Assembly: GCA_947449765.1 (NCBI GenBank)
Contig: CANFSP010000001.1
Span: forward strand, 512,128-576,127
Direction: 5' to 3'
DNA from: Actinomycetota bacterium
GTDB lineage: Bacteria > Actinomycetota > Actinomycetes > Actinomycetales > Microbacteriaceae
Length of the DNA stretch: 64,000 nt
Of the stretch, positions 1-64,000 are shown in pieces (positions within the stretch are counted from its first letter, which is position 1; every line of letters begins with the position of its first letter). A program made the translations under genes and the position numbers. Below the pieces are notes generated by a model. The model saw only the letters and a program-made list of their open reading frames with translations. It made no database searches and was not told the DNA's origin.

Positions 1-133
1 CGGTGGCCATCACTGTCACAAACAAGAGGCTGGTAAGTCCGAGCCAGCCGATAAGTGCCAGGAGACCCTTCGACATGGTTTTGTCGAAGCCGTAGCGCAT
101 CTGATCGGCTAAGCGATTCTTCTTCCCGCCCAC
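1..133 (-). CDS. CASTOR/POLLUX-related putative ion channel, N-terminal fragment
   Basis: The gene enters from the left edge, so only about 44 N-terminal residues are visible. They read VGGKKNRLADQMRYGFDKTM followed by SKGLLALIGWLGLTSLLFV, that is, a basic segment, an RYGFDKTMS motif and the start of a first membrane helix. This resembles the N-terminus of CASTOR/POLLUX-related bacterial ion channels (R-Y-x-F-D-x-T-M-S-x-G, then LIGWL). The GTG start is the first start codon after an in-frame stop, and a TAGTAT hexamer (140-145, minus strand) lies six bases before it. The rest of the protein is outside the window, so the family call rests on a short match. Confidence 0.55.
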   Translation of the reverse strand, partial: MGGKKNRLADQMRYGFDKTMSKGLLALIGWLGLTSLLFVTVMAT

Positions 134-253
134 ATCGCGATACTAATTCATTCGCTCTCACCGATAAATAGGTCAGGTTGTGGCCTCGTTGTCCGAGGGT
201 TGGGGTTCACTGTCTTGAGGCTTTAGGTGAAAGCCACTTAGACGGGGGTAGTT

Positions 254-1897
254 ATGGCGCGTGACAACGATGACTCAAACCAGGGGGCGGACTCGTCCGA
301 TGGCTCTGGCGACGAGCGTGACATGCACAGACTCGGCGAAGAAGAATTGTGGAAGGTCACCCAGAGCGGTAACCCGGCTGACCGGGCACACGCGTTTTCG
401 GTACTGGGGATGAGGGCCTCGGAACGAGGTGACTTCGCCGCTGCCGCGGCGTTGCACGGGAGTGAAGTCATGGCAGCCCGCGAAATAGGACGTGATCGCG
501 GGCTCGGTGCGGCTCTTTTTGTGCAGGGGATCGCGTTGAATGAGTGCGGTCGATTTGACGAAGCACTCGAAGTTCTCGAGGAGGCTCAGAGTATCTATCG
601 AACGTGCGCGACTGAAGAGATGCTGGCAGACGCCACGCTCATGCGCGCTCGCGCACTCAAGGGACTCGACCGAATCGACGATGCCGTCAGCGGATTCTTG
701 AATGCGGCGGCCTTTTACGAGGCGAGCGAGCAACCTGACTGGCGCAATGTGTCGGCTGTCTATGAGGCGGCCGAGGCGCTGGTCGCAGCCGATCGAGTCG
801 ACGAATCGCTGAGCTACTACGAGGATGCGCAAAGCATTGCCATCGCGGTTCAAGATTCCTTTTGGCTCGCCCGAGTTCGCGATCAGCAGGGCAAGGCGTT
901 TATTCGCACCGGTCTCATCGCTGAGGGGGTTAGCCTTTTTCGCGAAAACGTCACATTGGCCAAATTCCTGTCCCAACGCGACAAGCTGATGTACTCTCGC
1001 TATCGCTACGGTTGGGCCTTACTGGCCTGGGGAAAACCACAGAAAGCGCTTCGAGAAGTCGAAACGGCACGCACCTTCTTTGTGGAGGAACACAATTACC
1101 GTCGTGTCGCGGACATCGACGAGGTTCGCGTCGGAGCCTACTTCCGCCTCGGCAAAACGAAAAAGGCACTGAAGGCTTCGCGCCGTGCTCTGGCTTATTA
1201 CCGGTCTGTCGGCGATCACGAATCCGCAGTGAGCCATTTACTTGCTATCGCTGAGACTGAGTTAGGCGGCGCCAATCCGTCAGCCGGAGTGCAACGTTTG
1301 CGCTCTCTCGTCCTCGAATGTGACGAGCGCAAACTCTTTGAAACCTCGCGCATTGCGCGGCTGCGACTCGCGGAATTTTTCATTGGCAATGGCGACGTCA
1401 ATTCTGCCGTTGAGGCCTTGAACAGCATTCCGACCGATCGCTGGGGGTCTCAGACGCTCAACCTCGCATCCCACCTGGTAGTGATTGCCCGATGCGCGTT
1501 GGCTCGTCACAGTTACACGGAGGCCACAATGGTGGCTGAACGCGTGCTCGATCTGGCGTCTCGTGAGGTGTTGCACCTTCAAGCGGGCTGGGCTTTCGCG
1601 GTGCTGGCCGAACTACACGAAAGAAACGCTGATCGTCGTGCCGCCTCCGACGCCCGACGCGAATCTGTCGTCAGATTTCTTGCGGCTGAAGATACCGAAT
1701 TGGCCTATGAGGCGGTTGCGTCGATATTGCCGAGCATCACACCAATTCAACACCCGATCGATCGACAAGCCGAGGGTCCCGAAGACATCGCTACCGGACC
1801 AGTGCCCACACTCGGTTCGCAAGAACCACGCGAGTCTCGTGAGTCTCGGCGGATGAGCAGCGATCGCGGTTCGAGTGAGAGTCCGCCTGAAAGTTAG
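254..1897 (+). CDS. TPR-repeat protein (547 aa)
   Basis: This is a soluble, mostly helical protein. Residues about 40-490 are tetratricopeptide-like repeats, recognisable from recurring A-x-x-x-x-x-A / E-A-L-E-x-x-x-x-A patterns such as the RFDEALEVLEEA stretch. The N-terminus (D/N/S/G rich) and the C-terminus (P/S/E/R rich) look disordered. No enzymatic motif, signal peptide or membrane helix is visible. GGGGGT just before the ATG can act as a ribosome site. A paralogue with the same architecture lies at 29697-31223. TPR arrays normally bind partner proteins; the partner here is unknown. Confidence 0.8.
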   Translation: MARDNDDSNQGADSSDGSGDERDMHRLGEEELWKVTQSGNPADRAHAFSVLGMRASERGDFAAAAALHGSEVMAAREIGRDRGLGAALFVQGIALNECGRFDEALEVLEEAQSIYRTCATEEMLADATLMRARALKGLDRIDDAVSGFLNAAAFYEASEQPDWRNVSAVYEAAEALVAADRVDESLSYYEDAQSIAIAVQDSFWLARVRDQQGKAFIRTGLIAEGVSLFRENVTLAKFLSQRDKLMYSRYRYGWALLAWGKPQKALREVETARTFFVEEHNYRRVADIDEVRVGAYFRLGKTKKALKASRRALAYYRSVGDHESAVSHLLAIAETELGGANPSAGVQRLRSLVLECDERKLFETSRIARLRLAEFFIGNGDVNSAVEALNSIPTDRWGSQTLNLASHLVVIARCALARHSYTEATMVAERVLDLASREVLHLQAGWAFAVLAELHERNADRRAASDARRESVVRFLAAEDTELAYEAVASILPSITPIQHPIDRQAEGPEDIATGPVPTLGSQEPRESRESRRMSSDRGSSESPPES

Positions 1898-1945
1898 CGC
1901 CGGATCTCGGGTGGTGCAAACGAGCCGAACTATTTTCGAGACGAA

Positions 1946-2212
1946 CTATTTTTCGCGGTGCGGCATGAGTTCACGCACCGAGACATTCAACGCGTGGGCG
2001 ATGGCAAAGACGTTGGCCAGTGACGGAGAAAACCGAGAGTTTTCAATCCGACTAATCGTTTTGCGGTCCACACCTGCCGTTTCGGCAAGCTCGTTTTGGG
2101 TATAGCCGCGCTCTTGGCGTGCGTGACGCACGCGCATCCCAAAGTCTCGTAGAGCCTGGTCCTGCTCTTCTCGGCTCATCGTTGAGCGATTGGGGGTCTC
2201 CGCCGGAGTCAT
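1946..2212 (-). CDS. XRE-family helix-turn-helix regulator (88 aa)
   Basis: This is a small DNA-binding protein. Residues about 27-82 form an HTH_3/Cro-CI domain: GMRVRHARQERGYTQNELAE, then a recognition helix in AGVDRKTISRIENS, then the closing LANVFAIAHALNVSVRELMP segment. It has no effector domain, so it is either a simple repressor or an antitoxin-like factor, but no toxin gene lies beside it. It converges with the TPR gene. The ATG at 2212 is used. Its targets cannot be read from this window. Confidence 0.88.
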   Translation of the reverse strand: MTPAETPNRSTMSREEQDQALRDFGMRVRHARQERGYTQNELAETAGVDRKTISRIENSRFSPSLANVFAIAHALNVSVRELMPHREK

Positions 2213-2338
2213 GGTTTCCTCTGGTTAATGCCTCACCGAGGCATGCCGTGTGATGCAACCCCCACATCTGCGTCAATAGTACGCACACCAACAATTCTGA
2301 AACCGTGAATTTCGTGAGTCAGTCGTGGTACAGCTTTT

Positions 2339-2968
2339 CTAGCCCACGGCAACGGCCCGCAGTACGCGAAATCCTTTGTAGGTGTCCACGCGCTCGATCC
2401 GGTGGCTTTTCACGAATTCTGTGGCCAGCCACTTCTCAAAAGAATCGGCACCGAGGTGCTTCGCGATGACAATCCACGCCTGACCGCCGGGGTTGAGTCG
2501 AGGAAGCCACTGGCGCATGATCGCGTGTAGGGCCTCTTTTCCGATTCGAATGGGTGGATTCGTCCAGATCGCGTCAAATCTGACCGCGGGGTCCATCTTG
2601 TCGGGAGTGGATGCCACAATGTTCGGGCATCCCAGGCGTTCGGCATTGCGTCGTGTGAGTTCGAGGGAGCGCTGGTTGATGTCGATTGCGAATACGCGCG
2701 CGGTCGGTGACTCGAGGGCCATGGTCAGCGCCAGCGGACCCCAACCGCACCCTAGGTCGAGCAGGTTTCCGTTCGGGGGAGCCGCATCCACAAAGCGAAG
2801 CAAAGCTGCTGTGCCTGCGTCAATGTGCTCCGGGCTGAACACTCCTCCGGCCGTTTCGACTCGGTATTCCGTGCCGCCCAGCTCCACGGCGATTTCTCTC
2901 GACTCAAATGCACCCGATGGTTCGGCCGAGAAATAGTGCTCTAGCGGCTCGTCGGGCGCATCACTCAT
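2339..2968 (-). CDS. Class I SAM-dependent methyltransferase, RsmC-like
   Basis: Probable rRNA (guanine-N2)-methyltransferase of the RsmC/RlmG type (COG2813). Residues about 58-70 carry the SAM-binding LLDLGCGWGPLALTMA motif I, AIDINQRSLE follows as motif II, and the substrate-side NPPI motif is in IWTNPPIRIG. N-P-P-I/Y/F is the signature of methyltransferases that act on exocyclic amino groups of bases. At 209 aa it has only the catalytic domain and lacks the N-terminal pseudo-domain of E. coli RsmC, as is usual in actinobacteria. A -10-like TAAAGT sits six bases before the ATG. Confidence 0.85.
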   Translation of the reverse strand: MSDAPDEPLEHYFSAEPSGAFESREIAVELGGTEYRVETAGGVFSPEHIDAGTAALLRFVDAAPPNGNLLDLGCGWGPLALTMALESPTARVFAIDINQRSLELTRRNAERLGCPNIVASTPDKMDPAVRFDAIWTNPPIRIGKEALHAIMRQWLPRLNPGGQAWIVIAKHLGADSFEKWLATEFVKSHRIERVDTYKGFRVLRAVAVG

Positions 2969-2974
2969 AGCTCA

Positions 2975-2980
2975 ACTTTA
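2975..2980 (-). promoter_or_regulatory. -10 hexamer TAAAGT of a leaderless-type promoter
   Basis: On the minus strand TAAAGT is followed by six bases and then the ATG of the RsmC-like gene. This spacing places the transcription start at or next to the start codon. No clear -35 was found. Confidence 0.5.
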
Positions 2981-3487
2981 GGCGCCGGGGTGACTGGTAG
3001 GAGCGTCCCCACCTGCAAGCGAGCGAAGTTGCTGTTTACAGGCCACGGATGGTCGCACACCCGCATCCAATTTCGTGATGAAACCGCTCCACTGCTCGGC
3101 TCGAAGTCGACTCGCCGGTACCGCGCGCGAATGTGTGTGTACGCAACCTGGATTCGCGCAGTTGTCGCTCTCTGCTTGTGCGCTCAGTGAGTCGAGTTCC
3201 CGTGAGCCGTCGACGAAAATTCTCCGGATGCTGAGGTGGTTGAGTTCCCCTCGTTCCCGGGCTTGCGCCACCAGAAAACGCAAACACATGTACAGGTGTG
3301 GTGTAAACCCGGCTTGGCGCCAGGCGCAGATCTCATTTCGCCACACCGTGTGAGTGGTCGGCCTGCCGTGCCTGAGGGCGTCCTGTGTGCCCAGCATCCC
3401 CAGCACACCGAGGAAAACCGGCGGATGGTCGAGAAAAACCTGGGTCCACGCGCGCTGCTCCTCGAGCGGGATGTCATCCCAGATCAT
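2978..3487 (-). CDS. Hypothetical protein (169 aa)
   Basis: I do not recognise a family. The N-terminal half is rich in W, H and L (DDIPLEEQRAWTQVFLDHPP, then VWRNEICAWRQAGFTPHLY) and looks folded. The last 60 residues are basic and rich in A and S and may be loosely structured. There is no signal peptide or membrane segment. Its ATG overlaps the TGA of a 32-residue reading frame upstream (ATGA at 3484-3487), so the two are probably translationally coupled. Its stop lies 10 bp before the RsmC-like start, within the putative promoter of that gene. Confidence 0.55.
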   Translation of the reverse strand: MIWDDIPLEEQRAWTQVFLDHPPVFLGVLGMLGTQDALRHGRPTTHTVWRNEICAWRQAGFTPHLYMCLRFLVAQARERGELNHLSIRRIFVDGSRELDSLSAQAESDNCANPGCVHTHSRAVPASRLRAEQWSGFITKLDAGVRPSVACKQQLRSLAGGDAPTSHPGA

Positions 3488-3582
3488 GCCGCCACCGCCT
3501 CCTGCTCGGCGGATTGTGCTCCGTGTCGGATTCGAGCCTCACGCTCACGGTCACGAGCCTCAAAATATTCATCGTTTGGCAT
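3484..3582 (-). CDS. Small ORF (32 aa), coupled to the downstream hypothetical gene
   Basis: The predicted peptide begins MPNDEYFEARDREREARIRH and is highly charged, probably one helix. Support is structural rather than by homology: an AAAGGGG ribosome site lies 10 bases before the ATG, and its TGA overlaps the ATG of the next gene in the ATGA arrangement typical of coupled genes. It may be a real small protein or a leader peptide that sets translation of the 169-aa gene. It is preceded by a structured stretch (3603-3735). Confidence 0.5.
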   Translation of the reverse strand: MPNDEYFEARDREREARIRHGAQSAEQEAVAA

Positions 3583-3602
3583 GGTTCACAAACCCCTTTC
3601 TC

Positions 3603-3735
3603 GGGGTGCGAGACCCCATCGGATTTGCTGGGCACGAATAGAGCTCAGCCGGTTCTTCCCCTAGGGCACCCGTCCGATGGATCGGGAGGCCGCGTAGCAA
3701 GCTAGGTACTTGACGCTACGACCCTCGTGAGAGGG
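3603..3735. ncRNA. Candidate structured RNA / leader between divergent genes
   Basis: Several inverted repeats are packed into about 130 bases: GGGGT/ACCCC (3603-3607 with 3613-3617), CATCGGA/TCCGATG (3617-3623 with 3673-3679, long range), GTAGC/GCTAC (3694-3698 with 3715-3719) and CCCTC/GAGGG around a GTGA loop (3722-3735). Read on the minus strand it would be the 5' leader of the 32-aa ORF, with a TAAAAT hexamer upstream near 3768. Read on the plus strand the GTGA loop is a GNRA tetraloop. It matches no riboswitch or housekeeping RNA that I can name, so strand and function are open. Confidence 0.4.
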
Positions 3736-3861
3736 CTTGACTCTGGAACTTGCCTTAATTTTAACACGACCATGGTCAGATATGAAGAGGATGCGCGGCG
3801 AAGAGTGCTCGCATGTATCGCTTGTAGCGAAACCGGGGAATCAATCACGCCGTTCTCCCGT

Positions 3862-3867
3862 TAGCCT
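3862..3867 (+). promoter_or_regulatory. -10 hexamer TAGCCT before hflX
   Basis: TAGCCT is followed by seven bases and the hflX ATG, and no Shine-Dalgarno sequence fits in that gap. This predicts a leaderless mRNA. Confidence 0.5.
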
Positions 3868-3874
3868 CTAAGCA

Positions 3875-5410
3875 ATGACTGAAAAATCCGATGACATCAT
3901 CGAGCGCATCCTCGCCAATAGCAATGCCCAAAAAGCCCCGGTCGCACTCTTCGGCGCCAAAAAGGCGCAGGCCCTCGCCGACGAAGAAACCTCGGGAGTA
4001 GGCGGCGAAAGTTTCACGCAGCGCCAGTCGCGCGAATCATTCGACGGCGACCAGATGGAGCGCGACGAACGCTCAGCTCTGAGGCGTGTCGCTGGTCTCT
4101 CCACCGAGCTGGAAGATGTCACCGAGGTCGAGTACCGACAACTCAGGCTCGAGAAGGTTGTTCTCATCGGCGTCTACCCTAAGGGTCAGGCTGAAGACGG
4201 TGAGAATTCGATGCGCGAGCTCGCCGCGCTCGCCGAGACCGCTGGCGCACAAGTGCTCGACGGAGTCATGCAGGCGAGGCCCTTGCCCGATCCGGCCACC
4301 TACTTGGGCCGCGGTAAAACCGAGGAGCTCAAAAACATCGTCGCCGAGGTTGGTGCCGACACGGTCATCGCCGATACGGAGCTAGCCCCGAGCCAGCGCC
4401 GCGCGCTTGAAGACGTCGTCAAGGTGAAGGTTATCGATCGCACGGCCGTCATCCTCGACATTTTTAGTCAGCACGCCAAGAGTCGCGAGGGTAAGGCCCA
4501 GGTCGAACTCGCCCAGCTCGAGTACCTGCTTCCCAGGCTTCGTGGTTGGGGTGAGTCGATGTCCCGGCAGGCCGGTGGCCAGGTTGGTGCGGCCGGCGCG
4601 GGAATGGGTTCGCGCGGTCCGGGTGAAACCAAGATTGAGCTCGATCGACGCCGCATCAACACCCGCATGGCTAAGTTGCGCAAACAGATTGCCGGCATGA
4701 AGCCAGCGCGCGACACCAAGCGCGCAAACCGCAAGCGCAATGCTGTGCCGTCGGTGGCCATCGTCGGCTACACCAACGCGGGCAAGTCGAGTTTGCTCAA
4801 CCGCATCACGCGCGCGGGGGTCTTGGTTGAGAATGCCCTGTTTGCCACACTCGACCCCACCGTGCGCAAGACTCAAACCGCTGATGGCCGTCCGTACACG
4901 CTGGTCGACACCGTTGGTTTCGTGCGCAATCTGCCGCACCAACTGGTCGAAGCGTTTCGCTCCACCCTCGAAGAGGCGGCGGATGCTGACCTCATCGTTC
5001 ACGTGGTCGATGCGTCACATCCTGACCCGGCGGGGCAGATTCACACCGTGCGCGACGTTTTGGCGGAGTCTGGTGCCGGCGGCGTTCCCGAAATCGTAGC
5101 GTTCAACAAGGCGGATCTCGTTGATGACAATGCGCGCTTGCTCCTGCGCGGTCTTGAGCCGAACTCGGTTTTCGTCAGTGCGCGAACCGGTCTCGGGGTG
5201 GACGAATTGCTCGCGATTGTCGCGGAGCGCATCCCGACACCCGATATCGAAGTCACCCTGCTGGTGCCCTACAACCGCGGCGAAGTCGTGTCGAGCCTGC
5301 ACTTGCGTGGAGTGGTGCTCGATACGGAATACGACGAGGATGGCACGCGCGTCCACGCGCGCGTCACTCCCGCCGACGCGGTGGCGTTTGCCGAGTTTCG
5401 GGTCAGCTAA
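3875..5410 (+). CDS. hflX: GTPase HflX
   Basis: Ribosome-associated GTPase that can split stalled or inactive 70S ribosomes. The N-terminal HflX domain contains ARPLPDPATYLGRGKTEELK. A Gly-rich linker (RQAGGQVGAAGAGMGSRGPG) and a basic helical region follow, then the G domain: P-loop GYTNAGKSS at about residue 295, DTVGF (G3) at about 344 and NKAD (G4) at about 409. The length of 511 aa is normal for actinobacterial HflX with its extended N-terminus. The ATG at 3875 fits the leaderless-type promoter. It is transcribed alone, away from the minus-strand genes on its left. Confidence 0.96.
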   Translation: MTEKSDDIIERILANSNAQKAPVALFGAKKAQALADEETSGVGGESFTQRQSRESFDGDQMERDERSALRRVAGLSTELEDVTEVEYRQLRLEKVVLIGVYPKGQAEDGENSMRELAALAETAGAQVLDGVMQARPLPDPATYLGRGKTEELKNIVAEVGADTVIADTELAPSQRRALEDVVKVKVIDRTAVILDIFSQHAKSREGKAQVELAQLEYLLPRLRGWGESMSRQAGGQVGAAGAGMGSRGPGETKIELDRRRINTRMAKLRKQIAGMKPARDTKRANRKRNAVPSVAIVGYTNAGKSSLLNRITRAGVLVENALFATLDPTVRKTQTADGRPYTLVDTVGFVRNLPHQLVEAFRSTLEEAADADLIVHVVDASHPDPAGQIHTVRDVLAESGAGGVPEIVAFNKADLVDDNARLLLRGLEPNSVFVSARTGLGVDELLAIVAERIPTPDIEVTLLVPYNRGEVVSSLHLRGVVLDTEYDEDGTRVHARVTPADAVAFAEFRVS

Positions 5411-5470
5411 CCCCTACTCGACGTGGGTGTGCGTTGGGCGCGTGCTTGGCCCAATCCCTGAGAGTCGCGA

Positions 5471-5983
5471 CTAATCAGCTAAGTCGATGAGCACTTCGTT
5501 GCGCTTGAGGAATGGTGGTCGCCACGGCGGATCAAACCGGGCGAAATAGGGATGCCCCGTCGTGGTGAGGCCCGCTTTCGCCACCGCGTCGAGCAGTGCG
5601 TCACGATTTGCCTCGAAACGCGAGGCTTTCCATCCGCCACCGAATGGGCGAACGGCAACACGTTTGCTGGGCACATGCACGATGTGTACCTGCGCGTTTG
5701 ACGGCACCGGAACCGATGAGGCATCCATGCCAACCGGAAGCACGAAACTGACCGTGTGTGTCTTTTCGGTCGGTGACTCCTGAAGCACGGGTGCGGTCAT
5801 CGCGATGGAGGTATTGGACTGGTTGTTACCGCCGATGAATCGCACGAGCGGCCCGAAAGCCCGATTCCCCGCCGACATGAAATCACCGGTCACCTGAACC
5901 TGCGCGAGCACGTGGTCGGGGTACTGGCGAATCTCAAACCCGTCTGCCGATGAGATCGTGGTGTGCGGCAGTTCTTCAGTCAT
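5471..5983 (-). CDS. SOUL-family haem-binding protein
   Basis: This 170-residue protein matches the SOUL/HBP family. It has the early FEIRQYPDHVLAQVQV strand, the TSIAMTAPVLQ signature, VSFVLPVGMD, and the closing FLKRNEVLIDL segment. Family members bind haem or related tetrapyrroles; the role in bacteria is poorly defined. The ATG at 5983 is chosen because family similarity starts directly after it (MTEELPHTTISS). An extension to 6100 would add 39 unrelated basic residues. It converges with hflX and diverges from metF. There is no signal peptide, so it is probably cytoplasmic. Confidence 0.88.
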   Translation of the reverse strand: MTEELPHTTISSADGFEIRQYPDHVLAQVQVTGDFMSAGNRAFGPLVRFIGGNNQSNTSIAMTAPVLQESPTEKTHTVSFVLPVGMDASSVPVPSNAQVHIVHVPSKRVAVRPFGGGWKASRFEANRDALLDAVAKAGLTTTGHPYFARFDPPWRPPFLKRNEVLIDLAD

Positions 5984-6013
5984 GCTCGTAAGGGTACCCC
6001 TGATGCCGCAAAG

Positions 6014-6019
6014 TAAGCT
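6014..6019 (+). promoter_or_regulatory. -10 hexamer TAAGCT before metF
   Basis: TAAGCT, then six bases, then the GTG start of metF. No ribosome-binding site is present, which predicts a leaderless transcript. Confidence 0.5.
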
Positions 6020-6025
6020 GGACGG

Positions 6026-6877
6026 GTGCGCGCGAATGTTCCCTTTTCTTTTGAGGTGTACCCGCCGCGAAAACCAGAACTTCAGGATGCGCTGCATCAC
6101 ACCATCCAGAAGCTCGCCGATGCCGGGCCGGAGTTCATCACTGTCACGTACGGCGCAAACGGTTCGTCACGGGATTCAAGTCTTGAGTGTGTTTCGTACA
6201 TTCGACAGAACACAGCGATTGATCCGCTTGCCCACCTCACCTGCGTGGGCACAAGCCGCGCCGAGGCCGAGGTGCTCGTTCGCGAGTTTTACGGGGCCGG
6301 CATCCGGTCATTTCTCGCACTGCGTGGCGATGCACCCGCGGGCGCCACGGCGGACGCCGATTTTCTTGGCGAGCTAAAGAGCGCGGCAGAGCTGGTCGCA
6401 CTCATCCGCCAAGTGAGCCCGTACGCGCGCATCGCGGTGGCGGCGTTCCCGCAGGGTCACCCCGAAGACAGCGAACCGGGGCGCGACCTCCTCGCGCTTC
6501 GCGCCAAGCAAGACGCCGGTGCCGACTTCGCCATCACGCAACTGTTTTTCGAGCCCAACGAATACCTCGATTTCGTGGCACGCGCTCGGGCGGCAGGCAT
6601 CACGATTCCCATCATTCCCGGAATCATGCCGGTGATTTCGGCGTCCCGGTTGGCGCGCATCGTAGATATCACCGGTCTTGAAACACCGCAGTCGCTCGCG
6701 GCCGCCCTCAACGACGCTGGCGATAAGGATGCCCAACGCGAGATTGGGTTGGATCACGCCGTCGCGCTCACACGTGCTGTCGTGGCCGGGGGAGCGCCCG
6801 GCGTGCACCTATACGCGTTCAACGAGCACGACGTCGTGCTCGAGGTGCTCAGTCGTGCGGGAATTATCAGCGCCTAG
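6026..6877 (+). CDS. metF: 5,10-methylenetetrahydrofolate reductase
   Basis: Reduces 5,10-methylene-THF to 5-methyl-THF, the methyl donor for methionine synthesis, using FAD. The protein begins MRANVPFSFEVYPPRKPELQ, containing the conserved FSFEVYPP strand with the catalytic Glu. It continues with FITVTYGANGSSR, HLTCVG, FLALRGD (FAD/folate contact), GADFAITQLFFE and IPIIPGIMP, all in the order of the TIM-barrel family. At 283 aa it has the bacterial length without a regulatory domain. The GTG start at 6026 is set by similarity and by the promoter spacing. Confidence 0.95.
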   Translation: MRANVPFSFEVYPPRKPELQDALHHTIQKLADAGPEFITVTYGANGSSRDSSLECVSYIRQNTAIDPLAHLTCVGTSRAEAEVLVREFYGAGIRSFLALRGDAPAGATADADFLGELKSAAELVALIRQVSPYARIAVAAFPQGHPEDSEPGRDLLALRAKQDAGADFAITQLFFEPNEYLDFVARARAAGITIPIIPGIMPVISASRLARIVDITGLETPQSLAAALNDAGDKDAQREIGLDHAVALTRAVVAGGAPGVHLYAFNEHDVVLEVLSRAGIISA

Positions 6878-6927
6878 CGCGCCCATGTCGCTAGGCTGAC
6901 AAAGCCCACCTCAATCGGGCTCACACT

Positions 6928-8262
6928 ATGTCGCCGCGCCGCCTAACCCCATTCGTGATGCTAGAAGCATCCTCGGTGCTGTCTGCAATCGCCAGTGGGA
7001 TGACGTACATCGTCATTCCGTGGCTGCTCCTGGAAACCACGGGTTCTGCGCTGCTGGCGGGAACCGTCGTCGCCGTCAAGGGAATCATTTCCTTCGTCGT
7101 GTATCCGCTGTCGGGGACGCTTGTCGACAATGTTGGCCGCCGACGGGTGGGCATCATCGCCGACGTTCTCGTTGCCGTCACCGCGGGAGGATTTGCGATG
7201 TTGGGCAACGGGCTGGGTACGAGCCTGTGGCTCATCGTCGCGGTCACGATCCTCGGCGGTGTGTGCGAGGCTCCGGGGTTCACCGCACGCAAATCGCTCG
7301 TGGCTAACACGGCCGAAGCTGGGCAGATTCCGCTCGAGCGCGCAAACGGCATCCATGAAGCCATTCGCGGCATCGGCTGGATAGCGGGCCCCGCCTCCGG
7401 CTCACTGCTGGTGGCCTTAGTTGGTGCAACCAATGTGTTCTGGATTGTTGGTGCCGGTTATCTCGCGTCCGTTGGTGCGCTGAGCCTCGTGCGGGTATCG
7501 CACACCGTGACCGGTGCCGATGACCGGGACCGCGAACGCGGCAACTTCATTGCCGAAACGTGGGACGGTTTTCGGGCGTTGCGACGAGATCGCGCGCTGT
7601 TCATCCTCACCGCTTTTATTGTCATTTTGGATGCGATGTACATCCCGAGCGAAGAGATTGTGCTGCCGGCCTACTTCAACGAGCGGCAGGACCCGGTTGG
7701 TCTCGGCTTGGTCATTTCGTCGATGGTGTTGGGTGTGACCATCGGCGCGCTGCTCTTCGAGTTTCTCGCGAAACGTTTTCTCATGTCGACCGTCATTCGC
7801 ATCTGTGTCATCGGTTCGTGTTCCATCTTGCTGCTGATGGCGATTTTTCCTCCGGTGTTTCTGTTCGTCATCATCGGGCTCGTGCTCGGATTGGTGTGGG
7901 GGCCGATCAACCCGTTGATGAGCACGATGATCCAGCGACGTTTTCCGGCGTCGATTCAGGGGCGCGTGTTCGGCGTGCAGTTGGCCGCATTCACCATGGC
8001 GCCACCAGTGGCCATGCCGATTGTCGGCTGGTTGATCGAGTTGTACGGACCGCAGCGGGTCTACCTCGTTCAGATGATCATCACGTTCGTGCTCGGCTTC
8101 GGGGTCGTGTTGCTGCCGATTCTCAAGGATCTCGACCGTTCGGCGGGGGTGCAGGATGAGCCTGTGCGAGATGACTCCGCGCGCGAGAAGCCCCCGCGCC
8201 AGAAGCCCCCGCGCCAGAAGCCCCCGCGCCAGAAGCCCCCGCGCCAGAAGCCCGCGCGTTAA
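6928..8262 (+). CDS. MFS transporter with C-terminal KPPRQ repeats
   Basis: This polytopic membrane protein has about twelve hydrophobic helices and the MFS loop motif around LVDNVGRRRVGIIADV (D-x-x-G-R-R). The helix 7-12 half is recognisable (FIVILDAMYIPSEEIVLPAY, then WGPINPLMSTMIQRRFPASI). The substrate is not deducible. The cytoplasmic tail ends in a K/R/P-rich sequence made by four identical 15-bp units (8191-8250), so tail length may vary between strains. A TAGGCT hexamer near 6890 would give a short leader. Confidence 0.85.
   Translation: MSPRRLTPFVMLEASSVLSAIASGMTYIVIPWLLLETTGSALLAGTVVAVKGIISFVVYPLSGTLVDNVGRRRVGIIADVLVAVTAGGFAMLGNGLGTSLWLIVAVTILGGVCEAPGFTARKSLVANTAEAGQIPLERANGIHEAIRGIGWIAGPASGSLLVALVGATNVFWIVGAGYLASVGALSLVRVSHTVTGADDRDRERGNFIAETWDGFRALRRDRALFILTAFIVILDAMYIPSEEIVLPAYFNERQDPVGLGLVISSMVLGVTIGALLFEFLAKRFLMSTVIRICVIGSCSILLLMAIFPPVFLFVIIGLVLGLVWGPINPLMSTMIQRRFPASIQGRVFGVQLAAFTMAPPVAMPIVGWLIELYGPQRVYLVQMIITFVLGFGVVLLPILKDLDRSAGVQDEPVRDDSAREKPPRQKPPRQKPPRQKPPRQKPAR
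8191..8250 (+). repeat. 15-bp tandem repeat x4 in the MFS tail
   Basis: Four perfect copies of CCCCCGCGCCAGAAG encode a PPRQK pentapeptide repeat. The unit keeps the reading frame, so copy-number changes would only lengthen or shorten the basic tail. Confidence 0.9.
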
Positions 8263-8279
8263 ATCGCCCGGCGCGCTCG

Positions 8280-8960
8280 CTACAGCTTGCGCAGTACGGT
8301 GACTACCTTGCCCATGACCTCGGCGTTGTCCGCCGGGATGGGTTCGTAGGCCGAGTTTTGGGGGAGCAGCCACGTGTGGCCATCGCGCTGACGGAACATT
8401 TTCACGGTTGCCTCGCCGTCGAGCATGGCGGCGACAATCTCGCCGTTTTCGGCGTTCTTTTGCGCGCGCACGACCACAAAATCACCATCGCAAATCGCGG
8501 CGTCAATCATCGAGTCTCCGTGCACCTCGAGCATAAAGAGGTCGCCTTTGCCGACGAGCTGTCGAGGCACGGGCAGGTACTCGTCAATGTTTTGTTCGGC
8601 AGTGATGGGGACACCAGCGGCAATGCGCCCGACGAGTGGAATCATGGCGGCGTCGCCGAGTGGCGTGACGTTGTCAGCCTCGGTGGATGCGCCACTCTCG
8701 CTGCCCGCATCGTCACCGAGCACCTCTGAGATGTCGATGAGCACTTCAATGCCTCGGGATATATTGCCGTCGCGGCGGATATATCCGGCGAGCTCAATTT
8801 GCTGCAGCTGATAGGTCACGCTCGCGAGTGATTTGAAGCCGCATTCGTCGGCGATGTCTTGCATCGAGGGGCTGTACCCTTCGCGGCTGGCAAACCGAAT
8901 GATCATCTCGAGTACGGTTCGCTGCCGTGGGGAGAGGTCGCGACGGGCCCGTTCAGACAT
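8280..8960 (-). CDS. lexA: LexA repressor (SOS regulator)
   Basis: Represses SOS genes and cleaves itself when RecA filaments form. The N-terminal winged helix spans about residues 8-70 ([39 protein letters not shown]). The C-terminal S24 peptidase domain has the cleavage site Ala115-Gly116 in GRIAAGVPI, the nucleophile Ser150 in HGDSMID and Lys187 in EATVKMF. The length of 226 aa is typical. GGAGG lies just before the ATG. A LexA-box-like sequence at 9019-9034 in its own upstream region indicates autorepression. It is divergent from the LysM gene, as in other actinobacteria. Confidence 0.97.
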
Positions 8961-9018
8961 GGTTCCTCCGAAGTTTTATTCGAACTCGACGGTGTGAGTG
9001 AGTCGATTCGTGCTCTAT

Positions 9019-9034
9019 TCAAACATATTTTCGA
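9019..9034. promoter_or_regulatory. LexA (SOS) box 1, lexA side
   Basis: TCAAACATATTTTCGA matches 14 of 16 positions of the palindromic actinobacterial/Bacillus-type SOS box TCGAACATATGTTCGA. It lies about 60 bp upstream of the lexA start, where it can block lexA transcription. Confidence 0.8.
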
Positions 9035-9063
9035 AGTTTTTGTGCTCATTGTCCGTGGGTTGT

Positions 9064-9107
9064 TCGAATATTTGTTTGACAAAGTGTCTTTTCGAATATA
9101 TCTTCGA
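9064..9107 (+). promoter_or_regulatory. SOS-regulated promoter with two LexA boxes (LysM gene)
   Basis: A strong promoter, TTGACA (9076-9081), 17-bp spacer, TATCTT (9099-9104), is covered by two box-like sites. TCGAATATTTGTTTGA (9064-9079) overlaps the -35. TCGAATATATCTTCGA (9092-9107, 14/16 to consensus) covers the -10. Binding at either would block RNA polymerase directly, so tight SOS control is predicted. Confidence 0.8.
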
Positions 9108-9118
9108 AACATATCTTC

Positions 9119-9150
9119 GTACCGGGTTCTCCCGGCCGAGAGCCCGGTAC
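9119..9150 (+). promoter_or_regulatory. Perfect 5'UTR hairpin of the LysM gene
   Basis: Bases 9119-9131 pair with 9138-9150 (13 pairs, one G-U) around a CCGGCC loop. The predicted transcription start is about 9111 and the AAAGGAG ribosome site begins at 9165, so the mRNA would start almost directly with this hairpin. No U tract follows, so it is not an intrinsic terminator. A 5' stability element or protein-binding site is more likely. Confidence 0.6.
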
Positions 9151-9177
9151 GAGATACACCAGCAAAAGGAGCAGCTC

Positions 9178-9537
9178 ATGACCGCAGTGATTCGTGAATT
9201 CCCCACCGGAGCCGACTACCAGGTGCGCACGCGCACACGTCTTCACCTCACCCGTCGTGGTCGTCGCGTGCTCATTGCGCTCATCGTGATCCCGATTATC
9301 GTCGCCGCGTTCTTTGCTGCTCTCAACGGCGGCATCGCTGACGCCACAAACACGTCGGTTGCTGATGCCTCGGTCTATGTCACCGTCGACACGGGAGAAA
9401 CGCTGTGGCAGATCGCCGAGCGCATTGCCCCCGCGGCTGACCCGCGTGTGGTGATTGCAGATATTTCGTCGTACAACCACATCCAAGGTCAGATTCAGGC
9501 GGGTCAGCGCATCGCAATTCCTACCCAGTACCAGTAA
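9178..9537 (+). CDS. SOS-inducible LysM membrane protein (YneA/DivS/Rv2719c-like)
   Basis: This 119-residue protein has a short cytoplasmic N-terminus, one membrane helix (about residues 31-52, RRVLIALIVIPIIVAAFFAA) and an extracytoplasmic LysM domain (about 68-115, VYVTVDTGETLWQIAERIAP to GQRIAIPTQYQ) that should bind peptidoglycan. Position and architecture match the SOS cell-division inhibitors next to lexA in other Gram-positives (YneA of Bacillus, DivS of Corynebacterium, Rv2719c of Mycobacterium). The expected role is to pause division during DNA damage. The start is fixed by AAAGGAG seven bases upstream. The functional assignment is by synteny and domains. Confidence 0.88.
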   Translation: MTAVIREFPTGADYQVRTRTRLHLTRRGRRVLIALIVIPIIVAAFFAALNGGIADATNTSVADASVYVTVDTGETLWQIAERIAPAADPRVVIADISSYNHIQGQIQAGQRIAIPTQYQ

Positions 9538-9546
9538 CCTAAGCGC

Positions 9547-9840
9547 ATGAACCGACTGCGCCGAGACTCCACGGTTTCGGTGCTACCGAAGACCGTGTGG
9601 GGCTGGGTGGCCTTCGTCTGCTTCGTCGCATTCTTTGTCGTGTTCATCGTCTCCCTGAGGTTCAGCACTCCGATCGTCGCGTGGCTGTCCGTGGTGATTT
9701 ACCTCGCCGGCTTGGTGCTTGGGATCTTTGCGTCCTTACGCAAACGAGACACCTCAATCCTGTCTGGTGTCATCGGTGCCATCGGACTTGCCATCATGCC
9801 CATGTGGCTGGAATTCCTCATCGCCGGCACCTTTCGCTAG
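9547..9840 (+). CDS. Small membrane protein, three predicted helices
   Basis: A 97-residue hydrophobic protein with helices at about residues 18-38 (GWVAFVCFVAFFVVFIVSL), 43-64 and 74-94, and a basic loop RKRD between helices 2 and 3. I recognise no family. It lies 9 bp after the LysM gene and before hisC. It may be transcribed from the SOS promoter, although hisC has its own promoter in the gap that follows. Confidence 0.7.
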   Translation: MNRLRRDSTVSVLPKTVWGWVAFVCFVAFFVVFIVSLRFSTPIVAWLSVVIYLAGLVLGIFASLRKRDTSILSGVIGAIGLAIMPMWLEFLIAGTFR

Positions 9841-9846
9841 CTCGCC

Positions 9847-9852
9847 TAAAAT
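9847..9852 (+). promoter_or_regulatory. -10 hexamer TAAAAT before hisC
   Basis: TAAAAT, six bases, then the GTG of hisC. This predicts a leaderless transcript. Confidence 0.5.
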
Positions 9853-9858
9853 AGAGCG

Positions 9859-10956
9859 GTGACCTCGCTCGACGATCTACCCATACGCGATGACCTCCGC
9901 GGACAACAGCCCTACGGTGCTCCGCAACCACGCGTGCGCGTCGAACTCAACGTCAACGAAAACCCGCATCCCGTACCTGCTGATGTGGTTGAGGACATCA
10001 TTGCGCGCATCCGCGTTGAGCTAGCCACAATCAACCGATACCCCGATCGGGAGTTTGTCGCGCTCCGAACGGCACTCGCGAAATACCTCGGCCACGGTGT
10101 TACGCCCGATATGGTCTGGGCGGCGAACGGCTCCAACGAGATCATTCAGCAAACCCTTCAGGCCTTTGGTGGTCCCGGACGCACCGCCCTCGGTTTCCCG
10201 CCCACCTACTCGATGCACTCCATCATGGCGGCCGGTAGCGGCACGAGGTGGATCACCGCGGAACGCGACGCGGACTTCGCCATCACGCCTGAAACGGCGG
10301 TTGCCGCGATTCGCGCACAGCAACCCGACATCGTGTTTTTCTGTACGCCGAATAACCCGACGGGCACTCCGGTTTCACTCGAAACGATTGCCGCGGCTTA
10401 CGACGCCTTCGACGGCATCGTTTTTGTTGACGAGGCTTATGCCGAGTTCTCGCCGACCGGTTCTCCAACTGCTCTGACACTGCTCCCCTCGAGACCGCGA
10501 CTGATCGTGTCTCGCACGATGAGTAAGGCGTTTGCGTTTGCCGGTGCCCGCGTGGGCTACTTGGCGGCCGACCCGGCCGTGGTGGATGCGCTGCGCCTGG
10601 TCCGTCTGCCGTACCACATGAGTGCGCTTACCCAAGCGGCGGCTCTGGGTGCTCTGGCTCACGCGGACGAAATGCTCGCCATGGTGGATGACATCAAAGT
10701 GCAGCGTGATCGACTTGTGGTCGAACTCGCGCGTCTCGGCTACACTCCCTACCCCAGTGACGCAAACTTCGTGCTGTTTGGCAACGTGGCTAACCCACAC
10801 GATGTTTTTGAGCGTCTCCTGGCCAAGGGCATCATCATTCGCGATAACGGCATCCCGAACCACCTGCGCGTGACTGCCGGAACCGAGGCAGAAACCACTG
10901 AGTTTCTCGAGGAGTTGGCCACACTCAACGGCACACTCAACGGCACGCTCAACTAG
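9859..10956 (+). CDS. hisC: Histidinol-phosphate aminotransferase
   Basis: PLP enzyme of histidine synthesis that interconverts imidazole-acetol phosphate and histidinol phosphate. Visible features are the N-terminal LNVNENPHPVP, the PLP-phosphate segment WAANGSNEIIQQ, FFCTPNNPTGTP, IVFVDEAYAEF, and the Schiff-base lysine in SRTMSKAFAFAGARVGYLAA. The C-terminus ends with two copies of LNGT, encoded by a small duplication. The length of 365 aa is normal. hisD, usually upstream in actinobacteria, is not in the window; hisB lies beyond the inserted photolyase pair. Confidence 0.96.
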   Translation: MTSLDDLPIRDDLRGQQPYGAPQPRVRVELNVNENPHPVPADVVEDIIARIRVELATINRYPDREFVALRTALAKYLGHGVTPDMVWAANGSNEIIQQTLQAFGGPGRTALGFPPTYSMHSIMAAGSGTRWITAERDADFAITPETAVAAIRAQQPDIVFFCTPNNPTGTPVSLETIAAAYDAFDGIVFVDEAYAEFSPTGSPTALTLLPSRPRLIVSRTMSKAFAFAGARVGYLAADPAVVDALRLVRLPYHMSALTQAAALGALAHADEMLAMVDDIKVQRDRLVVELARLGYTPYPSDANFVLFGNVANPHDVFERLLAKGIIIRDNGIPNHLRVTAGTEAETTEFLEELATLNGTLNGTLN

Positions 10957-10980
10957 CGACGCTTCTGTGCAGGGTCGACC

Positions 10981-12456
10981 CTAGATCGTTCCTGCCGAGA
11001 GGCCATCGAGTACCTCAGCAGCCCGCGCGCGAACCTCGTCGAGGTCACTGAGCTTTCTGAGTCCAGCAAGCTGCTGGAACATGCGGTGGTTTCGTGCGAA
11101 TCGGTCACGATGCCGGTCGAGAAAGTCCCAGTAGAGCGTCGTCATCGGGCATGCGTCGTCGCCCACCCGCTTCTTCGGGTCAAATCGGCACGACCCGCAG
11201 TACTCGGTCATGCGATTGAGGTAGGCACCACCGCCGGCGTACGGCTTGGTCATGAGCACGCCACCGTCGGCATGAGTTGCCATGCCGATCACGTTTGGCA
11301 CCATGACCCAGTCGGCCGCGTCGACGAACTGTTCGCGCATCCAGTCAAGAAATTCCTGCGGGGACGTTCCCGAGATGAGCGCCAGGTTACTCAGAATCAT
11401 CAAGCGGGGGATGTGGTGCACCCACGCTCGCTGCTCGATGTCGGCAACCGTCGATGAGACACAGTTCATTTCGGTTGCGCTCGAGTCGGTGAATGCAGGA
11501 AGCAGCGGGCGGCCTGCTCCCAATTCATTGAGGTGCCGATAGTCATCGCCGAGAAACCAGTACATGCCGTTGATGTATTCGCGCCAGCCAATGACCTGAC
11601 GCACGAACGCTTCGACCGATTGGATGGGCGCCGCACCACGCCGGTACGCGTCGAGCGCGGCAGAAACGACCTCGCGCGGGTGAAGGAGTCCGACGTTGAG
11701 GTACGGGCTGAGCAACGAGTGGTGCATGGCCCACTCGTCACGTGCAACGGCATCCTCATATGGTCCAAAACCGGCAAGGTGGGTGTCGATGAAGGTCGCG
11801 AGCTGCCGCAACGCTCCCGTTCGGGTGGTGCTCCAGGTCGGGTTGGCGTCGATGCCGAACTGGGCCTGAACTTCGGCGTCGATCTCGTCGCGCTCGGCCG
11901 AGGAGTGCCCGGGCCAGACATAATTGCGCGGCGGTGGCAACCGGTTGTCGGCGTCAAAGTTCCAGCGCCCGCCCGCCGGTTTTCCATCCTCAATCAAAAT
12001 ATTGAGACGGATGCGCTGCGCGCGATAAAAGTTTTCCATCACGAACGACTTCTGGGTTTTCGCCCAGAGTGCGAAATCACCTCGAGAAGTGAGAAAAAAA
12101 TCATTGGGCACGAACTCAACGCCGTATGCGCTGAGCGCCGCCAGCTGACGAAACGAGGATGGTTCCGCGCACACGATCGGGAGCTCGCCGACCATGGCAC
12201 GCACCTCTCTGAGTCCATCGAGTGTGGTCGGCGCCTGGATGTAGTGCGTCTCGAACCCGCGCTCGCGCGCCTCGGCGGCAAAGTGTCGGGCGGCCGAGAC
12301 CATGAAAAACAAGCGTTGTGGATGCCACGGCCGACCTGTCGTCATGCGAGCACTCTCAACCACGACGATGATGTCGACCGCGGGATCGGCCTCGCGCATC
12401 GCACCGTGATCGAAGCTCAGATGATCAAACGGAACGAGGATGATGCGCCGCGTCAC
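10981..12456 (-). CDS. Iron-sulfur (6-4) photolyase / FeS-BCP family (PhrB-like)
   Basis: A flavin enzyme for light-driven repair of UV photoproducts. Features include the N-terminal [17 protein letters not shown], the late [17 protein letters not shown] segment, and four cysteines at residues 332, 420, 423 and 436. Their spacing (88, 3, 13) equals that of the [4Fe-4S] ligands I recall for Agrobacterium PhrB. The start is GTG at 12456, overlapping the TGA of the DUF2256 gene (GTGA). Extending to 12600 would read through that gene in the wrong frame. It is on the opposite strand to the his genes and looks inserted between hisC and hisB. Substrate (6-4 versus CPD) is inferred from the family. 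Confidence 0.92.
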
Positions 12457-12593
12457 GACCGCTTGCACTTTTCGGAGCAGTACCGCACGTTGTCCCAGTC
12501 GCGTTCCCACTTCTTGCGCCACTCGAACGGCAGGCCGCAGCGCTCGCAGATTTTGGGTGCGAAGCCGTTCTTGGTGCGTGCGATGCGGGGCAT
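12453..12593 (-). CDS. DUF2256 zinc-binding protein (46 aa)
   Basis: A tiny protein starting [20 protein letters not shown] and ending YCSEKCKRS. Two CxxC pairs (CERC and a C-x3-C near the end) plus RKKW and WDNVRYCS match the DUF2256 family. These genes are repeatedly found beside FeS-type photolyases. Here it is directly upstream and overlaps the photolyase start by four bases, so co-translation is expected. Function is unknown; a metal- or DNA-binding accessory role is inference. The ATG at 12593 begins at the family start. Confidence 0.9.
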
Positions 12594-12612
12594 ACGCCAA
12601 AGCTACTCGCCG

Positions 12613-12800
12613 GGTTGAGCGTGTCGAAACCCTTGGGTTGAGCTTGTCGAAACCCGCCGGGTTGAGCGTGTCGAAACCCCGTTGGTTGAGCGTGTCGAAA
12701 CCTCGTTGGTTGAGCGTGTCGAAACCTCGTTGGTTGAGCCTGTCGAAACCCGCCGGGTTGAGCCTGTCGAAACCCGCCGGGTTGAGCCTGTCGAAACCCC
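12613..12800 (+). repeat. Array of eight ~24-bp GGTTGAGC(n)TGTCGAAACC units
   Basis: Eight head-to-tail units begin at 12613, 12636, 12660, 12684, 12708, 12732, 12756 and 12780. The core GGTTGAGCSTGTCGAAAC is followed by a variable 3-5 bp. Related sequences occur inside argC and after argF and argG. Because the period is a multiple of three and stop-poor, it creates long spurious reading frames on both strands. It lies between the DUF2256 gene and the hisB promoter. Units have no spacers, so this is not CRISPR. Confidence 0.9.
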
Positions 12801-12815
12801 GCCAACCCGTGCCGG

Positions 12816-12821
12816 TAAACT
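12816..12821 (+). promoter_or_regulatory. -10 hexamer TAAACT before hisB
   Basis: TAAACT, six bases, ATG. This predicts a leaderless hisB mRNA with its promoter 16 bp after the repeat array. Confidence 0.55.
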
Positions 12822-12827
12822 TTGCCT

Positions 12828-13439
12828 ATGGCAAAAGCAGCACGTCGCGTCGCAACCATCGAGCGCACCACCAGCGAATCCTCCGTCTCGCTCACCCTCG
12901 ATCTTGACGGCGATGGCACCTCGAAAATCAACACCACGGTGCCCTTCTTTGATCACATGCTCACGGCTTTTGCTAAGCACTCGCTCACGAATCTCACTGT
13001 GAACGCCACTGGCGACACACACATCGACGTGCACCACACGGTTGAGGACACCGCAATTGTGCTCGGCCAAGCGATCAAGCAGGCACTCGGCGATAAGGCC
13101 GGCATTTCGCGCTACGGCGACGCGCTGTGCCCGCTCGACGAGGCGCTCGCTCAAGCCGTTGTTGATATCTCGGGTCGGCCTTACCTCGTGCACACGGGTG
13201 AGCCCGCAGGTTTCGAGCACCACCTCATCGGCGGTCACTTCACCGGCTCGATGGTGCGTCACGTCTTTGAAGCGATCACCTTCAACGCCGGCCTGACGGT
13301 TCACGTCAATGTCATCAATGGCCGCGATCCACACCACATTGCCGAAGCCGAATTTAAGGCGTTCGCGCGGGCGTTTCGTCAGGCCAAAGCACTCGATCCC
13401 TTGGTGAGTGGAATTCCGAGCACCAAGGGCGCTTTGTGA
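12828..13439 (+). CDS. hisB: Imidazoleglycerol-phosphate dehydratase
   Basis: Catalyses the manganese-dependent dehydration of imidazoleglycerol phosphate. The paired metal-binding motifs of the family are present: [25 protein letters not shown] and [30 protein letters not shown]. At 203 aa it is the monofunctional actinobacterial form. ATG 12828 is preferred over TTG 12822 because of the promoter spacing. Its TGA overlaps the GTG of hisH, so hisB, hisH and hisA form one operon. Confidence 0.97.
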
Positions 13440-14068
13440 CGAAGCCCCACGTCGCCGTCTTTGATTACGGCATCGGTAACATTCACTCGGCGGTCAAAGC
13501 CGTGGAGCGTGCGGGTGCCACAGTCGAGCTCACCCGCGATAAAAAGAAGTGCGCCGAAGCGGATGGCTTGCTCGTTCCCGGGGTCGGCGCCTTTGCCGCG
13601 GTCATGCAGGCACTCAACGAGGCCGACGGCGGCGAGATCATCGAGCGTCGGGTTGCTGGTGGTCGCCCGGTCTTGGGCATCTGTGTCGGTATGCAGATCA
13701 TGTTCGACCGCGGCGTGGAGCACGGCATTGACACCGAGGGTCTCGGTCAGTGGCCGGGAGTGGTGCATCAACTCGAGGCGCCCATCCTGCCGCACATGGG
13801 CTGGAACACCGTGGATGCGCCTGCCGACTCCGCCCTGTTTCGGGGCATTCGCGATGAGCGCTTTTATTTTGTGCACTCGTACGCCGCCACTGAGTGGTCG
13901 CTCGATGTGATCCGCCCCTTCCCTGAGCCGCACGTCACGTGGGCCAGACACGGCCAGCGATTCATCGCGGCGGTCGAAAACGGCCCGCTCTCAGCTACAC
14001 AGTTTCATCCCGAGAAGTCGGGCGAGGCGGGAATCGCCCTGCTCGGTAATTGGCTCGGCACCCTCTAA
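13436..14068 (+). CDS. hisH: Imidazole glycerol phosphate synthase, glutamine amidotransferase subunit
   Basis: Hydrolyses glutamine and channels ammonia to HisF. Class I amidotransferase features are [29 protein letters not shown], the nucleophile Cys in [13 protein letters not shown], and the His-Glu pair in QFHPEKSG. The length of 210 aa is normal. The GTG start overlaps the hisB stop by four bases. hisF is not in this window. Confidence 0.97.
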
Positions 14069-14086
14069 ATACGACGAAAGAACCAC

Positions 14087-14818
14087 ATGACGAACATCCT
14101 CGAACTCTTACCCGCCGTCGACGTCGCCGAGGGCAAGGCCGTTCGCCTGACTCAGGGTGAACTCGGCACCGAAACGAACTACGGCGACCCGGTTGATGCC
14201 GCTGCGGATTGGGCGGCGCAGGGCGCCGAGTGGATTCACCTCGTCGACCTGGATGCGGCGTTCGGGCGTGGCGAGAACCGCGCACTGCTGCGTCGGGTGA
14301 TCAACGAGGTTCCCGGTGTCAAGATTGAGCTCAGTGGGGGCATCCGCGACGATGCCAGTCTCGAATCGGCGCTCGAGTCCGGTGCCACCCGCGTCAACCT
14401 CGGTACGGCTGCGCTGGAAGACCCGAGCTGGGCAGCCAGCGCCATCTCCCGTTTCGGCGACCAAATCGCGGTCGGCCTCGACGTGCGCGGCGAAACGCTC
14501 GCCGCCCGCGGCTGGACCAAAGAGGGTGGCAACCTGTGGGATGTGCTCGCTCGCCTCGAAGACGCCGGATGTGCGCGCTACGTCGTGACCGACGTGACGC
14601 GCGACGGCATGCTCAACGGCCCCAACTTGGAGCTTCTCGTGAGCATCACCGAGCGCACCGGTAAACCGGTTGTCGCCTCGGGCGGAATCTCAAGCCTCGA
14701 TGACCTAGTCGCCCTGCGCGCACTTGTCGGCAAGGGCGTCGAGGGCGCAATCGTGGGCAAGGCGCTCTACGCGGGCAAGTTCACGCTCGAGCAGGCGATC
14801 GCGGTGGCGTATAACTGA
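14087..14818 (+). CDS. hisA: Phosphoribosyl isomerase A (HisA/PriA)
   Basis: TIM-barrel isomerase acting on ProFAR. In actinobacteria without trpF the same enzyme (PriA) also does the TrpF step of tryptophan synthesis; whether this applies here cannot be seen. Evidence: [20 protein letters not shown] with the first catalytic Asp, [38 protein letters not shown] with the second Asp, and VVASGGISS at the phosphate site. It lies 18 bp after hisH with GAAAGAACC before the ATG. Confidence 0.95.
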
Positions 14819-15621
14819 TGACCGACAAGCATCAATTCGGCTCGAGCGACGAGCACGATTCGGCAGGGCAGCCCTGGGCCGGGCGTGAATTTGCGTCGAA
14901 CAACTTCGCCGAGGATGACGGCACGGCATCCGCCATGTTCCTGGACGCCGTCGCCGCTTTTCGCGCGACCGAGCTCTTCAGCGAGGAACGCGCTCACGCC
15001 CTGCGCAAAGCGGTTGACGTGGTGCGCATCACGCGTTTTCTCGTCCCGCTTGTTCCGCAAGCGGGTGAGGTAGGCACCACCGCCAACGGACTCGCCGTCG
15101 ATAAAACCCAAGAGCTCTCCATTGTGCACCTCGAAGGCCCCGACAACACGCGTGCTCTCCCCGTTTTCTCGAGCGTCGCGGCCATGCAGGCGTGGCGTGC
15201 CGAGGCGCGCCCGGTGCCGACCAGCGGTCTTCAGGTGGCCCGCGCCGCCGTCGATGACGCCGTCGACCTCATCGTCATTGACCCGACTAGCGAGTCCGAG
15301 CTGGTCTTGCGCGCCCGAACCTTCGAGGCGATCGCGGATGAGCGCCTCTGGATTCCGCCGTTTCTCGATTCTGATCTCGCGCGCGCGTTCAACGCACCAG
15401 CCGAGGGTGACCCGTTCGTGCGTCGCGTGACACTCAGTGCGGGCGACCCCGATGCGCGGGGGATGGGACCGGAACTCGTGGTCGAAGTTCAGATGGTCTC
15501 GGGCCTGTCGCAGGCGGAGGTCGAAAAAGTGATGGGCAAGCTCACCGGCGCTTGGGGCGAAGTTACCACCCTGAACCAGCGCATCTCCTCGATGCTGGTG
15601 CGCGTGGTTGCGGCTGAATAG
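14818..15621 (+). CDS. SseB-family protein
   Basis: A 267-residue soluble protein of the SseB N-terminal-domain family, which usually follows hisA in actinobacteria. The central part shows the family pattern LPVFSSVAAMQAWRAEARPV and DLIVIDPTSESELVLRA. The N-terminus is polar and probably flexible. Its ATG overlaps the hisA stop (TGATG), so it belongs to the same transcript. The biochemical role of actinobacterial SseB-like proteins is unknown. Confidence 0.85.
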   Translation: MTDKHQFGSSDEHDSAGQPWAGREFASNNFAEDDGTASAMFLDAVAAFRATELFSEERAHALRKAVDVVRITRFLVPLVPQAGEVGTTANGLAVDKTQELSIVHLEGPDNTRALPVFSSVAAMQAWRAEARPVPTSGLQVARAAVDDAVDLIVIDPTSESELVLRARTFEAIADERLWIPPFLDSDLARAFNAPAEGDPFVRRVTLSAGDPDARGMGPELVVEVQMVSGLSQAEVEKVMGKLTGAWGEVTTLNQRISSMLVRVVAAE

Positions 15622-15624
15622 TCG

Positions 15625-15972
15625 CTAGTTGACCGGCCCGGTCCACTTCTCGCCCGGACCCATGCCGATCTCGTCGGGAAAAGCCGACGCTTCGCGAAAC
15701 GCGAGCTGCACCGAGCGCAGCCCATCACGCAACGGCCTGGCGTGTGAGTCGGAAAGGTCAGCGGCAGCTGCCGTAATGAGTCCGGCGAGTGCATTGATCA
15801 GCTTGCGGGCTTCGTCGAGATCGACCATCGACGGCTGGCCTTCTTCATCGGCGAGTCCGCACTTTACGGCGGCGGCGCTCATCAGGTTCACGGCAACTTC
15901 GACAATCACCTCGACGGCGGGCACCTCGGCTATGTCGAGGGTCTGCTGTTGCACATCCTGATTTTCGCTCAT
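15625..15972 (-). CDS. DUF1844 domain protein (115 aa)
   Basis: Matches the DUF1844 family by the helical core VIVEVAVNLMSAAAVKCGLA and DLDEARKLINALAGLI followed by the LRDGLRSVQLAFREASA helix. In actinobacteria this gene sits next to infC in the opposite orientation, as here. The ATG at 15972 gives the family N-terminus (MSENQDVQ); the reading frame could extend 19 residues further without similarity. Function unknown. It converges with the SseB gene. Confidence 0.88.
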   Translation of the reverse strand: MSENQDVQQQTLDIAEVPAVEVIVEVAVNLMSAAAVKCGLADEEGQPSMVDLDEARKLINALAGLITAAAADLSDSHARPLRDGLRSVQLAFREASAFPDEIGMGPGEKWTGPVN

Positions 15973-16029
15973 CACGCCTTCTCTGGTAGTCTTACAAAGT
16001 TGTCTGCGGTCTCGTGCCAAAGTCGACAC

Positions 16030-16255
16030 GGTAAAGAGGAGCGAAAGCTCCCACCCGCAGCCTCAAGGTTACCGGGTTCTTACACTCCGCTCGCTCGAGC
16101 CTCTGGTTCTCGCGGGTAGGTCAGGGTGTTGATGGATGCGCATCGCGCGCCATCGCAAAGTACGGGTTTGCGCTCTCGCGCGTGAACGTGTGCCCGAACT
16201 CCTCTTTTCCGAAAAGCAGCACTTTACCTGTGACGGAAAATCGAAGGAGTCCCGC
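16030..16255 (+). promoter_or_regulatory. Structured leader of the infC-rpmI-rplT operon
   Basis: About 225 bp without a convincing gene separate DUF1844 from infC. GGAGC-GAAA-GCTCC (16038-16051) is a GNRA-capped hairpin. ACCCGC near 16053 can pair with GCGGGT near 16110 to close a larger domain. This operon is often feedback-controlled through its leader by IF-3 or L20; that control here is an inference. Confidence 0.45.
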
Positions 16256-16921
16256 ATTAGCGATCCACGTACTAACGACCGCATCCGCGTTCCCGAAGTT
16301 CGACTGATTGGCCCCAACGGCGAGCAGGTGGGAGTGGTGTCGATTGACGCTGCCCTGCGTCTGGCCGCCGAGGCAGATCTTGACCTTGTTGAGGTGGCTC
16401 CGCAGTCGAAGCCTCCTGTGGCAAAGATCATGGATTTCGGCAAGTACAAGTACGAAGCCGCACAGAAGGCCAAAGAGGCTCGTCGCAACCAGGCAAACAC
16501 CGTGCTCAAAGAGGTGCGTTTCCGCTTGAAGATTGACGACCACGACTACGAAACCAAGAAGAAGCAGGCCGTCTCCTTCTTGAACGGTGGCGACAAGGTC
16601 AAGGCGATGATCTTGTTCCGCGGTCGTGAGCAGTCGCGTCCCGAGCAGGGCGTTCGTCTGCTGCAGAAGTTCGCCGAAGACATCGCTGAGTTCGGCACGG
16701 TTGAGCACACCCCTACCATTGACGGCCGCAACATGGTCATGGTCATCGGGCCACTCAAGAGCAAGTCCGAGGTCAAGGCCGAGCAGAACGCCAAGCGCGA
16801 CGCCGCTAAGGCTGTGGCCAAGGCCGGTCGGGTAACCAAGGCCGAGGGCGAAACAGAAACTTCGGATGCGCCTGCCGCATCCGCGAAGAAAACCACACAA
16901 CAAGGAGAGAAAGATGCCTAA
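16256..16921 (+). CDS. infC: Translation initiation factor IF-3 with AUU start
   Basis: IF-3 binds the 30S subunit and checks the start codon. The N-domain starts [19 protein letters not shown]; the linker and C-domain follow ([31 protein letters not shown]). The start is ATT at 16256. It has an ideal AAGGAG ribosome site (16244-16249) six bases upstream, it gives the family N-terminus, and a non-AUG start is the classical basis of IF-3 autoregulation. An extension upstream to 16136 would be unrelated in sequence. The C-terminal A/K/E tail is an actinobacterial feature. The end overlaps rpmI by 8 bp. Confidence 0.95.
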
Positions 16922-17108
16922 GCAGAAGACCCACTCGGGTTCGAAGAAGCGCTTCAAGGTCACCGGTAGCGGAAAGATCATGAAGCAGCAGGCTGGCATG
17001 CGCCACAACCTCGAGGTGAAGAGCGGAAAGCGCAAGCGCACGCTCAACGCAGAACAGGTGCTGTCGCCGGCAGACGCCAAGAACGTCAAGAAGCTTCTCG
17101 GCCACTAG
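16914..17108 (+). CDS. rpmI: 50S ribosomal protein L35
   Basis: A basic 64-residue protein with the L35 pattern [20 protein letters not shown] and [29 protein letters not shown] lies six bases before the ATG, inside the end of infC, so translation is coupled. Confidence 0.97.
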
Positions 17109-17137
17109 TCGCCGACCGATCGCAAGGATAAAAAGAA

Positions 17138-17524
17138 ATGGCACGTGTCAAAAACGCCGTCAACGCCGCTAAGAAGCGTCGCGTTGTTCTCGAGCGCGCT
17201 GAGGGCTACCGCGGTCAGCGTTCGCGCCTCTACCGCAAGGCCAAAGAGCAGGTCACGCACTCGCTCGTTTACTCGTTCCGCGACCGTCGCGCCCGCAAGG
17301 GTGAGTTCCGTCGTCTGTGGATTCAGCGCATCAACGCGGCATCGCGCGCGAATGGCCTGACCTACAACCGCTTCATCCAGGGCCTTGACCTGGCTGGCAT
17401 TGAGGTCGACCGTCGCATGCTCGCCGAGCTTGCCGTGAACGAGCCCACCGTGTTCGCTCAGCTTGTGGCTACCGCGAAGAAGGCTCTTCCGGCAGACACC
17501 TCGGCACCGAAGGCTCAGGCCTAA
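17138..17524 (+). CDS. rplT: 50S ribosomal protein L20
   Basis: 128 residues with the L20 signature: [37 protein letters not shown] and [21 protein letters not shown]20 binds 23S rRNA early in assembly and can repress its own operon. It lies 29 bp after rpmI. The C-terminus is extended by a short A/P-rich tail. Confidence 0.97.
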
Positions 17525-17547
17525 CGAGCCTGCCGAAAGGCAACACT

Positions 17548-18372
17548 ATGCTCGACAACCCGCGCGCGTCTCGCGTCAAGCAGGTTGCGAAGCTCTCCCA
17601 GCGAGGAGCCCGGTTAGACACCGGGCTCTTCCTGTTGGAGGGACCGCAGGCTGTCTCCGAGGCATTGGCTTACCGATCTGAATTGATCGTCGAGCTTTTT
17701 GCGACCCCCACCGCTCTTGAGCGTTACAGTGACATCGCTGCCACCGCCGTTGATGCGGGCGTTGACGTCGAGTTCGCCACCGAAGAGGTCATTGACGCGA
17801 TGGGTGACACGGTCACCCCTCAGGGTTTCATCGCCGTGTGTCGCCAATTCCCGACGGCACTCAAAGACGTACTGCGCGAGGGCCGTGACGGTGGTGCGCC
17901 GAAACTGGTCGCCATCCTCGAAGAGGTGCGCGACCCGGGCAACCTCGGCACGATCATCCGCGTGGCTGACTCGGCGGGTGCCGATGCGGTCATTCTCACC
18001 GGACGCAGTGTCGATCTGTACAACCCGAAGGTTGTGCGTTCGACCACGGGGTCGCTGTTCCACCTGCCCGTCACGGTCGGTGTGGAATTGACGGATGCGC
18101 TTGCCGCAGCCCGCGCGGCCGGTCTGCAGATTCTCGCCGCCGACGTTAAGGGCGTCGACCTGCCCGAGGTAGCTCACGAGCTACTCGCCAAGCCGACCGC
18201 CTGGTTGTTTGGCAATGAGGCGCGTGGCCTTGAGGATGCGCATCTCGCGCTGGCTGACTCGTCGGTTCGCGTGCCCATCTATGGTGAAGCAGAGTCGATG
18301 AACCTCGCGACCGCGGCGAGCGTGTTGGTCTATCAAAGCGCCTTCGCGCAACGCGGCTCTTCTAAGCTGTGA
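17548..18372 (+). CDS. SpoU/TrmH-family RNA 2'-O-methyltransferase
   Basis: Knotted SPOUT methyltransferase, probably for rRNA (TsnR/RlmB-like). The N-terminal SpoU substrate-binding domain contains LDTGLFLLEGPQAVSEAL. The catalytic domain has motif 1 AILEEVRDPGNLGTIIRVAD, motif 2 AWLFGNEARGLED and motif 3 VPIYGEAESMNLATAASVLV. It follows rplT by 23 bp with GAAAGG upstream. The substrate nucleotide cannot be predicted. An 8-bp inverted repeat lies near its 5' end. Confidence 0.93.
   Translation: MLDNPRASRVKQVAKLSQRGARLDTGLFLLEGPQAVSEALAYRSELIVELFATPTALERYSDIAATAVDAGVDVEFATEEVIDAMGDTVTPQGFIAVCRQFPTALKDVLREGRDGGAPKLVAILEEVRDPGNLGTIIRVADSAGADAVILTGRSVDLYNPKVVRSTTGSLFHLPVTVGVELTDALAAARAAGLQILAADVKGVDLPEVAHELLAKPTAWLFGNEARGLEDAHLALADSSVRVPIYGEAESMNLATAASVLVYQSAFAQRGSSKL
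17607..17627 (+). terminator. Hairpin AGCCCGGT/ACCGGGCT early in the methyltransferase gene
   Basis: A perfect 8-bp stem (17607-17614 with 17620-17627) and 5-base loop, followed by CTTCCTGTT. It looks like an intrinsic terminator or attenuator at the end of the ribosomal-protein transcript, but lies 60 bp inside the coding region. The weak T tract keeps confidence low. Confidence 0.3.
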
Positions 18373-19322
18373 GCATGCCTGTGCTTCACAACTCAAGCCT
18401 TCGCAACCCAAGCCTTCGCAACCCAAGCCTTCGTCACCCGAGAACGCGTCGGTTTCGCGTGCGCCACGCCGCCATCGTCGTCATGATTGTGGGGCTTGTC
18501 TCCTCGGCGCTCGGGGCATCACCCGCAGTGGCCATCGACGATACGACCACTAGCCCGAAGCACGCGTGGGTGGATCCCACTGTCCCGTTGTCTGGTGGAA
18601 ACTTTGGCTTCTCTGTAACGTTCACCTTCCCGCCGATCACTGAGCACGCCGTGTCACACGGCACCGCGCCGGTCTTCACGACCGGAGTCACGCACTGTCT
18701 CGCTGGTGCACCGGTGAGTCCCATGACCTTCTCCTGTGAGGGACTCGGAACTCCAGTTCCCGGTGAGTACACGTTCGAAGCGAGCATCAGAACGCTTGCC
18801 GGCGACATCCACCACTGGGTGGTGCCGGTCACCGTGTGTGACGGTGCCTGCAGCCCGAGGTTCTGGTTCACGGCCAGCCCCGAGCCTCTGCGCTACTTGG
18901 TCAACGAAGAACTTGGCACGCAAACTCAGGGCACCTACGTGTTCAATGAGGATTGGAACGCCAACTCGGACACGGTGGTTTTTTCACCACCGAGCAACAG
19001 CAACGGTTTTGCGCCGGGTGACTGGGAAATCACCACCGCCGAGGTGATGAACGGCTCGCACTACGGTTTGCGTGGCACATTCTCGGCCACGGGCGATTAC
19101 GCCATGACCATCCAGGTGCAGGACGAGTTTGGCGGGTTGCACGCGGCCACACAGTCGATCCACGTCTGCACTCGAGAAGAATGCCCAGACTTGGTTCCCG
19201 GCTACCTTCCCGATACCGGCCAAAACCTCATCCTCATTTATTGGATCGGCGGCATTAGTGCTCTCGTCATTGTGCTGGGCGTCGGCGCGATGATCATTGT
19301 TCGTCGCCGCGGCAAGAAGTAG
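18369..19322 (+). CDS. LPXTG-anchored surface protein
   Basis: Exported cell-wall protein. An N-terminal signal sequence has a basic n-region and a hydrophobic core IVVMIVGLVSSALGASPAVA. The ectodomain is β-rich with paired Cys residues (THCLAG/FSCEG; VTVCDGAC; VCTREEC). The C-terminus has the sortase motif LPDTG, a membrane helix and the RRRGKK stop. The GTG start overlaps the preceding TGA; an ATG six bases on is an alternative. Three 15-bp repeats (18390-18434) encode part of the n-region. The ectodomain family and the cognate sortase are not identified. Confidence 0.88.
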   Translation: MSMPVLHNSSLRNPSLRNPSLRHPRTRRFRVRHAAIVVMIVGLVSSALGASPAVAIDDTTTSPKHAWVDPTVPLSGGNFGFSVTFTFPPITEHAVSHGTAPVFTTGVTHCLAGAPVSPMTFSCEGLGTPVPGEYTFEASIRTLAGDIHHWVVPVTVCDGACSPRFWFTASPEPLRYLVNEELGTQTQGTYVFNEDWNANSDTVVFSPPSNSNGFAPGDWEITTAEVMNGSHYGLRGTFSATGDYAMTIQVQDEFGGLHAATQSIHVCTREECPDLVPGYLPDTGQNLILIYWIGGISALVIVLGVGAMIIVRRRGKK

Positions 19323-19432
19323 GCGTTGCTAGCCGGTCTTACCCGGCAAACTTGGGCGTTGACCTTTCCCCACCGGCGGCCGAATGTTCGATGGTGCCGT
19401 GGGAAACGTCTCGTTTTGCGAGATGACATCCG

Positions 19433-19461
19433 TTGATGAGAAGTATGAGCATTCGTATACT
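19433..19461 (+). promoter_or_regulatory. Promoter/operator of the MazF-type TA operon
   Basis: TTGATG (19433-19438), 17-bp spacer, TATACT (19456-19461), and the antitoxin ATG six bases later. This predicts a leaderless TA transcript. The spacer and -10 hold an inverted repeat AGTAT...ATACT, and GTATG recurs at the start codon. This is a plausible operator for autorepression. Confidence 0.65.
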
Positions 19462-19467
19462 CAAAGT

Positions 19468-19812
19468 ATGACTACTCGGCCCGCCACTGATTCACCAACG
19501 ACAATCAAGGTCACGATGGCCACCCGAAACCGTCTCAAGGCTCGGACCGAAAAATCGGGCTCACCCAGTCTCGATTCCTATCTCAACGCACTTGTCGATG
19601 CGGCCGAGCGCGCAGAAAAACTCTCCGAGTTTCGGGCAGTGATGGCTCGCGTGACACCCGACGAATGGGCGAGCTACATGTCCGAAGTTTCGACGATGGA
19701 TGCGAGTCTCACCGACGGACTCAGCCCTGCCGAAAATTGGGATGACGACTGGCCCGGCGACCGGCCCGGCGACCGGCCTGACGACCGGCCCGACGAGTGG
19801 GACGCAAAGTGA
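19468..19812 (+). CDS. Antitoxin of a MazEF/PemIK-type pair
   Basis: A 114-residue protein just upstream of a MazF-like toxin, overlapping it by four bases (GTGA). Residues 12-45 (TIKVTMATRNRLKARTEKSG, then SLDSYLNALVDAAER) look like a ribbon-helix-helix DNA-binding unit. The C-terminal half ends in an acidic W/D/P-rich tail with WPGDRPGD-type repeats, which could wrap the basic toxin. Start ATG 19468 is set by the promoter; a longer frame from 19384 has no similarity. Antitoxin identity is inferred from position. Confidence 0.8.
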   Translation: MTTRPATDSPTTIKVTMATRNRLKARTEKSGSPSLDSYLNALVDAAERAEKLSEFRAVMARVTPDEWASYMSEVSTMDASLTDGLSPAENWDDDWPGDRPGDRPDDRPDEWDAK

Positions 19813-20162
19813 CCACTGGACTTGCTCCGGGGCAAATCTGGTGGGCCAATCTCGGTGACGGAGTCGGTCGCGAGCAAAGCGGACGCAGGCCGGTGCTCAT
19901 CGTCGCCGACTACGACTACCTCGAACCCGTCGATGCGCTCGCGGTCGTCATGCCTCTGACAAAGGTCAGGCGCGGGTGGCCGAATCACGTTCTGGCTGTG
20001 GGCGAGACCGGCATTCGCCGGGAATCGTGGATCATGACCGAACAGGTTCGCACCATTTCTCGGCAGCGGCTGAAACAGCACGCGGGGTCGCTCTCTCCCG
20101 AAAGTTTTAGTGCGGTCACGTGGTGGGCAAGCGTGTTTCTCGGGCTTCCTGAGCCCAAGTAA
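19809..20162 (+). CDS. MazF/PemK-family endoribonuclease toxin
   Basis: 117 residues with the family order: LAPGQIWWANLGDGVGREQS, GRRPVLIVADYDYL, VVMPLTKV and SWIMTEQVRTISRQRL. The G-R-x-Q-x-G-R-R-P-V/I-L core and the late T-E-Q-x-R-T motif supply the RNA-cleavage site. MazF toxins cut mRNA or rRNA at short sequence motifs; the specificity here is unknown. GTG start, coupled to the antitoxin. Confidence 0.93.
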   Translation: MTTGLAPGQIWWANLGDGVGREQSGRRPVLIVADYDYLEPVDALAVVMPLTKVRRGWPNHVLAVGETGIRRESWIMTEQVRTISRQRLKQHAGSLSPESFSAVTWWASVFLGLPEPK

Positions 20163-20165
20163 ACT
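20160..20165 (+). promoter_or_regulatory. -10 hexamer TAAACT before pheS
   Basis: TAAACT overlaps the stop codon of the toxin gene and is followed after eight bases by the GTG used as the pheS start. It supports GTG 20174 over TTG 20165. Confidence 0.5.
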
Positions 20166-20173
20166 TGAGTCTC

Positions 20174-21208
20174 GTGTCTGTTGAAATCACCGAGTCGAGC
20201 GTCGCGTCGGCGTTGGCGGCCGCACTCGAGGCCATCGCGCAGGCGACGGATAGTTCATCCCTGAAGGCGGCCCGCAGTTCGTTTCTGGGTGAGAATTCGC
20301 CACTTGCCGCGCTGAATGCTTCGCTCAAAGACGTGCCGAACGACCAGAAGGCATCGGCCGGAAAACTTGTCGGGCAGGCTCGCGCCGAGGCGAACCAGGC
20401 CTACGCGCAGGCTGAAGAGCGCATCGTGGTGGCGGAACAGAACGCGAAACTCGACGCCGAGCGCGTGGACATCACGGCAGCGCCGAGTCACTTTCGTGCC
20501 GGAGGGCGCCATCCGCTCATGCTGTTGCAAGAAGAATTCTGTGACGCATTCGTGGGCATGGGGTGGGAAATTGCCGAGGGTCCGGAGCTTGAGAGCGAGT
20601 GGTACAACTTCGACGCGTTGAACTTCGACGAGGATCACCCGGCACGCGCCATGCAGGACACGTTCTTCGTCGAGCCGGTCGATGCCCACCTCGTGCTGCG
20701 CACGCACACCAGCCCGGTGCAGTTGCGCGCCATGCTCGAGCGCGAGTTACCGATTTATGTGCTCGCCCCGGGACGCGTGTACCGCACTGATGAGCTCGAC
20801 GCCACGCACACTCCGGTCTTCACCCAGATCGAGGGTCTCGCCATCGACAAGGGCCTCACCATGGCCCACCTGCGCGGCACCCTCGAACACGCTGCCCGTC
20901 TGATGTTCGGTGACGATGCCCGCATCCGACTGCGCCCCAATTACTTTCCGTTCACCGAGCCGAGCGCCGAACTGGACGTGTGGCACCCCACCTTCGTCGG
21001 CGGCGCCCGCTGGATCGAGTGGGGTGGATGCGGCATGGTCAACGCCAACGTGCTTCGCTCGGCCGGTATCGACCCCGAGGTGTACACCGGTTTCGCGTTC
21101 GGCATGGGTGTCGAGCGCACGCTCATGTTCCGCAATCAGGTGCAAGACATGCACGACATGGTCGAGGGCGACATTCGCTTCTCGCAGCAGTTTGGAATGG
21201 TTGTCTGA
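20174..21208 (+). CDS. pheS: Phenylalanyl-tRNA synthetase alpha subunit
   Basis: Catalytic subunit that charges tRNA-Phe. An N-terminal coiled coil (residues about 5-90) is followed by class II motifs: HPLMLLQEEFCDAFVGMGW, EGPELESEWYNFDALN, LLRTH-type VLRTHTSPVQLR, PGRVYRTDELDATHTPVFTQ (motif 2 region), and GMGVERTLMFR (motif 3). The GTG start at 20174 is chosen from the promoter spacing. The stop overlaps the pheT start (TGATG). Confidence 0.96.
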   Translation: MSVEITESSVASALAAALEAIAQATDSSSLKAARSSFLGENSPLAALNASLKDVPNDQKASAGKLVGQARAEANQAYAQAEERIVVAEQNAKLDAERVDITAAPSHFRAGGRHPLMLLQEEFCDAFVGMGWEIAEGPELESEWYNFDALNFDEDHPARAMQDTFFVEPVDAHLVLRTHTSPVQLRAMLERELPIYVLAPGRVYRTDELDATHTPVFTQIEGLAIDKGLTMAHLRGTLEHAARLMFGDDARIRLRPNYFPFTEPSAELDVWHPTFVGGARWIEWGGCGMVNANVLRSAGIDPEVYTGFAFGMGVERTLMFRNQVQDMHDMVEGDIRFSQQFGMVV

Positions 21209-23814
21209 TGCGCGTTCCGCTGTCGTGGCTTGCTGAGTACGTCGACCTCGCTCCGGGGACGACGCCTGAAGATGTGCACGCCGCCCTCGTCAAAGTCGGT
21301 TTCGAAGAAGAAGACATCCACACCTCCGACGTGAGCGGTCCGCTGGTCGTGGGTGAGGTGCTCGAGTTCACGCCCGAAGAGCAGTCGAATGGTAAGACCA
21401 TCCGCTGGTGTCAGGTGCGCGTTGCACCCGCTGGTGCGAAAGCTGCGGATGGGGGAGAGGATGTTCGGGGCATCGTCTGTGGCGCATCCAATTTCGAAGT
21501 CGGTGACAAGGTCGTCGTGAGCCTCCCCGGCGCGGTGCTCCCCGGCGGGTTTGAGATCGCGGCGCGCAAAACCTACGGACACGTGAGTGACGGCATGATG
21601 GCGAGCTTCAAGGAGCTCGGCCTCGGCGACGACCACAGTGGCATCATCCGACTGGGCACGCTGGGCATCGACCCCGAGGTGGGCACCGACGCCAAGGCGC
21701 TGCTGGGACTCGACGATTCCGCGGTCGAAATCAACGTGACGCCAGACCGCGGCTACGCGTTCTCGATTCGTGGGGTTGCCCGCGAGTATGCGCACTCAAC
21801 GGGAGCAACTTTCCGCGACCCCGCACAACACTTGCCCGAAACCGGTGGCGCGCACCTCATTGCCGAGTTCTCGTCGGAGTATCCGGTCAGTATCGACAAC
21901 ACACAGCTGATTCGTGAACGCGTTCCGGTGAACGTGTTCATCACGCGCGTGGTGCGCGGCATCGATGCCACGAAGCCCACCCCGCAGTGGATGACCAGTC
22001 GCCTGCGCTTGGCCGGCATCCGCCCGATCTCACTCGCGGTGGACATCACCAACTACGTCATGCTCGAGCTGGGTCAACCCATCCACGGCTACGACCTCGA
22101 CACCCTGCGCGGCGGTCTCGGAGTTCGTCGCGCCACGGCCGGAGAAAAACTCACCACGCTGGATGGCGTCGAGCGCACGCTCAACGCCGAAGACCTGCTC
22201 ATCACCGACGACCGCGGACCAATCGGTCTCGCCGGCGTGATGGGCGGTGCGGAAACCGAACTGAGCACCTCGACGGTGAACGTGCTCGTCGAGGCGGCCA
22301 ATTTTGATCCGGTGTCCGTCGCCCGCACGGCTCGCCGGCACAAGCTGCCGAGTGAGGCGAGCAAGCGTTTCGAACGCGGAGTCGACCCCGAGGTAGCCGA
22401 GGTGGCCGCCGGACGAGTGGTGCAGTTGCTGGTCGATCTGGCCGGGGGTACCGCCGACACTGTGGGCGGCATGTTTGCCGAGGCTGCGGGTGCCGCTCGC
22501 GAGACAATCGCGTTGCCAGCACACTTCGTGGGCGAACTCATCGGTTATGACTACACGGCTGAACAGGTGCGTTCGGCGCTCGCCGAGATCGGCTGTGTCG
22601 TTGCCGAATCCGCTGATGGCAGTGCGCTCGAAGTTACCCCGCCGAGCTGGCGACCCGACCTCACCGACAAGTGGACGCTCGCCGAAGAGGTCGCGCGCAT
22701 CTTTGGGTTCGATGTCATCCCGACCGTGCTGCCGGTCGCGCCTCCCGGCCGCGGCTACACCACGGCTCAGCGGGTGCGACGCCGAGTGAGCGATTCGCTG
22801 GCCGCAGCCGGCCTCACCGAAACGCTCAGCTACCCGTTCCTTGACGAGGCGACCAACAATCTGTTTGGGTCACCGAGTGGCGAGAGTGTTGCCCAGGTGC
22901 GCCTGTCGAACGCGCTCGATGCCAGCCAGGGGTGGATGCGCACCTCGCTGCTGCCCGGACTGCTCCAGACGGCGGCGCGCAACCGCTCGCGCGGCCTCAC
23001 CAGCCCGGCGATCTTCGAGCTCGGTCGCGTGTTTCGTCCCGTTGCCGGAGTGACCTACGGTCACGCCATGTTTCCGGGCGCCGTGCGTCCGAGCGACGCG
23101 CAGCTCGACGAGGTGGCCGCAGGTCTTCCCCCGCAGCCGCGTCACCTCGCGGTGGTTCTCGCCGGTGACGCCGTGCTCAAGCAGCCCGGCACGCCCGCCC
23201 ACGAGTTCGATTACACGCACGCCCTCGACGCACTGCGTACCATCGAGCTGGCCGCGGGCGTCACCCTCGAGGTGCGCCAGGCTACGCACACCAACTTCCA
23301 CCCGGGCCGCTGCGCCGAGATTGTGCTCACCGCGTCGAGTGCCCTTGATAAATCGAGCGGCTCCTCAGCAACCGACTCGGACCTAGAGCTGGTCGTCGGC
23401 TATGTCGGCGAAATCCACCCGAGCGTCGCCGAGTCGTTCAACCTGCCGCGGCGCGTGGCCGCCCTCGAGCTCGACCTCGACGCCGTCTGCGCTGCCGCCG
23501 GGCAACCGGTCGTCGCACAACCGGTGGGCACCATGCCAGCGGCGACGCAGGACGTGTCGTTGGTGGTGGATGCGTCGGTTCCCGCGCAGGCGCTGCGCGC
23601 ATCCATTCTCGCTGGTGCTGGTGACCTGCTCGAGGATGCACGATTGGTTGACGTGTACGCCGGTGACGGGGTTCCGGCTGGTCAGCGTTCGCTCACCTTC
23701 GCGCTGCGTTTCCGCGCGGATGACCGCACGCTCACTCAGGCCGAAGCCACCGAGGCCAAGCAGGCCGGTGTCGAAGCCGCGGCTGCCGCTTTCGGCGCAA
23801 CGATTCGCGAGTAG
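21208..23814 (+). CDS. pheT: Phenylalanyl-tRNA synthetase beta subunit
   Basis: 868 residues, the usual length. Domain order: N-terminal MRVPLSWLAEYVDL, EMAP-type tRNA-binding domain (about 45-155, VRGIVCGASNFEVGDKVVVS), B3/B4 editing domain (about 220-400), B5 domain, catalytic-like domain (EVARIFGFDVIPTVLP), and a C-terminal anticodon-binding FDX-ACB domain (DVSLVVDASVPAQALRASIL to LTQAEATEAKQAGVEAA). It is translated with pheS through a TGATG overlap. Confidence 0.97.
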   Translation: MRVPLSWLAEYVDLAPGTTPEDVHAALVKVGFEEEDIHTSDVSGPLVVGEVLEFTPEEQSNGKTIRWCQVRVAPAGAKAADGGEDVRGIVCGASNFEVGDKVVVSLPGAVLPGGFEIAARKTYGHVSDGMMASFKELGLGDDHSGIIRLGTLGIDPEVGTDAKALLGLDDSAVEINVTPDRGYAFSIRGVAREYAHSTGATFRDPAQHLPETGGAHLIAEFSSEYPVSIDNTQLIRERVPVNVFITRVVRGIDATKPTPQWMTSRLRLAGIRPISLAVDITNYVMLELGQPIHGYDLDTLRGGLGVRRATAGEKLTTLDGVERTLNAEDLLITDDRGPIGLAGVMGGAETELSTSTVNVLVEAANFDPVSVARTARRHKLPSEASKRFERGVDPEVAEVAAGRVVQLLVDLAGGTADTVGGMFAEAAGAARETIALPAHFVGELIGYDYTAEQVRSALAEIGCVVAESADGSALEVTPPSWRPDLTDKWTLAEEVARIFGFDVIPTVLPVAPPGRGYTTAQRVRRRVSDSLAAAGLTETLSYPFLDEATNNLFGSPSGESVAQVRLSNALDASQGWMRTSLLPGLLQTAARNRSRGLTSPAIFELGRVFRPVAGVTYGHAMFPGAVRPSDAQLDEVAAGLPPQPRHLAVVLAGDAVLKQPGTPAHEFDYTHALDALRTIELAAGVTLEVRQATHTNFHPGRCAEIVLTASSALDKSSGSSATDSDLELVVGYVGEIHPSVAESFNLPRRVAALELDLDAVCAAAGQPVVAQPVGTMPAATQDVSLVVDASVPAQALRASILAGAGDLLEDARLVDVYAGDGVPAGQRSLTFALRFRADDRTLTQAEATEAKQAGVEAAAAAFGATIRE

Positions 23815-23848
23815 CCTGTAACCGAGAACTCAACCTGGGGGTAACGAG

Positions 23849-25651
23849 ATGACGACACGGAACGATGTGCGACTTCCGCGCAAGACGAGTCCCCTGTCAC
23901 GCGCGGACATTCCCAAAATCGCGCCCGCTGTCGTCGTTCCCGGTCAACGTAACCCCTGCGCGTGGTTGCTCGGTGCCCCGCGCCAGGTCTGGGAGGCTCG
24001 TGTTTCCGAGGATCAGGGCGATCGCACCGGTGCACAAAAATTACTTGAGGCCGCGACGGAATCATCCGACCCGGTAGTCGCCTGGAGCGCTGTGCTTGAG
24101 CTCGGCGTGTTGCTCACGATGGTCAATGTGGGGCGTGCGGAAACGTCAAACACGCGCGAGGGCTTGGGTCTGCTGATGGAGGCGATCACCGCTCCCTACG
24201 CTGACATCGCAGGCGCTGCCTGTTTCAACGTGGCACAACTTTTGCAGTACTCCGATCGCTTTGAAGACGCCAACGGGTATGTCTGGCTTGCGCACGATCT
24301 CGGCGACCCGCTGGCTCTCGAGCGCGTGCTGGCGTCGATCCCCGAGGATGAGCGCGACAGCGTGTCGCTCGAGTCGTTCCAATTCATTCGCGGATCAGTT
24401 TCGCGACTGCGACGCGCCAGCACGGTAGCCGAAGTCGGCATCGCACCGCACGTGCTTCGTGAATCGAGTGCTCCGCTGCGCGAGTGGTTTACCCAGGCGC
24501 AGGGTCGCGTCGGCGCGGAAGACTGGTCATCCATCTCGTCGTACCTGGTCGACAGTGCCATGTACAACGTGGAGAATCGCTTTGCCGCGGTGTCGACTCG
24601 AGTTTTTCCGACCGCGCAGGGCTGCTGCCAGGCACTTCCGCTGAGCACGCCGTGTGGCGTCTGCGGACGCTCGGCAGACGCTTTCGTGTCAACCCTCGCC
24701 GGTCTCGGAGACGGAACCTACCCGGTGGTCATCCTCGATGACGGCTCTGGTTCTGTTGGTGCCATCACACTTTTCAAGAACCTGCTCACTGAGCTCAAGG
24801 CCGCATCGGCAACCATTCCCGACGACTACGCCCCGGTTTCGGCAACGGGCGAGGGCAGGCTTCTCGGCACCCTGTTGGAGAGTGCTGCCCCGCTCGTCGT
24901 GGGCAAAATCGTGGTGGCCGACCGGGTCTTTTTTGCGGATGCCCTTCGTGTCGCTGACGGTCGTGACATTGCGGTCGATGTTCCCCTTCCGGCCGGTGAG
25001 TACGACGTTATTGTCTGGATGAGCTTGCCGAGCGATGAGGGCGATGACACGCTGCGACCACTCGCGTTCGGTGTGCTGCGCGGAACCCTCGCCGACGTGA
25101 TTCGACTGAAGACGCCGCGTCTCACCCCTGCCGAAATCACGATGGTGCACCATGAAACCATTCTTGATCCGTCGATTCGATGCGTGGAACACAAAGCGGA
25201 TGTTGTTCCGGGCCTCATTCGTCGCAACTTCGATAACGAACCCGATGCCGAACGGCGTTTGTCGTGGCTGTTGCAACTCGCCGAGGTCAACCCCGATGAG
25301 CAGAGCTTTGCGGCGATTCATGGGTTCCCGCGACCCGACGAGATGCGTGCCCGACGTGCCCTCGTGACGCGCGGTTACACTGAGCCGAAATTGGCGTGGA
25401 TGAACTGGCCCGCGCCAGGCGTCGCTCCGGTCGCTGCGCCGGTCGCTGCGCCGGTCGCTGCCCCGCCAACGCGTCAGACACCGCCGACGGCCTACATTCC
25501 GCCGGCACCCGCTCCGGCACCTGCCCCGGTGTCGACCCCGGCACCGGCCCCCGCCGCAACCGGCCCGAAGTTTTGCACCTCGTGCGGCACGCCACGCGCG
25601 GGAGAGTCAAAATTCTGCACAAGCTGCGGAAATAAGTTTCCGGTCGCATAG
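23849..25651 (+). CDS. Large protein with C-terminal double zinc ribbon (600 aa)
   Basis: Residues 1-500 are of unknown family. They include a helical, TPR/Sel1-like part (ATESSDPVVAWSAVLELGVL; AGAACFNVAQLLQYSDRFED) and a Cys pair CGVC near residue 270. An A/P-rich linker follows (about 525-575, partly 12-bp DNA repeats), then FCTSCG-x9-FCTSCG at the C-terminus, a classic short zinc ribbon. No membrane helix was seen. It lies 34 bp after pheT with GGGGGTAACGAG before the ATG. It is one of several zinc-ribbon proteins in this window, which hints at a shared adaptor role. Confidence 0.72.
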   Translation: MTTRNDVRLPRKTSPLSRADIPKIAPAVVVPGQRNPCAWLLGAPRQVWEARVSEDQGDRTGAQKLLEAATESSDPVVAWSAVLELGVLLTMVNVGRAETSNTREGLGLLMEAITAPYADIAGAACFNVAQLLQYSDRFEDANGYVWLAHDLGDPLALERVLASIPEDERDSVSLESFQFIRGSVSRLRRASTVAEVGIAPHVLRESSAPLREWFTQAQGRVGAEDWSSISSYLVDSAMYNVENRFAAVSTRVFPTAQGCCQALPLSTPCGVCGRSADAFVSTLAGLGDGTYPVVILDDGSGSVGAITLFKNLLTELKAASATIPDDYAPVSATGEGRLLGTLLESAAPLVVGKIVVADRVFFADALRVADGRDIAVDVPLPAGEYDVIVWMSLPSDEGDDTLRPLAFGVLRGTLADVIRLKTPRLTPAEITMVHHETILDPSIRCVEHKADVVPGLIRRNFDNEPDAERRLSWLLQLAEVNPDEQSFAAIHGFPRPDEMRARRALVTRGYTEPKLAWMNWPAPGVAPVAAPVAAPVAAPPTRQTPPTAYIPPAPAPAPAPVSTPAPAPAATGPKFCTSCGTPRAGESKFCTSCGNKFPVA

Positions 25652-25701
25652 TCTGGGCATAAGGCGCGAAGCCGCATCCAACTCACGGCGAGAGAGGTCT
25701 C

Positions 25702-26142
25702 ATGATCTGCCCGGTCTGTCAGACACTCAACGATGAAAAGGCGCTTGCGTGCATCGAATGCGGTGCCGACCTCACGCCTACCGATGACGATGGCGAAATT
25801 GTCATCCGACACGGGGGCATGGGTGTCGCCGGAGTCATCGCCATTGTCGGTATCGCCGTCATTGCCATCTGGCTCGTCATTCAGTTTGTGCTCGTACCGA
25901 TGTGGTTCAACAACGGGAATGTGATCGGCGAGTATTCACTCAATCCGCGCGAGGTCGAAGCATCCATCGTCGTCGGTTTTCATGAAAACACGCAACTTGA
26001 CCCGATCGTGGTCTGCCCGCCAACGATGCGCGGCACCCCGGGCGCGACGGTCTCGTGCGAGGTGAATCTCGGCACGACGGTGCGGTCGGCACTCGTCACC
26101 ATCACGGAGACGGGCAGTTTCACCTGGGCGGTTGTGAAATAG
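25702..26142 (+). CDS. Membrane protein: zinc ribbon, one helix, DUF4333-like domain
   Basis: 146 residues. The N-terminal zinc ribbon is MICPVCQTLNDEKALACIEC. One membrane helix lies at about 38-62 (GVAGVIAIVGIAVIAIWLVI). The extracytoplasmic domain has VCPPTMRGTPGATVSCEVNL, like the two-cysteine DUF4333 fold of actinobacterial lipoproteins and membrane proteins. GAGAGAG precedes the ATG. It follows the 600-aa zinc-ribbon gene by 50 bp and may be co-transcribed. Function unknown. Confidence 0.78.
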   Translation: MICPVCQTLNDEKALACIECGADLTPTDDDGEIVIRHGGMGVAGVIAIVGIAVIAIWLVIQFVLVPMWFNNGNVIGEYSLNPREVEASIVVGFHENTQLDPIVVCPPTMRGTPGATVSCEVNLGTTVRSALVTITETGSFTWAVVK

Positions 26143-26182
26143 TCGCGAGCTTGTCGCGGATTAGTCGCGGAGTGTTCGCGAG

Positions 26183-27040
26183 CTAATCGCGGTGCGCACC
26201 TCGGCGCGACGCCCGCAGCGCGAGCAAAGCGGCAACCCACAGGGGAGTCACCGCGAATACCGTGACGGTGACGAGCGCATCCGCAATCGTTTTCGCCTCG
26301 CCACTCACGCTCTGCACGAATGGCACGGCGCACATTGTCACGATAAACGTGCCGTAAAGCAGAATTCCCTGCAGGGCGAAGCTGCGCGGCTGGCGGATTT
26401 CGAGGTGCGCCAGCGCGGCCGGTCGGCTGAGCAGCCACTGGATGATGAGCAAGAAGACGAGGGTTTCGACGAACCATCCCACGAAGTTGTGGAAGGGGAC
26501 TCCGAAGTACGCGCCGCCATCGGGCCAGACCCACTGACCAAGTACGGTGGAGTGCCACGGGTCACTCGAGAGGTCCAGCAGGGTTTGCGCGAACGCGGCC
26601 ATTGCCGAGACCCACACCACGCCCCAGCCACGAACCGCCGAGGTGAGCGATCCGCTCACGGCACGAGCAATCATGAGTGCGGCATACGCCATCGTGAAAT
26701 ACTGCAGCTGGATGAGCGGCGGAACTCCGAGAACCAGCGGGCCGAGCGGTCCATCCGGGTAGTAGTAGGTGCCGAACACGAGCCCGGTGGCAACGCCTAA
26801 GGCTTCGCCGGCGAAACTGACTACGACCACCGCGACGAAGGACAAGATTGCGGTGCGCGCACCAGCCCAGCGGATGAAGTGCCAGAACGCGAACACCACC
26901 GGTACCCAGCCGAGCAGGAGCGAGAGTGCACCCGGCGTATTCGCTGGCGCAAACGCGGCACCGAATGAGACGGCGAGAAGCACCCACAGGGTGATCAGCT
27001 CGCCACGACGGATGGGGGTAATGGTTCGCGTGGAGGTCAT
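26183..27040 (-). CDS. Carotenoid biosynthesis protein, CruF/DUF422 family
   Basis: A 285-residue membrane protein with about seven helices. Family motifs are EALGVATGLVFGTYYYPDGP, LGVPPLIQLQYFTMAYA, and DPWHS..LGQWVWPDGGAYFGVPFHNFVGWF, the acidic and aromatic residues expected for CruF-type 1,2-hydratases (C50 bacterioruberin or C40 carotenoid end groups). No other carotenoid genes are nearby. The ATG at 27040 is set by similarity and by a TATGTT hexamer six bases upstream. The specific substrate is inferred. Confidence 0.88.
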   Translation of the reverse strand: MTSTRTITPIRRGELITLWVLLAVSFGAAFAPANTPGALSLLLGWVPVVFAFWHFIRWAGARTAILSFVAVVVVSFAGEALGVATGLVFGTYYYPDGPLGPLVLGVPPLIQLQYFTMAYAALMIARAVSGSLTSAVRGWGVVWVSAMAAFAQTLLDLSSDPWHSTVLGQWVWPDGGAYFGVPFHNFVGWFVETLVFLLIIQWLLSRPAALAHLEIRQPRSFALQGILLYGTFIVTMCAVPFVQSVSGEAKTIADALVTVTVFAVTPLWVAALLALRASRRGAHRD

Positions 27041-27046
27041 GGTCTC

Positions 27047-27052
27047 AACATA
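27047..27052 (-). promoter_or_regulatory. -10 hexamer TATGTT before the CruF-like gene
   Basis: On the minus strand TATGTT is followed by six bases and the ATG, so a leaderless transcript is predicted. Confidence 0.5.
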
Positions 27053-27139
27053 CTGAACCTCGCGCGTCACTTCCACAGCCACATGCACCGGTCTTTTTTC
27101 CTCATCACGGACTGTGTCATACTTGGGTCAAACGTTCCT

Positions 27140-27186
27140 CCCCGGCGATAAGAGGCCCTTGGCCTCTTCCATCGAGATAGCCGGGG
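27140..27186. ncRNA. Large nested hairpin beside the DUF3800 gene
   Basis: The outer arms CCCCGGC (27140-27146) and GCCGGGG (27180-27186) enclose a perfect inner stem AGAGGCC/GGCCTCT (27151-27167, loop CTT) and an asymmetric bulge ATCGAGATA. It lies 11 bp past the DUF3800 stop. Published surveys of candidate structured RNAs describe several 'DUF3800' RNA motifs found next to such genes; whether this is one needs a covariance search. A possible plus-strand start (CATACT near 27118) would make it an antisense transcript. An alternative is a GC-rich terminator. Confidence 0.5.
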
Positions 27187-27197
27187 GGGTCACTCAT

Positions 27198-27863
27198 TTA
27201 AGTACGACCGTTGTGGTCGAAATAGACCAGCTTGTGGGTATCCGCCGGCAGAAATTTTGTTCCTTCGTCGTCATTCACGGTCACGAATCTGTGGTGAGCC
27301 CAAGCGATGAAGTCGGCAATTTGACCATTGGGGTCGTTTGCTACGCGATGAAAATAGACCCTGGTGCGATGAGGGCTCAGGGTTTTCTTGGTTGCTCCGG
27401 TTATGTCGGATTGTGCATTCTTGCCAAGAACGCTGTCAAAAGTAACCGTGACTTGGTGATGCTCATTCTCGATTCCCTTCTTGAGGAAACCAAAAATTAC
27501 TTTTGCCGCCAGAACCATCAGTGAGTTGGACGATCGGTAGTCGCTCGCAAGCGAATTTTTCTCAAAGACAACGGTCAGTGATGTGATCGCGCGTATAGAA
27601 CCAATAGTTTCGAGAACTCGGGCTCGCGTCCCCTTGGAATTGTGCGAGGCGTGAAAATCGAGCTGCTGAGATCCGCGGAGCATCTGCTCGTATTTCAGGG
27701 CGAGAATCTCCGAGCCGCTCAGGACGGGGTCGCATGTGACTATCGCGGTCATGACAAAGAATTTTGTGCCGCGCTCGGAAAAGTCGAAATTGCCTGATTC
27801 ATCGAGAAAAATCCAGATTGGCTTTGCGGGCTCAACATGCTCTAGATCTGCCTCGTTTGCCAT
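27198..27863 (-). CDS. DUF3800 domain protein
   Basis: 221 residues. The N-terminal PIWIFLDESGNFDFSERGTK contains the D-E-S-G-x-F signature of DUF3800, a predicted RNase H-like fold, and FVMTAIV and later acidic residues follow the family pattern (FDSVLGKNAQ; IADFIAWAHHR). Members are common in phages and accessory islands. Nuclease activity is predicted but not established. Base composition is lower in GC than the neighbours, suggesting transfer. It is adjacent to the nested hairpin at 27140-27186. Confidence 0.88.
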   Translation of the reverse strand: MANEADLEHVEPAKPIWIFLDESGNFDFSERGTKFFVMTAIVTCDPVLSGSEILALKYEQMLRGSQQLDFHASHNSKGTRARVLETIGSIRAITSLTVVFEKNSLASDYRSSNSLMVLAAKVIFGFLKKGIENEHHQVTVTFDSVLGKNAQSDITGATKKTLSPHRTRVYFHRVANDPNGQIADFIAWAHHRFVTVNDDEGTKFLPADTHKLVYFDHNGRT

Positions 27864-27941
27864 CTGCGAAGACTAGGCGAAAGTTGCCGTTCTGACATGC
27901 ACGCGCGACACAATGGGGATAAGGTCCAGTCCTGCGCCCCA

Positions 27942-27947
27942 TAGGCT
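27942..27947 (+). promoter_or_regulatory. -10 hexamer TAGGCT before the second MFS gene
   Basis: TAGGCT, six bases, ATG. No ribosome-binding site is present, so a leaderless mRNA is predicted. Confidence 0.5.
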
Positions 27948-27953
27948 GAAAAC

Positions 27954-29333
27954 ATGAGCCACGATGAGACCCCCGGCGAAAAGCCCGGCGAGGCGGCAGG
28001 CGAGACCCCTGAACTCTCGCGGCTCGATCTGGTTGAGGATCTCGAGCGCAAGGCGTTGCGTCGCCGACCTCGCTGGCTCACCCGCAACGTGTGGACTCTG
28101 AGCTGGGTCTCTTTTCTGCAGGATGCCGCCGGCGAAATGCTCTACCCGCTGTTGCCCATCCTCTTGAATACCGTGCTCGGAGCGCCCGCGATTGTCGTCG
28201 GCCTCGTCGAGTCGATGGCGGAGGGTGCTGCCGCGGCCATGAAGCTGGCAAGCGCGCACCTCAACAAGTACATGCCGCGTAAGGTGATGGTCTTTTTTGG
28301 CTACGCGGCCGCGACGCTCGGCAAGGTGATCATCGCGCTCGCCGGGGTGTGGCCCATCGTTTTGGTCGGTCGGGTTGTCGACCGTCTCGGTAAGGGACTG
28401 CGTTCGGCTCCGCGAGACGCCATCCTGTTTGTGGGCAGTGATAAGCGCGACCGCGGCAAGGTCATCGGTTTTCACCGCACAGCTGACACACTCGGTGCCG
28501 TGGTTGGTCCGGCGCTGGCGCTCGGACTGCTCGCGATTTTCGACGGTGACGTGCGAGCCGTGCTGTGGATTGCCGTCATCCCGGGCGTCATCGCCACCTT
28601 GATGGTGTTGCTCGTGCGCGACGCCGAACCGCGTGGCAAGACGAAGGCGAAACGCAAAGCGGCGTGGGATGCCCGGAAAGTAGCCGCTCGCGAAGACATC
28701 GCCGAGGCCGAAGTCAACCCGATGCACGTGCCCAACACCGAGATAGTGCCACGGCGTCAGAGGTTCGGCGGCAAGCTGCCTCGCTCACTCGATCGCCTCA
28801 TCATCGTGCTGAGTATTTTTGCGGTGGTCAATTTTCCCGATGCACTCCTCCTGCTCCACCTCACTCAGGAGGGCTGGAGCGCCGGTGCAGTGGTTGGCGC
28901 CTACCTGCTGTTCAACGTGTCGTATGCGCTGCTGAGTTTTCCGGCCGGGTATCTGACGGATCGCATGCATCCGGCGCACATTTATGCCATCGGCCTCCTG
29001 TGCTTCGTGATTGCCTATGGCGGTCTTGCGTTCACCGGCGATCACGTCATCTCGCTGCTGCTCATCGTGATCTACGGCGGTTTCGCGGCCGCCAACGACA
29101 CGGTCGGTAAGTCCTGGGCGGCGAAGCTCGCACCCGAGAAACTACAGCTCGTCGCGCAGGCGCGACTGCAGGGTTTCGCGGGGTTCGGCATCCTCATCGC
29201 CGGCTTATGGGCTGGTGCCACATGGATGCTCGGCCCAGGCCTGGGCACGATTCCGCTGCTCGTTTCCTCCGCCGTCGGGTTGATCACGGCGGTGTTTGTG
29301 CTGGTTGTCGGGCCGCGGCTGAAAGCAGCGTAG
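27954..29333 (+). CDS. MFS transporter (459 aa)
   Basis: About 11-12 hydrophobic helices follow an acidic, polar 45-residue N-terminus. The helix 2-3 loop reads VVDRLGKGLRSAPRDAILFV (D-R-x-G-K-G-x-R), typical of an MFS subfamily of unassigned exporters, and a long basic loop (RGKTKAKRKAAWDARKVAAR) lies between the two halves. The substrate is not deducible. It is transcribed alone between the DUF3800 gene and a small minus-strand gene. Confidence 0.86.
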   Translation: MSHDETPGEKPGEAAGETPELSRLDLVEDLERKALRRRPRWLTRNVWTLSWVSFLQDAAGEMLYPLLPILLNTVLGAPAIVVGLVESMAEGAAAAMKLASAHLNKYMPRKVMVFFGYAAATLGKVIIALAGVWPIVLVGRVVDRLGKGLRSAPRDAILFVGSDKRDRGKVIGFHRTADTLGAVVGPALALGLLAIFDGDVRAVLWIAVIPGVIATLMVLLVRDAEPRGKTKAKRKAAWDARKVAAREDIAEAEVNPMHVPNTEIVPRRQRFGGKLPRSLDRLIIVLSIFAVVNFPDALLLLHLTQEGWSAGAVVGAYLLFNVSYALLSFPAGYLTDRMHPAHIYAIGLLCFVIAYGGLAFTGDHVISLLLIVIYGGFAAANDTVGKSWAAKLAPEKLQLVAQARLQGFAGFGILIAGLWAGATWMLGPGLGTIPLLVSSAVGLITAVFVLVVGPRLKAA

Positions 29334-29353
29334 CAATCGGGCGAAACCGGAAT

Positions 29354-29590
29354 TTAGTTATAGAACGGCGAGTCCCAATCGTGCCAGACGAACGCGATCA
29401 CCGAGCATGCGCGAACTGCCTGGTCGAGTGGCATGCCCGACTCGAGCAGTGCGCGAAACTCATCCATTTTGCTCGCCGGGATTTTGATTGCTTCGTCGTA
29501 ACCGTTGCCACTGCCACTGATGTGGAGTTCGTCGTTAACAAATCTCCAGCCGGGAGGAGGCCACTCAATGTCTTTTGCTGATTCATTCAC
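29354..29590 (-). CDS. Hypothetical protein (78 aa)
   Basis: A small acidic protein (VNESAKDIEWPPPGWRFVND, later KIPASKMDEFRALLESGMPL) with a GTG start. No family is recognised. W/P-rich and E/D-rich segments look protein-like, and there is no membrane segment. It converges with the MFS gene. Coding status is moderately supported by composition only. Confidence 0.5.
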   Translation of the reverse strand: MNESAKDIEWPPPGWRFVNDELHISGSGNGYDEAIKIPASKMDEFRALLESGMPLDQAVRACSVIAFVWHDWDSPFYN

Positions 29591-29696
29591 GATTCATTCT
29601 GTGCCGACCCGCGGACAATTAATTTCGGGACGGGTGTCGCGGTGGTCACTGTCCTGAGGTCGTGTCACACTAGTTGTCCGAGCTGAGGGGAGCAGC

Positions 29697-31223
29697 ATGC
29701 CAGATTTTGATGAAATGTCGGTCGAAGAACTCGAAGAGTTGACCACGAGCGCCGACAAAGCAGAGCGCGCGGGGGCGTTGCTTGAGATGGCGATTCGCCA
29801 CGATCGAGATTCCGATTATTTTCTCTCGGTGGTGGATGCTGGCTCAGCGCGACAGCTCTTCAACGAGGTGGGGGACACCTTCAACGAAGCTCGGTCCGGC
29901 TACATTGAGGCGACCGGTTTGTACCGAAAAGATGACAACGACGAGGCACTTGCCGCCGTCGATTCGGCCCTCGAGTTGATGAACAGTCTGCTCAATGAGG
30001 TTGACATCGCTTTTGCGCTCCGCTTACGTTCCCAGGTTTTGCAATCACTCAAACGCCGCGACGAAGCGGCAATAACCTTGCGCAACGCCATGGAGCTTTT
30101 TGAGAGCAATGATCTCAAATCGATGGCCGGGATTTGCGCGTTAGACATCGGTGAGATTCACGGAAGCGCAGATCGCTTGCGCGAGGCCCTCGAAACGTTT
30201 GAGAAGGCCCTCGAACTGTTCATCGCCGAGGGTGATTTGGTGGGGACCGGCCGCGCGCACGACCGCATCGCATCCGCCCTCATCAGCATGGGCAATTTCG
30301 ACGAAGCAATCGTGCATCTGCGCGAATCGCTGCACACCTTCGAATTCATCAACGAGGAGTCGCGTATCGCCTACGCGCAGTACCGTCTGGGGTGGACTCT
30401 CGTTTCGAATGGCGAGCACATCGAAGCAATGCCGCTCCTCGAACAGGCATCTCAATGGTACAAGGCGGCTTCGCGCTGGGGTGACGCGGCTGACGTCGAT
30501 CACCAAATTGCCCACGCCCTGACATCCGATGGTCAAGAGGCCAAAGCGCGCGCACTGTACGAGCAGGTTCGGGCGGTGTATGCCGGTCTCGGCAACCGAG
30601 ATCAAACCATCATCATCGAGTGCAACATCGCGGAGAGCATGGCGCGAACGCGGGAGTTTGATAAAGCAGTCGCGCTTCTGCGCCGCAACCTGGAGCAGTC
30701 GCGCCTCATCGAAGATGACTATCTCATCCGATCGATTTCGATGCGGCTCGCGGACACACTGCTCGAGCTCAACACGTTCGATGCCGCCGAAGAAGCCCTG
30801 ACTGTTCTCGAGGCCTCGCCGATCGAAAACTGGGGTGACTCACATCTCGACAAGGTGCGAAACCTCGACGTCTACCGAAAGGTGTACGAGTGGTTGGGGC
30901 GCGATGACGACGCAGAGCGCGCTGCACAGAGCATCCTCGATGTGGACTCTGAGGTCGGCAGTCGGTGGTTCGCTGGCGAGGCCTACAGCACGCTCGCCAA
31001 AGCCGAAAAACGACGAGGCAATGAGGATGAAGCCGCACGGCTCACGCACCACGCCATTGCCATCTTTGTCGCCGAGGGTTACGACAACCAGGCCCGGGAA
31101 CTTGCCCTGACGATTCTGCCTGAAAAAGGCCCGCGCATGGCTTCGGCGTTGCGTCCTGAAAAGGAGGTGCCGGGTGTGCCCGAGCCGGACGCAGTAGCTG
31201 CCGACGGTTCGGAAGCGTCGTAG
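29697..31223 (+). CDS. TPR-repeat protein (508 aa), paralogue of the gene at 254-1897
   Basis: A soluble helical protein. An acidic N-terminus (MPDFDEMSVEELEELTTSAD) is followed by TPR-like repeats over about residues 55-470, for example FDEAIVHLRESLHTFEFI. The ending is P/E-rich. Layout, length and repeat phrasing match the TPR protein at the left end of the window. GGGGAGCAGC precedes the ATG. Its stop overlaps the GTG of the next gene by one base, so the two should be co-translated. No enzymatic motif is seen. Confidence 0.8.
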   Translation: MPDFDEMSVEELEELTTSADKAERAGALLEMAIRHDRDSDYFLSVVDAGSARQLFNEVGDTFNEARSGYIEATGLYRKDDNDEALAAVDSALELMNSLLNEVDIAFALRLRSQVLQSLKRRDEAAITLRNAMELFESNDLKSMAGICALDIGEIHGSADRLREALETFEKALELFIAEGDLVGTGRAHDRIASALISMGNFDEAIVHLRESLHTFEFINEESRIAYAQYRLGWTLVSNGEHIEAMPLLEQASQWYKAASRWGDAADVDHQIAHALTSDGQEAKARALYEQVRAVYAGLGNRDQTIIIECNIAESMARTREFDKAVALLRRNLEQSRLIEDDYLIRSISMRLADTLLELNTFDAAEEALTVLEASPIENWGDSHLDKVRNLDVYRKVYEWLGRDDDAERAAQSILDVDSEVGSRWFAGEAYSTLAKAEKRRGNEDEAARLTHHAIAIFVAEGYDNQARELALTILPEKGPRMASALRPEKEVPGVPEPDAVAADGSEAS

Positions 31224-32167
31224 TGTCGGAGAGTGGTTCGCGCCAGACCGACGCACACAACGGCTTTCAGCCCCAACGGATCACCGCGCTCGATAATCCG
31301 TTTGATTCTGACGCAGCATTAAACAGCCACTTGTTGGTCTCCGAGCGGTTCTACCTCCCCATCGAAGAGTCGACCGATGAGCAGCTCATCGCGACAGTGC
31401 TCGGCTGGGCGCTCGGGCATTTGAACGTGCCGACGTGGCTCGACAGTGACCACACCTGGTCGATTCTGTCGCTGAGATGGCATTACAACCACCTCGGAGT
31501 CAACCACACTGAGCCGTGCGTGCCATGCGCTGACTACGCCGTTCGAATCGAGGAGGAGAATGACCCCGACGACGAGTATTGGGCCGAGCATCGCGTCCGT
31601 ACTTTCGCACACTGGGATGAGCTCGGTGTGCGGGGCGACACCATGCTGCCCGGTCATGTCATCTCGAATGCCGGCATCGAGGAGGACACGCTCGCCCGGA
31701 TCTGGCTTCGCGTCATTCGCGTGCACGATTTCCTGATTCGGTTCACCGGCGTTGATGAACTCGACGGCGAGCCCGACCCCGGTGGCATTTACGAGATGCT
31801 CATGCACTGCGACGATGAGCTCTTGACCGATGTGTGGGTGTGGTTTGTGCTTCACCATCCCAATCCCGCCGGAACGTTCCACGTGCCTGCCTCGACTGTG
31901 CGCTCGGTCGAGATGCTTATCGCTGACGAGGCCGAGGCCATCCGCCGCTCATTCGGGGTCCCCGAGGAGGATTGTGCTGCGCATCCAGCCGAAGCGGAAT
32001 TGAGGATGCGCGTCGCCGAGTTGCACGCCCGATACGCTCCCCGCCCGCCCATCTCGGGAATCACCCTCGCGCTCGAGGAGTTCCGCCGCGCAAACGGCGT
32101 CGAGCCGGATGACGAGTTCTGGACTGAGGAACGGGTTCGCACCGCCTACGGGCTGAATCTCAGCTAG
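31223..32167 (+). CDS. Hypothetical protein coupled to the TPR gene (314 aa)
   Basis: An acidic, W/H/E-rich soluble protein of no family I recognise. A motif occurs twice: DPDDEYWAEHRVRTF (about residues 114-128) and EPDDEFWTEERVRTA (about 295-309), suggesting an internal duplication or paired binding elements. CVPCADY near residue 100 gives a C-x-x-C. The GTG start overlaps the stop of the TPR gene, so the two products probably work together. Confidence 0.6.
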   Translation: MSESGSRQTDAHNGFQPQRITALDNPFDSDAALNSHLLVSERFYLPIEESTDEQLIATVLGWALGHLNVPTWLDSDHTWSILSLRWHYNHLGVNHTEPCVPCADYAVRIEEENDPDDEYWAEHRVRTFAHWDELGVRGDTMLPGHVISNAGIEEDTLARIWLRVIRVHDFLIRFTGVDELDGEPDPGGIYEMLMHCDDELLTDVWVWFVLHHPNPAGTFHVPASTVRSVEMLIADEAEAIRRSFGVPEEDCAAHPAEAELRMRVAELHARYAPRPPISGITLALEEFRRANGVEPDDEFWTEERVRTAYGLNLS

Positions 32168-32179
32168 AGGAGAAGGCAA

Positions 32180-32560
32180 ATGGAAATCATCGTCGGCGTC
32201 CTTGCGACACTGGTTGTTCTTGGCCTCATCGTCGGCGCGCTCGCGCTGCTCGCCCTGCTCATTCGATCGCTGTTCCGAGTCGTCTCTGGCTCGCCCTCGC
32301 CACAGCAGCCAGCCAGTCAGCAACGAACCACCCCTCGCGCCATGTCTGCCGAAGAAGAGGGCAACGCGCACAGCGGACCATACGGATACAGCGGAGCGAC
32401 CGCATACCCGCAAACACAGTACGGGTCACTGTTCAATCCGGATGCGGACTGGAATCGCGACGGCCGAGACGATCACGACAACCATGACGACCATGAGGAT
32501 CGCGATAACCGTGAGAGCGCTGACCGCGAGGCTGCCGAGCTCGAAGGTGATGAGCAGTGA
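32180..32560 (+). CDS. Single-helix membrane protein with D/H/N-rich tail (126 aa)
   Basis: Residues 3-32 are one membrane helix (IIVGVLATLVVLGLIVGALA). A P/S/Q-rich linker follows, then a very acidic, His- and Asn-rich tail (DDHDNHDDHEDRDNRE). Such a tail may bind metal ions or stay unfolded. AGGAGAAGG lies before the ATG. It is the third gene of the TPR operon (12 bp gap). No family recognised. Confidence 0.68.
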   Translation: MEIIVGVLATLVVLGLIVGALALLALLIRSLFRVVSGSPSPQQPASQQRTTPRAMSAEEEGNAHSGPYGYSGATAYPQTQYGSLFNPDADWNRDGRDDHDNHDDHEDRDNRESADREAAELEGDEQ

Positions 32561-32567
32561 CCGTTGC

Positions 32568-33908
32568 TCAGCAACTCCGGTAGTAGCCGTTTACCCACGT
32601 GCTGCCGCGCCAGTAGCCGTTTACCCAGCAGCCTCCGCCACCGGAGCCACCTACGTCGACTCCGCCGGACCCTCCCGCGTCAACGTCAGCATTTACATAA
32701 GGTTCGTAGACCTTGAGCCAGTACGCCGACTGGGCGGTGATGCACGCCGCTATCGGGTTCGCGGTGTTCACGCGTGTCTCGTTCGCCGCGGTAATGATGA
32801 GATCGCGGTACTCAACCTCGAGGGTTGTCGGGGTGAGTGTGTCGGTCACTTTCCAGGTTCGTGTGGATGGGTCCACGGTGAGGTCGTAGTCTGACACGCC
32901 AAAAATATCCGGAATCCAATAACCGGTCCGGATGAGTTGCTCGTTCGCGGAGCCTTGGGGAGCCGCGCCGTCGGCCAGTTCACCGCTCGACGTGAGTCGG
33001 TGCATAAACACGTCGTTCGTGTTCTTCGCAGCGAGCATAAGTCGAACCGGAAGACCAATCGGCAACAGTCGGTCTCGCGCGCCGAGAGCAAGGTTCTTGA
33101 GCTCGTCTTCGGTACGGGAGTCGTCATCGCACCAGTAATCGATGGGTGTAATCATCGCCAGAGTGACGTCAGCTAAACCGTACCGGGTCATCACTTGCAT
33201 GTCTGCAGGGCGGTACCTGTCGGCATAGCCAAAAACCCAACCGTCGAGATAGGCGTTATCTGTCCAAGTAGTGCCAGAGGATGACCCCGGACTCCACACG
33301 TTGGCCGCGGTCGCGTAGTCGTCGACGAGCATCGGGTTCGTTATCCCTCGACAATCGGCATCGACGGTGACGAGAAAGTCTGAGTGAGGTGTGAGCGCAG
33401 AGCCGGCAAGCAAGGTTTGCTTGCAGACAAAGAGGCCAGCGAGGTCTGTCTCTGCACTGTCCGTCTCGGTCCACACAGTGTCACCCTCGGGTGTGATGAA
33501 CACCGTGCGCAACTCGACATTCGCCAGTTTCTGATAGGCCTCGAAGGCTGCGAATCCGACCGTGTCGGGGACGATCCCTTCATCAACGCGAATTTCTGAG
33601 CGGGCGTTTATTCCCGAGTTAGACCCAGAGGCCGCGGATGTCAACGTGCGTCCGAGAGAAGTCACAGCGAAAATTCCGCCGGCAATGACGAGCACCGACG
33701 CGACCACGATGCCGACAATCAGCATGAGGGATGCGCGGGGCAAGCGCTCGCGAGGCGCCGGTGTTTTTGGCGATTGCGGCGTGGCCGTCGGCAGAGGAGG
33801 CGGGAGGCTGCTCGAACCGGAATCCGCGACGGAGTCGCTACTTCCGCACACCGCACAGAACTTGTCCCCGGGTGCGAGAGCATTCAGACACTTCGCGCAT
33901 CGCCTCAC
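32568..33908 (-). CDS. Zinc-ribbon membrane protein (446 aa)
   Basis: The N-terminal zinc ribbon is MRRCAKCLNALAPGDKFCAV with a final CG. A P-rich linker and one membrane helix at about 58-80 (ASLMLIVGIVVASVLVIAGG) follow. The large extracytoplasmic part is of unknown family. Its C-terminus is Gly-rich and carries two WVNGYWRG/WVNGYYRS-like repeats ending in Cys. The layout (cytoplasmic zinc ribbon, helix, outer domain) recurs in several proteins here. It converges with the TPR operon. Confidence 0.68.
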   Translation of the reverse strand: MRRCAKCLNALAPGDKFCAVCGSSDSVADSGSSSLPPPLPTATPQSPKTPAPRERLPRASLMLIVGIVVASVLVIAGGIFAVTSLGRTLTSAASGSNSGINARSEIRVDEGIVPDTVGFAAFEAYQKLANVELRTVFITPEGDTVWTETDSAETDLAGLFVCKQTLLAGSALTPHSDFLVTVDADCRGITNPMLVDDYATAANVWSPGSSSGTTWTDNAYLDGWVFGYADRYRPADMQVMTRYGLADVTLAMITPIDYWCDDDSRTEDELKNLALGARDRLLPIGLPVRLMLAAKNTNDVFMHRLTSSGELADGAAPQGSANEQLIRTGYWIPDIFGVSDYDLTVDPSTRTWKVTDTLTPTTLEVEYRDLIITAANETRVNTANPIAACITAQSAYWLKVYEPYVNADVDAGGSGGVDVGGSGGGGCWVNGYWRGSTWVNGYYRSC

Positions 33909-34160
33909 GTCTCTAACTTATCTGCCAAGGCGCCGATGGGGGCGCGCGTGGGACACCCGAGTACCGTCACGTGTCTGCTCGGATACACGCAAAAAGTGCG
34001 TATTTCGTCCAAAAATCTGAACTATCGGGGGAATAAAAATGCCCCTTGCCCTGTTACATATCTAGCAACGCCAATTCAATAGTGTTCATGGTCCGTTTCT
34101 CGTCAACCAAAGAAAACATCCGCTCATCTCGCCGCTCACCGCGGCCAGTTAGGAATTAGT
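33909..34160. other. AT-rich intergenic region
   Basis: About 250 bp between divergent genes. It is locally AT-rich around 34000-34100 and holds no convincing reading frame or hairpin. It must contain the promoters of both flanking genes, but I could not assign -35/-10 pairs. Confidence 0.5.
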
Positions 34161-34595
34161 TTGACTGAAAACGCCCATGAAAAGAGACCCATCCCCTCGG
34201 ATGACGAGTACTACGCCGATAACCCGGATCGCACGGATCACATTTGCCCTCGGCTGGACTGTCCCGGTGCGGATGACTTCACATTTCATACCAAGGATTG
34301 CGATATGGATACGTTCCTCGCATACCGTCGCAGCGCACGCGCCGGTTACCCCGAACCATTCCAGATCGAAATCGAACGGGATGATGCCACGGTTTACTAC
34401 ACGGTAGCCGCGCTCGCGTTCGGTGAAAATGCGCAAGAAGTGGAACGCGAAATTGCTCTCGAGCAGTTCGACGACTTCTTCATGCGGGTTCACTGGCGTG
34501 AACACGGATGGCCCGTGCGGGAAATTCGACTCACCAGGCCAAGCTTCGACGGTGAAATCGAACTCGTGGCCCGAATCGAAATCGAGTCCTGCTAG
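34161..34595 (+). CDS. Hypothetical protein (144 aa)
   Basis: An acidic soluble protein (MTENAHEKRPIPSDDEYYAD; CPRLDCPGADDFTFH). C-x4-C followed by H and C could hold a metal, but no family is recognised. The start is TTG at 34161, six bases after AGGA; no ATG occurs in frame near it. A strong terminator follows, so this is probably a single-gene transcript. Confidence 0.6.
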   Translation: MTENAHEKRPIPSDDEYYADNPDRTDHICPRLDCPGADDFTFHTKDCDMDTFLAYRRSARAGYPEPFQIEIERDDATVYYTVAALAFGENAQEVEREIALEQFDDFFMRVHWREHGWPVREIRLTRPSFDGEIELVARIEIESC

Positions 34596-34643
34596 ACGGG
34601 CGAACCGTGTAACAGGGCACTCCTTCTCAACACGCAGTGACCG

Positions 34644-34671
34644 GCTGGGTGAGGTCCACGCCTCACCCAGC
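34644..34671 (+). terminator. Rho-independent-type terminator
   Basis: A perfect 11-bp stem GCTGGGTGAGG/CCTCACCCAGC with a 6-base loop, then TTCATTGT. It ends the transcript of the preceding gene. Being nearly symmetrical it may also act on the other strand. Confidence 0.75.
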
Positions 34672-34733
34672 TTCATTGTCCGTGGGTCCCCTTAGAGTTC
34701 TCAGACACAGGAAATCAACGATCAGGAGGAATC

Positions 34734-35219
34734 ATGAAACTCTCACGCAAAGATCGTCGTTCACTCGCGGCACACCGAGAAATCAACCTGATCGACATCG
34801 AAAACGTGCTCGGCACATCCCACTTCACCGTGCGCGATGTCGAGCGCTATCGCGAGTTCCACATCGCTTCGAACAAGGTAGCCGCAGACGCCCACATCGT
34901 CATCGGCGTAAGTTCGCAGCAGGCACTTCTGGTCGCCAGCTACGGGTGGCCGGGCGCCCGCGTTGCGTTCCTTTCTGGCCGCGATGGAGCCGACCGCGCC
35001 CTCATGGCCGTTGCCCTCGAAGAGCATGTCGAAGATCGCTACGAGAAGCTCGTCATCGCATCCGGTGATCACTGCTTCATTCAAGCCGTTCAATTGCTTC
35101 AGCAGTTCGGCATGAGCGTTCACGTGTTCGCCCGTGCCACCTGCCTGAGCGCCGCACTCTGGGCCTCGTGCAAGAACGTGCGCACCTTCTCGTCACGCGA
35201 GTTTGCGCTGGCCGCATAA
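34734..35219 (+). CDS. NYN/PIN-like domain protein (161 aa)
   Basis: Resembles the NYN (DUF88-like) RNase fold: an early acidic strand in INLIDIENVLGTSHFTVRDV, a central GRDGADRALMAVALEEHVE helix, and IASGDHCFIQAVQLLQQFGM, the S-G-D-x-x-F/D pattern for the metal site, then VHVFARATCLS. Ribonuclease activity is inferred. A perfect AGGAGG lies five bases before the ATG. It stands alone between a terminator and the defence-like block. Confidence 0.72.
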   Translation: MKLSRKDRRSLAAHREINLIDIENVLGTSHFTVRDVERYREFHIASNKVAADAHIVIGVSSQQALLVASYGWPGARVAFLSGRDGADRALMAVALEEHVEDRYEKLVIASGDHCFIQAVQLLQQFGMSVHVFARATCLSAALWASCKNVRTFSSREFALAA

Positions 35220-35284
35220 CGGGTAAAGCGCGAGAGCTGTAGCCCGCGCATCCGGCGCAGGTCGTCGAACTTACGCGCGGGAGT

Positions 35285-35449
35285 GTGGCGGTTCCCCTCC
35301 GCCACTTGAGCCGATTATCCCTCCTGTCGGACGAACCGTCACAAACCACAATCCCTTTGAAAGGCATTGCGAACATTGATGAGCATTTCGGTGATGCATT
35401 TCACCCTGAAGATTCCGTCACCAACGAAGGTGGCGGGGAAGTGCTCTAG
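35285..35449 (+). pseudogene. Possible gene remnant (C-terminal 54 codons)
   Basis: An open frame (GTG 35285, TAG 35447; open back to 35243) encodes a natural-looking sequence containing LKGIANIDEHFGDAFHPEDS and ending EGGGEVL. It has no good ribosome site (GGGAG abuts the GTG) and no family that I know. It borders the lower-GC defence-like block, so it may be the tail of a gene cut by an insertion, or a small real gene. The rest of 35220-35549 shows only a GTGGCGG/CCGCCAC inverted repeat near 35285. Confidence 0.3.
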
Positions 35450-35549
35450 ATGAAGCATGCTGAAATATGCCATGCGAGTCGGAACGACACGATTTCAGTC
35501 TCAGGACTTTACCCGTCCAACTTGGCATACCGGTATGCCTAGCAGCGGG

Positions 35550-37370
35550 CTAATCCAGACTGAACAGGGTGAGTGCTTCCGATGCGAGTTCGTCAGTCCG
35601 AACCTGAATGTTGCTCTCGGACCATGCGTCTTTATTTGCAAGAGTCGCGTTCATGTGCAGGTTATTTCTATAACCAATTGGTCTGCCTTCTTTATCCACG
35701 CGGTCGCGTTTTTCTTGGAAGGATTTGTTACCTAGAGCGCTATTGAAGCCCGAGATAGTGAGGTTTCCAAGTCGGTGCACTTGTTCACTTTGGATCCGAC
35801 GAGCTTCCTCTTTTCCACCCAACATCTGAATCCATTCCGCGGGGAGATTCTCGCCCTGAGGGAGGATGTGCTCGATAGTCCATACATAGATTTCTTTGGA
35901 CTCACCCGCCGGAATTTGTCGCCACAGGTCGATTTCTGTTTCCCGCGTCATGTATTTCTTGGCAAGAGCGACAAGTATGAAGCGAGTGACGCCCGCGTTC
36001 TCTTCGTAGATTGGGCCAACAAGTTGTTGAGTGAATTGCTCGTCCGACGCGGAAACCGCGGTCAGTTCCCTCCTGATGACGCCGGGCACTTCCGTCGCTT
36101 CCAAGTCGAGAATGCGTTCGATAATCCGAGCAAACATGCGGTCCAAGTCTTGCGTCGGGGGCGTATTCGTGAGGTTGCGTCGGACGAAGAAATTCGTAAG
36201 AAAGCGAGTAACTTCGGCAAGCGCGATGTCGCTGAACCCATATCGCGCTTGGTTCGTGCCTAGGAAGAGCAGCAACATAAAACCTGGCGCGCCTTGTGCT
36301 CGAGTGAGGTCTGCTAGTGCCTTGTCCCACTCCGAGAATTGCGTATCATCCCTTCGGCGACCTAGAAGTCGTGAGTACACACTTGTGGTGCTATCAAGTT
36401 TCTCTATCAATCCAGTGAGGTCTCGTCGGATCAGTTCCTCGTAAATTTTTATGAGTTTGGTGCGCGTGGCGATTGGAACATTTGGAACGCTTATCTGCCA
36501 TTGAGATTTGAAGGCGTTGTAGAAGTGTCGGAAGAATCGCTCTTGAGTTCCGTAGTCGTCGCCAAGCTCGTCGAGCCACGTCGACCATGAGCTGTAGGCG
36601 GAGTCGAGGCCAGGGCCGCCATGCTTGTCGGCAGCAGAGAGAAGGGTCGTCTTGATGAGATCGATTGGTGTGAGCGGAAGTCCTCGGTTATTCAATGACT
36701 CGAACAAAACGAATGCGTCTGTGTGATTCTCAACTTCAAGCTTTACAATCATCGATTGCTTCACGCGTTCGAGGAGGTCAAAAAGCTTGGCGATTGGACC
36801 TTCAGGTAATTCTGAATCCAACGTGATGTCAGCATCGAGGTAGTTGTGAAGTCGCCGCGTAAAGTGAGCAAGTCCTCTGCCGATTCTGCGGAGGCCAACA
36901 TGCGAAACACGTGGCTTATCCAAGTCAAACCCTGCTTCGTTAAGAACGTACTGGAAGTCGCTTGAATTGTGATTCTGTCGTTGAAGCAGGAGCCGCTGCT
37001 TTACAGGATTGCGAAGGACTAGCATCCGCCGGAGGTTGTTCAGGTCAGAGAGGCCGTACTCGTCCAGCTCATCCTTCCTGCAACTAAGTTCTTTGTAGAC
37101 AGCGAGAAGTAGGAGCGAGATAGTCGTCATGCGTTGCTGGCCGTCGATCAGTTCCAAAACGCTTTGCTTGGTGGTGTCAATCGACTGGTTGACGCAGATA
37201 ATGGTGCCCAGAAAGTGGCCCATGTTGTCTTCGAGAAGATCATCGAAAAGTGCGTCCCATTGTTCTTTACCCCATGAGTATTCGCGCTGGTACGCGGGGA
37301 TCTCATAAACAACATTGTTCTCGGAGCTGAGTAGTTCATGCACTGGCGATCTATCGACGGACCTAATCAC
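35550..37370 (-). CDS. GmrSD-type DUF262/DUF1524 protein (type IV restriction-like)
   Basis: 606 residues joining both GmrSD modules. The N-terminal DUF262 has IPAYQREYSW (residues 25-33) and LELIDGQQRMTTISLLLLA (73-90), the ParB-like NTP-binding motif. The C-terminal DUF1524 HNH-type nuclease region has TIEHILPQG (about 498) and HRLGNLTISGFNSALGNKSF (about 532). Such proteins cut modified (glucosyl-hydroxymethylated) phage DNA. Base composition is clearly lower in GC than the backbone, indicating transfer. GTG start after AGGGGG. Defence function is by family. Confidence 0.88.
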   Translation of the reverse strand: MIRSVDRSPVHELLSSENNVVYEIPAYQREYSWGKEQWDALFDDLLEDNMGHFLGTIICVNQSIDTTKQSVLELIDGQQRMTTISLLLLAVYKELSCRKDELDEYGLSDLNNLRRMLVLRNPVKQRLLLQRQNHNSSDFQYVLNEAGFDLDKPRVSHVGLRRIGRGLAHFTRRLHNYLDADITLDSELPEGPIAKLFDLLERVKQSMIVKLEVENHTDAFVLFESLNNRGLPLTPIDLIKTTLLSAADKHGGPGLDSAYSSWSTWLDELGDDYGTQERFFRHFYNAFKSQWQISVPNVPIATRTKLIKIYEELIRRDLTGLIEKLDSTTSVYSRLLGRRRDDTQFSEWDKALADLTRAQGAPGFMLLLFLGTNQARYGFSDIALAEVTRFLTNFFVRRNLTNTPPTQDLDRMFARIIERILDLEATEVPGVIRRELTAVSASDEQFTQQLVGPIYEENAGVTRFILVALAKKYMTRETEIDLWRQIPAGESKEIYVWTIEHILPQGENLPAEWIQMLGGKEEARRIQSEQVHRLGNLTISGFNSALGNKSFQEKRDRVDKEGRPIGYRNNLHMNATLANKDAWSESNIQVRTDELASEALTLFSLD

Positions 37371-37818
37371 TTTGCCCCCTCAGTTGAGAATCACTTCATT
37401 GAGCCTAACAAGGGAGACCACCAGCGAGAATGATGCCATCCGAACGGGCAGAGATACCCTCTAGATCCCGAGAAATGGACAGAAAGGTTCGAAATAGTCG
37501 AAAAAACCTCGTTACCAATTCCCTTGATTTGTCGCGCTTCCGACTCGACCATTGGAAACGGACGAAACTGGCTTTGGGCTACGGAGACGACTTATCGTTG
37601 ACGCCATGAAGCCGGGCGAGTTTGCGCGAGGTCTGCCGCCGACGACGATGAATGCGCGGGGCCCTCGTTCGTTTTTTACCGAACTGGTGGCAGGCCCAGG
37701 CCCTTGTTTCCGCTTTTTCTCCAACTCACTTTTGCGCCCTGAGAGGTCTTATGTTGGAACTTCAAGTTGTCAGCGTAATGATCGTAACTTTGGGGACTTC
37801 TGAAATTTTGAGTTTGAT
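37371..37818. other. Intergenic region inside the defence block
   Basis: About 450 bp. Two weak overlapping reading frames exist (37552-37803 plus, 37512-37724 minus), neither with a ribosome site or a recognised family. It is AT-rich at its right end. It probably holds the promoter of the GmrSD-like gene and remnants of earlier insertions. Confidence 0.4.
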
Positions 37819-39537
37819 CTATGAGGGTCGCGAAAGGTTGAAAATCCTCTGACGCAAGGTTGGATTCCAAACATAGACATAAGTTCCACGAATTCCTCGA
37901 GTCAACAGCACTCGGTAAATGTTTTTCACGTATTCGAGTAGGTCATCGTCTGAGTAGGTGAGACCGAGGCGCGGGTTATTTTCTTTGCCTTTGGTGTCGA
38001 AGTAGCTGTCGCGATTGAAGACGAGGCGCCCGCTAGACGCATCGAAACCGAGGTCCGGCCCTATGACAACTCCCGCGTAGTTCAAGTCGTAGCCTTGCAC
38101 CGTGTGGATTGAACCGACCTCGTTCACCGAGTTGGGTGAATTGATCCAGTCCACCGGCGTTTGGTTCCATTGCAACTCGACGCCTTCGATTTCGATGTCG
38201 GTGGCAGTCTTGTCATTGCGGCTCGCCCACGGCCAGGCGTAGCCGGCGACGAGTCGCGAGAGTCCAACGGCGGCATCCTTCTCGAGAATCGCCTCGCGCA
38301 TCTCAGCGAAACTCTCGAAAATGCGAAAGTCGTAGTCACCAAAATCAAGCGCGTCGACCGGCTCAAGGTTGATGAGTTTGCGCACGAAGTCGATGTAGTC
38401 ATTTCCGCCAGTGACCCGCATCTGTGAGGCGAGGCGAAAGTGGATGTTCTGAGCCCGGCTCTCGGTGAGCAAATCCTCGAGTTTCTCGATCGGCAAGTCG
38501 CCTGGCCGAATGCTTTGTGCTGTGTCGATGAGGAGCAGCTGGTGGCGGCTAGCCGCAGCGACCCAGTCGAGCTGAGTCCACGAGGATTCGTCATCGCCAA
38601 ACATGGCCAAATTGTTCTCGGTGAACTTCTTGTTTTGAGCGGCAGACGGTTGGTTCGCGCGCTGTCCGAGTCGATGCGCCTCGTCGACGATGAGAAGGTC
38701 GAACTCGTTACGCGTATGCAGGTCGAATGGACTGATCACCATGTTTTTATCGAGCCCCGGGGTTCGCGCGAAAACCTTCTGCACCGTCTTTCGCAGGGAC
38801 TGCTGAGGGATGACGAGTCCCACCCTCGGTTGCCCGAGCATCTCGCGATACCCCGGCTGGAAGAAGTCGGCGAACAGAGAGTCGCTCTCAAGAGCATCCT
38901 CAGGATTGCTTTTGGCGATGTCGATGAGCAGCTTCACCAAGTAGATTGCGACAATCGTTTTGCCCGTTCCCGGATCACCCTGCACAACCATCGGGGCTGC
39001 AGCAGGCGTCGACCACGAGTCAAACAGTTTCTCGAGAATCGCTTCGACCGCTACTGCCTGGTCACTATTTAGTGCCTTGTACGGGGAGTACTTAAACAGG
39101 TTGCTGTTGACAATATCCGGGATGCTCCTTGTGAGCACCCCTTCTTTGAACAGCTGGTCAAATATCCCGTCGAAGTCTTTGCGGTACCGGTCGCGTTCGA
39201 AATAGTTGGCGTCGGTAATCCCGTGATTGCCGTTGATGACCTCGTATTTTTCGTCAGCGGCAAGATACCGAATGAGGTGCGATTCGAGGTCGAGGCAGAC
39301 GGATTTGTTGAACTCGTCGTTCACAATCACGCGAACATGCTTGAGGCCTTGCTTCGCGGACGATTCGAGGTGCTGTTGCATCCTCACGCCCGCGTTTGTG
39401 GTCTCGCCAATGTAGATGAGTCGCTCGTTTTCGATCGTGTAGACGACGGGCCAGTTCGCGTGAAGCGGGTCGGCTTCAGACCACACCTTGACCGCGCCCT
39501 TGTCGAACGGTAAATGCTCGATCCTAAAGTCGGTCAT
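37819..39537 (-). CDS. GIY-YIG / DUF2075 P-loop protein (572 aa)
   Basis: An N-terminal GIY-YIG-like nuclease domain (VVYTIENERLIYIGETTNAG, residues 31-50) is fused to a DUF2075 superfamily-1 helicase-like ATPase. Walker A is GDPGTGKT (187-194) and Walker B is LLIVDEAHRLG (281-291); SIHTVQGYDLNYAGVVIGPD and VLLTRGIRGTYVY are late helicase motifs. Nuclease plus ATPase suggests DNA or RNA processing in defence. The ATG at 39537 overlaps the end of the MazG-like gene by 14 bp, so they are co-translated. GC is lower than the backbone. Confidence 0.86.
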   Translation of the reverse strand: MTDFRIEHLPFDKGAVKVWSEADPLHANWPVVYTIENERLIYIGETTNAGVRMQQHLESSAKQGLKHVRVIVNDEFNKSVCLDLESHLIRYLAADEKYEVINGNHGITDANYFERDRYRKDFDGIFDQLFKEGVLTRSIPDIVNSNLFKYSPYKALNSDQAVAVEAILEKLFDSWSTPAAAPMVVQGDPGTGKTIVAIYLVKLLIDIAKSNPEDALESDSLFADFFQPGYREMLGQPRVGLVIPQQSLRKTVQKVFARTPGLDKNMVISPFDLHTRNEFDLLIVDEAHRLGQRANQPSAAQNKKFTENNLAMFGDDESSWTQLDWVAAASRHQLLLIDTAQSIRPGDLPIEKLEDLLTESRAQNIHFRLASQMRVTGGNDYIDFVRKLINLEPVDALDFGDYDFRIFESFAEMREAILEKDAAVGLSRLVAGYAWPWASRNDKTATDIEIEGVELQWNQTPVDWINSPNSVNEVGSIHTVQGYDLNYAGVVIGPDLGFDASSGRLVFNRDSYFDTKGKENNPRLGLTYSDDDLLEYVKNIYRVLLTRGIRGTYVYVWNPTLRQRIFNLSRPS

Positions 39538-39853
39538 ATTTGGTGCTCTTTCCGCGAGCCTTGTCAGTCGGGTACTTCGCGCGGGTTTGTTCAAGTTTGG
39601 TGAGGATGAGCTGTTCTGGGCTTTCGCCGAGCTTGTCGGCGAGAAGGTAGCAGTAAGTGAGAACGTCTGCGAGTTCTCCTTTTATTGCTTCCTGGTTTAC
39701 CTCGGTGACCTCATCACTCCACTGGAAGCACTCGAGCAATTCGGCCGCTTCAATGCTGATGCTCTTGGCGAGGTTGGTGGGGGTGTGAAATTGTGACCAA
39801 TCGCGTTCGGCGACGAATATGCGCAGGCGTTCTATTGCCTCGTTTGTCCCCAT
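39524..39853 (-). CDS. MazG-like nucleotide pyrophosphohydrolase (109 aa)
   Basis: An all-alpha NTP pyrophosphatase with the metal site E-x-x-E...E-x-x-D in SIEAAELLECFQW and KGELADVLTYCYLLADKLGE, flanked by RDWSQFHTPTNLAKS. This size matches the dCTPase/MazG-like branch (COG1694). It would hydrolyse (d)NTPs to monophosphates. It is the first gene of a two-gene operon with the GIY-YIG/DUF2075 ATPase and overlaps it, which suggests a joint role, for instance sensing or depleting nucleotides during infection (inference). Confidence 0.88.
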   Translation of the reverse strand: MGTNEAIERLRIFVAERDWSQFHTPTNLAKSISIEAAELLECFQWSDEVTEVNQEAIKGELADVLTYCYLLADKLGESPEQLILTKLEQTRAKYPTDKARGKSTKYDRL

Positions 39854-39896
39854 GCCTGAAACGTTACCGCCACACGCCCTCGCTGAGTCAAACAGA

Positions 39897-39902
39897 TAGC
39901 CT
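39897..39902 (+). promoter_or_regulatory. -10 hexamer TAGCCT before argC
   Basis: TAGCCT-TAACCC-ATG. The same arrangement precedes argB and argG (TAGGCT/TAGACT plus TAAC-C). A leaderless argC mRNA is predicted. Confidence 0.6.
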
Positions 39903-39908
39903 TAACCC

Positions 39909-41156
39909 ATGACGTTTTCTGTGGCGGTGGCCGGGGCAAGTGGGTATGCCGGGGGTGAGCTGTTGCGCATCCTCAGTGGGCATGCCGAGTTTGAGGTGCG
40001 CACCGTCACCGCGCACACCAACGCGGGTGCTGCGCTCGCCGAGTTGCACCCGCACCTGCGCTCGCTCGCGCACCTAACTCTCGCCGAGACCACGCCCGCG
40101 ACCCTCGCCGGACACGACGTGGTGTTCCTGGCGCTGCCGCACGGGGCATCCGGCGCGATCACGGCCCAGCTGCCGAATGACGTGCTCGTCATCGACTGCG
40201 GCGCCGACCACCGGCTCGACAAACCCGCCGACTGGGCCGCCTACTACGGCGGCGAGTATTACGGGGCGTGGACGTATGGCATGCCGGAGCTGCTGGTTTC
40301 GCCGATTTCGACAAGCTCAATCACCACATCGAAACAGCGGGATGCCCTCGCCACAGCCACCCGCATCGCCGCACCCGGCTGCAACGCCTCGGCGGTGACG
40401 CTGGCGCTCGCGCCGGCCGTGGCATCCGGGCTGGTTGAGCCCACCGACCTCAGCGCTGTCTTGGCGGTCGGCCCTTCGGGGGCCGGAAAATCCTTGCGCG
40501 TCGATCTGCTCGGTGCCGAACTCATGGGCTCGGCCAACCCGTACGCGGTTGGGGGAGTTCACCGGCACACGCCCGAGATCGTGCAGAACCTGCGCAAGGG
40601 GATGGGTCTCGATACGTCGGCTGGCGCCGACTACTCGACCGGCGCGAAATCGTTGATTGAGCCTGTCGAAATCGGTGGGCTCTCGACAAGCTCGACCGGC
40701 GGGCAATCGTTGATTGAGCCTGTCGAAATCAGCGAGGTCTCGACAAGCTCGACCGACGGGGGCTCGACCGGCGAAAGCTCGACCGACGCGGCCGTAACCA
40801 TCTCGATGACACCAGTGCTCGTACCGATGGCCCGCGGCATCCTCGCCACGTGCAGTGCCACGCTCAAGCCGGGCGTGACCTTGGCCGACGTGCGCGCGGC
40901 CTACGAGGCGGCGTATGGCGACGAGCAGTTTGTGCAGCTGTTGCCGCAGGGGTCGTTCCCGCGCACGGCTGACACGCTCGGCGCGAACACGTGCCTGATC
41001 GGCCTGACCATTGACCCGAACGTGGGGCGCCTCGTGGTGGTGAGCGCGCTCGACAACCTCGTCAAGGGAACCGCCGGTGCCGCCGTGCAGTGCGCCAACA
41101 TCGCGCTCGGACTGCCCGAGGGGATGGGCCTGAGCGTCGACGGGGTTGCGCCTTAG
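39909..41156 (+). CDS. argC: N-acetyl-gamma-glutamyl-phosphate reductase with repeat insertions
   Basis: Third step of arginine synthesis. The NADP fold is [40 protein letters not shown], the catalytic Cys158 in [22 protein letters not shown] and [11 protein letters not shown] follow. At 415 aa it is about 70 longer than usual. The excess comes from dispersed repeats read in frame: [10 protein letters not shown] near residue 135 (antisense copy) and two 57-bp units near 245-295 ([19 protein letters not shown] and its copy). The core motifs are intact, so it is probably functional. Promoter predicts leaderless expression. Confidence 0.93.
40304..40325 (-). repeat. Dispersed repeat copy inside argC (reverse orientation)
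   Basis: The minus strand reads GGTGATTGAGCTTGTCGAAA followed by TC, the same core as the copies after argF. It is translated in frame as ISTSSIT. Confidence 0.8.
40649..40787 (+). repeat. Two 57-bp repeat units inside argC
   Basis: Units start at 40652 and 40709 with GTTGATTGAGCCTGTCGAAA, each followed by an inverted copy (TCTCGACAAGCTCGACC), so each unit is a head-to-head pair. The 57-bp period keeps the reading frame. More CTCGACC fragments follow to 40787. Confidence 0.85.
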
Positions 41157-41255
41157 CTCTCGCTATTAAGTCTGCGAGGTTGCGCCGTAGCGCCTGCAGT
41201 CAAGCCCGCGCGGGTGCTATCTAGAGGGCGCGGTCTGAACGTCCCACAAAGGGTA

Positions 41256-41261
41256 TATATT
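41256..41261 (+). promoter_or_regulatory. -10 hexamer TATATT of the ubiquitin-like operon
   Basis: TATATT ends five bases before ATG 41267. GGGGGAAAAC directly after that ATG is a possible ribosome site for a second ATG at 41279, so both a leaderless and an SD-led start are possible. Confidence 0.45.
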
Positions 41262-41266
41262 CGCTC

Positions 41267-41998
41267 ATGGGGGAAAACATGACGAATAGTCCTGAGTACA
41301 ACGCGCCAGTGACGCGAGCACGGGTGAAGAAGCGTCGCAGTCCGATGCTCACGAGCCTTCTCGCGCTCTTTATCGCATTCGGGGTTCTCACGGTGGGTGG
41401 CGGTGTCACGCTGGGACTGCTCTACAAGGCATCAGTGACCACCGCTGATAAGGAGAGCGACTTGGTGGATCTCGCCTACCAAAGTTGGCTCGACCGCCAA
41501 GCCGAAGAAGAATCCGCGCGCGCTTACGCAGCCGCCTATCTCTCGTGCTACGGCTGGATCTGCGACCTCATCTACGACGGCTATCCGATAAGTGACTACG
41601 CGGATGCCGTTCAAAAAACAAAAATTGCCGAGGCAGTCTACGAGTCCTTTGTCGAGTCGGAGATTGAGTATCGCGCCACAGCGAATCGAATGCAGGTCAT
41701 CTTCTATGCCGGCACCGGTGCTGGGCTTGCCGCGACCATCGGCCTCGGGGTGGCATTCTTTGTCACGCGATCGCGCGTGCGGCGGCGTGATGCTCTCGCG
41801 ATGGGTGCAGGAGCCGGTTCAGGTGCGACAGCCGGCACCATGACAGCCGGCACCATGACAGCCGGCATCATCCCAGCCAGCACCGCGCGTCCGGCAGCAC
41901 CCGCCGAGTGGACGTGTGCCAACTGTGGGCAGGCAAACGCCTCCGGCCTGTTTTGCCTGAACTGTGGCCAGAAACATGGAACCCCGACGAATGCCTGA
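41267..41998 (+). CDS. Membrane zinc-ribbon protein, gene 1 of the Ubl operon (243 aa)
   Basis: A basic N-terminus (RARVKKRRS) is followed by helix 1 (about 28-52), an extracytoplasmic loop with two Cys (SCYGWICDL) that may form a disulfide, and helix 2 (about 146-168). A basic stop RSRVRRRD, a short-repeat linker (AGTMTAGTMTAG) and a C-terminal zinc ribbon (WTCANCGQANASGLFCLNCG) complete it. The zinc ribbon faces the cytoplasm, where the Ubl enzymes act. Its last 8 bp overlap the RING-like gene. Function unknown; a membrane scaffold or substrate is plausible. Confidence 0.78.
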   Translation: MGENMTNSPEYNAPVTRARVKKRRSPMLTSLLALFIAFGVLTVGGGVTLGLLYKASVTTADKESDLVDLAYQSWLDRQAEEESARAYAAAYLSCYGWICDLIYDGYPISDYADAVQKTKIAEAVYESFVESEIEYRATANRMQVIFYAGTGAGLAATIGLGVAFFVTRSRVRRRDALAMGAGAGSGATAGTMTAGTMTAGIIPASTARPAAPAEWTCANCGQANASGLFCLNCGQKHGTPTNA

Positions 41999-42191
41999 AG
42001 TCACCGAAACCGCAGACGAGATCGCCCAGTGCGGCTACTGCACGGGTGATGTCAGTCGCACGGCAGGGCCACGCTGCGATCAGTGCGCGGTGTTCCACCA
42101 CGTTGATTGCTGGAATGAATTCACCGGATGCGTCACGTACGGGTGCTCGAACTCGCCCGACATGAAGAAGTTTCAAGGGGGAGCGATATGA
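41991..42191 (+). CDS. Prokaryotic RING-finger-like protein (66 aa)
   Basis: A compact Cys/His protein with eight candidate zinc ligands in RING-type order: C14-x2-C17, C29-x2-C32, H37, C40, C47 and C52 (QCGYCTGD; RCDQCAVFHHVDCW; GCVTYGC). This matches bacterial RING-like (binuclear treble-clef) proteins described beside E2 and Ubl genes. The expected job is to bring E2 and a target together. The start ATG 41991 overlaps the previous gene (ATGCCTGA); the end overlaps E2 (ATGA). It is easily missed because of size. Confidence 0.82.
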   Translation: MPEVTETADEIAQCGYCTGDVSRTAGPRCDQCAVFHHVDCWNEFTGCVTYGCSNSPDMKKFQGGAI

Positions 42192-42685
42192 CCAGTCCGC
42201 GCCTGCGGCGACTTGAGAGTGACTACGAGCTGTTGCGCTCACGGTTTGACGGGCATCCGAACATTCTCGTTGAGGCGCTCGGCACCGTTCCGCCTGAGAA
42301 TTACCGTGTCACGTACCAGGTGCCCTCGCTGCGTCTCGACCAGTCGAACGTGCCCACGGTCGTGAACACCACCGTGGTCGATTTCGAACTGCCGATGGGC
42401 TACCCGCGCGAGAAGCCACTCGCGGTGTCACACGGCACAGTCTTTCACCCGAACTTCGGCGAGTACGTGTGCATCGCTGACTTTTGGAGCCCGGCGCAGT
42501 CACTGGCCGACATCGTGATTGAGGTGGGTGAGATGCTGCAGTGGCAGAAGTACAACATCCAATCGCCGTTGAACGCCATCGCTGCTGACTGGGCGGTTAA
42601 GCACGCACACGAACTTCCCATCGGACACGCACAACTCGATGCGGGCACCGGCCTCATCGACATTCGCATCACAGGAGAGGCCTAA
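42188..42685 (+). CDS. E2 ubiquitin-conjugating-like enzyme (UBC fold, 165 aa)
   Basis: The UBC fold is recognisable in order: helix RLRRLESDYELLRSRF, strand YRVTYQVPSLRL, VVDFELPMGYPREKP, the HPN motif (87-89), the catalytic Cys95 in FGEYVCIADFWSP, the helix SLADIVIEVGEMLQ and YNIQSPLNAIAADWAVKHA. The HPN-to-Cys distance is shorter than in eukaryotic E2s. It should accept the Ubl from the E1 as a thioester. ATGA overlap with the RING-like gene and 5 bp to the next gene show tight co-expression. Confidence 0.9.
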   Translation: MTSPRLRRLESDYELLRSRFDGHPNILVEALGTVPPENYRVTYQVPSLRLDQSNVPTVVNTTVVDFELPMGYPREKPLAVSHGTVFHPNFGEYVCIADFWSPAQSLADIVIEVGEMLQWQKYNIQSPLNAIAADWAVKHAHELPIGHAQLDAGTGLIDIRITGEA

Positions 42686-42690
42686 TCGTC

Positions 42691-43776
42691 ATGGCAGCAG
42701 AAACTCCCAAGAATCACGATCGTAAGTTCTCGATCGAGATGTCTGACCTCGAGTCGGCCGAAACCGCTCAGGTGGTCGATCACATCAAACGCGCGCAGGA
42801 CGTTCCACTCGTGCGCGAAGTTGGTGTCGAAACCCGCAACTACGGCGCCTTGCTCACCCTGATGTGGCTAAGCCTCGGTGGCATCGCCGGCGGACTGCTC
42901 GCATGGTTGAGCTGGCAGATCATGCCCTCCGACCTCGACTCGTTCGCTTCGAACCTGCTCGCCGCGTTCACCATCGGCGCGTTTGTCGCGTTCGCAATCA
43001 TCATGACGGATGCACTGCAAAGCGGCACCTTCTCCAAAGTGGGTAAGGCGCTACTCATCGGTCTTCCCTCGGCTATCGTCATTTCGCTCATCATGGGTCT
43101 CATCGCCAACGCGATTTATGGCGCCATGGTGGAGAGCCTGTATGAGCGACTCGTCAATCAGGGACTCAGCCCGAACCAGGACGCGTTCTGGACGGCCTTC
43201 GCCAACCAAAACCACCTAAACCGAGGACTCGCCTGGATGCTTATCGGTCTCGGAGCCGGTCTCGCCGTGGGTATCAGCTCGCTCGCCTGGAAGCGCATCC
43301 TCGTTGCTGGAGCAGGTGGCTTGGTCGGCGGATTCCTCGGAGGCTTTTTGTTCGACTTTTTCACCGGCGAAGCAGCCGCTCAGGTCGTGGGTCTCATCGT
43401 GACCGGACTGGCCGTCGGTGTGGGAATCGGCCTCATGGAGCAGGCCACCAAGACGAGCTGGCTTGAAATTGTGCAGGGTGGAATGGCTGGCAAGCAGTTC
43501 ATCCTCTTCAAACCGCAAATCACGCTCGGCTCGTCACCGGCTGCCGATGTCACACTCATCAAAGACCCGGCCATTCCCGGGGTTGCTGCGCGCATCTCGC
43601 GTCGCGGGTCGAGTGTCACCATCACGTCTCTGGAACCGCAGAACCCGATCAGCGTCAACGGGCAAGCGGCACAAACCATTCGCCTTGAAGAAGGTGCCGT
43701 CATCGGGCTCGGGGCAACGCGCGTGCGTTACCGTGAGCGCGGCAAAAACCAAGTCACCGCCGGTGTGAGGAGATAA
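42691..43776 (+). CDS. Polytopic membrane protein with FHA-like domain (361 aa)
   Basis: An N-terminal cytoplasmic 50 residues is followed by about six membrane helices (52-76, 88-107, 118-140, 180-200, 204-222, 230-250) and a C-terminal FHA-like β-domain (about 268-350: KQFILFKPQITLGSSPAADV; NPISVNGQAAQTIRLEEGAV). The usual FHA G-R and S-x-x-H phosphothreonine residues are replaced (GSS; PGVAARI), so phosphopeptide binding is doubtful. It probably anchors the Ubl machinery to the membrane. Confidence 0.82.
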   Translation: MAAETPKNHDRKFSIEMSDLESAETAQVVDHIKRAQDVPLVREVGVETRNYGALLTLMWLSLGGIAGGLLAWLSWQIMPSDLDSFASNLLAAFTIGAFVAFAIIMTDALQSGTFSKVGKALLIGLPSAIVISLIMGLIANAIYGAMVESLYERLVNQGLSPNQDAFWTAFANQNHLNRGLAWMLIGLGAGLAVGISSLAWKRILVAGAGGLVGGFLGGFLFDFFTGEAAAQVVGLIVTGLAVGVGIGLMEQATKTSWLEIVQGGMAGKQFILFKPQITLGSSPAADVTLIKDPAIPGVAARISRRGSSVTITSLEPQNPISVNGQAAQTIRLEEGAVIGLGATRVRYRERGKNQVTAGVRR

Positions 43777-43778
43777 CC

Positions 43779-44048
43779 ATGGCAACAATTTCAGTAACCG
43801 TCACCGATGCCACAGGCAGTCGGCGCGACCAGGTCGACATGCCGGATGACCAGCCGATCATCCGCATTCTTGCTGCCCTCGTGCAGAAGCTCGGACTACC
43901 GCTTGCCGGACCGGACGGGCAGCCCATGTCCTACCGTTTTCACCACGTCGAGTCGCAGTCGCAGTTGCGCGACAACGACACCTTCTCGGCTGCGGGCGTG
44001 AAGAAGGGCGACACCTTGCGCTTAGTTCCCGAAATCACCGCGGGGTAA
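43779..44048 (+). CDS. Ubiquitin-like protein (β-grasp, YukD/EsaB-like, 89 aa)
   Basis: Residues 1-85 fit a β-grasp fold: strand ATISVTVTDATGSRRDQVDM, helix PIIRILAALVQKLGL, strand SYRFHHVES, then TFSAAGVKKGDTLRLVPEI. It resembles YukD/EsaB, but no type VII secretion gene is nearby and E1, E2 and JAMM genes flank it. The chain ends ITAG, so the terminal Gly is exposed without processing and could be adenylated by the E1. AGGAGATAACC lies before the ATG. Confidence 0.9.
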   Translation: MATISVTVTDATGSRRDQVDMPDDQPIIRILAALVQKLGLPLAGPDGQPMSYRFHHVESQSQLRDNDTFSAAGVKKGDTLRLVPEITAG

Positions 44049-44057
44049 TCGCGCCAC

Positions 44058-45194
44058 ATGACAAGCGTTGATCTCGACGAGTCGCGTTACGCGCGTCAGG
44101 AGCTCATCACGTGGTGGGATCAAGCTGCGCTCGCCCGCTCGCGTGTGCTCGTGGTGGGGGCCGGTGCGCTCGGTAACGAGGTGGTCAAAAACCTCACGCT
44201 GGTCGGTGTCGGTCACATCGAAATCGTCGACATGGACACCATCGAGCACACGAATCTCGCACGCTGCGTGTTTTTTCGCGAAGCGCACGAAGGTCAATTT
44301 AAGTCGGATGTTCTCGCCGCGGCCGCTCACGACATGAACCCCGACGTCACCTGCGTGAGTCATCCCGTGGCGGTGCAGCGCTTGGGTGCGGCGTATCTCG
44401 ATCGGTTCGACCTCGTCATCGGCGCGCTCGACAACCGAGAGGCGCGTGTCTGGGTCAACCAGGCGTGCCGCAAGCTGGGCAGGTTCTGGATCGATGGCGC
44501 CATCGAAGGACTGCGCGGATTGGCGCGCATGTTCGCACCCGAGGGTGCCTGCTACGAGTGCACGCTCTCCGAAGCGGACTACAAACAGATGAGCCACCGG
44601 CGCTCCTGCTCACTGCTTGCGCCCGAAGAAATCCTCACCGGAAAGACGCCGACCAACGCGACGACCGCAGGCATCATCGCCGGGGTTCAAGTGCAAGAGG
44701 CGATCAAGTTCCTCACGGGCAATCACGACCTGCTCAGCGTGGTCGGCAAGTGTTGGGTGTTCACCGGCGACTCGATGGAGTCGTATGTCATGGCATACCG
44801 GCCCGACGAGTTCTGCCTGGCGCACGACAGCTACGACGTGATTGTTGACGCGCCACTGGTGACCACGCCGCGGCAAGCCCTCGCGATGGTCTGTGGCGAG
44901 AATGGTGACGTGGATGCGGCTACCACCGCACTCCACTTCGAGGAAGACGTCATCGAGCTCAAGCCGTGTGAGACCTGCGGGGGTCACAGCATCTCGCGGA
45001 CGAGGTCATCCCTTCGTCTCGGTGAGGGTGTCTGCGACACCTGCGGGCAGTCGCGACTGGGCTCCACGTCGAGCCAATGGTCGGTAACGGATGACCGCCT
45101 CGACCTCACCTTTGCCGAGCTCGGTCTCGGACTTCACGATTTCATCACCGTTCGTCAGGGTGCACAGCGCACCCACCTGAAAGTGCAGGCATAA
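44058..45194 (+). CDS. E1-like Ubl-activating enzyme (ThiF/UBA family, 378 aa)
   Basis: Adenylates the Ubl C-terminus and passes it to the E2. The Rossmann nucleotide site is VLVVGAGALGNEVVKNL (G34-G39), followed by IVDMDTIEHTNLARCVFF with the acidic, Asn66 and Arg69 residues of the adenylation site, and IGALDNREARVWVNQ. CYEC (165-168) and C184 in RRSCSLLAPE are the zinc and candidate thioester cysteines. TTAGIIAGVQVQEAIKFLTG closes the domain. The C-terminal part holds a second zinc ribbon (C304/C307, C326/C329). Confidence 0.93.
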   Translation: MTSVDLDESRYARQELITWWDQAALARSRVLVVGAGALGNEVVKNLTLVGVGHIEIVDMDTIEHTNLARCVFFREAHEGQFKSDVLAAAAHDMNPDVTCVSHPVAVQRLGAAYLDRFDLVIGALDNREARVWVNQACRKLGRFWIDGAIEGLRGLARMFAPEGACYECTLSEADYKQMSHRRSCSLLAPEEILTGKTPTNATTAGIIAGVQVQEAIKFLTGNHDLLSVVGKCWVFTGDSMESYVMAYRPDEFCLAHDSYDVIVDAPLVTTPRQALAMVCGENGDVDAATTALHFEEDVIELKPCETCGGHSISRTRSSLRLGEGVCDTCGQSRLGSTSSQWSVTDDRLDLTFAELGLGLHDFITVRQGAQRTHLKVQA

Positions 45195-45196
45195 CC

Positions 45197-46264
45197 ATGG
45201 CAACACGCAAGCCAGTCACGCCGAGCTCGGCCTCGCGCAGGCCGAAGTCGACCGAGAGCTCTCGACGATTCACCGGGCCGACGCTCACCGTTGACCCGAT
45301 CGTGATGAGCGGCATCGAAGAGCACGGATACAGCGACCTTACCAACGAGGTCGGCGGCATGCTCATCGGTAACTTCACCGACGCGGGTGTGGAAATCAGC
45401 GCATTCATTCCTGCGCTCAAGGCTGTGGGCAACCAGGTGTCACTGACGTTTTCGCATGACGTGTGGCAGGACATTTTGGTGCGCGTCGACGAAGACTTTC
45501 CGAATAAGAAAATCGTGGGTTGGTATCACACGCATCCCAGTCACGGAATTTTTCTCTCCGAGTATGACCAGTTCATTCACAAGAACTTCTTTCCCGATGC
45601 GAAGCACGTGGCACTCGTAGTCGACCCGATTGCCGGTCAGCTCGGCTGGTTTGCACTGGCGGCGAACGGTTCAACTCAGGTTTTTGCGAAGCAAAAGACG
45701 GCGCTCGGTCCGCGCGAGCGCGTCGTGATTGCGCCGACTAGCCGACAGCCCGCACGACGCCTGCCTGTAGTGCTCGCGGTAGTCGCGTCGCTGCTCGTCG
45801 GCGGGGGAATCGGATGGGGTGTTGCTGCAGCGATGGCCCCCGCCGATGTGAGTGGCCCGTTCCGCGCGCTTCAGGCTCAGTACGAGGGCTCAGTGCAGAG
45901 CCCAATCTTCACCGTCGTGGTTGCCGAAGGTGACACGTGCGAGTCTCTCGCGGTGCGGTTCTATGCCGATGCTGCCAAGGCAAGCCTCATTCGAACGCTC
46001 AACGGCATTGCTGAGGGCGCTGAACCAGCGGTCGGGCAGAGCATTGCCGTCGCGTTTGTTCCCGGCCTGGGTGTGACCGGCGGTGACGCGGCGGCGACCT
46101 GGCCGGATCTGGCGCCGACCCCCGCTCCGGTGCCTGAGCCGACGCCGGAGCCGACGCCTGAGCCGACGACCCTGCCGACGACGCAAGTGACGCCAGCGGT
46201 CGATGCACCGCTCGACCCGTTGGCCACTCCTGCCGTGGTCGCAGCAGCCGAGGATCCGCGATGA
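45197..46264 (+). CDS. JAMM/MPN deconjugase, membrane-anchored, with LysM-like domain (355 aa)
   Basis: The metalloprotease domain has Glu51 (EVGGMLIGNF) and the H-x-H-P-x6-S-x2-D motif HTHPSHGIFLSEYD (His111, His113, Ser121, Asp124), the complete JAMM zinc site used to remove ubiquitin-like proteins. One membrane helix (about 189-213) follows. Outside it lies a LysM-like segment (IFTVVVAEGDTCESLAVRFY, about 236-282) and a P/T/E-rich stalk. The active site faces the cytoplasm and the tail could reach peptidoglycan. The stop overlaps the next ATG. Confidence 0.92.
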   Translation: MATRKPVTPSSASRRPKSTESSRRFTGPTLTVDPIVMSGIEEHGYSDLTNEVGGMLIGNFTDAGVEISAFIPALKAVGNQVSLTFSHDVWQDILVRVDEDFPNKKIVGWYHTHPSHGIFLSEYDQFIHKNFFPDAKHVALVVDPIAGQLGWFALAANGSTQVFAKQKTALGPRERVVIAPTSRQPARRLPVVLAVVASLLVGGGIGWGVAAAMAPADVSGPFRALQAQYEGSVQSPIFTVVVAEGDTCESLAVRFYADAAKASLIRTLNGIAEGAEPAVGQSIAVAFVPGLGVTGGDAAATWPDLAPTPAPVPEPTPEPTPEPTTLPTTQVTPAVDAPLDPLATPAVVAAAEDPR

Positions 46265-46623
46265 AATTTTGCCCCAACTGCGGCACCCCCCGCCTTGGCA
46301 AATTTTGTGCCGGATGCGGCTTCGCCTTCCCGTTGGATGGTGTGACCGCTGGTGCCACTGCGACCACACCCGCCGCTGCGCCCGGCTTTTCGCCGTATCT
46401 TTCTCCTGCTGAGTCGTCTACTGCTACGCCAGCAATCTCGCAGGCTGGCTCGCCGGCTTATCCGTCAACCGTCCCGTCGGCCTTCCCTTCGACGGATGTG
46501 CACGCAGCGACGGTGTCGCTCTATCCCGGGCTTGTGTATGGTGACGCCTTCGACGCATCTCGGTGTTGCCCGAACTGTGGTCGCGCTTCTGCGCAAGGCG
46601 TGCGCTGCGCGTCGTGCGGGTGA
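46261..46623 (+). CDS. Double zinc-ribbon protein, last gene of the Ubl operon (120 aa)
   Basis: The N-terminal ribbon is KFCPNCGTPRLGKFCAGCG; a disordered A/P/S/T-rich linker of about 70 residues follows; the C-terminal ribbon is CCPNCGRASAQGVRCASCG. No catalytic residue is present. The ATGA overlap with the JAMM gene places it in the operon. It could be a substrate or adaptor, as zinc ribbons open and close the operon. An 8-bp tandem repeat starts 10 bp after its stop. Confidence 0.8.
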   Translation: MKFCPNCGTPRLGKFCAGCGFAFPLDGVTAGATATTPAAAPGFSPYLSPAESSTATPAISQAGSPAYPSTVPSAFPSTDVHAATVSLYPGLVYGDAFDASRCCPNCGRASAQGVRCASCG

Positions 46624-46633
46624 CGGCTTGTTC

Positions 46634-46678
46634 GCAAGCCCGCAAGCCCGCAAGCCCGCAAGCCCGCAAGCCCGCAAG
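46634..46678 (+). repeat. 8-bp tandem repeat (GCAAGCCC, 5.6 copies)
   Basis: Five perfect copies plus a partial copy directly downstream of the Ubl operon, in non-coding DNA. Slippage-prone; no hairpin. Confidence 0.9.
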
Positions 46679-46782
46679 GCGTCCCCGGTTTCATGGCGTT
46701 TTCAGTAATCCACAGATGAACTGTGGCGCCTAAAAACCCGATTTCGAGCCGGCTAAAACCGTTGCATGACGATTACGCCGAC

Positions 46783-46802
46783 TAGTACCATATCTCGTAC
46801 CA
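46783..46802 (+). promoter_or_regulatory. Candidate operator of TA module 1
   Basis: Octamers TAGTACCA (46783) and TCGTACCA (46795), 12 bp apart, 20 bp before the antitoxin ATG. TA module 2 has the equivalent pair CCGTACAA/TCGTACAA, also 12 bp apart. A GTAC core recalls YefM operators. Confidence 0.5.
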
Positions 46803-46822
46803 GTCCCGATTGGACGAGACCG

Positions 46823-47098
46823 ATGAAAGCTCTTACCGCAAGTGAAGCCCGCCGAACGCTGTTCACTCTGATCGAAGAAGTGGTCGAGCTGGAAGAAGAG
46901 ATTTACATCACGTCCCGCAAGGGCACGGCGGTGCTCATCAGCGAGTCGGAGTATCGAGGATTGAAAATTGCCGTTGAGCTCTTCAGGGATCCGGTCGGCG
47001 GTCTGCAGTTGCTCGAGTCGATGAAGCAATCGCGTGAGCGCAATGTCATTGGTCCTATGACAATGGATGAGCTCCGCGAACGCATCGAGGGCATGTGA
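46823..47098 (+). CDS. YefM/Phd-family antitoxin (TA module 1)
   Basis: 91 residues. The N-terminal Phd/YefM fold is MKALTASEARRTLFTLIEEV followed by EEEIYITSRKGTAVLISESE; the C-terminal helix region should neutralise the toxin. ATG 46823 gives the family start; an upstream ATG (46766) would read through the putative operator. The stop overlaps the toxin GTG by four bases. Autorepression together with the toxin is expected. Confidence 0.88.
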   Translation: MKALTASEARRTLFTLIEEVVELEEEIYITSRKGTAVLISESEYRGLKIAVELFRDPVGGLQLLESMKQSRERNVIGPMTMDELRERIEGM

Positions 47099-47361
47099 GA
47101 ATTGAGTTCACTCCGGTGGCCTGGGCTCACCTTCAGGAGTGGTTGGGCGACGACCGCAAGACCTTCGATCGCCTGCTTCGCCTCATCGAAGAAACGTGTC
47201 GCGAACCACGCGGTGGCCTGGGCAAGCCCGAGCGACTCAAACACTTGTCGGATGAGACTTGGTCGAAACGGATCACCCCACGACATCGGATGGTCTACGA
47301 AATTCGCGACGACGTGATCACTTTTACTCAGCTGCGCGGGCACTACTGGTTCGACGGGTAA
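47095..47361 (+). CDS. YoeB/Txe-family mRNA interferase (TA module 1)
   Basis: 88 residues with the YoeB pattern: FTPVAWAHLQEWLGDDRKTF, GLGKPERLKHLSDETWSKRI, and the catalytic region RHRMVYEIRDDVITFTQLRG ending HYWF. YoeB toxins bind the ribosome and cut mRNA in the A site. GTG start inside the antitoxin stop. A close relative is at 49801-50064. Confidence 0.92.
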   Translation: MRIEFTPVAWAHLQEWLGDDRKTFDRLLRLIEETCREPRGGLGKPERLKHLSDETWSKRITPRHRMVYEIRDDVITFTQLRGHYWFDG

Positions 47362-47412
47362 ACCCGGAGCGTGACTGTTCTGAGGCATTCGGCACCGTCG
47401 AGCGGCCGTATT

Positions 47413-47452
47413 TTGTGCCATAATATTTCTTTACTTGTGCCATAATGTTTCT
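47413..47452 (+). promoter_or_regulatory. 18-bp direct repeats over the promoter of the HTH/nucleotidyltransferase pair
   Basis: TTGTGCCATAATATTTCT (47413-47430) and TTGTGCCATAATGTTTCT (47435-47452) differ by one base and are 22 bp apart, two helical turns, so they lie on one DNA face. The second contains a -10 CATAAT (47441-47446) six bases before the GTG start. This is a strong candidate for autoregulation by the HTH protein. Confidence 0.7.
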
Positions 47453-48277
47453 GTGAGAGATTCCATTTCGATTCGTGAGGCGGCTGGTGAGCTGGGCGTC
47501 ACCGAGCGTCGCGTGCGGCAACTCGTGCCGACGGGGAGTCTCACCCGCGATGAGCTGGCGCGTCTGGCACGGCGTGAAACCAAGGTCGGTCGCAAGACGG
47601 CGCGGGATTCACTTCAGGCGCTGGCTGATTTGCTCGATTTTCGTCCCACCAACGATGTTCCCCCGCGCACACTTTCTCGCCTTAAAGGCACGATTCGACT
47701 CGCAGATTCTTATGAGATTGCACAGCTCCTCGCGCCCGTTCGTGATTCTCCCTCAGGTGAGCTTGCTCGCAAAGCTCTGGCATCTGAGAACTGGCTCGAG
47801 CAACGAAAAACCCTGGCTGAATTGGCCAAGCGTCAAGAAGCGTGGGAAGCGCTTCACCCCGACGCCCGAGTTGGTGACACAAGTCGAATTCGCTCCGGTG
47901 CGCGTACCGCATCCGGTCTGGCTCGTGAACTCATCGAGGCTCTGAGTGATTCCGACACCGAGTACATGTTGCGGCACCTTCTTCACGCCACCGCGAACTG
48001 GAGTCACGAGTCCGCGACACAACTTCCCGCGCTGTTTAGGCGCGAACCCCAGCGCGTGCCTCGACCCGAGTGGGATGCGTTCCTGTGTGCCTGCGTCGAA
48101 TGGTCGTGTGCTCAGGTGGGGATCACGCCACCGCGCTGGACGGCACGGAGTCACTGCCAGATCTCGTGGTCACCAATCGCGGTGGGATTCATTCGGCCCG
48201 AAAAAAGACACCCCTTTTTTGAGGAGCGAAACATTGTGATCAGCCGTGATGATGCGCCGCAAGTCAGGGGTTCATGA
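47453..48277 (+). CDS. HTH DNA-binding protein, partner of the nucleotidyltransferase (274 aa)
   Basis: Residues 5-32 (ISIREAAGELGVTERRVRQL) are a clear helix-turn-helix. The remainder is helical and ends in a domain of unknown family (WDAFLCACVEWSCAQ; ISRDDAPQVRGS). The GTG at 47453 is set by the -10 spacing. Its stop overlaps the nucleotidyltransferase ATG (ATGA). The pair has the layout of a toxin-antitoxin or abortive-infection module, with this protein as the DNA-binding antitoxin; that role is inferred from arrangement. Confidence 0.75.
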   Translation: MRDSISIREAAGELGVTERRVRQLVPTGSLTRDELARLARRETKVGRKTARDSLQALADLLDFRPTNDVPPRTLSRLKGTIRLADSYEIAQLLAPVRDSPSGELARKALASENWLEQRKTLAELAKRQEAWEALHPDARVGDTSRIRSGARTASGLARELIEALSDSDTEYMLRHLLHATANWSHESATQLPALFRREPQRVPRPEWDAFLCACVEWSCAQVGITPPRWTARSHCQISWSPIAVGFIRPEKRHPFFEERNIVISRDDAPQVRGS

Positions 48278-48816
48278 TGCTTCATCTTGGAAAACCAGAG
48301 ATTCTTGAGCTCCTTGCCCGCATCGGTGCAGACCTGAGCCGGCGAGGGCTCAGTGCCTCGGTATACATCTTTGGTGGCTCGGCGCTCATCGTTCAAGGGC
48401 TTCGAAATGATGTGACTGTCGACATTGATATGTGGACGCATGATTCGGCAGTCTTAGGTCAAATCGGCTCTCGTTTGCAGCAAGAGTTTGGGTTTGAAAA
48501 TAACCCCGTCGATTCACGCGGACGAGGTTTTGTCTTTGGGCCTGCAATCGACACCGAGGCCGAAGAGATGATCTTTGATTCTCTTGTCGCACGATTCGCG
48601 TCGCCACGAGTGCTGCTCGCGCATAAATTGTCGGCCTTTCGAGCCAAAGATGTTGGCGACATCGTCGAGCTGATGAAACGGCTCGACATTCGATCCGCTG
48701 AGCAGGCTGTGGCGATTGCCCGAGAATATTTCGGTGACGACCATGTTCCGGCCGTTGATTATGAGGGGATGGCCATCGACGTGAGCAACCTGTTGCGCGA
48801 CGTTCAGCAGAGATAG
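48274..48816 (+). CDS. Nucleotidyltransferase-like protein (DUF6036/AbiEii-like)
   Basis: 180 residues with the Pol-β nucleotidyltransferase signature: VYIFGGSALIVQGLRNDVTV (G-G-S) followed by Asp50 and Asp52 in DIDMW, then LLAHKLSAFRAKDVGDIVEL, the K-x6-R-x-K-D pattern of AbiEii/DUF6036 proteins. Relatives act as toxins that add nucleotides to tRNA; this is an inference here. Co-translated with the HTH gene. Confidence 0.82.
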   Translation: MMLHLGKPEILELLARIGADLSRRGLSASVYIFGGSALIVQGLRNDVTVDIDMWTHDSAVLGQIGSRLQQEFGFENNPVDSRGRGFVFGPAIDTEAEEMIFDSLVARFASPRVLLAHKLSAFRAKDVGDIVELMKRLDIRSAEQAVAIAREYFGDDHVPAVDYEGMAIDVSNLLRDVQQR

Positions 48817-48829
48817 ATAGGTTTATCGC

Positions 48830-49363
48830 ATGACTCAGCACCGCTCCCGCCTCTCCCGCACCCTTCTCGCAGCTGGCGCTCTCGCACTCGTGGCGGGTGT
48901 GACGATAGGGCTTTCGGGATGCGCGACCGGGGCTGCCGGTGGCGGCGGTGCGGCATCCTCATCGTCGGCGATCACGGCCGAGGTGCTGGGCGACCTCAAC
49001 GCGTACGCGCCGAACATGGCCCGCCTGGGCAAAACCGAGGCCGACCTACGTGCGCGGTATGAAGCGGTCACCGGGGTCAACTATAAAGATGACGCCACCA
49101 TGCTCGCCGCCGTGCAGGGCATGCTGCCCGACATGGACGCGTACATCGCTGAGCTCGAGGCCGTCGCACCTACGACGACCCCGGTGAAGGATGCGCACGC
49201 CCTGTGCATCGCGGGCTGGAAGAAACAGCGCGAAGCGTTCGGTGTCATGGCGCAGGCGTTGAGCGAGCAGAGCGCCGACCTCGTCACCCAGGCCAACGCG
49301 CTGATGACCGAGGCGAACGGGCTGATGAGTCAGTATCGTGCGGCGCTCGCTGCCATCAAGTAA
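48830..49363 (+). CDS. Lipoprotein (177 aa)
   Basis: The signal sequence RTLLAAGALALVAGVTIG ends in the lipobox LSGC, so the mature protein should be lipid-anchored outside the membrane. The mature part begins with a G/A/S-rich tether and is then helical (DLNAYAPNMARLGKTEADLR; ALMTEANGLMSQYRAALAAI). No family recognised. It follows the nucleotidyltransferase by 13 bp but looks unrelated in function. Confidence 0.82.
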   Translation: MTQHRSRLSRTLLAAGALALVAGVTIGLSGCATGAAGGGGAASSSSAITAEVLGDLNAYAPNMARLGKTEADLRARYEAVTGVNYKDDATMLAAVQGMLPDMDAYIAELEAVAPTTTPVKDAHALCIAGWKKQREAFGVMAQALSEQSADLVTQANALMTEANGLMSQYRAALAAIK

Positions 49364-49479
49364 GGGGTGCCCATCCACCCCGGTTGGTTGTGGCTAACAG
49401 ACTTTCCACAAGGTACTCACGGCCAGTGTGATCGCCTGCTTTTGCGTGAGTAAATAACTCACATGAACCACACACTTAA

Positions 49480-49499
49480 CCGTACAATTACTCGTACAA
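49480..49499 (+). promoter_or_regulatory. Candidate operator of TA module 2
   Basis: CCGTACAA (49480) and TCGTACAA (49492), 12 bp apart, upstream of the second YefM gene, parallel to the pair at 46783-46802. Confidence 0.5.
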
Positions 49500-49516
49500 C
49501 TTACGAGGAGTCACAC

Positions 49517-49804
49517 ATGTACGCCGTTACCGCGAGCGATGCCCGCCAGCGCTTCTTCCCGATCGTCGAAGACATCCTCGAATTGCAAAATATCTACAAG
49601 GTGACCTCTCGCCGTGGCACCATCGTCATGTTGAGCGAGTTCGAGTTCGAGTCGCTTCTCGAAACCATCGAGATTCTTCGCGACCCCGAGATGGCCAAGA
49701 AGCTAGCGCGTGCTCTGGGGTCAGCCAAAGCCGGCGAGCACGCTCGTGTTTTTGACGCGGCTGACTTTCTGCGCGACGACTTTCACGCCAACGAGTCCGA
49801 ATGA
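49517..49804 (+). CDS. YefM/Phd-family antitoxin (TA module 2)
   Basis: 95 residues: MYAVTASDARQRFFPIVEDI and YKVTSRRGTIVMLSEFEFES, similar in plan to the antitoxin at 46823. A good GAGGAG lies six bases before the ATG; a start at 49463 would translate the operator. The C-terminus is helical and charged. Overlaps the toxin by four bases (ATGA). Confidence 0.88.
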   Translation: MYAVTASDARQRFFPIVEDILELQNIYKVTSRRGTIVMLSEFEFESLLETIEILRDPEMAKKLARALGSAKAGEHARVFDAADFLRDDFHANESE

Positions 49805-50064
49805 AAATAGCGTTCCAACCGGACGCCTGGGACGACTACGAATACTGGCGAACCACCGACAAGGTGATGTTCACGCGTTTGCGTCGAGCAATCGCAGACA
49901 TCGTTCGAGACCCCTTCGCCGGATCCGGTTCCCCCAAGCCACTGCGCTACGCAGAAAATCTCTGGGCCAGACGACTCGACCTCAGGCATCGCATCCTGTA
50001 CCGGGTGACAGATGACACTATCGAGTTTCTCTCGATGCGCGGGCACTACTGGTACGACCGGTAA
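49801..50064 (+). CDS. YoeB/Txe-family mRNA interferase (TA module 2)
   Basis: 87 residues: MKIAFQPDAWDDYEYWRTTD, GSPKPLRYAENLWARRLDLR and HRILYRVTDDTIEFLSMRGH ending YWYDR, the complete YoeB catalytic tail. The stop codon TAA is part of the argJ -10 hexamer, so toxin and arginine genes abut without spacing. Confidence 0.93.
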   Translation: MKIAFQPDAWDDYEYWRTTDKVMFTRLRRAIADIVRDPFAGSGSPKPLRYAENLWARRLDLRHRILYRVTDDTIEFLSMRGHYWYDR

Positions 50065-50067
50065 ATT
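50062..50067 (+). promoter_or_regulatory. -10 hexamer TAAATT before argJ
   Basis: TAAATT overlaps the toxin stop codon; seven bases then lead to the argJ ATG. A leaderless mRNA is likely (GAGGGC is too close to the ATG to be a good ribosome site). Confidence 0.5.
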
Positions 50068-50074
50068 TGAGGGC

Positions 50075-51280
50075 ATGACCGTCACCTCGCCCGCTGGATT
50101 CGCCGCCGCCGGAGTCACCTGCGGACTCAAGAAGTCCGGCAACAAAGACCTCGCCATCGTGCAGAACCTCGGGCCGCTCAAGGCCGCCGCCGCGGTGTTC
50201 ACGTCGAACCGCTGTAAGGCGAACCCGATCCTGTGGAGTCAGCAGGTCATCGCCGACGGTGTGGTCGACGCCATCGTGCTGAACTCCGGGGGAGCCAACT
50301 GCTACACCGGACCGCAAGGTTTTCAGGTCACCCACTCAACGGCAGAGGCGGTTGCCGAGGCGCTCGGCACCTCAGCGGGTGACGTACTCGTGTGTTCGAC
50401 CGGGATCATTGGCGAGCAGCTTCCGCTCGAAAAACTGCAGCTCGGCGTGAGCCTGGCTGCGGGGGAGCTCGGCCAGTCGCGGGCGAGTGCGCTCGAAGGC
50501 GGCATGGACGCAGCCGAAGCCATCATGACCACCGACTCAAAGCCGAAGACCGTGGTGATTGCCGGAGGGGGTCAGGGCGAGTCGGTTGAGGCTGAGGCGG
50601 CATCCGCTTATTCCATCGGCGGCATGGCGAAGGGAGCGGGCATGCTCGCACCGGGTCTGGCCACCATGCTCGTGGTGCTGACGACGGATGCGCAGCTCAC
50701 GCCCGCGCAACTGGACACCGCTCTTCGTGCCGCCACCCGCGTGACGTTCGACCGGCTCGATTCGGATGGATGTATGTCCACCAACGATCAGGTCACACTC
50801 ATGGCCAGTGGCGCGAGTGGGGTTGTCCCGGATGTCGCGGAATTCACCGACCGCCTCACCGAAGCGTGTGCTTCGCTGGCGCTGCAATTGCAGGCCGATG
50901 CTGAGGGAGCCTCACACGATATCGCCATCACGGTGCTCAGCGCCGCCAGCGAAGACGACGCCGTGGCGGTCGGCCGCTCCGTCGCTCGCAACAATCTCTT
51001 CAAGGCGGCGATCTTCGGCAACGACGCCAACTGGGGCCGTGTACTGGCCGCGGTCGGAACCACCTCTGCCGCCTTCGACCCCTACAACATCGACGTCTCG
51101 TTCAACGGTGTGCGCGTCTGCCAGGGTGGGCAGCCCGACCAGCCGCGCGACCTCGTCGACCTGAGTCCACGCGCCGTCGACATTGTCATCGATCTCAAGT
51201 CGGGTCCGGCCCAGGCGACCATCTGGACGAACGACCTCACGCACGACTACGTTCACGAGAACAGCGCCTATTCGTCCTAG
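50075..51280 (+). CDS. argJ: Bifunctional glutamate N-acetyltransferase / ornithine acetyltransferase
   Basis: Recycles acetyl groups in arginine synthesis. It autocleaves at Ala-Thr in MLAPGLATMLVVLTTD; the Thr becomes the nucleophile of the β chain. Other signatures: GFAAAGVTCGLKKSGNKDLA, LNSGGANCYTGPQG, CSTGIIGEQLPLEKL, and the late DLTHDYVHENSAYSS terminus. 401 aa, normal. ATG 50075 is chosen by similarity; a frame open to 50012 overlaps the toxin. Confidence 0.96.
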   Translation: MTVTSPAGFAAAGVTCGLKKSGNKDLAIVQNLGPLKAAAAVFTSNRCKANPILWSQQVIADGVVDAIVLNSGGANCYTGPQGFQVTHSTAEAVAEALGTSAGDVLVCSTGIIGEQLPLEKLQLGVSLAAGELGQSRASALEGGMDAAEAIMTTDSKPKTVVIAGGGQGESVEAEAASAYSIGGMAKGAGMLAPGLATMLVVLTTDAQLTPAQLDTALRAATRVTFDRLDSDGCMSTNDQVTLMASGASGVVPDVAEFTDRLTEACASLALQLQADAEGASHDIAITVLSAASEDDAVAVGRSVARNNLFKAAIFGNDANWGRVLAAVGTTSAAFDPYNIDVSFNGVRVCQGGQPDQPRDLVDLSPRAVDIVIDLKSGPAQATIWTNDLTHDYVHENSAYSS

Positions 51281-51313
51281 GATGTTGTCAAAGACCTAGG
51301 GGGAAGGAAAGCG

Positions 51314-51802
51314 ATGTTCTGCACGGAATGCGGTACTCAACAAGATGATGGAGCACGGTTCTGCGGGTCCTGCGGTAGTGCGCTAGGTGCGGCTGCGCCC
51401 GGTTCGGCCTCACCAGCGCCCGCTGCGTCTTCTCCTTCTGCACCAGTGCGGCCGATTGCGCCAGTTGCACCGGCATCACCAGCCCAATCGCCATCGGCCG
51501 CTCCCGCTCGCCCGGTTTTCGTGGAGTCTTCGCGGCCCGGACCGACGGCACCGGGCATGGCTCCCTCGTACGCCCTCGCGCCACCCGCATCCGGTATGGC
51601 TGTTGCCTCACTCGTGATTGTCTTCTTCGCGCCACTGATCGGCCTGATTCTTGGCTATGTCGCCAAAAATGAGATTCGCAACTCTCAAGGCACCAAAGGT
51701 GGCGCCGGTGTGGCCAATGCTGCCGTGGTCTTGGGCTGGATCTTCATGGTCATCTGGGTCATCTGGGTCATCGCCGTGGCCGCATCCGCGTCGCGATATT
51801 AG
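51314..51802 (+). CDS. Zinc ribbon plus DUF4190 membrane protein (162 aa)
   Basis: The N-terminal zinc ribbon is MFCTECGTQQDDGARFCGSC, followed by a P/A/S-rich linker and a two-helix DUF4190 domain (AVASLVIVFFAPLIGLILGYVAKNEIRNSQ; VLGWIFMVIWVIWVIAVAA). GGGGGAAGG lies before the ATG. DUF4190 proteins are common in actinobacteria and without known function. Confidence 0.85.
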   Translation: MFCTECGTQQDDGARFCGSCGSALGAAAPGSASPAPAASSPSAPVRPIAPVAPASPAQSPSAAPARPVFVESSRPGPTAPGMAPSYALAPPASGMAVASLVIVFFAPLIGLILGYVAKNEIRNSQGTKGGAGVANAAVVLGWIFMVIWVIWVIAVAASASRY

Positions 51803-51809
51803 CAATCAG

Positions 51810-52346
51810 ATGCCTCGTGCTGCGCGCGCTAGGCGCATCCTTGGTCTGCCACTCGCCGCCTTCGTGCTCGGGCTTGTCGGTGTGCTCGCGCTCATGGGTG
51901 TGGCTATCGCGGCCGTCACACTGGGCTGGTTTGTTGGCTCCGGGGGAGGTCCGCACCCAACCGGCACCTCGACAGTGTCTCCAGCGCCCTCCCCAAGCCC
52001 GACTGACTCGCCAAGCCCGACCCCCACTCCGACGCCAGCTCCAACACCCGAGCTTTCCCACTTCGCGACCCTCGATGACTTCAAGAACGCCTACGTGGCC
52101 GCCGGTGGTAGATGCGATAACTGGGACCCGTCGAATCCCGTCGCCGCTGCACTCGCCTCGGGAACCTGCACGGCCGGGTACTCGGTGCTCATGCTGACTG
52201 AGAATGCCGCGGATGCGCGCACACTTGCGGCGAGCATCCCCGACGACACCGGCGACCAGGTTTCCTACGGTGACAACTGGGTGCTCAACGCGGTTGATTC
52301 GCCGCAGGTTGTCGCCACCCTCGGCGGTGTCCTAGTGCGCAATTAG
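51810..52346 (+). CDS. Membrane-anchored extracytoplasmic protein (178 aa)
   Basis: One N-terminal helix (about 11-37) is followed by a long S/P/T-rich stalk and a small C-terminal domain with two Cys (GGRCDNWDPSN; SGTCTAGYSVLML) likely to form a disulfide. No known family. The ATG lies 8 bp after the DUF4190 gene, so both share a transcript. A longer frame inside the previous gene is rejected. Confidence 0.72.
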   Translation: MPRAARARRILGLPLAAFVLGLVGVLALMGVAIAAVTLGWFVGSGGGPHPTGTSTVSPAPSPSPTDSPSPTPTPTPAPTPELSHFATLDDFKNAYVAAGGRCDNWDPSNPVAAALASGTCTAGYSVLMLTENAADARTLAASIPDDTGDQVSYGDNWVLNAVDSPQVVATLGGVLVRN

Positions 52347-52437
52347 ACTCGCACTGCTTTCGAGTTCCGCGGGGAGTTCACGAGCAGCAGCAACCAGAGT
52401 GACCGTGTGTCACCAATCCGTGAGAGAAATGAGAACC

Positions 52438-52659
52438 ATGTTTAACGAAAATCAGAGCGACTGTAACTACATCACCACGCTCTTGCTCTGCATCCTGCTC
52501 GGTTATTTTGGCGTGCACCGTTTTTATGCGGGCAAGGCCGGAACGGGTGTGCTCATGTTTCTCACGTTTGGGCTCGGCGGCATCTGGTGGATCATTGACA
52601 TGATTCTCGTTGCCGCGGGCGGCTTCCGCGATAAACAGGGTCGACTTATCAAGCCCTAG
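52438..52659 (+). CDS. TM2-domain protein (73 aa)
   Basis: The TM2 signature is present: YITTLLLCILLGYFGVHRFY, AGKAGTGVLMFLTFGLGGIW and WIIDMILVAAGGFRDKQGRL, two membrane helices with the short D/H-R-F-Y-x-G-K loop. ATG 52438 is used; ATG 52429 would add three residues. Function of bacterial TM2 proteins is unknown. It ends 10 bp before argB. Confidence 0.9.
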   Translation: MFNENQSDCNYITTLLLCILLGYFGVHRFYAGKAGTGVLMFLTFGLGGIWWIIDMILVAAGGFRDKQGRLIKP

Positions 52660-52662
52660 GCT
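52657..52662 (+). promoter_or_regulatory. -10 hexamer TAGGCT before argB
   Basis: TAGGCT-TAACCC-ATG, overlapping the stop of the TM2 gene; nearly identical to the argC and argG sites. A leaderless argB mRNA is predicted. Confidence 0.6.
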
Positions 52663-52668
52663 TAACCC

Positions 52669-53586
52669 ATGACCGAACTGCGCCCGAGCGACGAGACCGC
52701 CTCGAGTGAAGCGGCCATCAAAGCGGCCACGCTCATCGAATCGCTGCCGTGGCTCAAGCGCTTCAGCGACGAAATCATCGTCGTCAAGTTTGGTGGCAAC
52801 GCGATGGTTAGCGACGAACTTACTCGGGCTTTCGCCGAAGACATGGTCTACCTGCGCACGGTCGGCATCAAGCCCGTCGTCGTGCACGGTGGTGGTCCGC
52901 AGATCAGCGCGATGCTCGAACGCCTCGGTATCGAGTCCGAATTCCGCGGCGGGTACCGCGTCACCACGCCCGAAGCGATGGATGTAGTGCGCATGGTGCT
53001 CACCGGCCAGGTCAGCCGTGAACTGGTGCAAGACATCAACGAGCACGGGCCACTTGCTGCCGCAATCAGTGGCGAAGACGCAGGATTATTCGTCGGCGAA
53101 CGCCGCGGCGTGATCGTCGACGGCGAAGAGGTCGACCTCGGGCTCGTCGGCGATGTGGTCGAGGTCAACCCCGACTCGGTGCTGGCGCAAATCAGTGCGG
53201 GTCGCATCCCGGTGGTTTCCTCCATCGCCCCCGATCGCCACGTGCCCGGTCAATCGCTCAACGTGAACGCCGACGCCGCTGCCGCGTCGCTCGCGGTTGC
53301 CCTCGGTGCCGCGAAACTCGTCATCCTCACCGACGTTGCTGGCCTCTACAGCGACTGGCCGAACACCGACTCACTCGTGTCGCAAATCACAGCGGATGAA
53401 CTGCGCGCCCTCATCCCCACGCTCGAGTCGGGAATGATCCCCAAGATGAACGCCTGTCTCGACGCGGTCGACGGCGGCGTGCCGAAAGCGGCCATCATCG
53501 ACGGTCGGGTGCCGCACTCGATCCTGCTCGAGGTTTTCACACAGACCGGTTCGGGTACTGAGGTCGTGGCTGGGGTCGTCGCCTAG
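52669..53586 (+). CDS. argB: Acetylglutamate kinase
   Basis: Phosphorylates N-acetylglutamate, second step of arginine synthesis. Amino-acid-kinase motifs: [76 protein letters not shown] and [15 protein letters not shown]. The N-terminal helix of the arginine-sensitive form is present ([20 protein letters not shown]), so feedback inhibition by arginine is likely. 305 aa, normal. argD, usually next, is absent. Confidence 0.97.
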
Positions 53587-53616
53587 CAAGTCGCCTGACC
53601 AGGCGCCTAGCTCGCA

Positions 53617-54894
53617 CTACACCCGAGCGCCGCCGCACTCGCCACAGAAATTATCGGAGTCGGCAAAACGCGTTCCGCACTGCCGACAAAAAGTCGGACG
53701 GTTGGCAGGTGGGGCAATCGCCACCGGCTCAGCGCCCGAACCCGGCTCGACGCCCGCAACGAGATCAGCACCAGCAACCGCTCCTGCACCCGGCTCAGCA
53801 TCCACATCCGTTCGCGAGATTTCGCTCAGCAACGCAGCCAGCTCCGGCTCGCTCCGAAGATCGAGTGCGCGAATCACGAGAGCATTGTCGATGTTCGCCA
53901 GCCACGGTTCGTCCCCAGCGAGTTGGAGACCGGAGTACGCCGACTCGGCCTCCGCGATGACGGTTCGCGTTCGCTCGCGCGAGAGTGTGCCCGCGCCGAT
54001 GAACTCGTTGCGACCGAGTGGGTCGCGACGCGAGATGACCAGCCTCACCGTCTTCAGTCCGGGCGCCGACGCGAACGCTTCGGATGCGGTTGCCAGCGCG
54101 TGCGAGCTGATCATCTCCGCATAGAGCACGCGACTCTCCTTGGACGACATCTGCCGGATGCTCACATTTCCGCTATCGGTCACGCCCACCTTTTTGCCGG
54201 GCAGAATGTCGGTTCCGGGAGCCATCATGAGAATCGTTGCACTGTCGCCGGTCACCGAGAGCACGGCAGCCTTCGCCTCGTTGTCACCAAACGCGCGCGT
54301 TATTTCTTCGATCACGACGGATGGGTCATTCGCGTTCAGCTGCGACCAGTAGAGATCAAGTTCCGCTTGGCGCACCCGAGCTTCAGTCAGAGCCTGCTGT
54401 TGCAGTCGAGTCTGTTCCGCGAGGGCATCCACTTTCGCCTGAGCTTTGCGGGCTTTTCGCTCACTCACCGCGAATATCGACACTCCGGTCAATAACTGCT
54501 TGCGGATGCGCTTCTCGAGCACCTCGATCGACTCAACCTCCGCAACGGTTGCCGTCGCGGGCGCAGGCACCGGAAAAACGACCTTGTGCGCGTTCGTCAG
54601 TTCGTTGAGACGCGCGGTGATTTCGTTGGCGGCGAGGAGCTTGGAGTGCTGAGCCGGTGTGATGCCGTAGGAGCCCGCATACGAAGAGCCACCGCCACGA
54701 GACCCACCAGATGACCGACTCCCCGAGGACCCGCCGAGCGAGGTGTAGTACCCGAATGGCCCCACGCCGGTTGAAATACCGGGGCGTCCGGCACCGACGT
54801 GAACGCGCGCAATCCGCGGACCAAGACTCGTGCGAACTCCACGACTTGACATGCGCACTCTGACGCCGGGTGCGAGGCGAACACTGAAACCCAT
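53617..54894 (-). CDS. DUF4236 protein with C-terminal zinc ribbon (425 aa)
   Basis: The N-terminus matches DUF4236 (MGFSVRLAPGVRVRMSSRGV; TSLGPRIARVHVGAGRPG). A G/S-rich linker, a coiled-coil-like middle (ERKARKAQAKVDALAEQTRL), a region of unknown fold and a short zinc ribbon (TFCRQCGTRFADSDNFCGEC) complete it. No membrane helix. It stands opposite to the arg genes, in the place where argD is expected. Confidence 0.8.
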   Translation of the reverse strand: MGFSVRLAPGVRVRMSSRGVRTSLGPRIARVHVGAGRPGISTGVGPFGYYTSLGGSSGSRSSGGSRGGGSSYAGSYGITPAQHSKLLAANEITARLNELTNAHKVVFPVPAPATATVAEVESIEVLEKRIRKQLLTGVSIFAVSERKARKAQAKVDALAEQTRLQQQALTEARVRQAELDLYWSQLNANDPSVVIEEITRAFGDNEAKAAVLSVTGDSATILMMAPGTDILPGKKVGVTDSGNVSIRQMSSKESRVLYAEMISSHALATASEAFASAPGLKTVRLVISRRDPLGRNEFIGAGTLSRERTRTVIAEAESAYSGLQLAGDEPWLANIDNALVIRALDLRSEPELAALLSEISRTDVDAEPGAGAVAGADLVAGVEPGSGAEPVAIAPPANRPTFCRQCGTRFADSDNFCGECGGARV

Positions 54895-54975
54895 GGTTCC
54901 CCTTTCGCAAACTAGACTACTGAGCGTTTGTGCCCCGAAGATGACGTCACTCTTCGCCGATTAATAAGGAATGAC

Positions 54976-55401
54976 ATGTTTCTTGCCCAACTCAACTGGC
55001 TCGCCATTGTTGTGAGCTTCATCGTCGTGTTTGCCGCCGGAGCAATCTGGTTCGGACCAAAAACGTTCTTCCCAATCTGGTGGAAGGCCATGGGTCGTGG
55101 CGACGAGCAACCCGGCGGCGGTCAGAACATGGCGGTCGTGTTCGGTTCCACTGCGGTAGCCAACTTCTTGCAGGTCGTGGCGCTGGCATCCATCATCTAC
55201 TTCGTTCGCCTGAGCAACCCCGCGTTCGGTGCACTGGACGGTGCGCTGACCGGTTTGGCTGTGGGGATCTTCATCGCGGCAGGCGCATCCCTCTCTCACC
55301 GACTTTTCGCAGGACAGGGATTTAAGGTGTGGATTATTGAGTGTGGCAGCGACGTCGTGAACCTCACCCTCGCCGGTGTGATTCTCGGTCTCTGGCACTA
55401 A
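54976..55401 (+). CDS. DUF1761-family membrane protein (141 aa)
   Basis: Four predicted helices: LNWLAIVVSFIVVFAAGAIW, VFGSTAVANFLQVVALASII, LTGLAVGIFIAAGASLSHRL and SDVVNLTLAGVILGLW. The early V-x-x-x-x-G-x-x-W-F-G-P segment and the helix pattern fit DUF1761. AAGGA lies five bases before ATG 54976; a longer frame from 54928 is not supported. Function unknown. Confidence 0.82.
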   Translation: MFLAQLNWLAIVVSFIVVFAAGAIWFGPKTFFPIWWKAMGRGDEQPGGGQNMAVVFGSTAVANFLQVVALASIIYFVRLSNPAFGALDGALTGLAVGIFIAAGASLSHRLFAGQGFKVWIIECGSDVVNLTLAGVILGLWH

Positions 55402-55443
55402 CCGTCGACTTAGCTGTCGCAGCGCAACACCCCAAGGATCATC

Positions 55444-56022
55444 GTGCAGTACACCAAACTCGTCGTGGCCAGTAGCCTCGCCCTCGCTCTCTCGGTCAGT
55501 CTGAGCGGGTGCTACATCTTCACCGGCGATTGGACGCCGCATTCGAAGCGCACGCATCCCATCGCCCAAGCGACCTTTAGCCCGAGTGAACTGAGCACGA
55601 TCACGATGGATGCACTGCGAGGTGCCGGATGTGCCCTCGACGAAAACATGTCCGCCGCCGCGAACTGGCAGCTCGACCCGCTCAACACGGGAGTTGCCCC
55701 GTTCGCGATGACCTACACACCGAAGCTCAATGATGTCGATGTGCGGCTGTGGATCACCCCGCCAGCGACGATGCTGCCTGGGCTTCTCTCGCCGACGGCC
55801 ACGCCCGAACCCGGATCGACGAGCGAGGCATCGTCGACCCCCGATCCGGCTGTATCGGAATCTCCGGCACCTGTGGAGCTCGCAACCATCGCCTTTCCCG
55901 ACGACGCCAATCCGCAGCTCAACGACATCCTCTATGGGCTCGGATGCCGCGGATTTACGCACGAGCCGACGGCTGTCGGTGGCACCGGAACAGGGGATGA
56001 GGGCGCCTCACTCGTGGGCTAG
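55444..56022 (+). CDS. Lipoprotein (192 aa)
   Basis: Signal sequence KLVVASSLALALSVSLSGCY with lipobox LSGC. The mature part has Cys residues and an S/T/P-rich stretch near 120-150. No family recognised. GTG start ten bases after AAGGA. It ends 14 bp before argF, just before the argF promoter. Confidence 0.78.
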   Translation: MQYTKLVVASSLALALSVSLSGCYIFTGDWTPHSKRTHPIAQATFSPSELSTITMDALRGAGCALDENMSAAANWQLDPLNTGVAPFAMTYTPKLNDVDVRLWITPPATMLPGLLSPTATPEPGSTSEASSTPDPAVSESPAPVELATIAFPDDANPQLNDILYGLGCRGFTHEPTAVGGTGTGDEGASLVG

Positions 56023-56023
56023 G

Positions 56024-57075
<1,052 letters not shown>

Positions 57076-57080
57076 GACGC

Positions 57081-57767
57081 CTACTCCGGCAGCACAAACC
57101 TCGTCATCTGCCGCTTCACCGACTCCGGCACCGGCACCTCACCCGACATCCCCCGCGAAGCCACCGGCTCACCAGCCGCAAGCCCCACCCGCAGTGACCC
57201 AACCCACAGCCGCGGATCGAGCGCATCGGCCCCACTGCCATCGTCAAAGTCATCTTCCGGGTCGTGGTGGGGGAGCACCTTCACGCTCACCCGGTCGAGC
57301 GGCACGCGCAGCACGAGTGTGGCGGCCAGCTCCTTGCGGGTGGGTGCGGGAAGTTCATCCCACCGACCCGGCATGAGGTTTTCGTTGATCAGCCGCAACG
57401 CGCGCACTTTCTCGTCGTCGACACACTCGGTGGCCGAGCCGCGAATCACCGCGGAACGATACGACACCGCCGAGTCAAAGCCCGTGCGCGCAAAAAGAAA
57501 ACCGTCGAGCGTGGCGATGCTAATGCACAGAGGCCGACCATCCGCCATGTCTCGGCTCAGACGCGAGCCGGTCGAGCCGTGCAGGTAGAGAAAATCGTCG
57601 TCAAAACCGTACGCCGTGCCGAGCACGATCGGTTCGCCGTCGCGCACGAGCGCCACGTGCGCCACCACACCCGACCCGAGCACATCAAAAAGCACGACCG
57701 GGTCGTGGCTCGAAAGCTCGTCGTAGCGGGTCGGAGTCAACTCGGGATCATCGGGTAGCTCAGCCAT
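57081..57767 (-). CDS. Pyridoxamine 5'-phosphate oxidase-like (FMN-binding split barrel) protein
   Basis: 228 residues. The split-barrel FMN fold is indicated by GSGVVAHVALVRDGEPIVLG, AYGFDDDFLYLHGSTGSRLS, PLCISIATLDGFLFART and SVSYRSAVIRGSAT-type segments. These flavin or F420-linked proteins have varied reductase roles; the substrate is unknown. It is the second gene of a minus-strand pair with the SDR gene (9 bp gap), hence possibly one redox unit. Confidence 0.86.
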   Translation of the reverse strand: MAELPDDPELTPTRYDELSSHDPVVLFDVLGSGVVAHVALVRDGEPIVLGTAYGFDDDFLYLHGSTGSRLSRDMADGRPLCISIATLDGFLFARTGFDSAVSYRSAVIRGSATECVDDEKVRALRLINENLMPGRWDELPAPTRKELAATLVLRVPLDRVSVKVLPHHDPEDDFDDGSGADALDPRLWVGSLRVGLAAGEPVASRGMSGEVPVPESVKRQMTRFVLPE

Positions 57768-57776
57768 GCCCCCACG

Positions 57777-58592
57777 CTACTTGAGCAGGCTCGCCATTTG
57801 TTTCTGGATGAGGTTCGCCGCCCACTCGGGCGCGAGGCGAATGAGGCGGTACATCGTCGTCGCATCCGAGCCAATCGGCGCATTGAACTTATTCTTCTCG
57901 AACGCGTTCACAATCTGCGCGGCCGCGTGCTGCGGGGTCGCCATCTTAATTTTTGACGACTGTGCTTCCATGTCGGCGCTGGCGGCCGCATCCATCGCTC
58001 CCGAGTTGGTGGCGATGTTCGTTGCGGTGGCGCCGGGAAAGACGACCGTCGCACCCACTTTCGTGCCGGCAAGCTCGCTGCGCACGCCCTCGGTGAACAG
58101 TCGCACCGCTGCCTTCGTGGCACCGTACGCCGTCTGACCGGGAACCGGTGCGTACGCGCCCATGCTCGACACGTTGAGAATCTGCGCCTCAGGCCGCGAA
58201 AGCAGTACCGGGATGAACTCCTTGTACATCGCCACCGTCCCCCAGAAGTTGACGTTCATCACCTTCTCGAACTCTTCGTAGCTCAGCTCCGAAATCGTGA
58301 CAAAGTGTTGGATGATCCCCGCCACATTCGCGTACCCGTCCACCTGCCCGTGCCGCTTGCCAACCTGTGCCGGCAGCTTGGCTACCGCTGCGCGGTCGGT
58401 GAGGTTGACCACGTGAGTGCTGACCTTGGCCGCATTGTCGCCGGCGAGCGAGACCGTTTCGGCAAGTGCATCCGGATTCATGTCGACGGCGGCGATGCCT
58501 TTTGCTCCGCGGGTGAGCATTTCGAGGGCGACGGCGCGTCCGATGCCTGAGCCGGCACCAGTGACCACAATGACTTTGTTTTCTATCTTCAT
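57777..58592 (-). CDS. Short-chain dehydrogenase/reductase
   Basis: 271 residues. Nucleotide site IVVTGAGSGIGRAVALEMLT; N-V-A-G in VDGYANVAGIIQHF; catalytic Ser in ILNVSSMGAYAP and the Y-x-x-x-K in TAYGATKAAVRLF. Classical NAD(P)-dependent SDR. The substrate is not deducible. It diverges from argG and leads the PNPOx-like gene. Confidence 0.93.
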   Translation of the reverse strand: MKIENKVIVVTGAGSGIGRAVALEMLTRGAKGIAAVDMNPDALAETVSLAGDNAAKVSTHVVNLTDRAAVAKLPAQVGKRHGQVDGYANVAGIIQHFVTISELSYEEFEKVMNVNFWGTVAMYKEFIPVLLSRPEAQILNVSSMGAYAPVPGQTAYGATKAAVRLFTEGVRSELAGTKVGATVVFPGATATNIATNSGAMDAAASADMEAQSSKIKMATPQHAAAQIVNAFEKNKFNAPIGSDATTMYRLIRLAPEWAANLIQKQMASLLK

Positions 58593-58656
58593 AGGGCTGA
58601 GGCTACGCCTCCTGCCTGTGTGTTGCGCCGGTTAATTTCCGGGTGGCGGTCGCCCA

Positions 58657-58662
58657 TAGACT
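58657..58662 (+). promoter_or_regulatory. -10 hexamer TAGACT before argG
   Basis: TAGACT-TAACGC-ATG, the same layout as argC and argB. A leaderless argG mRNA is predicted. Confidence 0.6.
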
Positions 58663-58668
58663 TAACGC

Positions 58669-59862
58669 ATGTCTGAACGCGTTGTACTCGCATATTCTGG
58701 TGGACTCGACACATCCGTAGGTATCGGTTGGCTGAAAGATGCCACCGGTAAAGAGGTCGTGGCGATGGCTATTGATGTCGGCCAGGGCGGCGAAGACATG
58801 GAGCAGATCCGTCAGCGCGCACTGGACTGTGGTGCCGTGGAGTCGGTCGTCATCGACGCAAAAGAAGAGTTCGCCTCCGACTACCTGATGCCTGCGCTCA
58901 AGGCCAACGCGCTTTACCAAAAGCGTTACCCACTCGTCTCGGCGCTGAGCCGTCCGATTATCGCTAAGTACCTGGCCCAGACCGCCAAAGAACTCGGTGC
59001 CAACTCAATTGCACACGGATGCACGGGCAAAGGTAATGACCAGGTGCGCTTTGAGGCAGCCGTTGCTGCCCTCGCACCGGACCTCACCTCCATCGCCCCG
59101 ATTCGTGACCTCGCACTGACTCGCGACAAGGCCATCGAGTACGCCGAAAAGAACAATCTGCCGATCGCGCAGTCGAAGAAGAGTCCGTACTCGGTCGACC
59201 AGAACGTGTGGGGTCGTGCGGTTGAGACCGGCTTCTTGGAAGACCCGTGGAACGCGCCGATTGAGGATATCTACACCTACACGCAAGACCCAGCCCTCGA
59301 GCGGGCGGCCACTGAGGTGACGATCAAGTTTGAGCAGGGCATCCCGGTTGCCATCGATGGCAAAGCGGTTACTCCGCTGCAGGCGGTCATGCAGCTCAAC
59401 GAGCTCGCCGGGGCTCAGGGTGTTGGTCGCATCGACATCGTTGAGGACCGCCTCGTCGGCATCAAGAGCCGTGAGGTGTACGAGTCGCCCGCCGGCATCA
59501 CGCTCATCAACGCGCACGAAGAACTCGAGAACCTCACCATCGAACGCGACCTCGCGCGCTACAAGCGACGCGTCGAAGCAGAGTGGGCGGAGCTGGTCTA
59601 CGACGGCCTCTGGTTCTCCGGCCTCAAACGCGCGCTGGACGTGTTCATCAATGACACCCAGCGGTACGTGTCGGGTGAGGTGCGCATCAACCTGCACGCG
59701 GGTCAGGCGGTCGTCACCGGTCGTCGCTCCGAGCAGAGCCTCTACGATTTCAATCTGGCAACGTACGACACGGGTGATACGTTCGACCAGTCCCAAGCCA
59801 AGGGCTTCATCGAGATTTGGTCGCTGCCCAGCAAGATTTCTGCCCGCCGCGACCTCGCCTAG
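58669..59862 (+). CDS. argG: Argininosuccinate synthase
   Basis: ATP-dependent joining of citrulline and aspartate. N-type ATP-pyrophosphatase loop [17 protein letters not shown], then [31 protein letters not shown] and [20 protein letters not shown]. 397 aa, normal. It is followed by a repeat copy and argH. Confidence 0.98.
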
Positions 59863-59873
59863 GCGCAGTCGAT

Positions 59874-59905
59874 GGTTGAGTGGCCCGACTGGCCGTATCG
59901 AAACC
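59874..59905 (+). repeat. Hairpin-type dispersed repeat between argG and argH
   Basis: GGTTGAGTGGCC-CGACT-GGCC-GTATCGAAACC, an imperfect palindrome of the same family as 57043-57075. It may also work as a weak terminator after argG. Confidence 0.75.
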
Positions 59906-59925
59906 CACAATGTGATGGCAACTGA

Positions 59926-61382
<1,457 letters not shown>

Positions 61383-61383
<1 letters not shown>

Positions 61384-62702
61384 TGACCGATGCCGCTCGA
61401 GCAGTGACGACGTCGCGTATCGAGGAGCAATCCAACGACGCATCTTTCGCCTCGCTGTGGGATGAGTTGGTGTGGCGCGGCCTCATCCACGTGTCAACTG
61501 ACGCTGATGAGCTGAAGGCGCTTCTCGCCGGCGAGCCGATCACGTACTACTGCGGATTCGACCCGACCGCGCCGAGCCTGCACTTGGGTAACCTCGTGCA
61601 GATTCTGCTGCTGCGACGACTGCAGCTCGCGGGCCACAAGCCTCTCGGGTTGGTGGGCGGTTCCACTGGGCTGGTCGGTGACCCTCGGCCAACGGCGGAG
61701 CGCACGCTCAACACGAAAGAGACCGTGGCCGAGTGGGTGGGTTACCTTCGCTCCCAGATCGAGAAGTTCTTGTCGTTCGAGGGTGCTAGCGCGGCGCGCA
61801 TGGTGAACAACCTCGACTGGACTGAGCCCATGTCCGCGATCGATTTCTTGCGCGACATCGGAAAGTATTACCGCGTCGGAGCAATGCTCAAAAAGGATGC
61901 CGTTTCGGCAAGGCTCAACTCCGACGCCGGAATCTCGTACACCGAGTTCTCGTACCAAATTCTTCAGGGGCTCGACTTTCTCGAGCTGTGGCGCAGCTAC
62001 GACTGCGTGCTGCAGACCGGCGGAAGCGATCAGTGGGGAAACCTCACCTCGGGGATTGACCTCATCCACCGCGCTGAGGGTGCCAGCGTGCACGCCATCG
62101 GCACCCCGCTGATCACCAACTCGGATGGCACCAAGTTTGGCAAGTCTGAGGGCAACGCCGTGTGGCTCGACGCTTCGATGACTAGCCCCTACGCCTTCTA
62201 CCAGTTCTGGCTCAACACCGATGATGCCGATGTCATAGACCGACTCAAGGTGTTCACCTTCTTGTCGCGCGCTGAAATCGAGTCGATGGCCGAGGCGGTG
62301 GCAACTGAACCCTTCAAGCGCGTCGCTCAGCGCACTCTCGCGTTCGAGGTCACCTCGCTCGTGCACGGTGTAGCCGCTACCGAGGCAGCGATTGCGGCTG
62401 CCGCCGCGCTGTTCGGTCAGGGGGAGATCAACGACTTGGATGCTCCCACGCTCGAATCGGCTCTGCGCGAGCTTCCCCACACGACCGCACCGGGCAGCAC
62501 GCAGATCGCTCAGCTGCTCGTCGACACGGGACTGTGTGACAGCACCTCGGCTGCCCGGCGTGCCATCGGCGAGGGCGGTGTCTACGTGAATAACGTCAAG
62601 ATCGAGCAGGCCGATGCCGTGCTCGAGTCGCACATTCTGCCCTCGCGTATGGCCGTGCTCCGACGCGGCAAGAAGACGCTCGCCGGCGTCTTCGCCGAGT
62701 AG
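61383..62702 (+). CDS. tyrS: Tyrosyl-tRNA synthetase
   Basis: Class I synthetase, 439 aa. The HIGH-type motif is PTAPSLHLGNLVQILLLRRL; tyrosine-binding residues lie in YQILQGLDFLELW and TGGSDQWGNLTSGIDLIHR; the KMSKS equivalent is KFGKSEGNAVWLD. The C-terminal S4 RNA-binding domain is RRAIGEGGVYVNNVKIEQAD. Translated with argH through TGATG. Confidence 0.97.
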
Positions 62703-62709
62703 CTCGCGG

Positions 62710-63129
62710 CTAGCGGATGAAGACTTCTGCTCGCCTGGCGTCGGGCGACCAGAAGCCCGTGATGGGTTGACCCTGACCATTTTCGGTCCACGTGATTTTT
62801 TGTTTGTTCGTGGAACGCTGTTTGACCAGATCCTGTAGATACTTGGTGACGGCATCCGCGCGCTTGAAGCTCAAGTTCGCAGGTCCCTTGTTTTTGTTCT
62901 CCGCACTCGAGCGTTGCACGAACCCATCGACCGTGACAGAGGATGCCGTTTCGAGTTGGGGGAGCAGAGCATCCAGTGCGTCTTTCTGCGTCTGGGAGAG
63001 CGAGAAGTCTTCGGTTTCGAAGTAGACAATGCTCGTCGGAACGGGGTTGGCGATCGCCACCGCCGTTCCGGAGATGCCGGCAATCGCGGCGATGAGTAAG
63101 GCAATGCTCCACAAAATTTTGTTCCCCAT
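62710..63129 (-). CDS. OmpA-like domain protein with N-terminal signal/anchor (139 aa)
   Basis: N-terminal hydrophobic segment ILWSIALLIAAIAGISGTAV, then an OmpA_C-like peptidoglycan-binding domain: IVYFETEDFSLSQTQKDALD, VTVDGFVQRSS, ANLSFKRADAVTKYLQDLVK and the final DARRAEVFIR. The charged residues that contact diaminopimelate in OmpA are partly changed (SFKRADAV present, typical N-x-x-L-S-x-x-R-A shortened). It converges with tyrS. Confidence 0.8.
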   Translation of the reverse strand: MGNKILWSIALLIAAIAGISGTAVAIANPVPTSIVYFETEDFSLSQTQKDALDALLPQLETASSVTVDGFVQRSSAENKNKGPANLSFKRADAVTKYLQDLVKQRSTNKQKITWTENGQGQPITGFWSPDARRAEVFIR

Positions 63130-63364
63130 GAAGCCGAAGATACGCCGTTTTGAGGCGACACGCCCGGGAACGGTTCTCGATTTGCATGCACGCAGAATTC
63201 ACCGTAAGTTTGACTCTTGTCGCCCAAAGGTGCGAATCCCGCGAAAAGCGGGTCGGCCTCAAGTGAGACATCAGCTCAAGTAAGTCGCAAGACTGAACGA
63301 GCACCGCTTACCAGGCGCAACGAAGCAGCCCGGTTTATCCCTCCTCATCGAGGAGATTGCCGGT
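63130..63364. other. Gene-free region before the rrn promoter
   Basis: About 235 bp without a supported gene. It contains the promoter region of the OmpA-like gene (minus strand) and distal upstream sequence of the rRNA operon. I see no repeat or hairpin of note. Confidence 0.5.
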
Positions 63365-63393
63365 TTGCATCAGCACGCCTGAACACGTAAGCT
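63365..63393 (+). promoter_or_regulatory. Candidate rrn promoter
   Basis: TTGCAT (63365-63370), 17-bp spacer, TAAGCT (63388-63393), about 270 bp before the 16S gene. A second weaker pair, TTAGGT/TAAATT with 17 bp, occurs near 63508-63536. GAGAACTCAACAGCGTGC (63452-63469) is a leader sequence common before actinobacterial 16S genes. Confidence 0.45.
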
Positions 63394-63495
63394 AGGACAG
63401 TTGCCCTGAATTCGAAGCCACCAGCTTCCTAATCAGGAGCGTCCGATCCTTGAGAACTCAACAGCGTGCACATTGTCAAATGCCAAAAACCTCGT

Positions 63496-63513
63496 ACCTA
63501 ACTTCGGTTAGGT
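63496..63513 (+). promoter_or_regulatory. UUCG-capped hairpin in the rrn leader
   Basis: ACCTAAC-TTCG-GTTAGGT, a perfect 7-bp stem with an extra-stable UUCG loop. Further on, ACAAAACA/TGTTTTGT (about 63545-63580) forms a second stem, a likely RNase III or processing element. Confidence 0.7.
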
Positions 63514-63662
63514 AAGAGATTCCTTTGGAATAAATTATTTAGACAACAAAACATGTCAGCAATGACTGTTCTGTTTTGTCAGAATCAAACTCGCACCGAT
63601 CAACCTATTCCGGTTGACCGGTGCTTAAGATTTGTCCCGGTTCGCCGGTGACGATCGATTTC

Positions 63663-64000
<338 letters not shown>

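Follow-up and report, generated by a model that had tools for sequence, protein, structure and literature searches.

A predicted ubiquitin-like conjugation operon with membrane-anchored components in a Microbacteriaceae genome

Gene content and domain assignments

Positions 41267-46623 of the window (the whole 64,000-nucleotide stretch that was analysed) carry eight packed genes on the + strand, and an ORF check found all of them at the following coordinates:

Gene A, 41267-41998, + strand: two-TM (transmembrane) protein with a C-terminal zinc ribbon
Gene B, 41991-42191, + strand: small RING-like protein, 7 Cys and 1 His
Gene C, 42188-42685, + strand: E2, UBC fold, HPN at 87-89, Cys95
Gene D, 42691-43776, + strand: six-TM protein, C-terminal FHA-type domain at ~259-346
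Gene E, 43779-44048, + strand: YukD-family ubiquitin-like protein (Ubl), C-terminus LRLVPEITAG
Gene F, 44058-45194, + strand: E1, ThiF/UBA fold, putative catalytic Cys184
Gene G, 45197-46264, + strand: JAMM isopeptidase, one TM at 191-209, LysM at 241-284, Pro-rich tail
Gene H, 46261-46623, + strand: two zinc ribbons with a Ser/Ala/Pro-rich linker between them

Neighbouring genes overlap by 4-8 bp or are separated by gaps of 2-9 bp, bearing out the tight packing described in the original prediction, and a promoter and terminator scan gave nothing clearly above shuffled sequences (1 vs 0.9; 7 vs 4.5). The same gene order recurs in other genomes, so the arrangement is not due to chance. Domain assignments and kept catalytic residues support the proposal that the operon encodes a Ubl, an E1, an E2, a RING-like protein and a JAMM protease. 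Three of the eight products are predicted membrane proteins by hydropathy, A (2 TM), D (6 TM) and G (1 TM); where 'three or four' had been proposed, three hold and the fourth does not.

The gene E product, a single 89-aa domain, matches the Pfam family PF08817 (YukD) at 1.8e-12, in keeping with the predicted β-grasp Ubl with a C-terminal Gly. Its C-terminus follows the pattern EI[TVM]AG in 88 of the 104 proteins listed (the window's own and two fragments included); 15 of the 104 have a tail of 1-7 residues after AG and one differs. No Lys/Arg follows R81, which is invariant in all 16 rows compared, and the tryptic remnant would therefore be LVPEITAG, not the Lys-εGly-Ala remnant suggested earlier for mass spectrometry. 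PF08817 matches only once in the genome, by which a second YukD protein or an EccD was rejected.

The E1 assignment of gene F rests on a Pfam match to ThiF (4.6e-52) and on C184, invariant in 7/7 rows, both as the predicted ThiF/UBA protein with C184 would have it. Among its one-domain sequence matches in the PDB, SAE2 (4.5e-22) comes first, followed by UBA3 (1e-19), with MoeB at 3e-14; the best-scoring NCBIfam profiles are ThiF, UbaA and MoeB, all under their cut-offs. In the fold comparison, which also matches BubCD, alignments to SAE2 (9dqb), UBA7, UBA1 and one UBA6 cover 274-298 residues and reach 376-378 (rmsd 3.4-6.2), those to MoeB/ThiF cover ~200-226 and most SAE2 and UBA3 rows ~215-238; the list gives alignment end points only and holds no row for the C-terminal domain alone. 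A zinc ribbon lies in this domain, which may be UFD-like. Putative Zn ligands of the E1 are C165/C168/C253/H256, and most of the Cys184 loop (179-197) falls below pLDDT 50 in the model.

The gene C protein scores 6.7e-5 with UQ_con, 4 bits under the Pfam cut-off, and 109 of the 119 other E2 relatives listed carry UQ_con in precomputed annotation. A PDB search with the E2 profile reached eukaryotic E2s (9.4e-7), and the UBC fold on which the original prediction had staked itself for 42188-42685 is predicted by an AF2 model (pLDDT 89.1) that matches UBC structures. HPN-x5-C, the basis of the claimed HPN/Cys95 E2, is present in 118 of 120 listed proteins (the window's included), the other two having HPN-x6-C. 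The residues at +6, +8 and +13 after Cys95 are S, A and D. PF14461 (Prok-E2_B) matched nothing, and the controls were equally silent. Gene B scores below the Pfam cut-off (Prok-RING_1, 0.0053); its eight ligands (C14, C17, C29, C32, H37, C40, C47 and C52) are invariant in 8/8 rows, which upholds the RING-like assignment, and it likely encodes a RING-like E3 with a binuclear zinc site.

Gene G combines a JAB match (Pfam, 5.8e-9) with a LysM match that stays below the cut-off (0.0018). The JAMM residues E51/H111/H113/D124 are invariant in 5/5 rows, in line with the predicted protease, and the best PDB match is Rpn11 (1e-12), with the Rpn11-like protein 6fjv, which we take to be archaeal, at 3e-10. 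At least one TM is predicted in 52 of 53 near JAMM relatives, JAMM and LysM are separated by a single TM in 4/4 relatives checked, and LysM was matched at E <= 0.01 in 29 of 54 JAMM proteins (window included). Judged from its sequence, gene G ties a putative isopeptidase to a LysM domain that likely binds the wall.

The remaining genes encode candidate accessory proteins. Gene A has TMs at 31-49 and 148-166 (hydropathy), and its flanking Arg/Lys residues suggest a topology with a ~98-aa loop outside and the CxxC...CxxC zinc ribbon, for which the Pfam match is only below cut-off, in the cytosol. Gene D matches Yop-YscD_cpl (2.7e-11) and FHA (3.4e-5) in Pfam, and its FHA profile finds GarA-type FHA domains as best PDB matches (3e-4). 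We scored this domain against what we take to be the canonical phosphothreonine-site motif (Arg, Ser/His, Asn-Gly): GSSPxADxTLIKD stands in place of Gly-Arg in five of six rows, with one Asn variant, no Ser-x-x-His follows, and Asn-Gly is kept in five of six. Phosphopeptide reading by gene D was rejected because the phosphothreonine-site Arg and Ser/His are absent; from the earlier description as 'six-helix FHA-like', the six TMs and the FHA-family match remain and the phosphopeptide-reading sense falls away. Gene H matches DZR at 7e-4, below the Pfam cut-off, and has a positional counterpart in four related loci (L004, L006, L007 and L008).

Relatives and genomic setting

In nine loci besides the window the gene order is kept over the stretch that the contigs cover, and relatives show the order RING-E2-TM/FHA-Ubl-E1-JAMM wherever the contig is long enough. 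The genes thus recur together elsewhere, without which the original prediction could hardly stand. More distant relatives also carry genes for a Trypsin_2 protease (TM-bearing in some of them), for proteins with PASTA and FN3 domains and for a kinase-like TM protein whose catalytic motifs are missing. Together with the JAMM-TM-LysM relatives, the PASTA, FN3 and TM-bearing protease genes strengthen the earlier idea of a membrane or envelope process. One related GTDB locus (L003) is titled Microbacteriaceae. The operon family is rare: a survey for the E2 found it in 1 of 398 sampled genomes of the window's own family, namely the window's genome, and in 2 of 396 genomes of the phylum, the window's own counted.

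The operon sits between argC and argJ and is absent there in four comparator genomes. The host genome is small. A search for proteasome or HslV genes gave no match in this genome, which is 98.55% complete, and was positive in 10 of 14 control genomes; 20S-proteasomal degradation of conjugates was rejected on that ground.

Known systems and rival explanations

To our knowledge, the characterised bacterial ubiquitin-like systems (CBASS Cap2/3, Bil and Bub) are soluble defence modules. Burroughs, Iyer and Aravind reportedly predicted prokaryotic E1/E2/RING/JAB operons in 2011 (Mol BioSyst), proposing that a YukD-like Ubl is conjugated, and are said to have described an E1 with a C-terminal UFD, an E2, a RING and a JAB clustered in a single neighbourhood. 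Operons with a full bacterial Ubl/E1/E2/RING/JAMM set have already been published; what would be new here is the predicted anchoring in membrane and wall, along with the features that recall type VII secretion systems (T7SS). The Ub/E1/E2/srfp-RING/Rpn11 operon of Caldiarchaeum subterraneum has, in the available part of its description (PMC5654768), the same five enzymatic parts, including an Rpn11-type JAMM as in gene G (6fjv, 3e-10). The available text of that source does not mention membrane components, whereas three membrane proteins are predicted here, and the Caldiarchaeum modifier is a close ubiquitin homologue according to the accessible part of another source (PMC11354881), in contrast to the YukD-type Ubl here. 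Our search of the open-licence PMC literature found no paper linking LysM, JAMM, PASTA and a ubiquitin-conjugating enzyme in Actinobacteria.

A serious rival reading, which we nevertheless think less likely than not, is that the operon is an antiphage defence of the Bub/Bil kind, membrane-anchored by chance, in which infection would lead to the tagging of phage or host envelope proteins and so block virion assembly, DNA entry or cell survival. The rare, patchy E2 would fit such a role, as would gain of the operon in an argC-argJ insertion hotspot with adjoining toxin-antitoxin genes. In the relative L004, ~1-2 kb beyond the kinase-like gene, are an HTH gene resembling mad1 and a PglW/NERD gene; with such a defence gene beside a relative, the contrast with soluble anti-phage types drawn earlier becomes less certain. 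On the upstream side of argC, a Schlafen-group-3 helicase/GIY-YIG gene and one MazG-like gene point the same way; however, the latter and the beginning of the former also adjoin argC in two operon-free genomes of the same genus. PADLOC 2.0.0 (2023) matched only the E1 (E1-E2 models), the JAMM protein (JAB models) and, at chance level (0.51), gene H; genes A-E, the E2 among them, had no match at E <= 1, and no Bub-named model was among the matches listed. The operon was not found on phages, plasmids or IMG/VR contigs, and carriage by phage or plasmid was rejected for want of a match. LysM, PASTA and FN3 domains are not, as far as we know, Bub/Bil parts, which also counts against this explanation, and the RING-like protein and the predicted membrane proteins would set the operon apart from Bub and Bil. 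Both are named as antiphage operons in the available part of one source (PMC13373217). In the accessible text of another (PMC11354881), BilB has a CEHH motif and BilA two Ubl domains; here the E2 is of the HPN-Cys type, with S, A and D rather than CEHH residues after Cys95, and there is one Ubl domain.

A type VII secretion-like assembly, in which the Ubl would be structural and the E1, E2 and JAMM would only regulate assembly or be vestigial, appears very unlikely to us. Its appeal lies in the YukD family of the Ubl, in the degenerate FHA domain of gene D and in the relatives' TM kinase-like protein, a trio like the YukD/YukB-FHA/YukC of T7SSb: the available part of one description of the type VIIb core YukD/YukC/YukB (PMC9600267) likewise includes a YukD-type Ubl, FHA domains that lack the residues for phosphothreonine binding and a TM pseudokinase. 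Elsewhere in the genome there is also a WXG100 gene, and a TIGR03924 search gave two ATPase genes, both below cut-off, which we read as FtsK and EccC-like. Unlike type VIIb loci, however, the operon holds conjugation enzymes, and no WXG100 or FtsK/SpoIIIE gene was recognised among its eight genes or in the relatives' operons (read by eye, partly with Pfam); moreover, a vestigial role would not need the conserved catalytic residues of E2, E1 and JAMM. We give still less credence to a role in a siderophore or sulphur-carrier/cofactor pathway, with sulphur carried by E1 and Ubl and the carrier processed by the JAMM, and consider this very unlikely too. E1-Ubl-JAMM operons of sulphur metabolism are known from the accessible part of one report (PMC1779556), and ThiF, UbaA and MoeB lead the sub-threshold NCBIfam scores of the E1. 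Yet SAE2 and UBA3 head its one-domain sequence matches in the PDB, and no sulphur-metabolism gene was recognised by eye among the neighbouring ORFs; a plain sulphur-carrier role was rejected because the operon includes a UBC-fold E2 with its Cys and a RING-like protein.

Proposed function of the operon

We favour, with moderate confidence, the view that the operon encodes a membrane-anchored machine for reversible protein tagging, with the condition of the cell envelope as the signal it would respond to. The part of this proposal read from sequence comprises one conserved gene block, a Ubl ending in Gly and the kept catalytic residues of E1, E2 and JAMM. The E1 (F) would adenylate Gly89 of the Ubl (E), take the Ubl onto Cys184 and pass it to Cys95 of the E2, which perhaps docks on the C-terminal domain of the E1. 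Next, the RING-like protein B would drive transfer of the Ubl onto a substrate lysine at the inner face of the membrane, where A and H, through their zinc ribbons, and D, as a six-TM/FHA-type scaffold, would hold the substrate. The JAMM domain of G would take the tag off and, in relatives with a short Ubl tail, would first expose the Gly. Because one TM links the JAMM domain to a LysM domain predicted outside, contact with the wall would gate deconjugation. Since the genome lacks a proteasome match, the tag would not direct proteins to a 20S proteasome; it would instead serve signalling or routing, or deliver proteins to a Clp/FtsH protease.

A more specific version of this tagging machine, which we offer tentatively and regard as rather doubtful, is a T7SS-style platform (YukD-type Ubl, degenerate FHA, TM pseudokinase) turned ubiquitin-like ligase, its JAMM gated by the wall-binding LysM. 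Planctomycete-like JAMM-TM proteins would then be a second branch of that membrane class, and there would be a direct route from peptidoglycan state to ubiquitin-like protein tagging.

This compact set of E1, HPN-type E2, RING-like protein and Rpn11-like JAMM is predicted to be built into the membrane and probably linked to the wall, and the genome that carries it gave no proteasome match. Should the operon carry out conjugation, YukD-type Ubls would prove able to serve as true modifiers, which would bear on the origin of T7SS and of ubiquitin signalling, and the operon would be a small system joining wall state and reversible tagging.

Operon composition and fold of the E2

The operon comprises eight open reading frames on the plus strand (window 41267-46623), separated by gaps of 2-9 bp or overlapping by 4-8 bp.

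Genes of the operon at 41267-46623, in order, with Pfam matches (TM, transmembrane segment; Ubl, ubiquitin-like protein; JAMM, isopeptidase (JAB) family)
Gene A, first, +: two-TM zinc-ribbon protein
Gene B, second, +: small RING-like protein (Prok-RING_1 0.0053, below cut-off)
Gene C, third, +: E2 (UQ_con 6.7e-5, 4 bits short of cut-off)
Gene D, fourth, +: six-TM protein with C-terminal FHA-type domain (Yop-YscD_cpl 2.7e-11, FHA 3.4e-5)
Gene E, fifth, +: YukD-family Ubl (YukD 1.8e-12)
Gene F, sixth, +: E1 (ThiF 4.6e-52)
Gene G, seventh, +: JAMM-TM-LysM protein (JAB 5.8e-9; LysM 0.0018, below cut-off)
Gene H, eighth, +: double zinc ribbon

Among the hits shown (for the E1, 25 of 29), NCBIfam named 0/8 genes at its own cut-off. 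With PADLOC, the E1 matched E1-E2 models and the JAMM protein JAB models, and the match of gene H was at chance level. Directly 3' of the operon, at 46633-46678, CGCAAGCC is repeated in tandem without mismatch (8-bp unit, 5.8 copies).

A protein search with the E2 returned 419 relatives at E <= 1e-3. Among the best 120 of these 419, HPN-x5-C is present in 118, the window's own included, and the remaining two have one extra residue ahead of the Cys. When a profile built from 30 of the listed E2 proteins was run against the PDB, it matched eukaryotic E2s, at best with 9.4e-7, the matches covering mainly the active-site half. The AF2 model has a pLDDT of 89.1, and each of the 50 Foldseek rows shown for it is a ubiquitin-conjugating enzyme or a complex that contains one, with query TM-scores of 0.58-0.65 and a best E of 5e-7. 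A UBC fold for the product of gene C is thus supported by sequence and structure prediction.

Membrane topology and the JAMM-LysM architecture

Hydropathy assigns two TMs to A, six to D and one to G, and none to the other five products. Judging from the basic residues directly ahead of the first TM of A and ahead of the TM of G, the LysM domain would lie outside, and the cytosol would hold the JAMM domain, the FHA domain of D and the zinc ribbon of A.

The JAMM search was limited to scoring the 7,991 candidates with most words in common and listed 120 of its 140 hits; the 53, 54 and 67 proteins counted here are not a census. All 53 nearest listed relatives have the HxHP...SxxD motif, and 52 of them at least one predicted TM. 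LysM was matched at E <= 0.01 in 29 of 54 proteins (these 53 and the window's), with no match in 25. The JAMMs of L003, L004, L007 and L008, four loci outside the window with relatives of the operon, were checked singly: one TM follows the JAMM domain in 4/4, and a LysM region aligns beyond it. Among the 67 more distant listed relatives (P0278-P0344), 63 have a predicted TM, 51 are 400 aa or more, two have LysM in the precomputed Pfam column, and one is named as a protein of Tepidisphaeraceae, i.e. a planctomycete. Membrane anchoring of this type of JAMM looks to extend beyond the operon family. P0278-P0344 form a second JAMM class, read by eye in four as JAMM, TM, coiled-coil-like stretch, TM; some sit on megabase-size contigs.

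Gene order in relatives and the type VII secretion parallel

With the E2 profile, a scan in which each GTDB species was represented by one genome gave at least eight loci (L002-L009), a lower bound because exact peptide patterns were required; a phylum sample supplied a ninth, L022. Within contig reach, the genes run RING-E2-TM/FHA-(protease)-Ubl-E1-JAMM-zinc ribbon-(kinase-like). RING adjoins E2 in 8/8 loci spanning that stretch (L005 begins past it), and D follows E2 in 8/8 (L022 stops within E2; in L009, D consists of a cut N-terminus, recognised by eye). Where contigs reach, Ubl and E1 are each present in 7/7 loci and JAMM in 6/6 (cut in L002 and L003). The zinc ribbon follows JAMM in 4/4 loci reaching that far, and a kinase-like gene then comes in three of these four (L004, L006, L007); none was found in the roughly 590 bp available past the zinc ribbon in L008, and none follows the window operon. 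In 5/7 loci, a protease gene comes between D and Ubl; it is absent in L002 and L003 and likewise in the window. This protease is 95-99.6% identical among L004, L005 and L006, close kin that we count as one lineage. Their records are titled Bifidobacterium breve MAGs; E2 identity is about 60%, and the label looks doubtful.

The extra genes in relatives match Pfam Trypsin_2, fn3, PASTA and Pkinase. By hydropathy, the protease has two TMs, the PASTA protein one, and the kinase-like proteins one membrane region each. Set against the canonical kinase motifs, the L004 protein, aligned to PknB, has Gln in place of the VAIK Lys and HRE where HRD would stand, and it lacks the Asp of DFG; that of L007, read by eye, has Glu and HGR at the first two motifs. 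These kinase-like proteins are probably pseudokinases.

Conjugation of YukD-like Ubls with E1, E2, RING and JAB was reportedly proposed by Burroughs et al. in 2011. The FHA-type domain of D has GSSPxADxTLIKD in 5/6 rows, with one Asn variant. In the Bacillus subtilis type VIIb secretion system (T7SSb), as described in PMC9600267, YukB has FHA domains that are devoid of phospho-binding residues and that bind YukC, a TM pseudokinase; YukC in turn showed a weak interaction with YukD. The operon family likewise has a YukD-type Ubl, an FHA-type domain and a TM pseudokinase (last in relatives), which suggests shared parts. The operon differs in having no WXG100 protein or FtsK-type ATPase. Elsewhere in the window's genome are a WXG100 gene, whose adjoining ORF was read as GroEL, and an EccC-like ATPase gene scoring below the family cut-off. 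A 2006 paper (PMC1779556) described prokaryotic neighbourhoods of Ubl, E1, E2 and JAB genes, and complete bacterial operons are mentioned in PMC5654768. Our searches of open-licence papers found none on a JAMM linked to the wall or on a conjugation platform resembling T7SSb.

Genomic setting and function

The operon lies between argC (39909-41156) and argJ (about 50,000 to 51280), genes named by reading. In two genomes of the same genus, this interval is largely filled by a toxin-antitoxin pair (G001) or by one lipoprotein-like gene (G002), and in two other family members (G003, G004) argC and argJ are about 20 bp apart; A, D, E1 and E2 had no match in any of the four stretches (0/4). In the genus, the interval seems to be a hotspot of insertion. 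Besides the operon, 41157-50011 holds a Phd/YefM-YoeB toxin-antitoxin pair and another pair similar to it, together with a lipoprotein-like gene and a DUF6036 gene. Within argC, aligned relatives break off at 40634-40788. The roughly 50 codons there are in frame and in part made up of a 57-bp tandem repeat, which suggests a repeat insertion that the enzyme gene has tolerated. No argD was recognised between argB and argF (52669-56974); these two adjoin in G001 and G002, and G003 and G004 leave space for one gene.

The E2 was found in 1/99 relatives by single sequence and, by profile, in 1/398 family and 2/396 phylum genomes, the window's own counted in both. Searches of IMG/VR and of phage and plasmid collections gave no match. 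Proteasome/HslV had no match in the window's genome, and 10/14 control genomes matched.

Since its catalytic residues are conserved and E1-E2-RING-JAMM pathways are established, the operon quite probably carries out reversible Ubl conjugation chemistry. As to what this would serve, the main rival to a role at the envelope is antiphage defence, favoured by the patchy gain of the operon, by its toxin-antitoxin neighbours and by the adjoining mad1-like and PglW-like genes of L004. There, a mad1-like HTH gene and a PglW/NERD gene (L004:14302-16051) begin shortly past the kinase-like gene. In the window, a GIY-YIG and Schlafen-group-3 helicase gene adjoins a MazG-like gene (37819-39853), possibly a separate defence pair; G001 and G002 also have a MazG-like gene and a helicase gene start beside argC. 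Because the JAMM protein is anchored with a LysM domain and relatives have wall-type domains, we give roughly even chances to an envelope-sensing role of the operon.
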